This document shows positions 1 to 40,819 of a stretch of DNA of 40,819 nt, piece by piece. Numbering within the stretch: the first letter of the stretch is position 1; the number at the start of each line of letters is the position of its first letter. This DNA comes from a virus. Below the pieces are notes generated by a model. The model had not been told where the DNA came from. It ran no database searches and saw only the letters and a list, made by a program, of their open reading frames with translations. Location of the stretch: positions 1 through 40,819 of IMG/VR virus record IMGVR_UViG_3300045146_000269. The stretch is one strand, 5' to 3'. The translations under genes and the position numbers were made by a program.

Positions 1-141
1 GATGATTATTATTTATCCGTTTCTTCAAGCAGTTCTGGCACGAATGATACGGTATTTATGTTTGATACCTTCAATATGGCATGGACAAAGTTTAGCGGTA
101 TAAATTCAAACGCTTGGACAGTATTTAATGATGGGACAGGG
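1..141. repeat. Terminal direct repeat, left copy
   Basis: Bases 1-141 match 40679-40819 at every position except one: A at 127 against G at 40805, which changes Asn to Asp in the encoded protein. Joining the copies restores one open frame across the junction. A 141-base overlap is also a common assembler k-mer length, so the repeat is more likely a mark of a circular or circularly permuted molecule than a true terminal repeat of packaged DNA. Confidence 0.95.
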
Positions 142-588
142 AAGGATAAAATACTTTTTGGGAACTATCATGGAACAATTTTAAAATATCCTGAAGGAGA
201 TAACGATAATGGTTCTGCGATAGACGCATATTATATTACGAAACAATTTAGTTATCCTGAACTTGGCCCTGCTAAAGACTGGAAGACATTGCGGGTTTAT
301 GCGGCACAGGAGGCAACTGATTATAATCTGACCGTAATTACTTATAAAGATTTTGAGACAACAGGCACAGAAACTTCTATAGATTTAAAATCAACTACTG
401 GAGGAAGTTATGGAACCGCTGTATATGGGACAGATGTATATGGTGGCGAAAGCATAAATATAAGTAGAATCGAAGTAAACCTTGACGCGGATTTTTATAA
501 AATAAAATTTTCAAATTCAAATGCTGACCAACCATTTGAAGTATATGGGTATCAAATGTATGTGGAAAAAACTGAAGGCAACATTTAG
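1..588 (+). CDS. Tail hub / DNA-stabilisation protein (P22 gp10-like), C-terminal part
   Basis: The frame is open from base 1 and is the continuation of the gene starting at 39683. Joined over the repeat, the protein is about 527 residues. This part gives the last 195 residues: beta-rich, with many Tyr, Gly, Thr and Asp residues and no membrane segment, ending in TAG at 586-588. I infer that it is the beta-propeller tail hub that closes the portal channel after packaging, because it directly follows a tail-adaptor gene, has the right length, and has repeated short blade-like segments upstream. The first internal ATG is at 58, but that is not the true start. The next gene starts inside its last 29 bases. 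Confidence 0.65.
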   Translation, partial: DDYYLSVSSSSSGTNDTVFMFDTFNMAWTKFSGINSNAWTVFNDGTGKDKILFGNYHGTILKYPEGDNDNGSAIDAYYITKQFSYPELGPAKDWKTLRVYAAQEATDYNLTVITYKDFETTGTETSIDLKSTTGGSYGTAVYGTDVYGGESINISRIEVNLDADFYKIKFSNSNADQPFEVYGYQMYVEKTEGNI

Positions 589-844
589 TCTTATAATATT
601 ATTCATAACCATAAATAGTTATGCTGGGACTATTCCAGCTCCGCCTCCATTGCCAAATGAAACAGTAGTAGAACAAGATTATTTTCAGAAGATATATGAG
701 AATATGAATGTATGGGATATAGTAACTTCTGCTCCTGATGGTTCACTGAAAGGCATAAAAGGACAGCCAGTTTTATATAATAATTCAGGAACTTTTACTT
801 TATGGGTTAATGTAGATGGAAATACAGACTGGCAACAAATATGA
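560..844 (+). CDS. Small secreted proline-rich protein in tail operon
   Basis: The start at 560 is chosen because it gives a classical Sec signal peptide: two Lys, about 15 hydrophobic residues, then a NSYA cleavage site near residue 22. The mature part opens with a proline-rich stretch (GTIPAPPPLP) and is about 72 residues long. It has a short acidic helix followed by a beta-type end (DGSLKGIKGQPVLYNNSGT). The gene overlaps the tail hub by 29 bases and ends 7 bases before the fibre gene, so it is in the tail operon. I do not recognise the family. A small tail accessory such as a needle or fibre-attachment protein is possible. Confidence 0.6.
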   Translation: MWKKLKATFSLIILFITINSYAGTIPAPPPLPNETVVEQDYFQKIYENMNVWDIVTSAPDGSLKGIKGQPVLYNNSGTFTLWVNVDGNTDWQQI

Positions 845-851
845 GGTAACT

Positions 852-2021
852 ATGAAAATGCTCCTGTTCTTAATCTTTTTATCAATAACCGTAAATTTAT
901 ATGCTGTGCCAGATAATACAATGACTATACCGACTGTTTCAGATGGAGATACAATCGAGGCAAGCGAACATAATACCGCAAGAAATACCATATCTTCAAC
1001 CTATAATGCACATTCCCATAGTGATATAACAAGTCTTTCAAATTTAGGAACAGTGGGAACATTGTCAACTGGCGTATGGAATGGAACTGTTATAACTGCG
1101 ACTTATGGTGGAACAGGCGCGGCCACTTTAACTGATGGCGGAATACTGCTTGGTTCGGGAACTGGAGCAATAACAGCGATGAGCGTTTTAGCAGATGGAG
1201 AAATGATAGTGGGAGATGGGACAACCGATCCAGTAGCTGAAAGCGGGGCAACATTAAGAACTTCCATAGGTGTAGCGATAGGAACCGATGTCCAAGCGTA
1301 TGACGCTCAACTTGCTGATTTAGCGGATGGGACTTTAAGCGGAAGTTCAACTGTTAATGTAGGGACTGCCGCAACAGGAGTTTTACCAGTAGCTAATGGC
1401 GGAACTGGTTCTACAAGCGGAATGTCTCAATTATTCACTTCTGATGGTAATTTTACTGTTCCTGCTGGCGTAACTACCGTATATATCACTATGGTAGGTG
1501 GTGGGGGTGGCGGTGGAAAAGCGGGTAATTCTTCAGGTGGGTGCGGCGGGGCAGGTGGCGGTGGACAAGCTATTATAAAATATCCATATACTGTAACAGC
1601 AGAAGCGACATATGCAGTAGATGTAGGTGCAGCTGGCACAGCGGGAACAGGTGGAAATGGTGGCGCAGGAGCAAATAGCACTTTTGACACTACGGGAGTG
1701 GTAGCTTTAGGCGGAAATTATGGCGCGGCAGGTTCAGGACTAACTCCTGGGGCTTCTGGCGCAGTAAGCAGTTCTTTAACTGGAAGTAGAGGTGCTACTG
1801 TAGGAGGGAAAGGCGTAGGAGGCGGAGCTGGAGGAACTAATGATGGGAATACTGCTGCTTCAGGAGGAGGGTCAGTATTTGGGATAGGAGGGGCTGGCGG
1901 GGACCAAGGAGGTAACGGTTCTGCCCCAGCATCAGGTTATGGAGGTGGCGGGGGAGGAGGTTCTCCAACTACAGGAAATGGTGGAGCAGGAAAAATAGGG
2001 TTTGTGTTAGTGGAGTGGTAA
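852..2021 (+). CDS. Tail fibre / adhesin with glycine-rich tip and Sec signal
   Basis: The ATG at 852 follows GAGGTAAC and gives a signal peptide of about 18 residues ending in NLYA, so I prefer it to the in-frame start at 816. The middle carries tail-fibre spacer repeats (GGTGAATLTDGG, VANGGTGSTSG). The C-terminal 200 residues start with FTSDGNFTVPAGVTTVYITM and continue as long glycine runs, ending in FVLVEW. This is the pattern of the glycine-rich receptor-binding tips of phage fibres, where polyglycine II helices pack together. Role inferred: host-surface recognition. A signal peptide on a tail fibre is unusual. Confidence 0.75.
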   Translation: MKMLLFLIFLSITVNLYAVPDNTMTIPTVSDGDTIEASEHNTARNTISSTYNAHSHSDITSLSNLGTVGTLSTGVWNGTVITATYGGTGAATLTDGGILLGSGTGAITAMSVLADGEMIVGDGTTDPVAESGATLRTSIGVAIGTDVQAYDAQLADLADGTLSGSSTVNVGTAATGVLPVANGGTGSTSGMSQLFTSDGNFTVPAGVTTVYITMVGGGGGGGKAGNSSGGCGGAGGGGQAIIKYPYTVTAEATYAVDVGAAGTAGTGGNGGAGANSTFDTTGVVALGGNYGAAGSGLTPGASGAVSSSLTGSRGATVGGKGVGGGAGGTNDGNTAASGGGSVFGIGGAGGDQGGNGSAPASGYGGGGGGGSPTTGNGGAGKIGFVLVEW

Positions 2022-2023
2022 AA

Positions 2024-2497
2024 ATGCCTATTACATCTAAAATCATAATTCGTAAAGCCAATATATTAGATAAAGAGGATATAAAAATCCTGATAGATAA
2101 ATTCTACGAGGAAAGCCTTAAAGATTTAGGGATGAAATTCACTGATTATACAATAGATAAGACCATAGATAACTTTATAAATAATCATATAGTAATTTTA
2201 GCACAGGAAGGTGAAAAAATAATCGGAATTATAGGTGGCATGCTTTCACCGAGTATTTTTGATGAGAATGAAATAATTATCCAAGAAGCAATGTGGTATG
2301 TAGAGCCAGAATATCGTAAAGGGACATTAGGGACTGATTTACTTTTATTATTCGAGGAAATAGCAAAAGAACTGGGAATAAATCATATAGTTATGGTATG
2401 TATGGGAAATTTGAATTTTGAAATACTGAATAGATTTTATGTTAAAAACGGATATAAATTATTAGAAAACCAATTTATAAAAACGATAGGAGTTTAA
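2024..2497 (+). CDS. GNAT-family N-acetyltransferase
   Basis: The 157-residue product fits the GNAT fold. The N-terminal strand is IIIRKANILDKEDI, the central strand IIGIIGGMLS, and the acetyl-CoA loop region YVEPEYRKGTLGTDLL (the usual R/Q-x-x-G-x-G/A, slightly changed to RKGTLG). The end is NFEILNRFYVKNGYKLLE, the typical GNAT terminal motif. The start at 2024 is supported by GGAGTGG upstream and overlaps nothing important in the fibre gene. Such acetyltransferases are often found beside phage tail-fibre genes and may modify a virion protein or a host target. The substrate is unknown. Confidence 0.8.
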   Translation: MPITSKIIIRKANILDKEDIKILIDKFYEESLKDLGMKFTDYTIDKTIDNFINNHIVILAQEGEKIIGIIGGMLSPSIFDENEIIIQEAMWYVEPEYRKGTLGTDLLLLFEEIAKELGINHIVMVCMGNLNFEILNRFYVKNGYKLLENQFIKTIGV

Positions 2498-2498
2498 T

Positions 2499-3626
2499 AT
2501 GGCAGTAGCAACCACAACAGCAATTTTAGGAGCCGCCGCAATAGGAGCAGCAGGAGCAGTAGCGAGTGCTTCCATAGCTTCATCTGCTCAAAAGAAAGCT
2601 CAATCAGAAGCAGAGCAATTTGCAAGGGAACAGCAACAGGCGGCGGATGAGAATGCCCGAAGATTAGAGGAAAAATACGGCTTATCCACAGGGGAACTTG
2701 CAAGGGAATGGTCATTAACTGGCGTTCCTGAAGGGGAAACCATGCCGACTTCCTATGCTGGAAGCGAAGAGGCTAAACAACTTGCCATGCTCAGGGAAAG
2801 AGCAGGGATGACCGGCGAAGAACTGCTGAAAGAAGCAGGCCCAGAAACAGAACGTCTTTATAATTTAATAGGAGAAAGATTAGGTATATCTGGCGAGGAA
2901 CTATTCAGAAGGGAAGGGGAAACTGGAACTGCTTTGGCTGATCAGATTTTAATGGGAGCAAAAACTCCAGGCGGAACTTTTGAAAGCACATTATCACAGG
3001 AATTGGAACTTGCAAGGCAAATGGTAAATCAGGAAGCTAATAGAAGAGGTGTATTCGGCGGTCTTCCTGAAGGGGGGATAAGATTTGAGCAATTAGGTAG
3101 GGCTGCTATTGATTTGGCTGTAAAATCCGCTGAAGCTAAACAGGCCGCAAGACAACAAGATTTAGCCAATGCCATGACTGCTGTATCTAACTATGCTACT
3201 ATGTCGGAAAAAGCAAGAGGAGAAAGCGCAACATTATCAAGTTCTGCTTTAAGCGAGCAGGAAAGGGCAAGAACAGAACTTGAGACATTCTTAAGTAATA
3301 TGGAGACTTTATCTCAAAATGCAAAGCAAAGAACCGCGAATGTAGGGATAGGAGCTTCGCAATTAGCCCAGAATCAAAGAGGATTAACTACTGATGAAAT
3401 CATGTCTTTATATGGCACAAAAGCGGGAGAAGCCGCGAAATCTAAATATTCTGCCCTTGAAAGTATAGGCAAAATCGGAGGGAATTTGATATCCAATCTA
3501 CCAACAGAAACTAAAAAAACAGAGACCAATACCAAAACTCTTGGGTTAGAAGATTTATTAAAAACACCAGACTTTTACAATACAAAATTAAGATTATCCA
3601 ATTTAACAGGTTCATCTATGACATAA
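2499..3626 (+). CDS. Probable DNA-ejection / internal virion protein 1
   Basis: A protein of 375 residues. Residues 6-30 are an Ala/Gly-rich hydrophobic helix, and the rest is almost entirely charged and helical with many Gln, Glu and Ala. Three genes in a row (2499, 3638, 4756) have this style and lie between tail genes, the arrangement of the P22 ejection genes 7, 20 and 16. I infer that it is carried in the capsid and enters the host envelope with the DNA. There is no motif that proves this. AGGAGTTTAAT precedes the start. Confidence 0.5.
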   Translation: MAVATTTAILGAAAIGAAGAVASASIASSAQKKAQSEAEQFAREQQQAADENARRLEEKYGLSTGELAREWSLTGVPEGETMPTSYAGSEEAKQLAMLRERAGMTGEELLKEAGPETERLYNLIGERLGISGEELFRREGETGTALADQILMGAKTPGGTFESTLSQELELARQMVNQEANRRGVFGGLPEGGIRFEQLGRAAIDLAVKSAEAKQAARQQDLANAMTAVSNYATMSEKARGESATLSSSALSEQERARTELETFLSNMETLSQNAKQRTANVGIGASQLAQNQRGLTTDEIMSLYGTKAGEAAKSKYSALESIGKIGGNLISNLPTETKKTETNTKTLGLEDLLKTPDFYNTKLRLSNLTGSSMT

Positions 3627-3637
3627 AGAGGTGAAAA

Positions 3638-4756
3638 ATGGGCGGATTTTCAAGAGGCTTTGAACAAGGGGAAAATGTAGCAAAAAATCCTTTCGCAGTT
3701 TTGCTTGATAGTATAGGCGAAGGGATAGCTCGGAGGCGCGCAGAAGATAAAAAAAGGGCTGACGAAGAAAACGCATTAAGACAGGAGATTATCAAATTAG
3801 GCGTAAAGGATACTTATGACAAGGCGTTGCAAAAAGAGAAGATATTAAGTGAAGGATTGATAAAAGGCGATATAGAAGAAACCACAGACATAGGAGAAGG
3901 AACTTTTGAGGGAACACCATTTGGAGCAGTAGGAAAAAGATATAAAAGAGGAATAAATTCTGAAAGTGAACTAAAATCAACAGAACTTAAATTGAAGAAA
4001 AAACAACTTGAGGAACTTGAAAGTTATGGCGGAACAGGAAATATAAAAAAGGAAACCAATGATTTATATAATAAATTAGACATACCTGAAGATGAAAGAG
4101 AAGATTATCAAGTTAAAGTAGATACAGAAAGCATTAGAGGTATAAAAACTCAAAAATTAGGATTAGAAAGGAAACAAAGGTTACCTGCTTCCGAATTGGC
4201 AGATATAGGAAGAATAAGAGATGGAAATAAAATACTTAATGATATAAAAGTAACACTTGAAAACTTTGGGCTTCAAATGGGACCTGGTTTTTCAACAAGA
4301 CCAGGTGCTATAGCTGATTTATTGGCTCAATCTAAAGGTGCAAACTTTTCCGCATTAAAAGCTAAGATAGGCAGAGCTTTTCAGAAATATAGAAAAGCTG
4401 TTACAGGCGTAGCGGCTGGATATCCTGAACTTAATATGTTAGCCCCTAATTATATAAAAGCTACCGATACAAATGATGTTTTAATTCAAAAAGCATTAGA
4501 CATTTTAAAAGAAGGACAGGATAACGAGGAAATATTGTTAGATACTTTTAGTAAGGGTGGATATGCTGTAAGCCAACTTAGAAAAAAGTCAAATAAAAAT
4601 ATGTCTGAAAATAAAAAAACTATAACTTTGCCAAGCGGGAAGAAATCTTCTGCACAAGATCAGAATGAAAATCTTGTATCTCAATATATGCAGAAATATC
4701 CTAATCGTTCAAGAGAAGAAGTAATAAATGCTATGAAAAAACAAGGATTACTATAA
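3638..4756 (+). CDS. Probable DNA-ejection / internal virion protein 2
   Basis: A protein of 372 residues, strongly helical, with a GFSRGFEQGENVAKNPF start that recurs in phage injection-type proteins and a Lys/Glu-rich coiled-coil stretch around residues 30-60. The segment around 220-260 (GFSTRPGAIADLLAQ, AVTGVAAGYPELNML) looks like a folded helical domain. It starts after AAAGAGGTGAAAA and its TAA shares an A with the next ATG (TAATG), so translation of the pair is coupled. Function inferred from position and composition only. Confidence 0.45.
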   Translation: MGGFSRGFEQGENVAKNPFAVLLDSIGEGIARRRAEDKKRADEENALRQEIIKLGVKDTYDKALQKEKILSEGLIKGDIEETTDIGEGTFEGTPFGAVGKRYKRGINSESELKSTELKLKKKQLEELESYGGTGNIKKETNDLYNKLDIPEDEREDYQVKVDTESIRGIKTQKLGLERKQRLPASELADIGRIRDGNKILNDIKVTLENFGLQMGPGFSTRPGAIADLLAQSKGANFSALKAKIGRAFQKYRKAVTGVAAGYPELNMLAPNYIKATDTNDVLIQKALDILKEGQDNEEILLDTFSKGGYAVSQLRKKSNKNMSENKKTITLPSGKKSSAQDQNENLVSQYMQKYPNRSREEVINAMKKQGLL

Positions 4757-5919
4757 TGGAACTTAAAGAATTGCAATTTGAGGATTTACCAGAACTTAAA
4801 TTTGAAGAAACTCAGTCTAAAACTTCTTCAAATAGAATTGCTGAATTTTTTACAGGCGGGATTAAAAAGGCAGGGAGTATATTGCCAGGTCAGGAACATG
4901 ACCCTGTCCGTAAAGCTCTTGAACTGGAAAAAAAATGGCAGGAATTCTTAGGCACAAAGCCAGAAAGACCATATCCTCTTAATGTGGCGACTGAATTTTT
5001 AAAAGGAACTGAACTTCTAAAACCTTCTACTTATATTACTAATATGTTATTAGGTTATGGTGCAGGGAAAGTAGTAGCACAGACTCCATTCATAAGGAAA
5101 GGATTAGAAAAATATACACCGACTTTATCAGAAAAATTATTGGAATTTTTACCTGAAAAGACTAAAGTGCCTACATCTAATCCTATCGTCAATATATCTA
5201 ATAATATAAAAAATATAACTAAACCTGCTAAATTTGCAGGTAAAGTAAGGCAATCATTTTTTGATGCAAAAAAAATAGCAGGGCAAGAATTTGAACAAGG
5301 ATTGCAACAACAGGCATTACTAAATCCTGATAGAAGAATAAACTTACGGTCACTTTTTGAAGATTTTAAAATGTATCAAGATGATATAGTGAATAATCCA
5401 GGTATGAAATCAGAAGTAAAGGGAATAATAAGAAAAACAAAAAGAGCAGATTTGCAGGCAATGATAGATAATCCAGCACTTGCTGAAAATTTAACTTTAA
5501 GGCAAGTTCAAGATATTAAAAATGCCATAAATCAAGCTCCTTCCATAGCAAAGAAAGCGGGAAATAAATTTGCTAATTGGACAAGTGGCGAGGGTGAACT
5601 TTTGGATTTAGTAGATGAAATAAGACTTGCAGAACTTGAAAATTTTCCAGGTATGGAAAATGTATTTAGTAAATATGCTGATAAGATGGGTCAATATCGT
5701 CTTATCAAAAATAAATTCAAGGAAGGTAGTCTTATTAGAAATTTAAAGACAGGATTTGGCGACCCAGAGATAAAAGAGATGGTAAAAGTTTATTTTAAAG
5801 ATAATCCACAGATAATAAAAGAAATGGGTGGATATGAAAAAACTTTAAAATTTCTTAAATGGGTTGGATTAGGGGCTGGATTAGATTATTTAAGAAGGTT
5901 ACTTAAAGGACAACCATAA
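4756..5919 (+). CDS. Probable DNA-ejection / internal virion protein 3
   Basis: A protein of 387 residues. It has an acidic N-terminus (ELKELQFEDLPELKFEE), a weakly hydrophobic stretch near residues 97-107 (NMLLGYGAGKV), a long basic helical middle, and a short hydrophobic turn near the end (WVGLGAGLDYL). It is the last gene of this block; a 90-base non-coding gap follows. I assign it to the ejection group by position. No enzymatic motif was seen. Confidence 0.45.
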   Translation: MELKELQFEDLPELKFEETQSKTSSNRIAEFFTGGIKKAGSILPGQEHDPVRKALELEKKWQEFLGTKPERPYPLNVATEFLKGTELLKPSTYITNMLLGYGAGKVVAQTPFIRKGLEKYTPTLSEKLLEFLPEKTKVPTSNPIVNISNNIKNITKPAKFAGKVRQSFFDAKKIAGQEFEQGLQQQALLNPDRRINLRSLFEDFKMYQDDIVNNPGMKSEVKGIIRKTKRADLQAMIDNPALAENLTLRQVQDIKNAINQAPSIAKKAGNKFANWTSGEGELLDLVDEIRLAELENFPGMENVFSKYADKMGQYRLIKNKFKEGSLIRNLKTGFGDPEIKEMVKVYFKDNPQIIKEMGGYEKTLKFLKWVGLGAGLDYLRRLLKGQP

Positions 5920-6009
5920 CCATAAACCTATAAATATAAGCATAATATCTATTATTATCATACACTAAAACTATACCATATAACCTAAAATAGTCAAGGA
6001 GGATGATAG
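5920..6009 (+). promoter_or_regulatory. AT-rich spacer upstream of second fibre block
   Basis: Ninety bases, almost all A and T, between two tail operon blocks. It ends in a strong ribosome binding site (AAGGAGGATGATAG) for the gene at 6010. Several TATA-like hexamers are present but none has a convincing -35 partner, so a promoter is only possible. No terminator hairpin is visible. Confidence 0.3.
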
Positions 6010-6336
6010 ATGGGTAAAACCAATAAGGTAAATATCATAGCAGGACTTCATAAGGTATTTAACTATGAGTCAATTGCTGTATCAACTACCATCGTTAGCT
6101 TAACTGCTTCAAAATATACAGATACCGACGGTGATATGGCTAAAAGATGTGTTATAAAAGTGGAAAATGGACAACTCCGCTACCGTATGGATGGCGAAAA
6201 TCCCACCACGACTGAAGGGATGTTATTAAATCCTATGGATATTCTTGTTATACTTGGAACGCAGAATATAGAGAATTTTAGGGCTATAAGAAAGACATCA
6301 ACTGACAGCAAGATATTCGTTCAATATGAAATATAA
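6010..6336 (+). CDS. Small phage structural protein (FRAIR-type)
   Basis: A protein of 108 residues, all beta. It contains the pattern VIKVENGQLRYRMDGENPTT followed by LNPMDILVILGTQNIENFRAIR. I recognise this as a small structural domain frequent in phage head and tail modules, where a strand with YR.DG..PT precedes a closing FRAIR strand. The exact place in the virion is not known. The last bases overlap the start of the next gene by 11. Confidence 0.55.
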   Translation: MGKTNKVNIIAGLHKVFNYESIAVSTTIVSLTASKYTDTDGDMAKRCVIKVENGQLRYRMDGENPTTTEGMLLNPMDILVILGTQNIENFRAIRKTSTDSKIFVQYEI

Positions 6337-8395
6337 AATCTTATTAACTATCCTATTACTTTTTATCACTTTCAATGTAAACGCCGATCCACAGGGAAAA
6401 GGAGTAGTTTCTATTATAGAAGAAGATAACTCTCCAGAAACTTATCCCTGGCAATTAAAGGTAACTAACGGATCTCTTACTGATAATGGGGACGGGACTG
6501 TAAGCTTAACTGTGGGCGGTTCCGAAGCCGACACCCTTGATACTGTCTGCGACAGGGGAGCGACGACAAATCAATCTATTACCATTAACGATAACGACGG
6601 TGACGATAATGAAAACATGCTTACAATCGGGGACTCTAATGATTTGGATAATGCTATAATATGGGGTAATGTCGGAATAGGTCTTACTAATCCGAGTGTG
6701 TCTTTAGAAGCTACTGGTTCTGCAATAATAGGCGGTTCCACATCAGGTGAAAGTTCAATAGATAAAGGTCTCGTGGTGAATGAAAGTGGAGGCAGTACTG
6801 CTACTGATGATTTTAGGGCAGAAAGTAATCTTAACGCCAATGCTTTCTTGGTAGATGCTTCAGCAGAACAGGTGAATATTGGAATTGATTTGGCAGTAGA
6901 TACAAGTGATTTATTCATAGATGTATCAGAGGGTAATGTGGGAATAGGAGTAACTACGCCTGTCAATAAATTAGACATCGAGGGAAGTTGTGCTATAGGG
7001 GTTACCTATTCTGGGACTAATACAGCCACTTCCAATGGTTTGATAGTTCAGGGTAATGTTGGTCTTGGCATAACTAATCCAGTTCATCCTCTAAGTGTTG
7101 TAGGAAATTCTTATTTTAATGGTAATGTGGGAATTGGAGATACAAGCCCTGCTACAGCCATAGAAACTTCTGGAACAGTTACAGCTGAACATTTTGCCTC
7201 TACTGACGACGCCGATATAACCGATAACCTCACCGCAGGGGATATTATTATTGACGAAGCAGATGGGGTATTGAGTTTTACAGGGGCGACATCAGCTACT
7301 ATACTTTGCCCTACAGCAGGTAATATAAATATAACTCCAAATATGGATTTTAATGGGGGAATAAGATACGCTCAAGATACTTCAATAGGTTTTGGAAAGG
7401 GTGCTGTAGGATTAAGCCAGATATTTTCTATGGCTATGCTTACAAATTATACTGCTGATAGTTTATGGACAATGATAGTAACCCCAGATGCAAATGTTTC
7501 CTCATGTTGGATATATGGTAAAACTGCGGCCTATGGTTGCACTGACCATGATAATTATGTCTCTCCTACTTTTGTCTTTGCCAATGAAAATGGAGCTGAC
7601 TCATATGATTATGCAGGTGTGGTATTGGGCGAGAGGACTCAATCAAATGTGGCGACAACGCATTACTTTGACATACTTGCTATGACTGGTTCTCTTGATG
7701 GCTCGGTAGATGCCACGACTACTGAAGTAGGGGCCATGTTTAGGACTGGCGACTCAGGAACAGCCACCTCTGGACATTCTTTATCAAGCGGAGACTGGCT
7801 CTTTGAGGACGATATTGAAGTAAATGGAAGTGCTTATTTTGACGCAGGAGTAACAATTGCCGACCACATACGAGCTTCCACATCTATCTACAGAAGATAT
7901 TATCATCTAAATATAGCTGGAATAGCTCCAGGTTCTTCAGGAGCCACATGGACAGAGGCAGGGGCAAATAATCTTGCTGGATGGCAATTAAATTCTGCCA
8001 CAGAACTATTAAATTTTGATAGTGATGTTCATTCTGATTGGGATGGAACAAGTGATTTTACGGTAGAAATATACTTTCAATTACTTAGTGCTGGGAGCAA
8101 TGGTGATACTGTAGATTTGAAATTGATAACCTATTATATGGCGGTAGGGGACTCTATAGTGAAAACTCAAACACTTGCAGATGTGGTAACGACTACAGAT
8201 GGAACTCAATATAAAATGTATAAGGCAACGTTTACTGTTCCATGGGACGCGGCAAATGATATAGAAACGGGCGATAGGTTAAGTTTTACTCTTAACCTTG
8301 AGACAGATACAAGCGAAATAGATAATATACTTGTAGCAAATGGAAGTATTGTTTATAGCACAACTCATATAGGAATAGAAGATGGAGACACATAA
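6326..8395 (+). CDS. Long tail fibre with VGIG repeats and Sec signal
   Basis: A protein of 689 residues. Residues 1-21 are a Sec signal peptide (Lys, Lys, hydrophobic core, NVNA site), so the mature protein begins DPQGKG. From about residue 110 to 285 there are at least four copies of a GNVGIG.T.P repeat followed by a strand (GNVGIGLTNP, GNVGIGVTTP, GNVGLGITNP, GNVGIGDTSP). This spacer is known from phage fibres and large adhesins. The rest is beta-rich with Asp, Thr and Gly, ending in a jelly-roll-like region (DFTVEIYFQLL, SFTLNLETDT). Role inferred: receptor binding fibre or spike. Confidence 0.7.
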   Translation: MKYKILLTILLLFITFNVNADPQGKGVVSIIEEDNSPETYPWQLKVTNGSLTDNGDGTVSLTVGGSEADTLDTVCDRGATTNQSITINDNDGDDNENMLTIGDSNDLDNAIIWGNVGIGLTNPSVSLEATGSAIIGGSTSGESSIDKGLVVNESGGSTATDDFRAESNLNANAFLVDASAEQVNIGIDLAVDTSDLFIDVSEGNVGIGVTTPVNKLDIEGSCAIGVTYSGTNTATSNGLIVQGNVGLGITNPVHPLSVVGNSYFNGNVGIGDTSPATAIETSGTVTAEHFASTDDADITDNLTAGDIIIDEADGVLSFTGATSATILCPTAGNINITPNMDFNGGIRYAQDTSIGFGKGAVGLSQIFSMAMLTNYTADSLWTMIVTPDANVSSCWIYGKTAAYGCTDHDNYVSPTFVFANENGADSYDYAGVVLGERTQSNVATTHYFDILAMTGSLDGSVDATTTEVGAMFRTGDSGTATSGHSLSSGDWLFEDDIEVNGSAYFDAGVTIADHIRASTSIYRRYYHLNIAGIAPGSSGATWTEAGANNLAGWQLNSATELLNFDSDVHSDWDGTSDFTVEIYFQLLSAGSNGDTVDLKLITYYMAVGDSIVKTQTLADVVTTTDGTQYKMYKATFTVPWDAANDIETGDRLSFTLNLETDTSEIDNILVANGSIVYSTTHIGIEDGDT

Positions 8396-8404
8396 GGAGA
8401 AAAA

Positions 8405-8722
8405 ATGAGATATATATTATTATTCATTCTACTATTACCGATTAATTGTTTCGCGCAGAGTTATACGAAAATTAATAACAACACTTATAAGAAAAAGATT
8501 ACCATTATCGAGACTATAAATAAGACGGCTTTACAGAATGATATTAAAGAGCTTGAACAGAAGATAATTTCCTGTGAAAATGAAATAATTCCGATACCGG
8601 ATAATATAGACGATAGAATTATAACTCTCATAAACCAGAGGAATGAGTTTACTATTGGGGAAAAGTTAATGTTTAAGGAAGAACTTAAAGAGAAGTTAGA
8701 ATTACTTGATAATTTAAAATGA
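8405..8722 (+). CDS. Small secreted coiled-coil protein between adhesins
   Basis: A protein of 105 residues with a signal peptide (MRYILLFILLLPINCFA, cleavage before QSYTK). The mature part is a short Asn/Lys-rich strand region, then two helices (ALQNDIKELEQKIISCENEI and LMFKEELKEKLELLDNL) likely to form a coiled coil. GGAG precedes the start. The last ATGA overlaps the following large adhesin, so it may be its chaperone or assembly partner. No family recognised. Confidence 0.6.
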   Translation: MRYILLFILLLPINCFAQSYTKINNNTYKKKITIIETINKTALQNDIKELEQKIISCENEIIPIPDNIDDRIITLINQRNEFTIGEKLMFKEELKEKLELLDNLK

Positions 8723-10953
8723 AGAAATTATTTATAATATTAATGGTACTTTTTTCTGTGAATACTTTATATGGTGCGATAACGGTTAATACAATAGACA
8801 AACCATACCTTTGGGTAGAGGCAACAACGGGTGGAAGTTTATCTGCAGCTACTTACTATTTTATTGGATTTGAAGCATTTGAATCAACAAATGGTCCGTA
8901 TTATGGATATTGTCCTGGGCAGGTTTCTGACCAAGTATCCGTTACAACTGACGCAACAAATAATAACATTAAAATGGAAATATACCAACAAGGAGGCAGT
9001 GTAACCGCTTATGCTGATACTGGTGATTCAACACATGTTACGGTTACAACTTCTGTGGCCCATGGTAAATCTAATGGAGATACGGTATATTTGCGAGGCA
9101 CAACAAATTATACTGGATACTATACAATATCAAGTGTGACATCGAACACTTTTGATATTGTAGCTACATGGGTTTCTGATGATGGGGCAAGTAAGTGGTT
9201 TTCTAATACTGGAACTACCACAAAACCAACCAGTTATCCACATACAGTAGCATTTTTCTTTAAGTGGGATTATTATTCAATGCTTCGTGGCGATGGAACT
9301 CCTTTTCAATGGCTCAATACGAATGATACTGCGGCAGGAGGAGGCGTAGGAATTACAAATGAATGGGTAGGCACATCAACAAATCACTCAACTTATGGAC
9401 ATACTCGCTGGGGTGGTTCGTATTATTATGTAGGATATCCGTCTACTTCATGGTCAACATCGAGTGCTGGGACTGGAAGTTATAAATATAGATATTTATC
9501 TGCTGTTTCTATTACATCTTCTCAAGTTCAATGGAATACTACAAATTTATATGAAAGAAGTGATACAACTTCCAATTCAGTTAATGGTCTTATGGCGCAT
9601 CCACAAATTTCAATGAGAAAATATACTGATAGTGCTGGGACAATTAAAGGCTATGCCCTACCTGATGGAATGAGTGATACTGCTTCGGCGATTTTAATTT
9701 TTATTGACAATTCAGACTATAATAATAATTGGCGTGATTTAATAACTGCCCTTAAATCAGCGAATGTTATTGGTGGTTCGGCAATTATATCTTATGATGC
9801 AAAACTTGCTGGAACTTCTGCTGATGAAACCAAGAACAATTTTTTAGCATTTAGAGGATTGATTATAGTTCAAAATGCGACTTTCACTACGCAACCAGTA
9901 TGGTATTTTAAAACGATAGAAATGTTTCATAGTCGAATAACTTGTGGTTCAACAACAGACCAATCTAAAATGCTTAAACTTTCTGGTTGTTTGGTCTCAA
10001 ACTTTGCATTAGCACAGAGTTTCTGGGAACAGCCAACGGTTTCCGTAGAAGATACCAGATGGATGTCAGATGCTGCATTAATTCTTGATAATTTTTATGC
10101 CGTTAATTTTACTCCATCTTGCACAAATGGTACAATGACTGCATATACCTCAAAAGATGGTTGGACATTTGCTCAAAAAAGAAGTGCAACTACAGGATTT
10201 GTTCAGCAATTAAGAGGTGCGGCGGACGCATCTTATAACCGCAATATAAAGTATATCGGATTTAATTGTTACATAGAAGTTCAATCTGCGGCATTAAGAA
10301 CATGGGAACTTACTAATATAGAATTTACTAATATTTATTCAGATGTTGTACATGATAGTTCTGGAGCTTATAAAAATTGTGATATTGAATTTTCCCCAAA
10401 CGTAAATACGAATGGTCTCACAGTATACAGGACAGTAAATTGTTATAATGTAACTTCATCTGAAAGGTCCAATGGACTTGTAAGAGTTGCTTTTTGTCTT
10501 TTATCAGCTGGACCTCTTTATAATACTGACTCAGTTATGATTTTTAATTTTTTTAATCCAATAAACTTAAAGGTAACTGATGTAGATGGAAACGCAATAG
10601 AGAATGCAACTGTAACCATACAAAACAGCAAAGAGGTGCCCAGTGTTTATACCGACACAACTGACTCAAGTGGAGATATAGATGCTCAGAATGTTCTTTG
10701 TTATACAGTAGAATATAGTCCAAACGATGAAGATAGTTATGCTTCCAGTTCATCTGGGAATACGTATAAATTTTATTCAAAGACGACCGTATTTAATGAC
10801 TTGACTCTTACAATAGATAAAGATGGATATGAAACTTACAATGGGGTATTAAGTGATGTATTGGCTGAAAAGAATCTGACTATAGCGTTGACCTCTAAAA
10901 ATTATAAGAATAGGATTTATGATTCAGTATTATATGATGCGACAATAAACTAA
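8719..10953 (+). CDS. Large tail adhesin with C-terminal Ig-like domain and Sec signal
   Basis: A protein of 744 residues with a signal peptide of about 19 residues (MKKLFIILMVLFSVNTLYG). Around residues 95-155 lies a phage beta module (THVTVTTSVAHGKSNGDTVY followed by YTGYYTISSVTSNTFDI). The centre is rich in Ser, Thr, Tyr and Trp. From about residue 615, NLKVTDVDGNAIENATVTI, TDSSGDI and DGYETYNGVLS match a carboxypeptidase-regulatory or Ig-like fold that often ends phage surface proteins. Role inferred: second receptor-binding or host-surface protein. The gene is in an operon with the two before it. Confidence 0.65.
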   Translation: MKKLFIILMVLFSVNTLYGAITVNTIDKPYLWVEATTGGSLSAATYYFIGFEAFESTNGPYYGYCPGQVSDQVSVTTDATNNNIKMEIYQQGGSVTAYADTGDSTHVTVTTSVAHGKSNGDTVYLRGTTNYTGYYTISSVTSNTFDIVATWVSDDGASKWFSNTGTTTKPTSYPHTVAFFFKWDYYSMLRGDGTPFQWLNTNDTAAGGGVGITNEWVGTSTNHSTYGHTRWGGSYYYVGYPSTSWSTSSAGTGSYKYRYLSAVSITSSQVQWNTTNLYERSDTTSNSVNGLMAHPQISMRKYTDSAGTIKGYALPDGMSDTASAILIFIDNSDYNNNWRDLITALKSANVIGGSAIISYDAKLAGTSADETKNNFLAFRGLIIVQNATFTTQPVWYFKTIEMFHSRITCGSTTDQSKMLKLSGCLVSNFALAQSFWEQPTVSVEDTRWMSDAALILDNFYAVNFTPSCTNGTMTAYTSKDGWTFAQKRSATTGFVQQLRGAADASYNRNIKYIGFNCYIEVQSAALRTWELTNIEFTNIYSDVVHDSSGAYKNCDIEFSPNVNTNGLTVYRTVNCYNVTSSERSNGLVRVAFCLLSAGPLYNTDSVMIFNFFNPINLKVTDVDGNAIENATVTIQNSKEVPSVYTDTTDSSGDIDAQNVLCYTVEYSPNDEDSYASSSSGNTYKFYSKTTVFNDLTLTIDKDGYETYNGVLSDVLAEKNLTIALTSKNYKNRIYDSVLYDATIN

Positions 10954-10968
10954 TATGGATAGAGTAAC

Positions 10969-11208
10969 ATGGTTAATATAATTATTACTTTAATATTTGT
11001 AATATTATTGGCAAGTTTAATGGCATGGCTATACAAAATATTATTTAATGAGATATTTGATAGTAAAATGTCAATATATGATTGCAGAACTATGCAAATG
11101 AGGCACAATGACTTAATCGCTGATTTTAAAAAACATGTGGATATGAAGATAGATTTAATTGAAGTCAAGCTTGAGAAGATAATCTTATTATGCAAATCGC
11201 AGAAATAG
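10969..11208 (+). CDS. Small membrane-anchored coiled-coil protein A
   Basis: A protein of 79 residues with one N-terminal membrane helix (about residues 3-27) and a charged helical tail (DLIADFKKHVDMKIDLIEVKLEKIILL). It resembles the next gene product in layout and spacing: a membrane helix, then D.C.T, then a helix with hydrophobic heptads. The two are probably a tandem duplication. It overlaps the next gene by 19 bases. It may belong to the lysis or superinfection group, but no family was recognised. Confidence 0.55.
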   Translation: MVNIIITLIFVILLASLMAWLYKILFNEIFDSKMSIYDCRTMQMRHNDLIADFKKHVDMKIDLIEVKLEKIILLCKSQK

Positions 11209-11426
11209 CTACTTGGTTAGCGTGTCTTGGGGCTTTTGGCTGGGCATGGAGGATATACTGTGTCTGTGAGGATAAACTGCGCAGGAAAGTAGATATAGAT
11301 ATGTGCAAGACTATCCATGCCAATATTGACAAGCGATTTGAGGATTTAAAAAGCCATATTAATGATAGGTTTAATGCGATAGATAAACGACTTGACGATT
11401 TGCATGAAATTCTAATGAAAAAATGA
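11190..11426 (+). CDS. Small membrane-anchored coiled-coil protein B
   Basis: A protein of 78 residues with an N-terminal hydrophobic stretch (IATWLACLGAFGWAWRIYCV), then DIDMCKTIHANIDKRF and a heptad helix to the end. The topology (membrane helix plus periplasmic coiled coil) fits small phage membrane proteins, including inner-membrane spanins, although those usually sit beside an o-spanin gene. It shares the D.C.T pattern with the preceding protein. The stop overlaps the next start as ATGA. Confidence 0.55.
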   Translation: MQIAEIATWLACLGAFGWAWRIYCVCEDKLRRKVDIDMCKTIHANIDKRFEDLKSHINDRFNAIDKRLDDLHEILMKK

Positions 11427-11545
11427 ATATACTCAAATGTATCTGGTGTGCGTTTTACCTTTTTTGCAGGGATAGGATTTTTAAGAAATGCGCCATGAAA
11501 GACGAAATTACCGACGCAGACAGGGAATTATACAGGCAGGGTTAA
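11423..11545 (+). CDS. Micro-protein, cysteine-rich, 40 residues
   Basis: It starts in the ATGA overlap with the preceding gene and encodes a 40-residue basic protein with four cysteines (KCIWCAFYLFC near the start, KKCAM later). Cys-x-x-Cys plus two further cysteines suggest a metal-bound knuckle or disulphides. The tight junction favours real translation; the length is too short for more. Confidence 0.4.
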   Translation: MNILKCIWCAFYLFCRDRIFKKCAMKDEITDADRELYRQG

Positions 11546-11546
11546 A

Positions 11547-11716
11547 TCGGGCAGGACAAAGGGTGATAAAAGGGAGTAGGGAAAAACGCTTGACGGAGTG
11601 GCTGATAATTCCGAACGCTCTCAATTAACTGACTCTTTCCAAGCGGGGAGTTTATAAGAGAGTTACAAGCGCCCGAAACGCCCTGTTTAACTAACAACCG
11701 CCATCGATAGTTAAAC
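11547..11716 (+). ncRNA. Candidate structured RNA between lysis-region genes
   Basis: This 188-base gap without a convincing gene has nested complementary segments. TCGGGC at 11547-11552 pairs with GCCCGA at 11671-11676. CGCTTG at 11587-11592 pairs with CAAGCG at 11666-11671, or alternatively with a second CAAGCG at 11640-11645. CGGA at 11594 pairs with TCCG at 11610, CTCTC at 11618 with GAGAG at 11658, and ACTC at 11632 with GAGT at 11648. The first set makes a three-way junction. A separate 9-bp hairpin (GTTTAACTA/TAGTTAAAC, 11685-11716) follows. No T-run and no known RNA family recognised. Confidence 0.4.
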
Positions 11717-11733
11717 TTACTGCCCTAAAATAT

Positions 11734-11901
11734 ATGCGCTGTCCCAAATGCAAGCGGACAATGAACTGCGAATGGACTTTAGAGTATAAAATACTTAAAT
11801 GTAAAGACTGCGGATATAGGACAATGACAGATTACGCTGGGAAAGAATTGGACACCAAAACACGGCTTATGCTTGAGGACATATACAATGAGGGTAATTA
11901 A
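11734..11901 (+). CDS. Small zinc-ribbon protein
   Basis: A protein of 55 residues with the paired cysteine knuckles of a zinc ribbon: MRCPKCKRTMNC near the start and LKCKDCGYRT around residue 22. The tail is acidic and helical (LDTKTRLMLEDIYNEG). The TAA is immediately followed by the ATG of the next gene. The ribosome binding site is weak. Likely a small nucleic-acid or protein-binding regulator; target unknown. Confidence 0.6.
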   Translation: MRCPKCKRTMNCEWTLEYKILKCKDCGYRTMTDYAGKELDTKTRLMLEDIYNEGN

Positions 11902-12327
11902 ATGGATAAAGAATTATTACAGATAATAGCCATTGGAACAAGTGTAATATTATTTATGCTTGGCGGTTATAAATGGAAGTGGTTAAGAAGATACTTGCTT
12001 CCTTTTACTTTAGGCGTAATATCGGTATTGGGCGGATATAATGTATTAAAGGCGTCTTTAATGACGATATGTTTAAGCATATCTCTACACCTTCCTTATG
12101 GAGAAAAAACGCCTTACTGGATTAAGGCGTTGACTTTCATAGCGATATTCGGCTCTACCTTGTGGCTTGGTTTTACATACTGGCAGATTATAGGAGCGGT
12201 ATTAGCATTGGTATTATTTAAAATATCAAATACCAAATGGGGGGAAAATATCGTATTCTGGAAAGCTTGGGAAGCAATAACTGGTGGTCTGATAGGCATA
12301 ACTATATCAAACTTAATAGGGAGGTGA
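11902..12327 (+). CDS. Multi-spanning membrane protein, possible holin
   Basis: A protein of 141 residues with four to five hydrophobic segments (about 5-22, 35-47, 50-62, 73-92, 95-107) and a glycine-rich last helix (EAITGGLIGITISNLIGR). There is no signal peptide or catalytic motif. GAGGGT lies 7 bases upstream. Its place with other small membrane genes and a lipoprotein suggests the lysis cassette, so a holin or antiholin is plausible but not shown. Confidence 0.55.
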   Translation: MDKELLQIIAIGTSVILFMLGGYKWKWLRRYLLPFTLGVISVLGGYNVLKASLMTICLSISLHLPYGEKTPYWIKALTFIAIFGSTLWLGFTYWQIIGAVLALVLFKISNTKWGENIVFWKAWEAITGGLIGITISNLIGR

Positions 12328-12331
12328 TTTT

Positions 12332-12370
12332 ATGTGGAAATGTAAAGGTAAAAAGAAAGGAAGGAAATAA
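12332..12370 (+). CDS. Very small basic leader peptide, 12 residues
   Basis: A 12-residue reading frame (MWKCKGKKKGRK) sits directly behind a near-perfect ribosome binding site, GGGAGGTGA. Its stop overlaps the next start as TAATG. It may serve only to couple translation of the downstream gene, or it may be a real micro-protein. Confidence 0.3.
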   Translation: MWKCKGKKKGRK

Positions 12371-12588
12371 TGGATTATTCGGAACTGATAAAACAAATAA
12401 GGGAGGCGGAACTTGCTTTAATAAAAGAGTGGTCTAAAGCAAGAACGATATTTACAGCTATGTTTTATATATCATTTATCTGCCTTATATTGAAACAGAT
12501 AAAAGTTCCGCCAGAACTTAATACTATAATATCAACATTGTTCGGATATTGGTTCGGACAAAAACAATCACAGGGGGGTAGCAAATGA
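12370..12588 (+). CDS. Holin-like small membrane protein
   Basis: A protein of 72 residues with a charged N-terminal helix, one membrane segment (about residues 27-44, IFTAMFYISFICLILKQI), a short break (KVPPEL), then a second weak segment (IISTLFGYWFGQKQS). A closing FGYWFG with a polar tail is common in small phage holin-like proteins. It overlaps the next gene, which has a signal peptide. A holin is a better fit here than in the multi-span protein upstream, but neither is proven. Confidence 0.5.
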   Translation: MDYSELIKQIREAELALIKEWSKARTIFTAMFYISFICLILKQIKVPPELNTIISTLFGYWFGQKQSQGGSK

Positions 12589-12989
12589 AGAAGATACTTT
12601 GTATCGCAGTAATGTTATTGTTAGTGGCAGGCGTGGCACAAGCAAGCATACTGGATAAGGTCGTAGATTATGTGAAGGAACGTCCCATGAAGTCGGGAAT
12701 TTCCTATGAGGTATTAGACCACGAAATCCTTGCTTCCGTAGGGACAGCTATCGTTCAAGACGCTTTTATCACAGGCGTAGACATAGACCTGCTTGTATCT
12801 GATACCGATAACGAGGTATTTGCAAGCGATAATAAGATAGTGTCTTTAGGGTTAAGCTATAACCTTAATATGACAGCGAATACCAAATTATCCATTGGCG
12901 GCGGATTTGGAACAAAAAGAATAGAAGATTTAAGGGATTTCGGCGAGAGTAAGACGCTTATATCAGCGTTACTAAAGTATAAATTCTAA
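12585..12989 (+). CDS. Small exported protein with outer-membrane beta-strand features
   Basis: A protein of 134 residues with a clear Sec signal (LLLVAGVAQA cleavage, before SILDK). The mature part has alternating polar and hydrophobic strands (SGISYEVLDHEI, ITGVDIDLLV, IVSLGLSYNLN, TKLSIGGGF) and ends LISALLKYKF. A C-terminal phenylalanine after an alternating strand is the recognition signal for outer-membrane barrel insertion. At about 113 mature residues it is short for an eight-strand barrel. Role inferred: host envelope change, for example superinfection exclusion. Confidence 0.6.
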   Translation: MKKILCIAVMLLLVAGVAQASILDKVVDYVKERPMKSGISYEVLDHEILASVGTAIVQDAFITGVDIDLLVSDTDNEVFASDNKIVSLGLSYNLNMTANTKLSIGGGFGTKRIEDLRDFGESKTLISALLKYKF

Positions 12990-12992
12990 CTA

Positions 12993-13068
12993 TAAGGCAG
13001 TTATATGGTAACTTCTGCCAAATAACTTATGTTATATATAACAGGGAAGAAAACAAATAACTGCCTTA
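12993..13068. repeat. Inverted repeat with competing hairpins
   Basis: TAAGGCAGTTAT (12993-13004) is perfectly complementary to ATAACTGCCTTA (13057-13068). Within the loop a second CTGCC (13015-13019) can also pair with the left arm (GGCAG, 12997-13001), and a perfect 12-base palindrome GTTATATATAAC lies at 13031-13042. The left arm can therefore form either of two exclusive hairpins. There is no T-run, so this is not a standard terminator. Confidence 0.6.
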
Positions 13069-13276
13069 TTAGTATTGTTTAATAATGCACCTATGTCTTT
13101 TATGCGCTTTAAATTGTTTTCCTGCAATGCACTTATGGGTAACATTTTATCACCATATACTATATCCGTATTACATACATATCCCTTACGAACACCATTG
13201 TTTGATAGGGGTATTGGTGGATATGATAAATATAGGTTGAGGGTTATCCTCGGCGGGTGCCGTTAAAACCCCATAT
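13069..13276 (+). other. Non-coding gap after exported-protein gene
   Basis: About 200 bases with no convincing gene. It holds a 5-bp hairpin (CACCA at 13190 with TGGTG around 13214) and two small stem-loops around 13238-13266 (GAGG/CCTC and CGGC/GCCG). No clear promoter hexamers were seen. Confidence 0.4.
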
Positions 13277-13375
13277 ATGTATATATTCAGCATACTATTT
13301 ATAATAGGGCTGATATTCTTATTGTGGTATCTGGTGTTTAAAACAGGCGGCGGGAGCGGGATAAGCATATCGTGA
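13277..13375 (+). CDS. Single-span membrane micro-protein
   Basis: A 32-residue protein made of one membrane helix (IFSILFIIGLIFLLWYLV) followed by FKTGGGSGISIS. The stop shares bases with the next start (GTGA), which supports coupled translation. The ribosome binding site is poor. Size and topology are like small phage lysis-region membrane peptides. Confidence 0.4.
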   Translation: MYIFSILFIIGLIFLLWYLVFKTGGGSGISIS

Positions 13376-13521
13376 ATATCATACACAGATTATTATGCCT
13401 CTTAAATAAACACAAATGGATAGATATACCTGAACATAACCCCTATACTCTTTGCGTATGGTGCGATAAAAGAAAATACCCCGAAGGGGATTTTTTAAAA
13501 GGTAAGGGGGATTGGAGGTAA
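13372..13521 (+). CDS. Small Cys-x-x-Cys protein
   Basis: It starts with GTG inside the stop of the preceding micro-protein. The 49-residue product is basic at the N-terminus (HRLLCLLNKHKW) and carries one LCVWCDKR knuckle near residue 30. Its last codons contain the GGAGG ribosome binding site of the next gene, so the three genes 13277-13745 are probably coupled. No family recognised. Confidence 0.4.
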   Translation: MNIIHRLLCLLNKHKWIDIPEHNPYTLCVWCDKRKYPEGDFLKGKGDWR

Positions 13522-13523
13522 AT

Positions 13524-13745
13524 ATGGGCTGGGGAAATGCTGTTGATAAGGTAGCTGGGATATTAGACGGGCTTTTTGGGTTATCGCCTGAACAAAAGAA
13601 GATAAAGCTCAAAAATAAGATAGATAAACTTGAAAGGGAAAAAAATGAATTACAGAAAAAACCTGCGAGTGTGGATATTGCTATTAAGTGTGAGCGTATT
13701 GATAATGACTGCAATATCCTGCGTAAGGAACTCAGGAACCTCTAA
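13524..13745 (+). CDS. Amphipathic/coiled-coil small protein, spanin-region
   Basis: A protein of 73 residues: an amphipathic N-terminal helix (GWGNAVDKVAGILDGLFGLS) then a charged coiled coil (KLKNKIDKLEREKNELQ) and a second helix (CERIDNDCNILRKELRNL). GGAGG precedes the start. A lipoprotein gene begins inside it in another frame, the nested layout of Rz/Rz1 spanin pairs. It lacks the usual N-terminal membrane helix of an i-spanin, so it may be a peripheral variant or a different small protein. Confidence 0.5.
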   Translation: MGWGNAVDKVAGILDGLFGLSPEQKKIKLKNKIDKLEREKNELQKKPASVDIAIKCERIDNDCNILRKELRNL

Positions 13746-13857
13746 GCCGAAAGCCTACCCTAAAATCTGGTGGGGAGATAAAGAGGCGATAAGGAGTTTT
13801 CTTAACGAAACGCCTTATATGGATTTTGTGATCCACACAAAGGATTATGTAGAATAG
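13645..13857 (+). CDS. Outer-membrane lipoprotein nested in upstream gene (o-spanin candidate)
   Basis: A protein of 70 residues with a lipoprotein signal: basic N-terminus (NYRKNLR), hydrophobic core, and a lipobox ending at Cys26 (TAISC). The mature 45 residues are Pro/Lys-rich then helical (AIRSFLNETPYMDFVI). The first 101 bases overlap the previous gene in a different frame, like Rz1 inside Rz. AAAGGG precedes the start. Role inferred: outer-membrane partner in the last lysis step, or another envelope lipoprotein. Confidence 0.55.
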   Translation: MNYRKNLRVWILLLSVSVLIMTAISCVRNSGTSKPKAYPKIWWGDKEAIRSFLNETPYMDFVIHTKDYVE

Positions 13858-13957
13858 TTAAGGTTTCCATAAAAAAACAGCCATTTTACCCCAAAAACCT
13901 TATCTAAGCACTTCTACCTATTTTTCAATAAAAAAATACCTATTTGAAGAAAAGGGC
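13858..13957 (+). other. Gap before control-region promoter
   Basis: One hundred AT-rich bases between the lysis genes and the promoter at 13958. It contains A- and T-runs but no stem followed by a T-run that would be a clear terminator on this strand. Confidence 0.35.
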
Positions 13958-13985
13958 TTGACAAAAAAAATCTATAGTGTATACT
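13958..13985 (+). promoter_or_regulatory. Strong sigma70-type promoter of control region
   Basis: TTGACA (13958-13963), a 16-base spacer rich in A, and TATACT (13980-13985). Transcription should start near 13992, give the structured leader RNA, and reach the Cro/CI-type gene if the leader terminators are passed. It is one of only a few near-consensus promoters found. Confidence 0.75.
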
Positions 13986-13991
13986 ATTTAT

Positions 13992-14178
13992 GTAGCCAGA
14001 AATCCGACGCTGGTTAAAAAATACGGAGACGAAATATGAGTAAATGCACCGGAGCAAAGTTTCAAAATAGCCAGATTTTTTTATGTCTAAAACGCCCTCG
14101 CTTCCAATGGTCGAAAGCTGGCAACCTCGCAAGAGGTCAAAAGACTTCGGTGCAACCAGAGGAAGCAGGGCTTTTTTT
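13992..14178 (+). ncRNA. Structured leader RNA with two alternative terminators
   Basis: Part one: AGCCAG (13994-13999) pairs with CTGGTT (14010-14015). The same CTGGTT can pair instead with a second AGCCAG (14069-14074), which is followed by seven T, a terminator-like form. Part two: GCCCT (14094-14098) plus GCTTCC (14100-14105) pair with GGAAGC plus AGGGC (14161-14171), followed by T7. Inside are CTGG/CCAG (14118/14156), ACCTC-GCAA-GAGGT and a C(UUCG)G loop. GNRA and UUCG tetraloops and the terminator strongly suggest a folded RNA of about 185 bases. It matched no RNA class I know. Confidence 0.6.
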
Positions 14179-14188
14179 ATTTACCTAA
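14036..14188 (+). CDS. Possible 50-residue peptide inside leader RNA
   Basis: An ATG with GGAG 8 bases upstream opens 50 codons (MSKCTGAKFQNSQIF...), ending in TAA at 14186-14188 just past the second terminator. The composition is basic with no domain. Most of its codons lie in the paired RNA stems, so the frame may be incidental, or it may be a leader peptide whose translation controls the fold. Confidence 0.25.
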   Translation: MSKCTGAKFQNSQIFLCLKRPRFQWSKAGNLARGQKTSVQPEEAGLFLFT

Positions 14189-14219
14189 CTTAAATTTTTG
14201 ATTAGAAAGGGCTAATTTT

Positions 14220-14486
14220 ATGGTTATACTAAAAAGCGATAGGTTAAAAAAGTGGTTAGATCTTACAGGGAAAAATCAGGAATGGATAGCAGAGGAAACC
14301 CACCTATCGCCAGGGTATATTTCGCAGGTTATGAATGGCGCGGCATGTAGCGGTGAAATGGTATCTTCGCTTTTAATGCTTACCAATTTTGAGTTTGAGA
14401 ACTTGTTTGAAATAAAGGAGAATGGTATTATAGGGGAAAACAGCCCTAAAAATAACTATAAGAAATTTTATAAAAGAGTGGGCTAA
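14220..14486 (+). CDS. Cro/CI-type HTH transcription regulator
   Basis: A protein of 88 residues with an XRE-type helix-turn-helix around residues 18-40 (GKNQEWIAEETHLSPGYISQ), including the typical LSPGYISQVMNG recognition segment. There is no C-terminal peptidase or dimer domain, so it is Cro-sized. AAAGGG precedes the start. It lies behind the structured leader, so expression may depend on reading through the terminator at 14094-14178. It probably controls the early-late switch. A likely target is the palindrome at 26723. Confidence 0.8.
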   Translation: MVILKSDRLKKWLDLTGKNQEWIAEETHLSPGYISQVMNGAACSGEMVSSLLMLTNFEFENLFEIKENGIIGENSPKNNYKKFYKRVG

Positions 14487-14572
14487 TTTTTTTAGCTTCC
14501 GAACCGCCTATAATGTATCTAACCTCAATTACAACAATAGTTTAGCATAGGTAAATTATAAGTTAAGTAAAA

Positions 14573-14608
14573 AGCTCACTTTTTGAAGTATAAGAAGTGG
14601 GCTTTTTT
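14573..14608 (+). terminator. Intrinsic terminator after regulator gene
   Basis: AGCTCACTT (14573-14581) pairs with AAGTGGGCT (14595-14603), a 9-bp stem with one G-T pair, followed by six T. It ends the regulator transcript. A TATAAT at 14509-14514 could also start a short RNA of roughly 90 bases ending here, but its -35 is poor. Confidence 0.8.
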
Positions 14609-14625
14609 GTTTATAGGGGGTTCTA

Positions 14626-14841
14626 ATGGCAGGCATTAAAGGTGCGTTGCAATATAAAATGTTCAAAGAAGGTAAAAGTTTAACAAGAAAAGGTGCTATG
14701 TTAGCCCATTGTTATGTGTGTAATGGCGAAGAAGATAGTGCTACGGATTGCATGGGAACTGACTGCCCTATGTATCAATATTTCCATTATCGCAATAAAA
14801 CAAGGAAAAAAGACAGGGTAAATTATGAAAATGTCATTTAA
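14626..14841 (+). CDS. Small cysteine-rich zinc protein
   Basis: A protein of 71 residues with CYVCNGEEDSATDCMGTDCPMY, a four-cysteine cluster seen in small early phage proteins (CxxC, then C.....DCP.Y). The rest is basic. GGGGG lies upstream. Probably a zinc-bound regulator or inhibitor; the partner is unknown. It ends 17 bases inside the next frame. Confidence 0.6.
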   Translation: MAGIKGALQYKMFKEGKSLTRKGAMLAHCYVCNGEEDSATDCMGTDCPMYQYFHYRNKTRKKDRVNYENVI

Positions 14842-15112
14842 AGGTCGCCATAATAGCTGTTTTGCCTTACCAAAAGCCCTAAATTTCAACGAACGCCTTA
14901 AAATGACCATATCTACCTTAATGCGTTGCCAACGCAAATTTAAGCCCAAAAGTGCCATTTTTAGCGTTTTAAGCATAAAATCTAAGGCATGGCGCAAGAA
15001 TAGGTTTTTAAGCCAAAAATGCTATTCAGTTGTCTCTAAGCGCGCCATGCCTTTTGCCTATTGGGTTCGTAAATCAAGGGAAGCTAATTTAAGGAATTAT
15101 GATAATCAATAA
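14825..15112 (+). CDS. Basic hypothetical protein
   Basis: A 95-residue basic product (many Lys, Arg, Ser) with no recognisable domain. The start has AGGGTAA upstream and overlaps the preceding gene. The segment contains strong inverted repeats (see 14984-15053 and the hairpin TGCGTT-GCC-AACGCA near 14922), so the frame could instead cover an RNA or a regulatory element. Confidence 0.35.
   Translation: MKMSFKGRHNSCFALPKALNFNERLKMTISTLMRCQRKFKPKSAIFSVLSIKSKAWRKNRFLSQKCYSVVSKRAMPFAYWVRKSREANLRNYDNQ
14984..15053. repeat. 12-bp perfect inverted repeat
   Basis: AAGGCATGGCGC (14984-14995) and GCGCCATGCCTT (15042-15053) are perfect complements around a 46-base loop. A further TGCGTT/AACGCA hairpin lies about 60 bases upstream. 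No T-run follows. This could fold in RNA or bind a protein. Confidence 0.6.
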
Positions 15113-15227
15113 AGAATGTGTCCCTAAAGTAATAACAATAACTCATAAAGACCGCAAGAAAATGACTAAACAGATTAAAAAGATAGAGGAAAGAATGTTA
15201 AGAAAGTTTAATCTTAAAAGGAGGTGA
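15099..15227 (+). CDS. Small basic helical protein
   Basis: A protein of 42 residues, strongly basic, with one long helix (HKDRKKMTKQIKKIEERMLRKFNL). Its last codons (AAA AGG AGG TGA) are themselves the ribosome binding site of the next gene, so it is translationally coupled to 15232. No family recognised. Confidence 0.4.
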   Translation: MIINKECVPKVITITHKDRKKMTKQIKKIEERMLRKFNLKRR

Positions 15228-15231
15228 TACC

Positions 15232-15420
15232 ATGCGAGCAATAGACAGGTTTTTTGACAATATAGAACTGTTTAAGATTATGAAATCCGAAGATTTTGAC
15301 GAGGTAGATAGCTTGAAACTTATAGATGATGACGGCGTATTGTGTTTAATAGGAGAGGATCATATAGATTATCAAGAGGAACATGAGTCAAGTTTTGATA
15401 ATTCAAGGGGGGAAATATGA
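15232..15420 (+). CDS. Small acidic protein
   Basis: A protein of 62 residues, very acidic (DDDGVLCLIGEDHIDYQEEHES), preceded by the near-perfect ribosome binding site AAGGAGGTGAT. It overlaps the start of the ERF gene by 4 bases, so it probably belongs to the recombination operon. DNA mimicry or nuclease inhibition is possible for such a protein, but nothing shows it. Confidence 0.5.
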   Translation: MRAIDRFFDNIELFKIMKSEDFDEVDSLKLIDDDGVLCLIGEDHIDYQEEHESSFDNSRGEI

Positions 15421-16127
15421 ATGATAAAATCGTAGAAAAAAAGGAAGCACCAAGCGAGTTAATAACTTTAGCCATAGAAAAAGGCACAGATTTAGACAAG
15501 TTAGAAAAATTGCTTGCATTAAAGGAAAGATGGGAAGCCAATGAAGCAAAAAAGGCATACCATCAAGCTATGTCCGAGTTTAAGGCTAACCCACCTAAGA
15601 TTAATAAGGATAAAAAGGTCGGATATAAAACTGATAGAGGGCAAGTCGGATATTCTCACGCCTCTTTAGCCAATGTAACGGATAAGATTAATAAGGAATT
15701 AAGTAAATATGGATTAAGTGCCTCTTGGGTAACTAAACAAAATGGTGTAATTCTTGTTACCTGCAAAATCACTCACATAAAAGGTCATTCAGAAGAAACT
15801 ACTTTGTCTGCTCCTGCGGATACAAGTGGAGCAAAAAACTCTATCCAGGCTATCGGCTCAACAATAACTTATTTGGAACGCTACACACTTTTAGCTCTGA
15901 CAGGTCTTGCTACATTTGACCAGGATGATGATGGAAAAGCAAGCGAGATTGTTTATATAGATGAAAAAGAATTAAGTCAATTATTAAACATGATACACGA
16001 CTCTGACACAAATAAAGTTAAATTCCTTTCCTTTATGAAGATTGATGATATTAAAAAGTTAGAAAAGAAGGACTTTCAACGAGCTATGGTTGCACTTGAA
16101 GCCAAAAAGAAAGCGAGCAAAAAATGA
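15417..16127 (+). CDS. erf: ERF-family single-strand annealing protein
   Basis: A protein of 236 residues matching the ERF superfamily: an N-terminal helix, YHQAMSEFKANPPKINKDKKV, then SHASLANVTDKINKELSKYGLS, and the strand core GHSEETTLSAPADTSGAKN with IQAIGSTITYLERYTLLALTGL. This is the annealing core of P22 Erf. It anneals complementary single strands made by the exonuclease next door, giving recombination and concatemer or circle formation. It starts 4 bases inside the previous gene and ends with the exonuclease start overlapping. Confidence 0.9.
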   Translation: MNDKIVEKKEAPSELITLAIEKGTDLDKLEKLLALKERWEANEAKKAYHQAMSEFKANPPKINKDKKVGYKTDRGQVGYSHASLANVTDKINKELSKYGLSASWVTKQNGVILVTCKITHIKGHSEETTLSAPADTSGAKNSIQAIGSTITYLERYTLLALTGLATFDQDDDGKASEIVYIDEKELSQLLNMIHDSDTNKVKFLSFMKIDDIKKLEKKDFQRAMVALEAKKKASKK

Positions 16128-16726
16128 AAATAATAGATGTAGAACAAGGATCTCCTGAATGGTTTAAAGTTAAGGCAGGTATTCCAAGTGCGTCGGCTTT
16201 TGATATGATTATTACTTCTGATGGCAAACCTTCTAAACAGAGAGAAAAGTATATGTATAGTTTGGCAGGAGAGAAGATTAGTGGAGTATCAGAAGATGGC
16301 TTTAAGTCTTTCGCTATGGAAAAAGGGCTTGAGAAAGAGACAGAGGCAAGAGATTATTATGCAATGTTACATGAGAAAGATACTGTAATTAAAGCAGGAT
16401 TTTGTCTTTCTGACAATGGACTATGGGGATGTTCACCTGATAGTTTTGTCAATGATATAGGCGGGCTTGAACTTAAATGCCCTTTAATTCATACTCACGT
16501 TGCATATTTATTACATAAGGACAAGTTTATCTCGGATTATTTTCAGCAAGTTCAAGGCTCTCTATTTGTAACGGGGTATAAATGGTGGGATTTGATGAGT
16601 TATTATCCAGGTTTAAAACCTTTAATAATAAAGGTAGAACCCGATAAAAAGTTTTTAAAGGCACTTGAAGTAGAGTTGACTTTATTCTGTGAGGAATTGG
16701 AAGAAATAACAAAAAAAATTAAATAG
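16124..16726 (+). CDS. YqaJ/lambda-exonuclease-like recombination nuclease
   Basis: A protein of 200 residues with the hallmarks of the YqaJ viral recombinase family: EQGSPEWFKVKAGIPSASAF (substrate-entry motif), a GLEKETEARDYY helix, CPDSF-like WGCSPDSFV, and the metal-binding GGLELKCP strand-turn, followed by QVQGSLFVTGYKWWDLMSY. It degrades one DNA strand to produce ends for the ERF annealase. The two genes overlap by 4 bases, the usual pairing. Confidence 0.88.
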   Translation: MKIIDVEQGSPEWFKVKAGIPSASAFDMIITSDGKPSKQREKYMYSLAGEKISGVSEDGFKSFAMEKGLEKETEARDYYAMLHEKDTVIKAGFCLSDNGLWGCSPDSFVNDIGGLELKCPLIHTHVAYLLHKDKFISDYFQQVQGSLFVTGYKWWDLMSYYPGLKPLIIKVEPDKKFLKALEVELTLFCEELEEITKKIK

Positions 16727-16738
16727 AAAGGAACTAAT

Positions 16739-16858
16739 ATGTATTATTGTTCTTATTGTGATATAGCTCACGAAGATAAAAATTGTCCATTATGTGAAGC
16801 AAAAAGTGAAATAGAAAAACTTAATAAAGAAATAGAAAATTTACAAAATCAGGAATAG
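16739..16858 (+). CDS. Micro zinc-knuckle protein
   Basis: A protein of 39 residues: YYCSYCDIAHEDKNCPLCEA forms two Cys-x-x-Cys pairs, followed by a short coiled helix (KSEIEKLNKEIENLQNQ). AAAGGAAC lies upstream. Its place inside the recombination operon suggests a nucleic-acid or protein-bound cofactor of that module. Confidence 0.55.
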   Translation: MYYCSYCDIAHEDKNCPLCEAKSEIEKLNKEIENLQNQE

Positions 16859-16866
16859 GAGGATTT

Positions 16867-17799
16867 ATGGCAAAAACAGAAATTATGGAAAATCAATTAC
16901 AGGTAATAGTAAGAGAGTCGGGTCTTGAAACGACAAAGGCACAATATATCCTAACTAAATTTCAGGATTATTTTTCTATAGCTTCGGAATGGGAAATTAA
17001 GGCAAAAGCTATTAAGGTAACAAATGAAACCCAGATTGCCGAAATGGATATGGCAAGAGTCGGCAGATTATTCCTTAAAGAAAAGCGAGTAGCTATAGAA
17101 AAAGCCAGGAAAGAACTCAAAGAGCAAGCTCTTAGAGAGGGAAAAGCTATTGACGGTATAGCAAATGTCCTCAAGGCTTTAATTGAACCGATAGAAGATT
17201 ACCTTGAGAAGCAAGAGAAGTTTGTAGAGTTAAAGAAAAAAGCCGAAGAAGATGCAAGGCGATTAGAGATAGAAAGGCGCATGGAAGAAGAACGCATTGC
17301 CAAAGAGAAAGCTGACGCAGAAGAAAAAGAGAGGCTTCGTATAGAAAATGAAAGACTAAGGAAAGAGGCAGAAGAGAAAGAAGCTAAAGCCAGGAAAGAA
17401 AGAGAAAAACAGGAGAAATTATTGGAAAAAGAAAGACAAGAAGCCAGGAAGAGACAAGAAGCTATAGAGGCTGAGGCAAGAGCGAAGCAAGAAAAACTTA
17501 AAAGGGAAACAGAAGCCAAGTTAAAAGTTGAACGTGAAAAACAAGAAGTTGAAAGAAAACTTGCCGAAGAAAAAGCTAAAAAAGAAAAGGCAAAGCGAGA
17601 AGTTGAACGGAAGGCCCAAGAAGAAAAATTGGCAGAGGAAAGGGAAAAAGCTGAAGCAGAGAAAAAAGCTATTGAAGAAAATGCAAGAGCGAAACTTGAA
17701 GTAGAACGCAGGGAAAAAGAACGGCTTGAAGAAATGCTTAAAAATCAGATATCTTGCCCTAAATGTGGGCATAAATTCCAATTAAAGGAGGAAAAATGA
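16867..17799 (+). CDS. Recombination-operon coiled-coil protein with C-terminal zinc knuckle
   Basis: A protein of 310 residues. Residues 1-105 form a helical domain (ESGLETTKAQYILTKFQDYF, LKEKRVAIEKARKELKEQ, EGKAIDGIANVLKALIEPIE) of a kind often seen next to phage annealase genes. Residues 110-290 are one long charged coiled coil with extreme Glu/Lys/Arg/Ala content. The end is CPKCGHKF, a half zinc ribbon. GGAGG precedes the start. It is probably a scaffold for recombination or single-strand handling; no catalytic site was seen. Confidence 0.65.
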   Translation: MAKTEIMENQLQVIVRESGLETTKAQYILTKFQDYFSIASEWEIKAKAIKVTNETQIAEMDMARVGRLFLKEKRVAIEKARKELKEQALREGKAIDGIANVLKALIEPIEDYLEKQEKFVELKKKAEEDARRLEIERRMEEERIAKEKADAEEKERLRIENERLRKEAEEKEAKARKEREKQEKLLEKERQEARKRQEAIEAEARAKQEKLKRETEAKLKVEREKQEVERKLAEEKAKKEKAKREVERKAQEEKLAEEREKAEAEKKAIEENARAKLEVERREKERLEEMLKNQISCPKCGHKFQLKEEK

Positions 17800-18149
17800 T
17801 ACTTGGTTCCGGTAATTTTCTAAAAACTTCGGAAGTTCAGAATGGGGATATTATAACATTCCGCGATGAGGGTTTGTGGGTTGAAAACACGAAATATAAA
17901 TATCCCGACGGGAATAACAGGGTTGATTTTGTCATTAAGATTGAGATTAATGGCGAGGAAAAATCCATGAGGTTAAATAAGACCAATAGGGAGATAGTTC
18001 AAGCCGCCTATGGCAACGATACTTCAAAATGGCTTGGGAAAACCGCCAAAATAACAAAGGAAAAAATGCTTGTAGCTGGTAAAAAGCAGGATTGTATCTT
18101 ATTAGAAATCGCTGGCGCAGTTCACGAGCCAGAAGAAAGCCCATTTTGA
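17796..18149 (+). CDS. Candidate single-strand DNA-binding protein (SSB-like)
   Basis: A protein of 117 residues. An all-beta core (GDIITFRDEGLW, RVDFVIKIEINGEEKSMRL) with a LNKTNREIVQAAYGNDTSKWLGK helix could be an OB fold. The C-terminus, VHEPEESPF, resembles the acidic Pro-Phe tip by which SSB proteins recruit partners. With neighbours ERF, exonuclease and NinB-like this supports an SSB role. The sequence is not close to known SSB cores, so fold prediction is needed. It starts 4 bases inside the previous gene. Confidence 0.5.
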   Translation: MILGSGNFLKTSEVQNGDIITFRDEGLWVENTKYKYPDGNNRVDFVIKIEINGEEKSMRLNKTNREIVQAAYGNDTSKWLGKTAKITKEKMLVAGKKQDCILLEIAGAVHEPEESPF

Positions 18150-18733
18150 CCCCTATATTCTCGGCTATAATCTCAAAGGGCAAGATAGTTATTGATAAGT
18201 TAGGTTTATTCAATGACTATCTTTATACCCTTGAAGGAAAGCAGGTTGATGTTACTATCCAAAAGCATAGAAGGTTACGGACTAATCCCCAGAATAACTG
18301 GTACTGGGCGTGTGTCGTGGGATTAACCGCAGAACACTTCGGCTATGAGCCGGAAGAAATGCACACAGCGTTTAAACTTATGTTTCTCCGTAAGCACGAA
18401 GAAGGAAAGCCCGAAACCGTAAAAAGCACGACTCAATTATCCACCATTGAATTTTCCGAATACATAGAAAAATGCAGGCAGTTTGCCTCGGAAGAAGGGG
18501 TTTATATACCTGATCCCGAAGAAGTCCTGCTGCCTAACGCCCCAAAAGAAGCCTCTCCGACAATAACCAAAGAAATGTTAGAAGAACTTTTGTCTTGGGC
18601 GGATAAACCGCCTATGACAAAAGAACGGATAATAGAACTGTCTATATCCAATTTCCACAAAGAACCTAAAGACTTAACGCAAGCGGAAGCTGAAGCGTTA
18701 GATAGTTTGATAGTAGCGGAGTTAATGCCATGA
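18092..18733 (+). CDS. NinB/Orf-like recombination protein
   Basis: The conserved part begins near KGKIVIDKLGLF and contains VDVTIQKHRRLRTNPQNNWYWACV, which matches the NinB pattern of a strand then R..QN..YWAC. Later EFSEYIEKCRQFASEEGVYIPDPEE follows. NinB (lambda Orf) helps load recombinases on single strands. The start is unsure: the furthest upstream one is a TTG at 18092 inside the preceding gene, and a non-ATG start closer to 18150-18180 behind AAAGGG may be true. Confidence 0.65.
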   Translation: MYLIRNRWRSSRARRKPILTPIFSAIISKGKIVIDKLGLFNDYLYTLEGKQVDVTIQKHRRLRTNPQNNWYWACVVGLTAEHFGYEPEEMHTAFKLMFLRKHEEGKPETVKSTTQLSTIEFSEYIEKCRQFASEEGVYIPDPEEVLLPNAPKEASPTITKEMLEELLSWADKPPMTKERIIELSISNFHKEPKDLTQAEAEALDSLIVAELMP

Positions 18734-18755
18734 TATTTACAAAAAAGGAGGGTAT

Positions 18756-18869
18756 ATGAAACTACTCATTATCGGCTTATCCGCTTTTATAGCGGTAGCG
18801 GTTACTTACGCAAATCTAAAATATGACGAGTGGAAAAACGACAAAAAGTATAAAGGAATAATTGAATAA
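18756..18869 (+). CDS. Small single-span membrane or exported peptide
   Basis: A protein of 37 residues: hydrophobic helix KLLIIGLSAFIAVAVTYA then a charged tail (KYDEWKNDKKYKGIIE). AAGGAGGG upstream is strong. The segment could be a membrane anchor or a signal peptide ending in VTYA. No family recognised. Confidence 0.45.
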   Translation: MKLLIIGLSAFIAVAVTYANLKYDEWKNDKKYKGIIE

Positions 18870-18888
18870 AATGAAAGGGGGGGGAATT

Positions 18889-19158
18889 ATGGCGATACAG
18901 GGTGAAGTAAATAAACAGTCGGAAGTTAGGAACGAAGTAGAACGCATGAAAAGATTATCCGAAGAAGCATGGCAAGCAACAAGTGAATTAGAGCAACGAA
19001 TAGCAATAATATTGCGACCCGTAGCACCAGCAGCAGCAGAAAATTTAAAAAATAAAGTTAGTAATGTGCCTTTTTCTGTTGAACTTTTAGAAATAAATGA
19101 GAAATTAGGTGCGTTAATAATTTACATAAGAGATATAAAGAATAGATGTGAATTATAA
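18889..19158 (+). CDS. Small helical phage protein
   Basis: A protein of 89 residues; the ATG at 18889 after a G-run ribosome binding site is preferred to 18862. It is helical: RNEVERMKRLSEEAWQATSE, then ELEQRIAIILRPV and a second helix near the end. ELEQRL...LRPV is a pattern I have seen in small phage proteins of unknown role. The operon context is early. No enzymatic motif. Confidence 0.55.
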   Translation: MAIQGEVNKQSEVRNEVERMKRLSEEAWQATSELEQRIAIILRPVAPAAAENLKNKVSNVPFSVELLEINEKLGALIIYIRDIKNRCEL

Positions 19159-19174
19159 TCGGATAGGAGGAAAC

Positions 19175-19720
19175 ATGAAAAAGAAACCATTAGGGTTGGA
19201 TTTTATATGGAATATCAGGTTACAGCTACGAGCAGAGAGCGATAAGCTACGAGCAGAGAGCGATAGGCTACGGGCAGAGGGAGATAAGCTATGGGCAGAG
19301 GGAAGTAAGCTACGAGCAGAGAGCGATAGGCTACGGGCAGAGGGAGATAAGCTATGGGCAGAGGGAAGTAAGCTATGGGCAGAGAGCGATAGGCTACGGG
19401 CAGAGGGAGATAAGCTACGGGCAGAGGGAAGTAAGCTATGGGCAGAGGGAAGTAAGCTATGGGCAGAGGGAAGTAAGCTACAGGCAGAGAGCGATAAGCT
19501 ACGAGCAGAGAGCGATAAGCTACAGGCAGAGGGAGATAAGCTACAGGCAGAGGGAGATAAGCTATGGGCAGAGGGAAGTAAGCTACAGGCAGAGGGCGAT
19601 AAGCTATGGGCAAAGGGCATATTAGAAGTTTATGGAAACATTAAACTTGAATGGAAATATGTAGACACAAAAAACGATTATGAGTGTCATCTGGAAACAG
19701 GAGAAGTTTTTAAACCATAG
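19175..19720 (+). CDS. Heptad-repeat coiled-coil protein
   Basis: A protein of 181 residues. After a 17-residue lead (KKKPLGLDFIWNIRLQ), residues 18-143 are eighteen 7-residue units L-(R/W/Q)-A-E-(S/G)-(D/S)-(K/R), then one partial unit, then a short folded end (LEVYGNIKLEWKYVDTK...). The unit is one heptad turn with Leu at the same position, so it predicts a long straight coiled coil. AGGAGGAAAC precedes the start. Phage proteins with this kind of repeat are known, but their role is not. See the repeat entry. Confidence 0.75.
   Translation: MKKKPLGLDFIWNIRLQLRAESDKLRAESDRLRAEGDKLWAEGSKLRAESDRLRAEGDKLWAEGSKLWAESDRLRAEGDKLRAEGSKLWAEGSKLWAEGSKLQAESDKLRAESDKLQAEGDKLQAEGDKLWAEGSKLQAEGDKLWAKGILEVYGNIKLEWKYVDTKNDYECHLETGEVFKP
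19226..19603. repeat. 21-bp tandem repeat, 18 copies
   Basis: Eighteen in-frame copies of a 21-base unit (CTA xGx GCA GAG xxx xAT AAG type). The codon after CTA varies among CGA, CGG, TGG and CAG; the fifth and sixth codons vary between AGC GAT, GGA GAT and GGA AGT; other bases are nearly constant. The lack of stops also opens antisense frames, which are not genes. Confidence 0.95.
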
Positions 19721-19794
19721 GAGGAAACATGGTTTATTGTGAAAGAGACGATTGCACTTAAGGAATAAAACAAGAATTAAAACAAACGCTCTAA

Positions 19795-19965
19795 ATGGAT
19801 AAAAAGTATAGCAGTAAAACGCAGAAAGAATTTGACCTGTTGATTAAAGATATAATTATCCTCACGAGAGAGATTATCAGGTTAGAGAAACTTGAATGGG
19901 AAGCGTTATTTTTAAGGCGGTTAAATAGAACGCTTGAGATATGCCCGCTATACAGGGTGAACTAA
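19795..19965 (+). CDS. Small helical protein
   Basis: A protein of 56 residues: KTQKEFDLLIKDIIILTREIIRLEKLEWEALFLRRLNRTLE is one amphipathic helix. Its stop overlaps the methyltransferase-helicase start (TAATG), and its last codons hold that gene's ribosome binding site. No family recognised. Confidence 0.45.
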   Translation: MDKKYSSKTQKEFDLLIKDIIILTREIIRLEKLEWEALFLRRLNRTLEICPLYRVN

Positions 19966-22214
19966 TGATTTATACTGATTTTTTAAAAACTAAAAAACAT
20001 AAAATCAATCCTATTGGAATTGATATTAAAAATAACGATATTCACTCAAAATTATTTCCATTCCAGAAAGATATTGTCAAATGGGCTGTAAAAAAAGGAA
20101 GATGCGCTGTTTTCCTTGATACGGGGCTTGGAAAGACTTTTGTTCAGTTAGAATGGGCAAAATTACTCGGAAAAACCATTCTTATCGTAGCCCCTTTATC
20201 TGTTGCCCGTCAGACTGTTAGAGAAGGGAAAAAGATAGATATTAATGTTTTATATGTTAGAGAACAGTCAGAAGTCAAAGAAGGTATAAATATTACTAAT
20301 TATGAGATTATAGAAAAATTTGATGAGAAAACTTTTGATTGTGTAGTATTAGATGAAAGCAGTATCTTAAAATCTATTACAGGAAAAACAAGGCAGATTT
20401 TAATAGATAAATTTCAAGATGTAAAATATAGATTATGTTGCACCGCTACTCCTGCCCCAAATGATTATATTGAACTTGGTAATCATGCTGAATTTTTGGG
20501 GATATGTTCAAGGCAGGAAATGTTATCAATGTTTTTTATCAATGCTAACCTTGAACATACCTATGAGGTTAATGGGAAATTATATACTGAAAAGGGGAGC
20601 AATAAAGGTGGACAAGAATGGCGATTAAAACACCACGCAGAAGAAGCCTTTTTTGAATGGATGTCTAAATGGTCTATAACAATGATTAAGCCTTCTGATT
20701 TAGGTTATGATGACGAAAAATTTAAACTCCCAAAATTAAATCTTAATCCTATTTATGTAAAAACTGATTATATCCCTAAAGATAAGTTGTTTTTTGATGG
20801 ACTTCATGGGATAGGAGACAGGGCTAATTTAAGAAATGATACTGCGGATAAAAAAATAGATGTTATTAAAAATCTTGTTTCTAAAAATGGTTCTCAATGG
20901 ATAGTTTGGTGCGGGCTTGATGTTGAAAGTAACCTTGCAAGAGAGCATATAAAACAATCTATTGAAGTCAAAGGAACTGATGACAGTGAATCTAAGGCAA
21001 AAACATTTGAGGATTTTCAGGATAAAAAAATTAAGGTTATGGTTACAAAGCCAAAGATAGGCGGATATGGCATGAACTTCCAGAACGCCAATAATATGAT
21101 TTTTTTCGGGCTTAATGATAGTTGGGAAACATATTACCAAGCAATAAGGCGTTGCTGGAGATTTGGACAGGATAAAGAAGTTAATGTCTATATAGTTTTA
21201 TCCGAATTTGAAAGAGAAATTTTAGAGAATATAAAACGGAAAGACTTACAGGCAAGGAGGCTTAGGGAGAAAATGATAGAAAAATTAAAGGATCTGGAAA
21301 AAGGGGAATTAAAAGGGATAGAAATAGAAAAAAACGAATATAAAACAGATATTGTAAAGGGTAAGAGTTATACCGCAATATTAGGCGATAGTTGTGATGA
21401 ACTTAAAAAGTTAAAAGATAACTCTATAGATTTAAGCGTATACTCCCCGCCTTTTATGGATTTATTTGTATATTCAAATTCAAATAGGGATATAGGTAAT
21501 TGCAGAAACTCAGAAGAATTTTATAGTCATTATGAATTTATAGTTAGGGAGATTTTAAGGGTTACAAAGCAAGGCAGATTAAGTTGTGTCCATACTTCTG
21601 ATATTCCAGCCATGGCAAATCGTGATGGGTATATAGGATTAAAGGATTTTCCAGGGGAAGTTTTAAGATTGCATGAAAGACTTGGCTGGATATTTGTAGG
21701 CAGAGCTTTTATACAGAAAAATCCACAAGCTCAGGCTATAAGGGTAAAATCAAAGTCTCTATTATTTGTCCAACTCAATAAAGATAGTTCTCATTCAAGG
21801 CCAGCGTTAGTTGACCAGATTTTAATATTTCGCAAAAAAGGCGATACAGAAATACCAATAACCCCTGTAAAAAATAAAGAAATGGATAACGAAATGTGGA
21901 TTAAATGGGCTCATGGAATTTGGACAGATATAAATGAGTGTGATACTTTACAATTCTATCCTGCAAGGGATAAAGACGACGAAAAGCATGTCTGTCCTTT
22001 ACAATTAGGAACAATAGAACGATGTATAAAATTATATTCAAATCCAGGTGAAACAATATTAAGTCCTTTTATGGGGATAGGAAGCGAAATATACCAAGCA
22101 TTAAAATATAAGCGTAAAGGGATAGGTATTGAATTAAAACCAAGTTATTATAAAGTAGCTTGTCAAAATCTTAAAAAAGTAGAACAAGATACATTAAACG
22201 ATTTATTCAAATAA
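19965..22214 (+). CDS. SNF2-type helicase fused to DNA methyltransferase
   Basis: A protein of 749 residues (start at 19965 after AGGGTGA; an in-frame ATG at 19941 is weaker). The N-terminal half is a superfamily 2 ATPase: Walker A DTGLGKT at residues 52-58, motif II DESS at 130-133, motif III TATPAP near 160, motif VI QAIRRCWRFGQ near 391. The C-terminal part is an N6-adenine/N4-cytosine methylase: SPPF near 493 and the SAM-binding SPFMGIGS followed by GIGIELKPSYY near 700. No nuclease domain and no restriction gene were found. Role inferred: self-methylation to evade host restriction, like other phage helicase-methylases. Confidence 0.88.
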   Translation: MIYTDFLKTKKHKINPIGIDIKNNDIHSKLFPFQKDIVKWAVKKGRCAVFLDTGLGKTFVQLEWAKLLGKTILIVAPLSVARQTVREGKKIDINVLYVREQSEVKEGINITNYEIIEKFDEKTFDCVVLDESSILKSITGKTRQILIDKFQDVKYRLCCTATPAPNDYIELGNHAEFLGICSRQEMLSMFFINANLEHTYEVNGKLYTEKGSNKGGQEWRLKHHAEEAFFEWMSKWSITMIKPSDLGYDDEKFKLPKLNLNPIYVKTDYIPKDKLFFDGLHGIGDRANLRNDTADKKIDVIKNLVSKNGSQWIVWCGLDVESNLAREHIKQSIEVKGTDDSESKAKTFEDFQDKKIKVMVTKPKIGGYGMNFQNANNMIFFGLNDSWETYYQAIRRCWRFGQDKEVNVYIVLSEFEREILENIKRKDLQARRLREKMIEKLKDLEKGELKGIEIEKNEYKTDIVKGKSYTAILGDSCDELKKLKDNSIDLSVYSPPFMDLFVYSNSNRDIGNCRNSEEFYSHYEFIVREILRVTKQGRLSCVHTSDIPAMANRDGYIGLKDFPGEVLRLHERLGWIFVGRAFIQKNPQAQAIRVKSKSLLFVQLNKDSSHSRPALVDQILIFRKKGDTEIPITPVKNKEMDNEMWIKWAHGIWTDINECDTLQFYPARDKDDEKHVCPLQLGTIERCIKLYSNPGETILSPFMGIGSEIYQALKYKRKGIGIELKPSYYKVACQNLKKVEQDTLNDLFK

Positions 22215-22326
22215 GGCATAAGGTTACCTATGGAGATTGCCTATGGAGAAAAATTATACTTTTAACCAAAAACTTGTGGATAAGTTGAAAAGCTAAAACC
22301 TATAATTTTCCTTATGCCTAATTATT
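22215..22326. other. Intergenic element with DnaA box and repeats
   Basis: AGGCATAAGG (22214-22223) and CCTTATGCCT (22310-22319) are perfect inverted arms. Between them lie two direct copies of CCTATGGAGA (22227-22236, 22240-22249) and a perfect DnaA box TGTGGATAA (22275-22283) inside AACTT...AAGTT arms. It precedes the replication initiator gene and may be an origin or an initiator-regulated site. Confidence 0.5.
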
Positions 22327-22470
22327 ATGAACCCTAACACTATCCTAAAACTCTTTATCTATCAATATATTTTTATAGCAGTGTTATATTTTCTATTCAA
22401 GGATTATGCAAGGTGTATGTATTTTATAGGGGCAACCATTATCAGCATAGCAGTATTAATTATGAGGTGA
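22327..22470 (+). CDS. Small two-span membrane protein
   Basis: A protein of 47 residues with two hydrophobic segments (about residues 10-25 and 31-46), FIYQYIFIAVLYFLF then RCMYFIGATIISIAVLIM, and a short loop KDYA. Two-span proteins of this kind with a YFIGA-type second helix occur in many phages. No clear ribosome binding site, so it may be leaderless or start elsewhere. Confidence 0.5.
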   Translation: MNPNTILKLFIYQYIFIAVLYFLFKDYARCMYFIGATIISIAVLIMR

Positions 22471-22491
22471 AAATACATAAAAGGAGTTTAT

Positions 22492-23232
22492 ATGCCTTTA
22501 GGTAGAATTTTATTAAAAAGTATCTCAAAAAGCAGGAAGTTGGCTACTTTGAAATCTGACGGGGCAAGACTTTTATATACATGGCTTTTGCCTCATCTGA
22601 ACATTAATGGTTGTTATGAGGCCGACCCATTACTATTAAGAAACCATGTTTTCAGTAGATTAGATAAAAGCGTAGAAGAAATATCGGAATATCTTAATGA
22701 TATGGAAAGTGTAGGGTTAGTAATCAGATATAGTGCAAATGGGGATATTTTCCTGTATGTTCCAGATTTTGTGGAAAAACAGCCAAATTTAAGACCAGAA
22801 AGAGAAGGCAAAACACATATTCCCAAGCCAACTCCTAACCAACTCCGCAGTAACTCCGCAGTAACTCCCGCACAAGTTAAATTAAATAAAGTTAATATAA
22901 ATAAAGACAGCCAACACCAGCCTTCGGCTGCCCTTAAAGCTATATTAGAACAAGTTAGTATATATATTAATATATATAGCTTAATAAACCGCCTTAAAAA
23001 AGAGTATAAAGCCAAAAAAACCATTGAACTATATATACCAGACGAGGTGTTAATTAAAGTAGGCGAGTGCTACCTTAAGAACAAAGATAGCATTAAAGAA
23101 CCATGGCCTTGGTTTTGTAAAGCCATAGAGGAAGCGTGGAAAGAGCATAACGCTCTTGAACACCAGAAAGCTAATACAGGCAAGAGGGCTGGATATGCAC
23201 CTGCGATTAAAGAAATGCTGGGGATTAAATGA
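22492..23232 (+). CDS. Phage replication initiator (lambda O-like role)
   Basis: A protein of 246 residues. Residues 15-100 look like a winged-helix domain: SDGARLLYTWLLPHLNINGCYEADPL, RLDKSVEEISEYLNDMESVGLVI, then RYSANGDIFLYVPDF. The middle (about 103-165) is low-complexity and coincides with the iteron array in the DNA. The end is a helical domain (VGECYLKNKDSI, WPWFCKAIEEAWKEH). N-terminal binding domain, central origin and C-terminal partner domain is the plan of lambda O and related initiators. Nothing in the genome encodes a helicase loader or polymerase, so host factors would be recruited. Confidence 0.65.
   Translation: MPLGRILLKSISKSRKLATLKSDGARLLYTWLLPHLNINGCYEADPLLLRNHVFSRLDKSVEEISEYLNDMESVGLVIRYSANGDIFLYVPDFVEKQPNLRPEREGKTHIPKPTPNQLRSNSAVTPAQVKLNKVNINKDSQHQPSAALKAILEQVSIYINIYSLINRLKKEYKAKKTIELYIPDEVLIKVGECYLKNKDSIKEPWPWFCKAIEEAWKEHNALEHQKANTGKRAGYAPAIKEMLGIK
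22830..22978. other. Candidate replication origin: four iterons plus AT-rich tract and palindrome
   Basis: AACTCC occurs at 22830, 22841, 22852 and 22863, exactly 11 bp apart, with flanking bases also repeated (GCAGTAACTCC). Immediately after (22872-22905) is an almost pure A/T stretch. A perfect 20-bp AT palindrome is at 22959-22978. Iterons followed by an unwinding region inside the initiator gene match the layout of the lambda origin in gene O. Confidence 0.65.
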
Positions 23233-23903
23233 GAAAGCCAAGTTACATAGAGAACTGGCAGGATAATAATAATAAAATAATAGTCCATGTGTGTTGCGAC
23301 GAGGATATACATTCTGACAGCCAGCCATATATTGACGCTGGATATGATGTAAGACTTGTAGGAGAAAGCATTGGAGTAGAAAATTATCATCCTCCTGAAA
23401 ATACTTATGGTATTATCGCTAATCCGCCTTGCACAGAATTTTCATTTGCTAAAAGCAACTCTAAATATCCAAGAGATGTTAAAAAGGGGATGCAGTGTGT
23501 TTATCATTGTTTACGTGTTATTTGGGAAGCTCAATATATTTTACCCACACCATTGGCGAAAAGAACTACGTTGCAATTTTGGATGTTAGAAAATCCTTAT
23601 GGATTATTAAGGCGCTTTTTAGGTCATCCTGCTTTGATTTATAATCCATACGAATATGGAGACCTATACCAAAAGAAAACTTGCGTATGGGGGTTTTTTA
23701 ACATGCCGAAGAAAAATCCGTGTAAAGAATATTCAAAAGACTATATTCATACAATATCCCCAATCGGGAAACCTTTAAAGAAATTTGATAAGCTATTAAC
23801 AGAAGAAATTGCTCCTAACTTTTATGGAGCATTTGACAGAAGAAGAAGAAGAAGCATTTGTAGCCCTAAATTTGCTAAAGCATTTTTTGAGGCAAACAAA
23901 TAA
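23229..23903 (+). CDS. C5-cytosine DNA methyltransferase, short phage type
   Basis: A protein of 224 residues. The catalytic NPPC is at residues 65-68 (Cys68), with ENP at 121-123 (LENPYGLLRRFLG). The rest follows a short phage type: NPYEYGDLYQKKTCVWGFFNMP, then a basic end RRRRRSICSPKFAKAFFEAN. The usual SAM-binding FxGxG motif is not evident at the N-terminus, so it is divergent or partly degenerate. Overlaps the initiator by 4 bases. Role inferred: DNA methylation for protection from restriction. Confidence 0.75.
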   Translation: MRKPSYIENWQDNNNKIIVHVCCDEDIHSDSQPYIDAGYDVRLVGESIGVENYHPPENTYGIIANPPCTEFSFAKSNSKYPRDVKKGMQCVYHCLRVIWEAQYILPTPLAKRTTLQFWMLENPYGLLRRFLGHPALIYNPYEYGDLYQKKTCVWGFFNMPKKNPCKEYSKDYIHTISPIGKPLKKFDKLLTEEIAPNFYGAFDRRRRRSICSPKFAKAFFEANK

Positions 23904-24005
23904 ACATGAAAAATAATATATTTCGCAGTAAATACTACTTGCATAGCATTTGCATATAACAAGCAGTAAATACAAAGAGAAATTTTAAACTAAAAGGAGG
24001 CAGTT

Positions 24006-24752
24006 ATGAACAATATAAAAAATTCTCATGGCACGAATGAGTCTTGTGGTGTAAATGGGTCTTATGGCACGAATGAGTCTTGTGGTGTAAATGGGTCTTA
24101 TGGCGTGAATGAGTCTCGTGGCGTGAATTTGTCTCATGGCGTGAATAGGTCTCATGGCGTGAATTGGTCTCATGGCGTGAATTGGTCTCATGGCGTGAAT
24201 TTGTCTGATGGCGTGAATTGGTCTCATGGTGTGAATTTGTCTTGTGGCGTGAATAGGTCTCATGGCGTGAATTGGTCTTGTGGCGTGAATAGGTCTCATG
24301 GCGTGAATTGGTCTTATGGAATACTAAATTGTTCTGGAGTAGATAGAGCAATATTTCTTGCAGATAAAAAAAGAAGTTTTAGTATTTTCGGAAAAAAGGT
24401 AAAAGAAGATAGATTTAATGAGGTTTGGAATGTTCTATTTTCTAAACTCAATGGCTGGTATCCGAGATTTAATAATGCGGTTTATCTTTATCAGAAATGT
24501 GGAAATGACTGGGAAAAAGTCAACGCAAGCGAGATTTGCGGAACATTAAAAAATTGGGATAAGCCCTATAAAGCATGGAAAGATATTCCAAAGGAAGCTC
24601 TTGAATATATACAGAATCTTCCTGAATTTGACGCAAAGATGTTCCAACGTATAACAGGGTTTGATATAGAAGTAAAAGAGGTTTCTTTGGTGGGCAGTGA
24701 GGTTGAAGTCAAAGTAAATGGGAAGATTTATAAGGCAAAGATTATAGAATAA
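24006..24752 (+). CDS. Hexapeptide-repeat protein with conserved C-terminal domain
   Basis: A protein of 248 residues. Residues 8-103 are sixteen 6-residue units x-G-(V/T)-N-x-S, probably a small beta-solenoid. The C-terminal 130 residues form a separate domain: FGKKVKEDRFNEVWNVLFSK, YQKCGNDWEKVNASEICG, KAWKDIPKEALEYIQNLPEFD and an ending ITGFDIEVKEV. I have seen this C-terminal arrangement in phage pentapeptide-type proteins, with no known function. Strong ribosome binding site AAAGGAGGCAG. Confidence 0.7.
   Translation: MNNIKNSHGTNESCGVNGSYGTNESCGVNGSYGVNESRGVNLSHGVNRSHGVNWSHGVNWSHGVNLSDGVNWSHGVNLSCGVNRSHGVNWSCGVNRSHGVNWSYGILNCSGVDRAIFLADKKRSFSIFGKKVKEDRFNEVWNVLFSKLNGWYPRFNNAVYLYQKCGNDWEKVNASEICGTLKNWDKPYKAWKDIPKEALEYIQNLPEFDAKMFQRITGFDIEVKEVSLVGSEVEVKVNGKIYKAKIIE
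24027..24314. repeat. 18-bp tandem repeat, 16 copies
   Basis: Sixteen 18-base units. The first codon of each unit is cat, tat, tgt, cgt or gat; the fifth is gag, ggg, ttg, agg or tgg; Gly, Asn and Ser codons (gg-, aat, tct) are almost identical, with tct and aat unchanged in every unit. Variation sits in the first two bases of the two variable codons. Confidence 0.95.
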
Positions 24753-25192
24753 TGAGCCGCCCAATAAAACCATTAACAGTTAGAAGCATGAAGAAAAAGC
24801 TATGGAAGCTCTTTAGCCAGTTTATACGATTAAGAGACTGCCTAAAGACCACAGGAAGCCCGACTAAAGGCAGGTGTTATACCTGTGATAGAGTTTACGA
24901 TTTTAAGGAACTTCAAGCAGGGCATTTTATCCCCGGCAGGACTAACTCCGTTTTATTTGACGAAATAGGCGTAAGGGTGCAATGTTATAGCTGTAATATG
25001 TATCGCGGCGGGGAGCAGTTATTGTTCCGCAGGAAATTAGTTAAAGAAATCGGCGAAGAAAAAGTAGAGTTTTTAGAAAACAAGCGTTTTCAGACAAAGC
25101 AATACAGATTAGGCGAATTATTAGCTATGTATGACTATTATAAACAGGAAATTGAAAATATGAGGAGGCGCTATGAAACTACCAAAATATGA
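24752..25192 (+). CDS. ninG: NinG-type recombination endonuclease
   Basis: A protein of 146 residues matching the NinG/Rap family: a basic N-terminal helix (VRSMKKKLWKLFSQFIRLRDC), the zinc-binding pairs CYTC (residues 42-45) and CYSC (78-81), QAGHFIPGRTNS with His58, and NMYRGGEQLLFRRKL. NinG/Rap is a Holliday-junction nuclease in lambda-like recombination. It joins ERF, exonuclease and NinB in one pathway. Starts in a TAATG overlap with the repeat protein. Confidence 0.88.
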   Translation: MSRPIKPLTVRSMKKKLWKLFSQFIRLRDCLKTTGSPTKGRCYTCDRVYDFKELQAGHFIPGRTNSVLFDEIGVRVQCYSCNMYRGGEQLLFRRKLVKEIGEEKVEFLENKRFQTKQYRLGELLAMYDYYKQEIENMRRRYETTKI

Positions 25193-25454
25193 TAATAGTA
25201 AATATGTAAAAGATTATAAAAAAAGAAACCCTTTGAAAGCGATAATCGGCATGGTGGTTATAATTTTATGTATTGTCGGTATAGCGGTAAGTTTTCAAAT
25301 GGGTTTTAAATTAGGAGAAAAATCCTCAGACTCCGCATGGCTTGAATATGCCGAGACAGTGGAAGCTGAACTCGCTAAAAATGAACCCAAATTCAGCGAT
25401 AAAAAGTTAGATATTAAAGATTTGATAATGGATATGGGGAAGATACATAAATGA
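25173..25454 (+). CDS. Small single-span membrane protein
   Basis: A protein of 93 residues: basic N-terminal stretch (KLPKYDNSKYVKDYKKRNPLK), one membrane helix (about 24-46), then an acidic helical region (AWLEYAETVEAELAKNE). It overlaps NinG by 20 bases and the following lipoprotein by 4. An inner-membrane protein with a periplasmic tail is likely. Function unknown. Confidence 0.5.
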   Translation: MKLPKYDNSKYVKDYKKRNPLKAIIGMVVIILCIVGIAVSFQMGFKLGEKSSDSAWLEYAETVEAELAKNEPKFSDKKLDIKDLIMDMGKIHK

Positions 25455-25843
25455 AAAACCTATTTTTGATTTGTTTATTATTTGTGATATGCGGGTGTTC
25501 AATTCCGATACATATCTCTTATGATAAGACGACTCAATATAAACCATTAGCAAAGCCTATTAAAAAAATAATCCGAAAGATAACCAGTAAAGACGTATTC
25601 ATAAAGTCAATAATGATTGAATCCGACTCTTTAATACTCCCTTCAAAATTGACCGAATCAGAGGCTCTGGTTTTATGGGAAAACTATGAAAGGTCAGGTA
25701 TTTCTGGATTTTACAATTTTTTGATTAAAACTGATTTATTTAATAGATTGGATAAAATATATCTGAAATTTGTAAAAAAGATAAAAGCCCGCTCAAAAAT
25801 CCTTAAAAGGAAATCATATATCATTTATGTGGATAAAAACTAA
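25451..25843 (+). CDS. Lipoprotein
   Basis: A protein of 130 residues with a lipobox: MKNLFLICLLFVICGC, Cys16 with Ser after it, which favours sorting to the outer membrane. The mature part is basic and helical, containing IKKIIRKITSK and YLKFVKKIKARSKI. It follows a membrane protein gene by a 4-base overlap. A phage lipoprotein of this size could block reinfection, but nothing proves it. Confidence 0.55.
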   Translation: MKNLFLICLLFVICGCSIPIHISYDKTTQYKPLAKPIKKIIRKITSKDVFIKSIMIESDSLILPSKLTESEALVLWENYERSGISGFYNFLIKTDLFNRLDKIYLKFVKKIKARSKILKRKSYIIYVDKN

Positions 25844-26066
25844 ACCTATCTATTTATTCTTTAGCATGGTATTTATACTTACATTTTTTACCTGTATTCG
25901 TTTAATCGTAAAATACTATTATTATTTGCAAAATACTCAAGGAAACTATAACCTTACTATGCTCCTTATGGATAAAGCACACATGATAAATCTGCCAAGT
26001 TATGTTACTGGCTGGCTTCATGGCTGGGTAGTTCTTATAATGATAGCCATAATTCTTAATAAATGA
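25827..26066 (+). CDS. Small two-span membrane protein
   Basis: A protein of 79 residues with two membrane helices (about 8-29 and 61-77) separated by a polar loop (NTQGNYNLTMLLMDKAHM). The start at 25827 overlaps the lipoprotein gene; its ribosome binding site is distant. Part of the same envelope-protein group. Function unknown. Confidence 0.45.
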   Translation: MWIKTKPIYLFFSMVFILTFFTCIRLIVKYYYYLQNTQGNYNLTMLLMDKAHMINLPSYVTGWLHGWVVLIMIAIILNK

Positions 26067-26335
26067 ATAGAAGGGATTATTTTAATAAATATTACCAAGA
26101 TCATATCAAAGTCTTTGACTCCGATAAAAGGCACAGGACAACGAGAATAAATAGAACCAGTATCTATTGGGTGAAATGCTATGAGTGCGAAGATAAAGAT
26201 ACCTGTTATAGACATGAAAGACATACCACCAAAACCTGCGAACAAGGCATAAAAATCGGCTATAAAAATTACTATATGGAACAATTAGAAAATAAGGCAT
26301 ATTCTAATCTTTCTTATAAATTAAATTTGAGGTGA
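26063..26335 (+). CDS. Small cysteine-rich basic protein
   Basis: A protein of 90 residues, basic, with a Cys/His cluster VKCYECEDKDTCYRHERHTTKTCEQG that can bind one or two metal ions. The stop of the upstream gene overlaps its start (ATGA). It may bind nucleic acid. No known family. Confidence 0.5.
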   Translation: MNRRDYFNKYYQDHIKVFDSDKRHRTTRINRTSIYWVKCYECEDKDTCYRHERHTTKTCEQGIKIGYKNYYMEQLENKAYSNLSYKLNLR

Positions 26336-26337
26336 TA

Positions 26338-26616
26338 ATGGGGTTAAACGATATACGGCTTCCTGCGGTAAAAGAGATCCACCTTGTATTTGATTATTTG
26401 TTTATCCGAAAGTGCTTAAAGAAAAGAAATATTGATATTGAGAGCTTAAACTGGCCGAAAGCTATAAGAGCCATGTATAGAGAGTGTGAAATTGCGGAAA
26501 ATAAACTGCTTCATATGGAAAGCGTATGCCGAACAGCGCGGGAAACGAAAATCGCGCCTTTCAAGGCAAAGTTAGAAAAGGCGTTACTGCGATATACAGG
26601 AAAGGATTATGTTTAA
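26338..26616 (+). CDS. Hypothetical helical protein
   Basis: A protein of 92 residues starting at ATG 26338 behind GAGGTGAT. Predicted helices: PAVKEIHLVFDYLFIRKCLK, WPKAIRAMYRECEIAENKLL and APFKAKLEKALLRY. It is the last gene before the strong late-type promoters, the position where phages often carry a late activator, but the sequence shows no motif that confirms this. Confidence 0.4.
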   Translation: MGLNDIRLPAVKEIHLVFDYLFIRKCLKKRNIDIESLNWPKAIRAMYRECEIAENKLLHMESVCRTARETKIAPFKAKLEKALLRYTGKDYV

Positions 26617-26650
26617 AAATAGGGGATAACCGATTCATTAAAATAAAACC

Positions 26651-26679
26651 TTGACAAGCATAAAAAAATAATATATACT
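26651..26679 (+). promoter_or_regulatory. Strong sigma70-type promoter P1 of packaging/late region
   Basis: TTGACA (26651-26656), 17 bases, TATACT (26674-26679). This near-consensus promoter faces the small terminase and virion genes. It shares both hexamers with the promoter at 13958. Confidence 0.75.
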
Positions 26680-26722
26680 CTACCATAGAAGGTTTGAAAT
26701 AGGAGTCGAAACAGATACCGGG

Positions 26723-26753
26723 GTTGACAATTTGTCGACGCTGGTTTTACTAT
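26723..26753 (+). promoter_or_regulatory. Second promoter P2 with palindromic operator
   Basis: TTGACA (26724-26729), 18 bases, TACTAT (26748-26753). The -35 is inside an imperfect palindrome GTTGACAA-T-TTGTCGAC (26723-26739, one G-T mismatch), a natural operator for the Cro/CI-type regulator. Only 7 bases separate the -10 from the next ATG. Confidence 0.5.
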
Positions 26754-26760
26754 TATTTAA

Positions 26761-26958
26761 ATGATAGAATTAAAAAAAATATACTGCGTTGATTGTTATA
26801 ATTTTAAGCGTAAAGGAAATATAGCACACTGCATAAAAAATTTAATCATTGAACCGGAGACTAATACTTCAAGATACTTTTTTATAGGCCAGCTTAATAA
26901 AGGCCTGAAAGAATTGGAAAAAGACACCTGCTCTGAATACATAGACATGAAGGACTAA
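26761..26958 (+). CDS. Small cysteine-rich protein downstream of tandem promoters
   Basis: A protein of 65 residues with IYCVDCYNFKRKG, AHCIKN and DTCSEY, a set of four cysteines likely to bind a metal. From promoter P2 the start is only about 7 bases from the -10 end, so that mRNA would have almost no leader. No family recognised. Confidence 0.5.
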   Translation: MIELKKIYCVDCYNFKRKGNIAHCIKNLIIEPETNTSRYFFIGQLNKGLKELEKDTCSEYIDMKD

Positions 26959-27033
26959 ATGATTAAAAGCAAGCTATCAAAACATACAAACATAAGCACA
27001 AAACACGCACAAATAAGGTATACATAAGTATCA

Positions 27034-27072
27034 AGGCACGTTGAGATCGTGCCTCTAATAGCGTTTAAACGC
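27034..27072. repeat. Two adjacent hairpins upstream of terminase genes
   Basis: AGGCACG-TTGAGAT-CGTGCCT (27034-27054), a 7-bp stem, followed by the perfect palindrome GCGTTTAAACGC (27061-27072). No T-run follows. Lying just before the terminase genes, it may be a protein-binding site or RNA structure. Confidence 0.5.
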
Positions 27073-27083
27073 AAAATAAATCC

Positions 27084-27254
27084 ATGAAAAAGCCAAAAAA
27101 AGTAGATTTAGAGCTTTTAAAGGAAAAAATAAGAATAATGAAGCCTGGCCGAAAGCTCTATAAAGCCCTTAAAACAGAATTAAAAGCATTAGGTTATTGG
27201 AAACAAAAAAGAAAGAAGGTTATAAAATGCCAAGAGGGAAACACCTTACAATAG
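27084..27254 (+). CDS. Small basic protein before small terminase
   Basis: A protein of 56 residues, very basic (KKPKKVDLELLKEKIRIMKPG, LYKALKTELKALGYWKQKRKK). A KLGYWK ending of this sort occurs in small phage proteins beside terminase genes. It overlaps the next gene by 28 bases. It probably binds nucleic acid. Confidence 0.5.
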   Translation: MKKPKKVDLELLKEKIRIMKPGRKLYKALKTELKALGYWKQKRKKVIKCQEGNTLQ

Positions 27255-27688
27255 ACGAAAAGGCGGTTATAATAGCTAAAAGGGCTATGAAGAAATCATT
27301 TAGAACAATCGCCAGAGAGGTAAATCGTGATACGACTACTGTATTTACAGTGTGTAAAAATCAGAATAAAAATCCTACTGAAAGAAATACGATATTAAGC
27401 ATAAGAGAAAAAGTCATTGCGGCGTTGAATGAAAAAGGGCTAAATGATATAGGTTACGCTGAAAAATGTATTGAGTTATTAAACTGCAAGAAATACCAAC
27501 TATCTCCCGACGGTAGTTTAGATTTAGTGCCTGATAATCAAACACAGGCAAAAGTTTTGAATACTGTAAAAGACATTATGGGCTTAGACGCTCCACACCA
27601 AGAGGAGCGCAAGGTAACAATAGAGCTTTCTCCGTCTGAATACGACGAGATAATGATTATCCGCCGTCGGCACCAGCTGGATAAGTGA
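27227..27688 (+). CDS. Probable small terminase subunit (HTH)
   Basis: A protein of 153 residues, start at ATG 27227 behind GAAGG. Residues 1-35 hold a helix-turn-helix: LTIDEKAVIIAKRAMKKSFRTIAREVNRDTTTVF. The C-terminal part (TQAKVLNTVKDIMGLDAPHQEERK) resembles the end of terminase small subunits. The gene lies 1.2 kb upstream of the large subunit. An IS30-like transposase start is a weaker alternative because there is no catalytic domain. Confidence 0.6.
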   Translation: MPRGKHLTIDEKAVIIAKRAMKKSFRTIAREVNRDTTTVFTVCKNQNKNPTERNTILSIREKVIAALNEKGLNDIGYAEKCIELLNCKKYQLSPDGSLDLVPDNQTQAKVLNTVKDIMGLDAPHQEERKVTIELSPSEYDEIMIIRRRHQLDK

Positions 27689-28122
27689 GATATATAGTCG
27701 GCTTTTGCGACCTATAAAGGGTATTTATGTTAACTTGTAATTTACTTATACTTACTTATTTTTACTTACAACATAATAGTATGGAGAGGATAATCTATAT
27801 ATAGTATAGGCATAACCACAATATATAGTATCAGGAGCGCAAGTTTAGGTTCGCGCCCTAAAGGAATACAAAACTACATTCCTTATTGAGTTATGATTTT
27901 CTCGTTATCTTACATATATTATGTTGTTGATTAGATTATACATGCTATTGTGATTATTATTCATATCATATGATTATGGATAATGGAGTGTGGTTAAGGG
28001 GTGTGGGGGAGGGGGATAAGCCCCTTCCTCCCCATTCATATACTTTTCAAACTTTTAACATTTTTTAGTATCTTTATCATTTTTTAAATATATATAAATT
28101 TTTGAAACTTTTAGGAGATTAT
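27689..28122 (+). promoter_or_regulatory. 434-base non-coding region, candidate packaging site
   Basis: ACTT motifs start at 27733, 27744, 27754 and 27764 (10-11 bp apart, three inside TTACTTA), so on one helix face. ATATATAGTAT occurs twice (27797-27807, 27821-27831). A strong G-rich hairpin (GGGGAGG at 28006, CCTCCCC at 28027) ends the element. No gene. The position next to small terminase suggests pac or cos, but this is inference. Confidence 0.4.
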
Positions 28123-28362
28123 ATGGATGACATAGAAAAAAAAGAACCTAAAGATATTGTTATGACTATAAGAATACAACCTGACGGACAAATGGGGATA
28201 GACGCACCTGGAGACGGAAAGACCTATAATCTTCCGATATGTTTATGGATGCTGGAATTAGCCAAAGACCATATTAAATACTCTAATAAAATTGCCTTGC
28301 AGAATAAATTAGTAAAGCCGAATATGATGAATAGGGCAAGAGGGGCTTTCGGTGGACATTGA
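28123..28362 (+). CDS. Small acidic-to-neutral protein upstream of lytic enzyme
   Basis: A protein of 79 residues with a strand region (DIVMTIRIQPDGQMGID), then a helical region. GGAG precedes the ATG at 28123; the end overlaps the transglycosylase by 11 bases. No family recognised. Confidence 0.55.
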   Translation: MDDIEKKEPKDIVMTIRIQPDGQMGIDAPGDGKTYNLPICLWMLELAKDHIKYSNKIALQNKLVKPNMMNRARGAFGGH

Positions 28363-28765
28363 TTTAATGCCTGCGGTAAGTTTTGTGGAAAGTTCCAATA
28401 ACCCGAAGGCATTTAATAAGAAAAGTAAGGCGAGGGGGCTTTATCAGATAACGCCTATTGTCCTGAAGGAATGGAACAATTATAATCCTGATGAAAATTA
28501 CGATAAAGAGGATTTATTTGATTCCGAAGTAAATACGAGGATAGCATCGTGGTATCTTAATGAAAGAATACCACAGATGCTCACTTATTATAAAAAGCCG
28601 ATTAATCTCGATAATGTATTGACGAGTTACAACGCTGGGATTGATTATGTTGTAAAAGACAGGAAGCTTCCGAGTGAGACTGTTGATTATATCAGAAAAG
28701 TTAATTCATATCTGAAAGATAATTACGCCAAGAAGGGGCTTTTGGAACTATTGGGGGTAAGATGA
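28352..28765 (+). CDS. Lytic transglycosylase (SLT-like), endolysin or virion lysin
   Basis: A protein of 137 residues. The catalytic Glu is E13 in FVESSNN, followed by KARGLYQITP, the Gly-Leu-x-Gln motif of soluble lytic transglycosylases, and later LTSYNAGIDYV, the conserved Y-N-A-G motif. It cleaves peptidoglycan. No signal peptide, so it would need a holin or be carried in the virion. Starts with GTG behind AGAGGGG. Located between the terminase subunits. Confidence 0.85.
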   Translation: MDIDLMPAVSFVESSNNPKAFNKKSKARGLYQITPIVLKEWNNYNPDENYDKEDLFDSEVNTRIASWYLNERIPQMLTYYKKPINLDNVLTSYNAGIDYVVKDRKLPSETVDYIRKVNSYLKDNYAKKGLLELLGVR

Positions 28766-28893
28766 CAAAAGAGGAAATCATAGACAGGATTTATGAGGAG
28801 ACTCTGGGGAATTTTGATAAGATATCAAGGATTGAACAGATAAAAATATACATAGAACTCTATGATAAAATTAAGGCAGGCGATAGAAAATAA
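28762..28893 (+). CDS. Small helical protein
   Basis: A protein of 43 residues: KEEIIDRIYEETLGNFDKISRIEQIKIYIELYDKIKAGD, mostly one amphipathic helix. It starts in an ATGA overlap with the transglycosylase and overlaps the large terminase start by 32 bases. No family recognised. Confidence 0.4.
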   Translation: MTKEEIIDRIYEETLGNFDKISRIEQIKIYIELYDKIKAGDRK

Positions 28894-30547
28894 GATTCTG
28901 GATTATGATTCAGCCATAGCAGAGGCGAAATCCGACAAGGTAGCCCTTGTGCTTTTGAGGGAGAAAAAAAGGTGGCTTTGCAAAAATGACCTTTTTTACC
29001 TGTGTTGTCTTACCAAAAACGACAAGATAAAAGAATTTGGCGATTATTACATGCCTTTCTGCGAAGAAGTGAGCCTGATGAACTGGCTTATTGTTAAAAA
29101 GGGCATACACACGCAAAACAGCGAAATGCTTAAGATAGAAGAAGTCACCGATAATCCTGATGAAGATTTGAAGTATCTTAAAAGGCTGTATCTTGCTCAT
29201 AGGACATTCTATAAAACCACGATAATCAGTAAAGTCCATTCGCTTCAGCTGCTTCTTAACTTTCCGAATATACATATGGTTTTAGCCCATAATAAGCAGG
29301 AGAACGCCTCTGACAACCTTGTGGCAATCAAGAATTATTTCTTGACTACGGAAGTCGGCAAGCTTTTTCCAGAATACGTTCCGGAGACTAAAGACTGGGG
29401 AAATATGTCTGGCTTCAGCGTGGCAGTAAGGACTGACTGGGGCAGAACTGAAGAAAACATTGAGGCAATAGGGGTTGACACAGAAGTTACAGGAAGGCAT
29501 TGGCAGGTGGCAAAGAAAAACGACTTGGTTACGGATAAATCAGTCACTACCGAAGACCAGATTAAAAAGACTCTTGAATGGGACGAGAGGTTTAACGTGG
29601 GGTTATTTGATAATCCGGAACTCCCTATACAGGATTATGAGGGAACGAGGTATCATTTCGCTGACCTTTATTCTACGAAGAAAAATGACCCGAACATAAA
29701 AATCTCTGAAATCCCGCTTTTAAAAGACCAGGATCCATCTAATTTATCGGAAAAAAATATATCCAATCCTAAAAGGTTCACTTCTCAGGGTATCAAAATG
29801 ATGCAGGCGGATATGTGGACTTTCATGTGCCAGCATATGTTGAAACCGGAAGACCCTTCAAAAAACCAGTTTAAATCGGGCATGATTAGTTATTTTACCG
29901 CTATACCTGACTGCAATTATTATCTACTGGTAGATCCCGCTTCCAAAAGAAAGAAGAAAAACGATTTTACGGTTATGCTGATTGTGGGAATTGACAGCGA
30001 GAATAATAAGTATATTGTGGACGGGGTAAGGGATAAATTAGACCCGAAGCAAAGAATAGATACTGCTATCCAGCTCGCTTTAAAGTGGGCTATTAAGGGG
30101 TGCGGGTGGGAGGCGATAGCGTTCCAAGAGACTGATTGTTATTACTTTGAGGAAGAACGTAGGAAAAAAAGGATATTTTTCACTTTGGAAGAAATAAAGT
30201 CTAATAATATTTCAAAAGAAGATAGGATTAGAAGCTTAATCCCGGAATATTCCAATCATAAATGGCTGTGGCCGAATAAGGGCGCGCTTATTAAATACAG
30301 TTTTTACTCCGGAAGGAACTATGACCTGACCGAAGAAATGGAATTTGAGTTCAGGCAATTCCCTTTATGCGAACACGACGACTTGCTTGATACCATGACT
30401 TTTTTAAACAGGATTTCAATCATAAAGCCTGAGAAGGTTAAAGATATCGAAGATAAACCCATGACATTCGGGGAATATGCGAGGCTTACGGATGAAAATA
30501 GAGCCTTAAATAGAAATATATGGAGCAGATTATATGCGGCTAATTAG
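28862..30547 (+). CDS. terL: Terminase large subunit
   Basis: A protein of 561 residues, close to the usual TerL size. The ATPase half has a divergent Walker A region (AHRTFYKTT, residues 112-120). HWQVAKKNDLVTDKSVTTEDQ is a TerL-type segment near residue 215. The nuclease half has LLVDPASKRKKKNDF with D358, FQETDC with E423, and HDDLLD with D506/D507, the metal-binding acids. It cuts and pumps DNA into the prohead at the portal. The start has no clear ribosome binding site and overlaps the preceding small gene. Confidence 0.85.
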   Translation: MIKLRQAIENKILDYDSAIAEAKSDKVALVLLREKKRWLCKNDLFYLCCLTKNDKIKEFGDYYMPFCEEVSLMNWLIVKKGIHTQNSEMLKIEEVTDNPDEDLKYLKRLYLAHRTFYKTTIISKVHSLQLLLNFPNIHMVLAHNKQENASDNLVAIKNYFLTTEVGKLFPEYVPETKDWGNMSGFSVAVRTDWGRTEENIEAIGVDTEVTGRHWQVAKKNDLVTDKSVTTEDQIKKTLEWDERFNVGLFDNPELPIQDYEGTRYHFADLYSTKKNDPNIKISEIPLLKDQDPSNLSEKNISNPKRFTSQGIKMMQADMWTFMCQHMLKPEDPSKNQFKSGMISYFTAIPDCNYYLLVDPASKRKKKNDFTVMLIVGIDSENNKYIVDGVRDKLDPKQRIDTAIQLALKWAIKGCGWEAIAFQETDCYYFEEERRKKRIFFTLEEIKSNNISKEDRIRSLIPEYSNHKWLWPNKGALIKYSFYSGRNYDLTEEMEFEFRQFPLCEHDDLLDTMTFLNRISIIKPEKVKDIEDKPMTFGEYARLTDENRALNRNIWSRLYAAN

Positions 30548-30902
30548 TCCTATAGTTTTAATTTTACTGATAACGGTAAACGCTTTCGCGGCTATACCAA
30601 TATACTGTCCTAACTGCAGGGAACATATATACGATTACCAAAAGAATAAGATAGAACTTTATGATAAGTTATATGCTGAAGATTTTAAACCATCGAAGGA
30701 CAGCATAAAGCAACCTGAAGAACCAGATGAAATGACCTGCCCTTTATGCGGAAAATATTTTGACGGGTGGAATTATTATTCTTATCATAATAAATGTATA
30801 ATTAGGAATATAATAAACAGTATAGTGTTATTAACTAAGGATAGTAAAGGTTTTAAATGGATACCGTATGATATAGCGGATACTCCGTATTCAAGGGAAT
30901 AA
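30534..30902 (+). CDS. Exported zinc-ribbon protein
   Basis: A protein of 122 residues with a Sec signal peptide (LILLITVNAFA cleavage) followed by IYCPNCREH and later CPLCGKYF plus YHNKC, giving two zinc-binding pairs with an acidic linker between. GGAGCAG precedes the start, inside the end of TerL. A signal peptide on a zinc-ribbon protein is odd, because such domains usually act in the cytoplasm. Confidence 0.55.
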   Translation: MRLISPIVLILLITVNAFAAIPIYCPNCREHIYDYQKNKIELYDKLYAEDFKPSKDSIKQPEEPDEMTCPLCGKYFDGWNYYSYHNKCIIRNIINSIVLLTKDSKGFKWIPYDIADTPYSRE

Positions 30903-30905
30903 AAA

Positions 30906-30982
30906 CTTAAAGGTCGCTCCTTTAAGACAACCATAATCTAAAAGACCAAGAGTGCGCGCATTCTCACTTTTGGTCTTTTTTT
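30906..30982 (+). terminator. Double hairpin terminator between packaging and portal genes
   Basis: CTTAAAGG-TCGCT-CCTTTAAG (30906-30926) is a perfect 8-bp hairpin. AAAGACCAAGAGTG (30941-30954) pairs with CACTTTTGGTCTTT (30965-30978) over 14 positions with one G-T pair, followed by seven T. The portal gene starts only about 14 bases later. Confidence 0.85.
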
Positions 30983-30996
30983 ATGGAAAGGGCTTT

Positions 30997-33054
30997 ATGA
31001 CACAAAAAGAAATCAAGATGTGGCAGGCAAGAATACAATCGGCGGAGGATTTGCAAAGTAAAGTCGCTGAGGCGAGAAAACAGACTATAAAACTTTACAC
31101 AGGGACTTTTTTCGGGAATCCATACAGGGAGAATGAGCTTACCGAAGTGAATTTTGTATATGAATTTATGGAAGTCCTTGTATCGAGTATTTATGCCAGA
31201 AACCCGTATATTTTTGTGAGGAGTTATTCTGGGAGATGGGCGGCATTCGCCGAGACAATGGAAACAGTCATAAACTATTACTGGAAAGAAAAGCTCGCCA
31301 AAAAGAAAATTATCCAATGTATCAAAGATTCAGCTTTACAACCGCCAGGCTTTGTGGAGATAGGTTATACGCTTCTTTCCGAGAAGAACAAAATTATAAC
31401 GGAGATAGAGTCGGATTACCCTGAACTTAAAGAGGTCAGGAATAGAAAAGAAAAGGTAGAATCTGAACAAGGGGTTCTCGATGAGACCATAAAAGAGGAT
31501 GATGTGTTCCTGAATTATGTTTCAAGCTGGGATATCCTCTGGCCTGATGGTTACCATGATATAAGGCTTGAATGCCCGTATATAATAAAAAGGCAGAAAA
31601 TAAGTTATCTTGATTTAATCGCTAATCCTATCTATAAACCTTCAAAATATAAATTAAAAGGATTAAGACAAACGCAGATTGAGCGCAGGCCTACGGTATT
31701 CAACATGAAAGCATGGGTATCTACCAATGACGATTTTGACGCCGATTTGGAACAACTGAATATAATACTTTACCATGTATTCGATAAAAGAGGCCATAAA
31801 AGATTTATTTTAGCTAAAAATTTCCTTGAGGATACTCTCTTTGAAGGAGAGTGGAATTATTTTATAGACGGATTTACTTTCTATCCTTTGATATTTAACG
31901 AAGTTCCGAGAGTGGATGAAGAAGCTAACTCATATCCAATGTCGGATATTGCCCCCATGATACCGCAGCTTAAAGAACTTAGTTATATATCTTCAGCTAT
32001 GAATAAGCACCGAAAAAGAGCGGGGACTCTTTTGGTGGGTAAGAAAGGCTCTATTACTGAAACTGACGCCACTAAAATTCAAAATGCTTCTGATGTGGAT
32101 TTGATATTGTTGGAAAGTTTAAGCGAACAGGATTTAAGAGGATTTACTCCGCCAGCTTTACCTCAGGATTTTTACACTTTAAGAGAAGTATATTTGCAGG
32201 ATTTAATGAGGATTTCAGGATATAACCAGCTTCTGGGAAATGCAAGGGGAATAGAAACAGCCACTGAAAGCGAGAATGTAAGGATAGGTTCGCAGATGAG
32301 GCAGTCTAAAAAAGTGGATACTATCGAAGATTTTACGGTAGAAGTTTCAAAAGGATTAGCTGGTTTAATATGGCAGTTCATACAGGATAAAAAACGGATA
32401 GAAGAAATCATAGGCGAGGAAGTGACAGAGGAGATGTGGCCAAGCCTTCCGAGAAATTCCGATGGAAGCGTGAACGAAGCTGAAGCGAGAAGGATGATAC
32501 AAAGAGACTTGCATTTTAAGATAGACGCTGGCTCGACACAGCCTCCTAAAGATGTGGCGATAGAACGCAGGCAATGGGAAAATCTGGCTGGCGTTATAAG
32601 AGCAAATTTTCCGAATAGGATAAAAGAGGATGTATTTTTAAAACAACTTCTTAAAAAATATGACGCCCATGATATAGATAACATGGTGATAGGTTTTGAC
32701 GATGAGGAGATAGTTACTGCTCAGGAAGAAAATAAGCTCCTTTTGAAAGGAATACCGCAGATAGTCGGGCCGAATGAAAACGACATGCTTCATTTGAAAG
32801 TCCATTCTCAGGCATATCAGGTGACAGGGCTTAATATCACAAGGGAAATGGACGAACATATTTTAAAACATAATGAAAATATGCTTAGGAAGAATCCAGC
32901 ACTTGTTCCGCAAAAAGGAGACAGTAAGATTGCGCCTAAGACCACTACTCCGAATATTAACCGTCAGGGTGTTCCTGATTATGTAGATATAGCGTCAGGA
33001 GCTAAAGGCGTAAAAGACATGGGTCAAAACAAAGGGGGAGGGATTACGAAATGA
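30997..33054 (+). CDS. Portal protein
   Basis: A protein of 685 residues; the start at 30997 (GGAAAGGG upstream) avoids coding through the terminator. Features: an N-terminal helix (EDLQSKVAEARKQTIKLYTG), AFAETMETVINYYWKEK, a long stem-type helix region with SSAMNKHRKRAGTLLVGKKGS, and an end rich in polar residues. Size and place after TerL and before the scaffold and capsid genes fit the P22-type portal, the dodecameric ring through which DNA enters. Assigned mainly by context and length. Confidence 0.75.
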   Translation: MTQKEIKMWQARIQSAEDLQSKVAEARKQTIKLYTGTFFGNPYRENELTEVNFVYEFMEVLVSSIYARNPYIFVRSYSGRWAAFAETMETVINYYWKEKLAKKKIIQCIKDSALQPPGFVEIGYTLLSEKNKIITEIESDYPELKEVRNRKEKVESEQGVLDETIKEDDVFLNYVSSWDILWPDGYHDIRLECPYIIKRQKISYLDLIANPIYKPSKYKLKGLRQTQIERRPTVFNMKAWVSTNDDFDADLEQLNIILYHVFDKRGHKRFILAKNFLEDTLFEGEWNYFIDGFTFYPLIFNEVPRVDEEANSYPMSDIAPMIPQLKELSYISSAMNKHRKRAGTLLVGKKGSITETDATKIQNASDVDLILLESLSEQDLRGFTPPALPQDFYTLREVYLQDLMRISGYNQLLGNARGIETATESENVRIGSQMRQSKKVDTIEDFTVEVSKGLAGLIWQFIQDKKRIEEIIGEEVTEEMWPSLPRNSDGSVNEAEARRMIQRDLHFKIDAGSTQPPKDVAIERRQWENLAGVIRANFPNRIKEDVFLKQLLKKYDAHDIDNMVIGFDDEEIVTAQEENKLLLKGIPQIVGPNENDMLHLKVHSQAYQVTGLNITREMDEHILKHNENMLRKNPALVPQKGDSKIAPKTTTPNINRQGVPDYVDIASGAKGVKDMGQNKGGGITK

Positions 33055-33308
33055 AAAAAGAAAAAACGCGCAAAGAATACCTGAAAGATGAGTTATTAAA
33101 GCATTTAAAGACTATACCTACGGATAAAAATAGAAAAATATATATGAACGATGTTTTTAATCCGTCAATAATGAAAGGGAGTTTTAAGGATTATTTAAAA
33201 GGCGATCTGCATGAAAACGATAAAAAAGACTTAAGTATAATTTTATCAGAATTAAAAAAAGAGAAGGTTATATACCATATAGCAAAAGATATGTGGGTGT
33301 TGATATGA
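33051..33308 (+). CDS. Small basic protein in virion operon
   Basis: A protein of 85 residues, helical, with a basic N-terminus (KKEKTRKEYLKDELLKHLK). The 3' half resembles a small winged-helix (DLSIILSELKKEKVIYHIAKDMWVL). Overlaps the portal by 4 bases and the next gene by 4. No family recognised. Confidence 0.45.
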   Translation: MKKEKTRKEYLKDELLKHLKTIPTDKNRKIYMNDVFNPSIMKGSFKDYLKGDLHENDKKDLSIILSELKKEKVIYHIAKDMWVLI

Positions 33309-33703
33309 TTTATAGTTTTAAATGCGTAATCTGCGGAGAGGAATTTGACGAGTTCCAGAAGATAAATGACGAACATATTGCGTTTCACTGCGGAATTAAA
33401 GCCGATAGGGTATATACAATCCCCTATACGAATAAGGATTTAATGTATCAATTTAAGACTAATATTTTCAATAACCGTATTACCGAGATTTACTCAAAAA
33501 GGCAATATAACCGTCTCTTGAAAGAAAATGGCCTGATGACTTTAACTACAGAGGAATTAAGGACAATGAAACCAAAAGATAAGGGAGAAAAGAAGCGCAA
33601 AGAAACAGCTAAAAGGATATGCAATCGGCTTAGGGAAGGAAATGCTTTAAAAGCGTTTCCGAGTTTCGCCAAGAAGTATTATACAAGAGGAGTAAAAAAA
33701 TAA
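33305..33703 (+). CDS. Cys/His zinc-finger protein in virion operon
   Basis: A protein of 132 residues starting at ATG 33305 in an ATGA overlap. FKCVICGEEFDEFQKINDEHIAFHC has Cys and His positions of a C2H2-like finger at residues 4-28. The rest is basic (MKPKDKGEKKRKETAKRICNRL) and helical. It probably binds nucleic acid. Small zinc-finger genes in this place, between portal and scaffold, are seen in other phages. Confidence 0.55.
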   Translation: MIYSFKCVICGEEFDEFQKINDEHIAFHCGIKADRVYTIPYTNKDLMYQFKTNIFNNRITEIYSKRQYNRLLKENGLMTLTTEELRTMKPKDKGEKKRKETAKRICNRLREGNALKAFPSFAKKYYTRGVKK

Positions 33704-33760
33704 CACAGGCCATTGCAATAACTATGAGTAAAGCTGGCCTAAACAAAAAAGGAGGTAGGC

Positions 33761-33892
33761 ATGGCAAAGGATAAAGTATTACATCCTACGAATGTCCAGA
33801 GGCCAGGCGGAGTGAAACAGACAAAATCCGCAAAGATAGAAGGCCCGACAGCATCTTCGGAAAATATGTCAGCGTATAACAGGAAGAAATAG
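33761..33892 (+). CDS. Small basic protein with in-frame extension after TAG
   Basis: A protein of 43 residues (AKDKVLHPTNVQRPGGVKQT..., ends NRKK) behind GGAGG. After the TAG at 33890-33892 the same frame stays open for 19 more codons, also Lys-rich (ANLKRKPIKTKPKGSLTKE), up to TAA at 33950, whose upstream bases form the next ribosome binding site. This could be a nonsense change, stop read-through or chance. See findings. Confidence 0.5.
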   Translation: MAKDKVLHPTNVQRPGGVKQTKSAKIEGPTASSENMSAYNRKK

Positions 33893-33955
33893 GCCAATCT
33901 CAAAAGGAAGCCTATTAAGACCAAGCCGAAAGGCAGTCTAACAAAGGAGTAAAAA

Positions 33956-34789
33956 ATGGATCCAATCACACTAACCCCAGACCAATCTGTAAAATTCAAG
34001 ATTAAGGTTCAAGGAGTGGAGAAAGAAGTGATTTTAAAAGAAAGTGAAGTGATAGAACACCTGCAAAAGTCGGAAGATTACACTCTAAAGACTCAAGCCC
34101 TTAGTGAGAAAGAAAAGGCTCTCAAAGCGCAGGAAGAATCTACGAAAGCTCTTAAAGCTGTCATAGATGAAATGGAAGCGAATCCACAGCTTAAAGAGAC
34201 CTTGAACAAGGTTTATTCTGATTTCAAGTCAGGGAAATTGTCCAAGTCAGAAGATAAAAAGACAGACAATTTAAGAAAGCTTGACAGGTTGATAGAGGAA
34301 ACGACTGACGCAGGGGAAAGAGAACGGCTCAGGGATATTCGGGACATAATTAAAGAAGAAGGCGGGGTAGAGGAAATAAACCTTTTAAAGACTGAAATTA
34401 AGACTTTAAAAGACGAACTTTCTATCATTAAGGGTGCTGCGATTACAGGTGTATCCGAAAGGATAGAAAGGGATATATCTATCTTAGAGGAAAAATTTGG
34501 AAAGGATTTAGTGGCTAAATATGCTGATGATATACGCAAAACAGCCATTAAATATCCTCAAAATTCAATTCCTAAAATCTTTAAGTATTTATGTCCAGAT
34601 GACGAATACGAAAGAGCTGTCCTTGATGTCGCAAAAAAGAAAGAACAAATGGAACTTGAACGAAAGAAAAAAGGAAGCTTGCCTAATGAAACTACTTTTA
34701 CTCCTAAAACCGAACTTAAAAAAGACCAGTTTGGAAGGGTGAGTGTTGCAACTATAGCCCAAAGGGTGAGGGAGAGATTAGGCAAATAG
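33956..34789 (+). CDS. Capsid scaffolding protein
   Basis: A protein of 277 residues, highly charged and helical, with the DPITLTPDQSVKFKIKVQGVE start, a coiled-coil core (LSEKEKALKAQEESTKALKAV and LLKTEIKTLKDELSII) and a basic end with a short hydrophobic tip (VATIAQRVRERLG). The position immediately before the major capsid gene and this composition are typical of scaffolds. It directs prohead assembly and leaves before DNA packaging. Confidence 0.75.
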   Translation: MDPITLTPDQSVKFKIKVQGVEKEVILKESEVIEHLQKSEDYTLKTQALSEKEKALKAQEESTKALKAVIDEMEANPQLKETLNKVYSDFKSGKLSKSEDKKTDNLRKLDRLIEETTDAGERERLRDIRDIIKEEGGVEEINLLKTEIKTLKDELSIIKGAAITGVSERIERDISILEEKFGKDLVAKYADDIRKTAIKYPQNSIPKIFKYLCPDDEYERAVLDVAKKKEQMELERKKKGSLPNETTFTPKTELKKDQFGRVSVATIAQRVRERLGK

Positions 34790-34808
34790 AATGCGAGAAA
34801 GGTAAAAA

Positions 34809-35801
34809 ATGGCAGGAGAACTCTCATTAACGAGACAATATAATTATATTTACAGCATAATGAGAGATGAAGTAGAGCCGATTTTGTGGGATAACGTATC
34901 TACGAGGACTTCGCTTCTTTATAGGATGAAGGAACTCGGAGCTATAATAAAAACAGGCGGGAAACCTCATTTAAGATTTACTATTCTTAAAGAACTTCCC
35001 ACTGCTGTAGCTTATACAGATTTAGATACTATTACCCCTGTGAGAGGCTCTCCATTTACCTCTGCTGTATATAACTGGAAACAGATAGAAGTCCCTGTTC
35101 AGGTCTCTGGCCTTGATATGATTAAGACTGGGGATGATGGCATTGAGGATTTGCTTGGCGATTTAATAGAAACAGCCGAAATCGCAATGAGGGACGGTAT
35201 TGGTGGTTCAACGATAGGTATATACTCAGATGGCGATGAAGATACTCTTACAAAGTTATCGGGATTGGCGAATCATTTTACTTCATCTACTACAACTGGG
35301 ACAGTAGGAGGATTAAGCAGGGCGACATTGGCAAAATGGAGGCATCAGTCTCAAAATGTATCGTCAGCGTTTGATACCAACGGGTTAAATAGAATGACGA
35401 CACTTTTTAGGGAATGTTCCAGATATGATGAAACCCCTGATACGATAGTTTTAACAGGCGCGGCCTGGGATAACTATCTAAAGGAGACAACGAGGACATT
35501 CCAGACAAATCAACCGCATGCCGCAGATAGCGGAATGGTTGTGGACGCATTGTATCCGAATATCAGATTTGGAAATGCGTTAATAATCTATGATGATGGT
35601 TGTCCGGCTAACTACGGCTATTTCCTTAATTTGAGGAAATTTATCAGGTTATTCGTCAGAGAAGGAAGAGACGCAGAACTTGGCGATTTCATTAAATCAA
35701 AGGATAAGGATGATCTTGTCAGTTTCATTCTTTGGGCTGGAAACCTTATAAACACTAATCTTGCAAGAGGCGGAGTATTGCTTAATGCGGATACTTACTA
35801 A
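34809..35801 (+). CDS. Major capsid protein
   Basis: A protein of 330 residues. It contains a long helix with a loop (ELSLTRQYNYIYSIMRDE), a central IEVPVQVSGLDMIKTGDDG region, MRDGIGGSTIGIYSDG, and IVLTGAAWDNYLKETTRTF, the usual capsid-family order with an HK97-type fold probable. It is shorter than the P22 coat. AAAGG precedes the start, 19 bases after the scaffold. Most abundant protein of the virion by expectation. Confidence 0.8.
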   Translation: MAGELSLTRQYNYIYSIMRDEVEPILWDNVSTRTSLLYRMKELGAIIKTGGKPHLRFTILKELPTAVAYTDLDTITPVRGSPFTSAVYNWKQIEVPVQVSGLDMIKTGDDGIEDLLGDLIETAEIAMRDGIGGSTIGIYSDGDEDTLTKLSGLANHFTSSTTTGTVGGLSRATLAKWRHQSQNVSSAFDTNGLNRMTTLFRECSRYDETPDTIVLTGAAWDNYLKETTRTFQTNQPHAADSGMVVDALYPNIRFGNALIIYDDGCPANYGYFLNLRKFIRLFVREGRDAELGDFIKSKDKDDLVSFILWAGNLINTNLARGGVLLNADTY

Positions 35802-35812
35802 GGAGAGGAAAT

Positions 35813-36316
35813 ATGAAAAAACTATTTTTATTTTCTACTCTATTATTCGTAAGTATTTTAACGATTAGTGGAGTAGCTTTCGGATGGGGTTCAGGTGGAG
35901 GAGATGGTTCATATTATGGGCAACTTCAGGAATTAGCAGTATTTTACAATAATTCTGGAGTAAGGCTTGTTCATGGTATGGCTGTTATTCTTGATACATC
36001 TGGAACTGCTGGTTCAACTCTTGGAGCGTATGTTACAGGAGCGACAGCAAGTGCTGACAGCGATTATTGCGTGGGAGTTGTTAAGACAGCGGCAGACGCA
36101 AGTATGCCAGTAACGGTAGTTACAAGAGGGGCTATTGATACATTGGTTCAAGACTCCTCTGAAGCTATCAGTGCTGGCTCTGAAGTCGGGACAGCTGGAA
36201 CGGGGACGATAGGCTGTGTCGGGGCAGGAAGCAATCTCGGCGTGGCTTTGGAAAATGGAGATGGCACAGATGGAAGTTATTTATATATCTGGGTCAATCC
36301 TTCTTCTACCGATTAG
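35813..36316 (+). CDS. Capsid decoration protein with signal peptide
   Basis: A protein of 167 residues. The first 28 residues form a signal peptide (LFLFSTLLFVSILTIS, then GVAFG). The mature part is beta-rich with Gly, Ala, Ser, Thr: LVHGMAVILDTSGT, YCVGVVKTAAD, MPVTVVTRGAIDTLVQD, SEVGTAGTGTIG, ALENGDG, a pattern like the small head-decoration proteins placed after capsid genes. AGGAGAGG precedes the start. A signal sequence on a decoration protein is very unusual; see findings. Confidence 0.65.
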   Translation: MKKLFLFSTLLFVSILTISGVAFGWGSGGGDGSYYGQLQELAVFYNNSGVRLVHGMAVILDTSGTAGSTLGAYVTGATASADSDYCVGVVKTAADASMPVTVVTRGAIDTLVQDSSEAISAGSEVGTAGTGTIGCVGAGSNLGVALENGDGTDGSYLYIWVNPSSTD

Positions 36317-36322
36317 TTTAAT

Positions 36323-36355
36323 AATACGGGGGCTTAAAAGCCCCCGTATTCTTTT
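36323..36355 (+). terminator. Strong intrinsic terminator after decoration gene
   Basis: AATACGGGGGCTT (36323-36335) pairs with AAGCCCCCGTATT (36338-36350), a 13-bp stem with minimal loop, followed by CTTTT. Transcription should largely stop here, giving high capsid mRNA and less of the following genes. Confidence 0.9.
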
Positions 36356-37495
36356 ATGTGGATATTGACTAATATCTTAATATTTTTGTCTGCCATATTT
36401 TTTATTCCGTTTATACATGGGGATAATTTCTGCTTTCCTAAAAATGTGATTTTTATATTATTGGGATTTTGTATACTATCAACCTCTTTTATGAAAGAAA
36501 AAATCCAGTCATTTACTAATAAATGGCTTGGTTTTATTTTAATATATACGATACTTCAATTTATATGGTTTTTTTTCAAACCATTGATATTTATTATCAA
36601 TGGAAAAGTAGCATGGAATTTATGGAATTACATACCGACTATAAATGTAATACTTTCTATTTTTCTAATAAAGACTCTGGTTGAATATACGGATACTTTA
36701 CATAGATGGATAACTGTATCGAAGATTTTAATATGGGTTTCTTTCGGATTGGCTATATACGGAATTTTACAATATATAGGTTTAGATCAGATATTCAGCA
36801 GGTTTCAATGGATACTATTTACTAAATCAGGCAGAATGGTCACTTTTTTTGGGAATAGTATGCAGACAGGAAACTATTTAGCTGTATGTTCTCCTTTATG
36901 TTTAATGTTCAAGTCTTTAAAATACAAGATTATTTATGGGGTTATCCTTATAGCTATACTATTTACTCAAAGTGCTATTTCGATAGCAAGTTTTTTGATA
37001 GGTCTTTTAATTTATTTGCTTCTTACAAGGAAATTTAAATGGTGTATTGTGGTAATTTTATTTTCTATTGCAGGGGCATTGGTATTAAATTCATTTAATC
37101 CAGATGTATGGAGTTTTGGTTCAAGATTAAGTTTATGGGAAAAAATATTTGTTAGTTCAACTGATTATTGTTTTACAGGCAGAGGATTAGGCAGTTTTGC
37201 AAATATGGTTTATTCAGATACAAAAACTTCTGCTATAGTAGGCGCGGCGCAATTTGAATTATTGCAGATATTCCATGATGGCGGGATTGTCATGTTAGGA
37301 TTATCTTTATGTTATTTATTCGGATTATTTATAAGATATTTATTTGCAGAAAACACCATGCTTTTAATTGGTTTTATATCGGCATTTATTTCCTATTTAG
37401 TTATGTGTTTCGGGAGTTCTCCTTTAAGAATAGCTCCATTAGCTTTAATAGGAATTTTATATATTTCAGGCATAGAAGTTCAACTTAAAAAATAG
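36356..37495 (+). CDS. O-antigen ligase/polymerase-like membrane protein
   Basis: A protein of 379 residues with about ten membrane helices. A polar loop between helices includes KSGRMVTFFGNSMQTGNYLA. A larger loop contains SRLSLWEKIFVSSTDYCFTG, RGLGSFANMV and ELLQIFHDGGIVMLG, the arrangement of the Wzy/WaaL superfamily (R..W, G.G.G.F, then E-LQ..-GG). These enzymes join or polymerise lipopolysaccharide O-units. Role inferred: changing host LPS to alter phage sensitivity. The ATG comes directly after the terminator T-run with no visible ribosome binding site. Confidence 0.65.
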   Translation: MWILTNILIFLSAIFFIPFIHGDNFCFPKNVIFILLGFCILSTSFMKEKIQSFTNKWLGFILIYTILQFIWFFFKPLIFIINGKVAWNLWNYIPTINVILSIFLIKTLVEYTDTLHRWITVSKILIWVSFGLAIYGILQYIGLDQIFSRFQWILFTKSGRMVTFFGNSMQTGNYLAVCSPLCLMFKSLKYKIIYGVILIAILFTQSAISIASFLIGLLIYLLLTRKFKWCIVVILFSIAGALVLNSFNPDVWSFGSRLSLWEKIFVSSTDYCFTGRGLGSFANMVYSDTKTSAIVGAAQFELLQIFHDGGIVMLGLSLCYLFGLFIRYLFAENTMLLIGFISAFISYLVMCFGSSPLRIAPLALIGILYISGIEVQLKK

Positions 37496-37503
37496 GGGGA
37501 AAT

Positions 37504-38154
37504 ATGGAAGAAAAGAGACCTGTAGGAAGACCGAGAGAAGATATAACTGAAACAGTTAATAATAAAATTCTCATTGATTTATCAACTTTAAAATTGGCTT
37601 CAGATACTCTTAAAAAAGAGGTAGAGAGATTGAATAATCTGAAAGTCAATATGGAAGCTGAAATACACGCTCTGGAGTTTAAAAAAGAAAATGTAGCAAA
37701 ATTGGATAAGGTAGATATCCAGAAACAAGTATATGACGAGGAAGTTCGCCTTAATAAAAAAGCGTCTGAACTTGACTCAAGGGAACAGGCATTGACTAAT
37801 AGAGAAACTTCCTTTAAAGACAGACTTAAAATGCTTGAGGAAAGAGAGCAGTCTTTACTCAATTTAGAAGAAAAAAAGAAGGAGTTAGCAGAGGAACGAA
37901 GCAGGTTTTTTAAATACAAATTTGACTTGGAAAGAGAACTTGAAACAGCGAAAATCACGATAGAAGAAGCAAAGGCTATAGAGAATGATTACACCATTAA
38001 AGAAAATGCCCTTAAAGCAAGGGAAATAAAAATACAAAAGCAGGAGAAATACTGGAATGACGAAATAGGCAAGCTGGAACATGATAAAAAAGAATTTCAG
38101 ATGGAAAAAGAAAACATACTGGCTTTAAAACAGATGGAGGTAAAAAATGGCTAA
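37504..38154 (+). CDS. Coiled-coil virion-region protein 1
   Basis: A protein of 216 residues. It starts EEKRPVGRPREDI, which includes an AT-hook-like GRPR, and then is one long charged coiled coil (heptads from about residue 20 to 200). GGGGG precedes the start. It overlaps the next, similar gene by 8 bases. It may be an internal capsid or assembly protein. No known family. Confidence 0.5.
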   Translation: MEEKRPVGRPREDITETVNNKILIDLSTLKLASDTLKKEVERLNNLKVNMEAEIHALEFKKENVAKLDKVDIQKQVYDEEVRLNKKASELDSREQALTNRETSFKDRLKMLEEREQSLLNLEEKKKELAEERSRFFKYKFDLERELETAKITIEEAKAIENDYTIKENALKAREIKIQKQEKYWNDEIGKLEHDKKEFQMEKENILALKQMEVKNG

Positions 38155-38587
38155 GGTAGAAGTAGATTTGCAAAAATTGTCAACGCTGGATAAGGAAATA
38201 GAAATACTTACAAGAAAAAGAAATGTATTAGAAAATGATATTGAATTAAGGGAAAAGGAGATTTTAAAAAAAGAAGATAGAAGCGAAAAGTCAATCAGAC
38301 AAAAAGAAGAAGATTTAAAGATTAAGATTTCTGAATCGGAATTAATGATAAAAGAAAAAGAAAAATCTCTTAATATCAGAGAAAAGCAGATTAAAAAGAG
38401 AGAAGATGAATTGGAAATTATACACGAAGAAGCTAAGAAACTTAATAAAGCCCGTTCTGAACTATCTAACGTTCAAAAGGAAACAGAAGAAGCAAGTGCG
38501 AGGGTATTAGAGAAAGAGAATCTGTTAAAACTTAAAATATCGCAATATGAGGACAAGTTAAAGGAACTTGAAACCATAACGAGGTAA
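38147..38587 (+). CDS. Coiled-coil virion-region protein 2
   Basis: A protein of 146 residues, entirely charged coiled coil (LDKEIEILTRKRNVLENDIE, REKQIKKREDELEIIHEEAK, ELSNVQKETEEAS). It resembles the preceding protein in composition and the use of EK...R runs and may be its duplicate. It ends 2 bases before the tail adaptor start. Function unknown. Confidence 0.5.
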   Translation: MAKVEVDLQKLSTLDKEIEILTRKRNVLENDIELREKEILKKEDRSEKSIRQKEEDLKIKISESELMIKEKEKSLNIREKQIKKREDELEIIHEEAKKLNKARSELSNVQKETEEASARVLEKENLLKLKISQYEDKLKELETITR

Positions 38588-38589
38588 CT

Positions 38590-39705
38590 ATGGATTTTGG
38601 CACAATTTTATCGAGGGTAGAATCCCTAACGCTTGTTACTACGCAGGATGATTTGATTAAAGATAGTATTCGCATGGGGCTTGATAGAGCCACTTCAGCG
38701 GATCTGCCTTACCTGATGACAGATGGGTTTTTCACGACAGTCGCTCCTTATGAAACAGGCACAGTGGCAATGACTAACAACTCGAAAACAGTCACAGGAA
38801 CTGGAACTGTCTGGACTTCCGCTATGGTTGGAAGGAAAATCCGTTTTAATGGAGAGAATGCTTATTACAGGATTGCTTCTGTAGCAAGCAATACAAGTTT
38901 GACTCTTGAAGTGGTATATCAGGGGACAACGGATACTGATGCAACATATTCTATTTATAAGGATGAATATAAGCTCCCAGCTGATTGCGATGTATATAAA
39001 ATCCTGCGTCAGATAGAGAACTCCCAAGCTCTTACAAGTGTAGAAGCGACTGCATTTGATATTTACGAGTCGACTCCCCAATCCAAAGGCCATCCTGATT
39101 ATGAAATTCTTGTAGGCACTAAACTTGATACCTATTCAACTGGAACTGTATCTGGCACAATAAATACATCAGTAATAACTGGAGCTTCAACCGAATGGAC
39201 TTCAGTAGAAGGACTGTCAAAAGGCAGTAAAATCACCATTGGCAGTTATATCTATACTGTAAAATCCGTAGATAGCGATACTCAGATTACTATCTATGAG
39301 AAACTTGCAGTAGCAGTAGCTATTTTAACAACTTATTCGATATCGTTAGATAACTATATAATCCAGTTATTCAATATACCTGATAGCGTGGAAAATATCT
39401 ATTTCAGGTATCAAAGGATGCCTTTTTATCTTTATAACACTACCGATATTCCTGATTTGCCAGAAAAATATCACTGGATACTTATCCATGCTGGTTCTAT
39501 ATGGGCGTGGCTTACAAAAGATAAGGCAAGAAGCGACACTGAGCAACTTATTTTTGAACAGGCAATAAAACAAATGTGGCAGAGAATTGGTTATCCTTCT
39601 TTATCAAGGGTATATTCGAGAATATCTCAGGATGAAATAATGAAAAGAAACTCTTACACAAAAGCTAACTTACCAAACGGATATGGTTATCCTCAAAAGG
39701 TATAA
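38590..39705 (+). CDS. Tail adaptor protein (P22 gp4-like) with two inserted beta repeats
   Basis: A protein of 371 residues. The N-terminus (GTILSRVESLTLVTTQDDLIKDSIRMGL) and the C-terminal part (EKYHWILIHAGSIWAWL) fit a short-tail adaptor that joins portal and tail hub. Between them lie two related beta modules: GTVAMTNNSKTVTGTGTVWT then GENAYYRIASVASNTSLTLEV, and GTVSGTINTSVITGASTEWT then YTVKSVDSDTQITIYEK, each closed by TYSI. This is an internal duplication. GAGGTAAC precedes the start; the tail hub begins 23 bases inside it. Confidence 0.6.
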   Translation: MDFGTILSRVESLTLVTTQDDLIKDSIRMGLDRATSADLPYLMTDGFFTTVAPYETGTVAMTNNSKTVTGTGTVWTSAMVGRKIRFNGENAYYRIASVASNTSLTLEVVYQGTTDTDATYSIYKDEYKLPADCDVYKILRQIENSQALTSVEATAFDIYESTPQSKGHPDYEILVGTKLDTYSTGTVSGTINTSVITGASTEWTSVEGLSKGSKITIGSYIYTVKSVDSDTQITIYEKLAVAVAILTTYSISLDNYIIQLFNIPDSVENIYFRYQRMPFYLYNTTDIPDLPEKYHWILIHAGSIWAWLTKDKARSDTEQLIFEQAIKQMWQRIGYPSLSRVYSRISQDEIMKRNSYTKANLPNGYGYPQKV

Positions 39706-40819
39706 AAAACTTCTAACAATATTAGCGGTTCTATCTATACCAGTTATAGCATATTCTTCCTTAAACTGGGTTCAATATTCCTATTTTAAAAATGTAAAAG
39801 GTCTTAATAACGCTTTCAGCCCGATAGCTATTGAAGATAATGAAGCGAGTGATTTACAAAATATAATATTTTCTACATCTGGGTCATTTAAGAAAAGAAG
39901 CGGTTTTACGGATATAAATGATGACAGATATGGCGCAACAACAGGAATTAAATATGTAAAGTTTTCTGATGGCAAGGAACAAATATTCATAATATCATCT
40001 GACGATAAAGTTTATAAAATGGATTATGGCTCATCTGGGCCTGATGGAATATTAGATGATATTACTGGAGGTTTAAGTTTTTCAATAGGTCAGAATAACC
40101 TTGCCAGTTTTGCGGTAGGAGAAAATACTGTAGTTATAGAAGATGGGCTTAATACTACGCCTCCTATGGCATATCACGACGAAGCTGTATCTTGCGTAAC
40201 GTTAGCAGGAAGCCCTCCAAATGCTACAGTAGTGGCTTATCATAAAAATCAGGGATTTTGCGCTGGAAACTCAGCATATCCTTCAACTCTTTATTTTACC
40301 GATGTAGGAAATTTATTAAATTGGACTACTGGATTAAGCGGGAATATAGATGTAGAGAATAACGATGGTTCTATTATCAGGGCATTGGTGCCTGGTTTTG
40401 ACGCTTTATATATATTCAAAGATAATTCTATATTCAGATTAACTGGGGACGATAAGGATAATTTTCAACTTCAAAGGATGGTGCAGGGAATAGGCGTAAT
40501 GTCTTCGCAGGCAGTATCTTTGATAGGAAATCAGTTTTTTCTTACGACAGGGCAAGGTGAAGTATATATCTATGATGGAGCGGTAGGCGTAACTAAAATC
40601 TCAAATAAGATAGAGGGGTCTTTAAAGATAAATACTGCATATTCAAGATATCCTTATCTTTCAACATTAGAATATCTTGATGATTATTATTTATCCGTTT
40701 CTTCAAGCAGTTCTGGCACGAATGATACGGTATTTATGTTTGATACCTTCAATATGGCATGGACAAAGTTTAGCGGTATAAATTCAAACGCTTGGACAGT
40801 ATTTGATGATGGGACAGGG
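39683..40819 (+). CDS. Tail hub / DNA-stabilisation protein (P22 gp10-like), N-terminal part
   Basis: The start ATG at 39683 gives VILKRYKKLLTILAVLSI, a Sec-type signal with a cleavage site near VIAYS, then a mature beta-rich protein: DGKEQIFIISSDDKVYKM, VAYHKNQGFCAGNSAYPS, YIFKDNSIFRLTGDDK and FFLTTGQGEVYIYDG, repeated four-stranded-like blades. The frame runs to the window end and continues in bases 1-588 for a product of about 527 residues. Part of the tail that seals the portal. The signal peptide is unexpected for it. Confidence 0.65.
   Translation, partial: MVILKRYKKLLTILAVLSIPVIAYSSLNWVQYSYFKNVKGLNNAFSPIAIEDNEASDLQNIIFSTSGSFKKRSGFTDINDDRYGATTGIKYVKFSDGKEQIFIISSDDKVYKMDYGSSGPDGILDDITGGLSFSIGQNNLASFAVGENTVVIEDGLNTTPPMAYHDEAVSCVTLAGSPPNATVVAYHKNQGFCAGNSAYPSTLYFTDVGNLLNWTTGLSGNIDVENNDGSIIRALVPGFDALYIFKDNSIFRLTGDDKDNFQLQRMVQGIGVMSSQAVSLIGNQFFLTTGQGEVYIYDGAVGVTKISNKIEGSLKINTAYSRYPYLSTLEYLDDYYLSVSSSSSGTNDTVFMFDTFNMAWTKFSGINSNAWTVFDDGTG
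40679..40819. repeat. Terminal direct repeat, right copy
   Basis: Copy of bases 1-141, with G instead of A at 40805. It lies inside the tail hub gene, so the cut is within an open frame, consistent with a circular map rather than true ends. Confidence 0.95.

Follow-up and report, generated by a model that had tools for sequence, protein, structure and literature searches.

Conserved signal peptides on outer virion proteins suggest that a clade of tailed phages may be finished outside the host cytoplasm

Why would the outer virion proteins of a tailed phage carry Sec signal peptides (SPs)? Textbook tailed-phage assembly is wholly cytoplasmic, and we know of no tailed phage whose final virion-building steps occur outside the host cytoplasm. 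The question is raised by the viral DNA analyzed here (IMG/VR record IMGVR_UViG_3300045146_000269; 40,819 nucleotides, referred to as the window), in which a first-pass annotation made from the sequence described SPs on several products resembling virion components. The window comprises a circular genome of ~40.7 kb that is podovirus-like and comes from a group of uncultured tailed phages (the clade). These phages encode a terminase, a portal, and an SLT endolysin, and the late block runs portal, scaffold, capsid, adaptor, hub, fibres. The first 141 bases of the window are a copy of its end (a 141-bp direct repeat), and the hub frame is continuous across the join, in keeping with the earlier remark that coordinates wrap through the circle. 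The range first assigned to the feature, 36316-39683, is the interval that separates two of the SP genes and not the feature itself. Features are listed in Table 1, and genes are referred to by their first position.

Searches of viral contigs and genome contigs with the capsid protein, and of genome contigs with a portal alignment, found no relative. In INPHARED, none of the records matched the portal protein or the 35813, 36356, or 852 products.

Table 1. Features of the window discussed in the text; SP positions are approximate
Feature	Position	Strand	SP	Evidence or remark
Small tail-block protein, PPPL motif after SP	560..844	+	560-625	SP in 6/6 orthologues
Glycine-rich tail fibre	852..2021	+	852-905	phrog_863, PF21722
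Fibre-like protein, repeated GNVGIG motifs	6326..8395	+	6326-6385	SP in 3/3 orthologues; repeat family D4
Small SP-bearing protein	8405..8722	+	8405-8455	SP score 13.7
Large SP-bearing protein, putative adhesin	8719..10953	+	8719-8775	SP score 13.0
SP-bearing protein, ends in Phe	12585..12989	+	12585-12644	SP score 15.8
Putative lipoprotein, lipobox TAISC	13645..13857	+		Translation read by eye, unscored
Putative lipoprotein, lipobox ICGC	25451..25843	+		SP score 12.9
SP-bearing Cys-pair (zinc-ribbon-like) protein	30534..30902	+	30534-30590	Between terminase and portal
Portal protein	30997..33054	+	none	phrog_12082, E 0.001; SP absent from every orthologue
Major capsid protein	34809..35801	+	none	phrog_9953, E 4e-29; SP absent from every orthologue
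Post-capsid protein, putative head decoration	35813..36316	+	35813-35884	SP score 13.0
Wzy_C-superfamily (O-antigen ligase) membrane protein	36356..37495	+		Directly after 35813
Adaptor-like protein, inserted repeats	38590..39705	+	none	phrog_1980 etc.; PF24175
Head-closure "hub"	39683..40819, continues 1..588 past circle join	+	39683-39751, MVILKRYKKLLTILAVLSIPVIA	phrog_3287, continuous frame

Signal peptides and their conservation

We predicted SPs with a simple purpose-written score calibrated on known proteins. Known exported Escherichia coli proteins scored 13.3-14.2 and lambda Lom, Bor, and Rz1 scored 12.9-14.0, while the virion proteins of lambda, P22, and HMO-2011 were all <12. The basic start, hydrophobic core, and Ala- or Gly-type cleavage site described in the first-pass annotation were seen on all the genes it named, at the starts it gave. 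It had also proposed SP prediction at each start; by our score, ten window genes fell at 12.9-15.8 and every other gene at ≤10. The window total is nine canonical Sec SP proteins and two lipoproteins.

A score of at least 12 was reached by 53 of 296 clade genes, compared with 3 of 362 genes in nine outgroup phages. As a background control, minus-strand ORFs, which are mostly non-coding, reached it in 4 of 264 cases. Chance hydrophobic starts are ruled out by this control and by the density contrast between clade and outgroup. The orthologues' SPs have n-, h-, and c-regions with small residues at -3/-1, and score 12.1-15.9, against 13.3-14.2 for the E. coli controls. The starts of the mature chains are depleted in positive charge (mean net charge -0.8 vs +0.1), as expected of Sec substrates. 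A Gln at +1 of the cut site is the Bacteroidota rule. Only 3 of 48 SPs had it, leaving a Bacteroidota-type (Q-rule) host unsupported, and the host with unusual cleavage rules entertained earlier is unneeded for SPs that are canonical.

The SPs are kept in relatives with hubs 46-58% identical, being present in 6/6 hubs, 8/8 post-capsid proteins, 6/6 orthologues of the 852 fibre, and all those of the 560 and 6326 proteins (Table 1). Their sequence drifts among orthologues, with the basic start, hydrophobic core, and cut position constant; in the hub, 560, and 852 families, the small-residue cut sites are equidistant from the conserved mature start. Orthologues of 30534 alternate between an SPase I signal and a lipobox, which suggests that export itself is what is kept.

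As the annotation had said, the starts are backed by gene overlap or ribosome binding sites (RBSs): the hub, 6326, and 8719 genes overlap the upstream gene, and 35813, 852, and 8405 have an RBS. No ATG, GTG, or TTG lies between the SP and the conserved core in the window's hub, 35813, or 6326. Homologue alignment had been named as a way to show that the true starts lie after the hydrophobic segments. We found that clade orthologues retain the segment and that distant orthologues start where the mature chain would. Homologues, missing alternative starts, and conserved cut positions support these segments as real SPs and not wrong starts. Export of the SP-bearing proteins, putatively by Sec, is well supported by these sequence features, and the first-pass observation stands on firmer ground than its author could provide.

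Outer and inner virion proteins

The hub matches phrog_3287 from residue 35 (E 2e-18), and the hub of relative G004 matches phrog_578, "head closure Hc3" (E 4e-7). A clade hub profile recovers HMO-2011 gp44 (E 9e-36) over profile positions 30-513, nearly full length; a PDB sequence search with this profile gave nothing useful. In the window and relatives, the gene sits between the adaptor and fibre genes. By sequence, the hub belongs to the HMO-2011 gp44/P22 gp10-type head-closure family. For the gene first labeled "tail hub", the phrog_3287 and phrog_578 matches make head-closure protein the better name. The SP is present in 6/6 clade hubs vs 0/10 outgroup hubs (including HMO-2011 gp44); the ten outgroup hubs and P22 gp10 begin at about the clade hub's mature start. 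The N-terminal extension is a variant feature and does not define the fold.

The 35813 gene lies directly 3' of the major capsid gene, and we call its product a putative head decoration protein from this position only. The SP and position described in the earlier "capsid decoration" assignment were borne out; the role itself found no sequence-family support, as family and database searches gave no match to known decoration proteins and a PDB profile search gave nothing useful. The AF2 model has a pLDDT of 35.

The 852 fibre matches phrog_863, "tail fiber assembly" (E 9e-23), as well as PF21722. A short motif in outgroup G018, seen when the N-terminus of the 852 fibre was compared with SP-less outgroup fibres, is at most suggestive of homology. 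Family searches with the 560 protein found no match. The 8719 protein, a putative adhesin, has a weak CarboxypepD_reg match under the cut-off, and the 12585 product is possibly an outer-membrane barrel. Virion membership of the 35813, 560, 6326, 8405, and 8719 proteins is putative, as suggested by position or composition. Disulfide formation was rejected as a motive for export; once mature, most of the SP proteins contain few Cys residues, and the number is often odd.

Capsid, portal, scaffold, adaptor, and ejection-like proteins never carry an SP, in the window or the clade. The adaptor-like protein scored 26.9 bits against PF24175 (SU10 adaptor), where the cut-off is 27.

Where the particle may be finished

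SPs on head-closure, post-capsid, and fibre proteins, with none on inner capsid proteins, suggest that the last building steps occur outside the host cytoplasm. The balance tips narrowly toward outer virion proteins being Sec-exported and joining DNA-filled heads there, perhaps after glycosylation. The virion-exterior proteins (head-closure hub, post-capsid protein, and fibres) carry what appear to be ordinary Sec SPs, from which it is strongly predicted that the precursors cross the inner membrane via the host Sec channel, are cut by signal peptidase, and wait in the periplasm. Because capsid, scaffold, portal, adaptor, and ejection proteins lack SPs, heads would be built and DNA-filled in the cytoplasm. 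At lysis, when the inner membrane is opened, or in a membrane-linked step, the exported parts would bind the filled heads and finish the particle, such that assembly would end outside the cytoplasm. More speculatively, the exported parts may first be modified with a host lipid-linked glycan by the Wzy_C-superfamily membrane protein, which is conserved in the clade and encoded in this same gene block. Of the three mechanisms floated in the first-pass annotation, an envelope-associated assembly step fits best.

We propose, somewhat more tentatively, a split assembly line: the hub, post-capsid protein, and fibres would be exported and virions completed outside the cytoplasm, possibly after Wzy_C glycosylation, with the compartments kept separate until release. 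Against split assembly, filled heads whose head-closure protein is outside the cytoplasm must retain their DNA otherwise.

This head-closure problem would be solved if the SPs worked but export were partial, with cytoplasmic escapees building the virion and the exported pool acting as an envelope decoy or superinfection block. Fibres and hubs contact receptors, which exported copies could block, and precedents exist in the exported exclusion or envelope proteins of other phages, such as lambda Lom. However, these are not weak SPs but strong ones (scores 13-15), acting as a decoy would be odd for a hub or a post-capsid protein, and with a single copy of each gene seen, an SP that worked efficiently would leave the virion short of protein. 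We consider partial export unlikely. Decoy export alone, also raised earlier, is a poor fit, given that each genome showed a single hub gene.

A slightly less likely reading still is that export serves mainly for periplasmic glycosylation of outer virion proteins by the phage's Wzy_C-type enzyme, acting as a PglL-like O-oligosaccharyltransferase. The Wzy_C superfamily (WaaL, Wzy, PglL) includes protein O-oligosaccharyltransferases, and the Wzy_C gene follows the SP-bearing 35813 gene in 7/7 clade genomes covering the region, whereas none was found beside the capsid gene in 14 outgroup records (0/14). The likeness to the superfamily consists of PF04932 matches above the cut-off in 3/5 orthologues tested (46, 44, and 62 bits) and a compatible predicted fold. 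The window copy scored 18 bits, below the cut-off, and L048 had no match. The AF2 model (pTM 0.83) best matches the RodA-PBP2 complex 6pl6 among PDB folds, but only at E 0.13; Foldseek against viral proteins gave one match, an uncharacterized Arthrobacter phage protein (prob 0.99, E 0.095), and a PDB sequence search with the Wzy_C profile gave nothing useful. Unlike known members, this gene lies in a phage late block, and by alignment the loop His (HNxxL type), which we take to be the catalytic motif of the superfamily, is kept in just 3/7, making glycosylation doubtful. In addition, no PglL-type family was found for these proteins in Pfam or NCBIfam, and a gene of this kind would be more simply explained by serotype conversion of the host O-antigen.

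It is more improbable again that the hydrophobic starts stay uncut and anchor the hub, fibre, and post-capsid proteins in the membrane, with assembly there. Some starts could act as signal anchors, and assembly linked to the membrane would bring the two compartments together. Against this stand the constant distance from small-residue cut site to mature start in the hub, 560, and 852 families, the lipobox swaps in the 30534 family, and the outgroup hubs that begin at the mature position.

That the segments are propeptides removed by a prohead protease of the phage, an argument published for the SP-like capsid-protein starts of Porphyromonas phages (PMC10367356), has very little to recommend it: searches of the head block found no protease family, the capsid protein itself lacks such a start, and the segments have a full n-h-c Sec design that one family (30534) swaps for lipoboxes. 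Hardly credible, too, is that the proteins truly begin after the segments; the RBS score is 0 at some overlapping starts (hub, 6326), but the n-h-c design is kept in 6-8 members per family, several members have no ATG, GTG, or TTG between SP and core, and for the window, G001, and G004 hubs, wrong starts are refuted as long as translation begins at a standard start codon.

Known systems and significance

Like HMO-2011- and P22-type short-tailed phages, these phages have a hub homologue (HMO-2011 gp44/Hc3) and the same gene order, but 0 tested virion proteins of those phages have an SP. Lambda Lom, Bor, and Rz1 carry the same kind of signal sequence with similar scores, but they are not components of the virion and function in the host envelope or in lysis. 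In M13-type filamentous phages, virion proteins such as coat protein g3p are described as precursors with Sec signal sequences (PMC8310372). Those phages have no capsid filling and no portal and are released by extrusion, in contrast to the terminase, portal, and SLT endolysin here. Porphyromonas gingivalis prophages have predicted SPs on some proteins, including capsid, ascribed to prohead protease cutting, and other predicted SPs that follow the Bacteroidota Q rule (PMC10367356); here, the capsid has no SP, no protease was seen, and +1 Gln is rare.

Conserved Sec signals on outer virion proteins alone, among them the hub, whose family seals the DNA exit, would, if this reading is true, place part of tailed-phage assembly elsewhere than the cytoplasm. 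Virion proteins would then be exposed to periplasmic chemistry (glycans, lipids), and the phage would have a means of delaying infectious completion until lysis. Whether a tailed phage can be finished outside the cytoplasm thereby becomes a testable question.

Signal-peptide scores and the late block of the window

The 40,819-base record carries at its two ends a direct repeat of 141 bp (99% identity), so it closes to a circle of about 40,678 bp. The two copies are not exact, differing by N versus D in the hub product, so a little variation, from assembly or between strains, is present at the join. Genes were called by a simple script and are named by their start coordinates. Virion membership of 35813, 560, 6326, 8405, and 8719 is putative, resting on position or composition.

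Features of the late block and other regions of the window (SP, signal peptide)
Feature	Window position	Basis or remark
SLT-type endolysin	28352	PF01464
Terminase	28862	phrog_38
SP protein	30534-30902	between terminase and portal
Portal	30997	
Scaffold-like	33956	position and composition
Major capsid	34809	phrog_9953
SP protein	35813	after major capsid
Wzy_C-type membrane protein	36356	after 35813
Two coiled-coil proteins	37504, 38147	
Adaptor-like	38590-39705	two repeats (residues about 54-124 and 181-250) matching starts of tail-fibre families
Hub	39683	runs through circle join
SP protein	560	after hub
Fibre	852	
GNAT acetyltransferase	2024-2497	between 852 and ejection-like genes; retained in relatives G003 and G005
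Ejection-like proteins	2499, 3638, 4756	position and composition
Late-block gene	6010	between ejection-like genes and 6326
SP proteins	6326, 8405, 8719	end of late block as listed
(LRAESDK)n-type protein	19140-19685	18 tandem copies of 21-nt repeat
SNF2/DEAD-type helicase joined to N6/N4 DNA methylase	19941-22214	single 757-aa protein
GVNxSH-type repeats	23988-24365	at least 14 tandem copies of 18-nt repeat; start of 24006 protein
End repeat	1-141, 40679-40819	

The signal-peptide score, written for this analysis, rewards a positively charged n-region, a hydrophobic core free of charges, and small residues at positions -3 and -1. Exported Escherichia coli proteins from a 50-kb K-12 stretch scored 13.3-14.2, and lambda Lom, Bor, and Rz1 scored 12.9-14.0; all lambda and P22 virion proteins fell below 12 and all HMO-2011 proteins (31/31) below 10. 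A score above 12 was also reached by membrane-anchored proteins, among them MalG and the Rz spanins, so proteins with further membrane spans were left out of later counts. Ten window genes scored 12.9-15.8 (30534, 35813, 39683, 560, 852, 6326, 8405, 8719, 12585, and 25451, the last with a lipobox), and all others scored 10 or less. By eye, 13645 is a further lipoprotein. The SLT endolysin lacks a signal peptide, whereas a lysozyme-like protein of G003 (minus strand, 2265 of the flipped contig) apparently has its own.

Signal peptides are conserved on presumed outer virion proteins

The hub query returned a single syntenic contig, about 54% identical, and further relatives were collected by alignment searches with the capsid, portal, hub, and 35813 proteins. 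The clade comprises the window, G001, G002, G003, G004, G005, and G021, with short contigs L008, L046, L047, and L051. G021, which is circular (144-bp repeat), is the most distant member (hub 46%, Wzy_C protein 27%).

Signal peptides fall on the same genes in each member: the hub (6/6), the 35813 family (8/8, including L046), the 560 family (6/6, the G005 member counted after shifting its start to an upstream ATG at 24138), the 852 fibre (6/6, with G003 counted from an inner ATG of the longer called frame), and the 6326 fibre (3/3). Clade orthologs of the capsid, portal, scaffold, adaptor, and ejection-like proteins never reached the threshold. Conserved signal peptides are limited to proteins presumed to lie on the outside of the virion and to some accessory products. 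Of 296 clade genes of at least 60 aa, 53 carry one, versus 3 of 362 genes in nine outgroup phages; 4 of 264 minus-strand ORFs score as such. Fisher tests on these counts are descriptive only, because clade members are related.

Two relatives have interrupted major capsid genes. That of G004 (17251-19068; L048:13968-15785) contains a group I intron (RF00028, 72 bits, L048:15294-15518), whose 249-aa ORF may be its homing endonuclease. The G003 gene (L045:12867-14087) is split into pieces of 314 and 74 aa; the additional sequence that divides it is roughly 220 nt long and has no Rfam match.

Authenticity and origin of the signals

The first-pass annotation had read Sec signal peptides on five virion-like products and held that their starts were not miscalled. 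This holds up: the stretch from the signal start to the conserved core offers no alternative in-frame start codon (ATG, GTG, or TTG) in the hub, 35813, and 6326 genes of the window or in the G001 and G004 hubs. In all six families, conservation is lower in the signal sequence than in the 100 residues that follow (0.21-0.41 versus 0.35-0.51), yet the score is maintained despite this drift. For the hub, 560, and 852, the distance between the cut and the conserved mature start is also kept, with the best-scoring cut lying some residues away in a few members. Mature starts are depleted in positive charge, like those of Sec substrates. In the 30534 family, SPase I signals and lipoboxes alternate among relatives, which indicates that export is kept rather than a particular hydrophobic stretch. 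This Cys-pair protein occurs in soluble and lipoprotein forms (30534 in the window; L003:627-1016; L047:1338). The prediction that the signal-bearing products are Sec substrates is well supported.

A profile built from six clade hubs matched nine IMG/VR outgroup hubs and HMO-2011 gp44 (E 4e-9 to 9e-36) but not P22 gp10, added for comparison. None of these 11 hubs has a signal peptide. Matches that extend to the N-terminus begin between residues 7 and 23 of the outgroup protein, at profile positions 27-34; the start of an outgroup hub thus falls about where the clade signal ends. In Microcystis phage MaAM05 the hub starts with MRTFQFFDNAGGIN, and clade hubs past the predicted cut read EITWAHFDFFDNSGGIN and similar. 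Loss of the signal in all outgroups is the less likely history; judging from its distribution, this clade most likely gained the signal as an N-terminal addition to an older head-closure protein.

Searches of PMC full text, where subscription papers are under-covered and absence is not proof, turned up no account of Sec signals on the hub, fibre, and decoration proteins of tailed phages. The nearest published cases are Porphyromonas gingivalis prophages, whose predicted capsid signal peptides were ascribed to prohead proteases (PMC10367356), and a filamentous phage whose coat protein uses Sec (PMC8310372).

A membrane protein gene and a possible assembly route

The 36356 gene is present in all seven clade genomes covering that place, directly 3' of the signal-bearing 35813, whereas a search of 14 outgroup records did not find it in any. 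PF04932 (O-antigen ligase superfamily) matched three orthologs (46, 44, and 62 bits), fell below the cut-off on the window protein, and did not match the L048 ortholog. The AF2 model (pTM 0.83) has as its best PDB match a chain of 6pl6, the RodA-PBP2 peptidoglycan synthase complex (probability 0.99, but E 0.13 and TM 0.46), which is consistent with the fold seen in enzymes that act on lipid-linked sugars. Catalysis is uncertain, because the loop His of the HNxxL motif aligns in just three of seven members. An attractive but unproven further step would be that the exported virion proteins are glycosylated in the periplasm; the plain alternative is that 36356 changes the serotype of the host.

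The exported proteins would be cut and held in the periplasm, and would bind filled heads once the inner membrane opens. Head closure is the hardest step to picture, since filled heads must retain their DNA until then; the adaptor-like 38590, with its inserted repeats, could be the retainer. P22 tailspikes can attach to finished heads in extracts, and it is therefore not unreasonable that outer parts are added after lysis.
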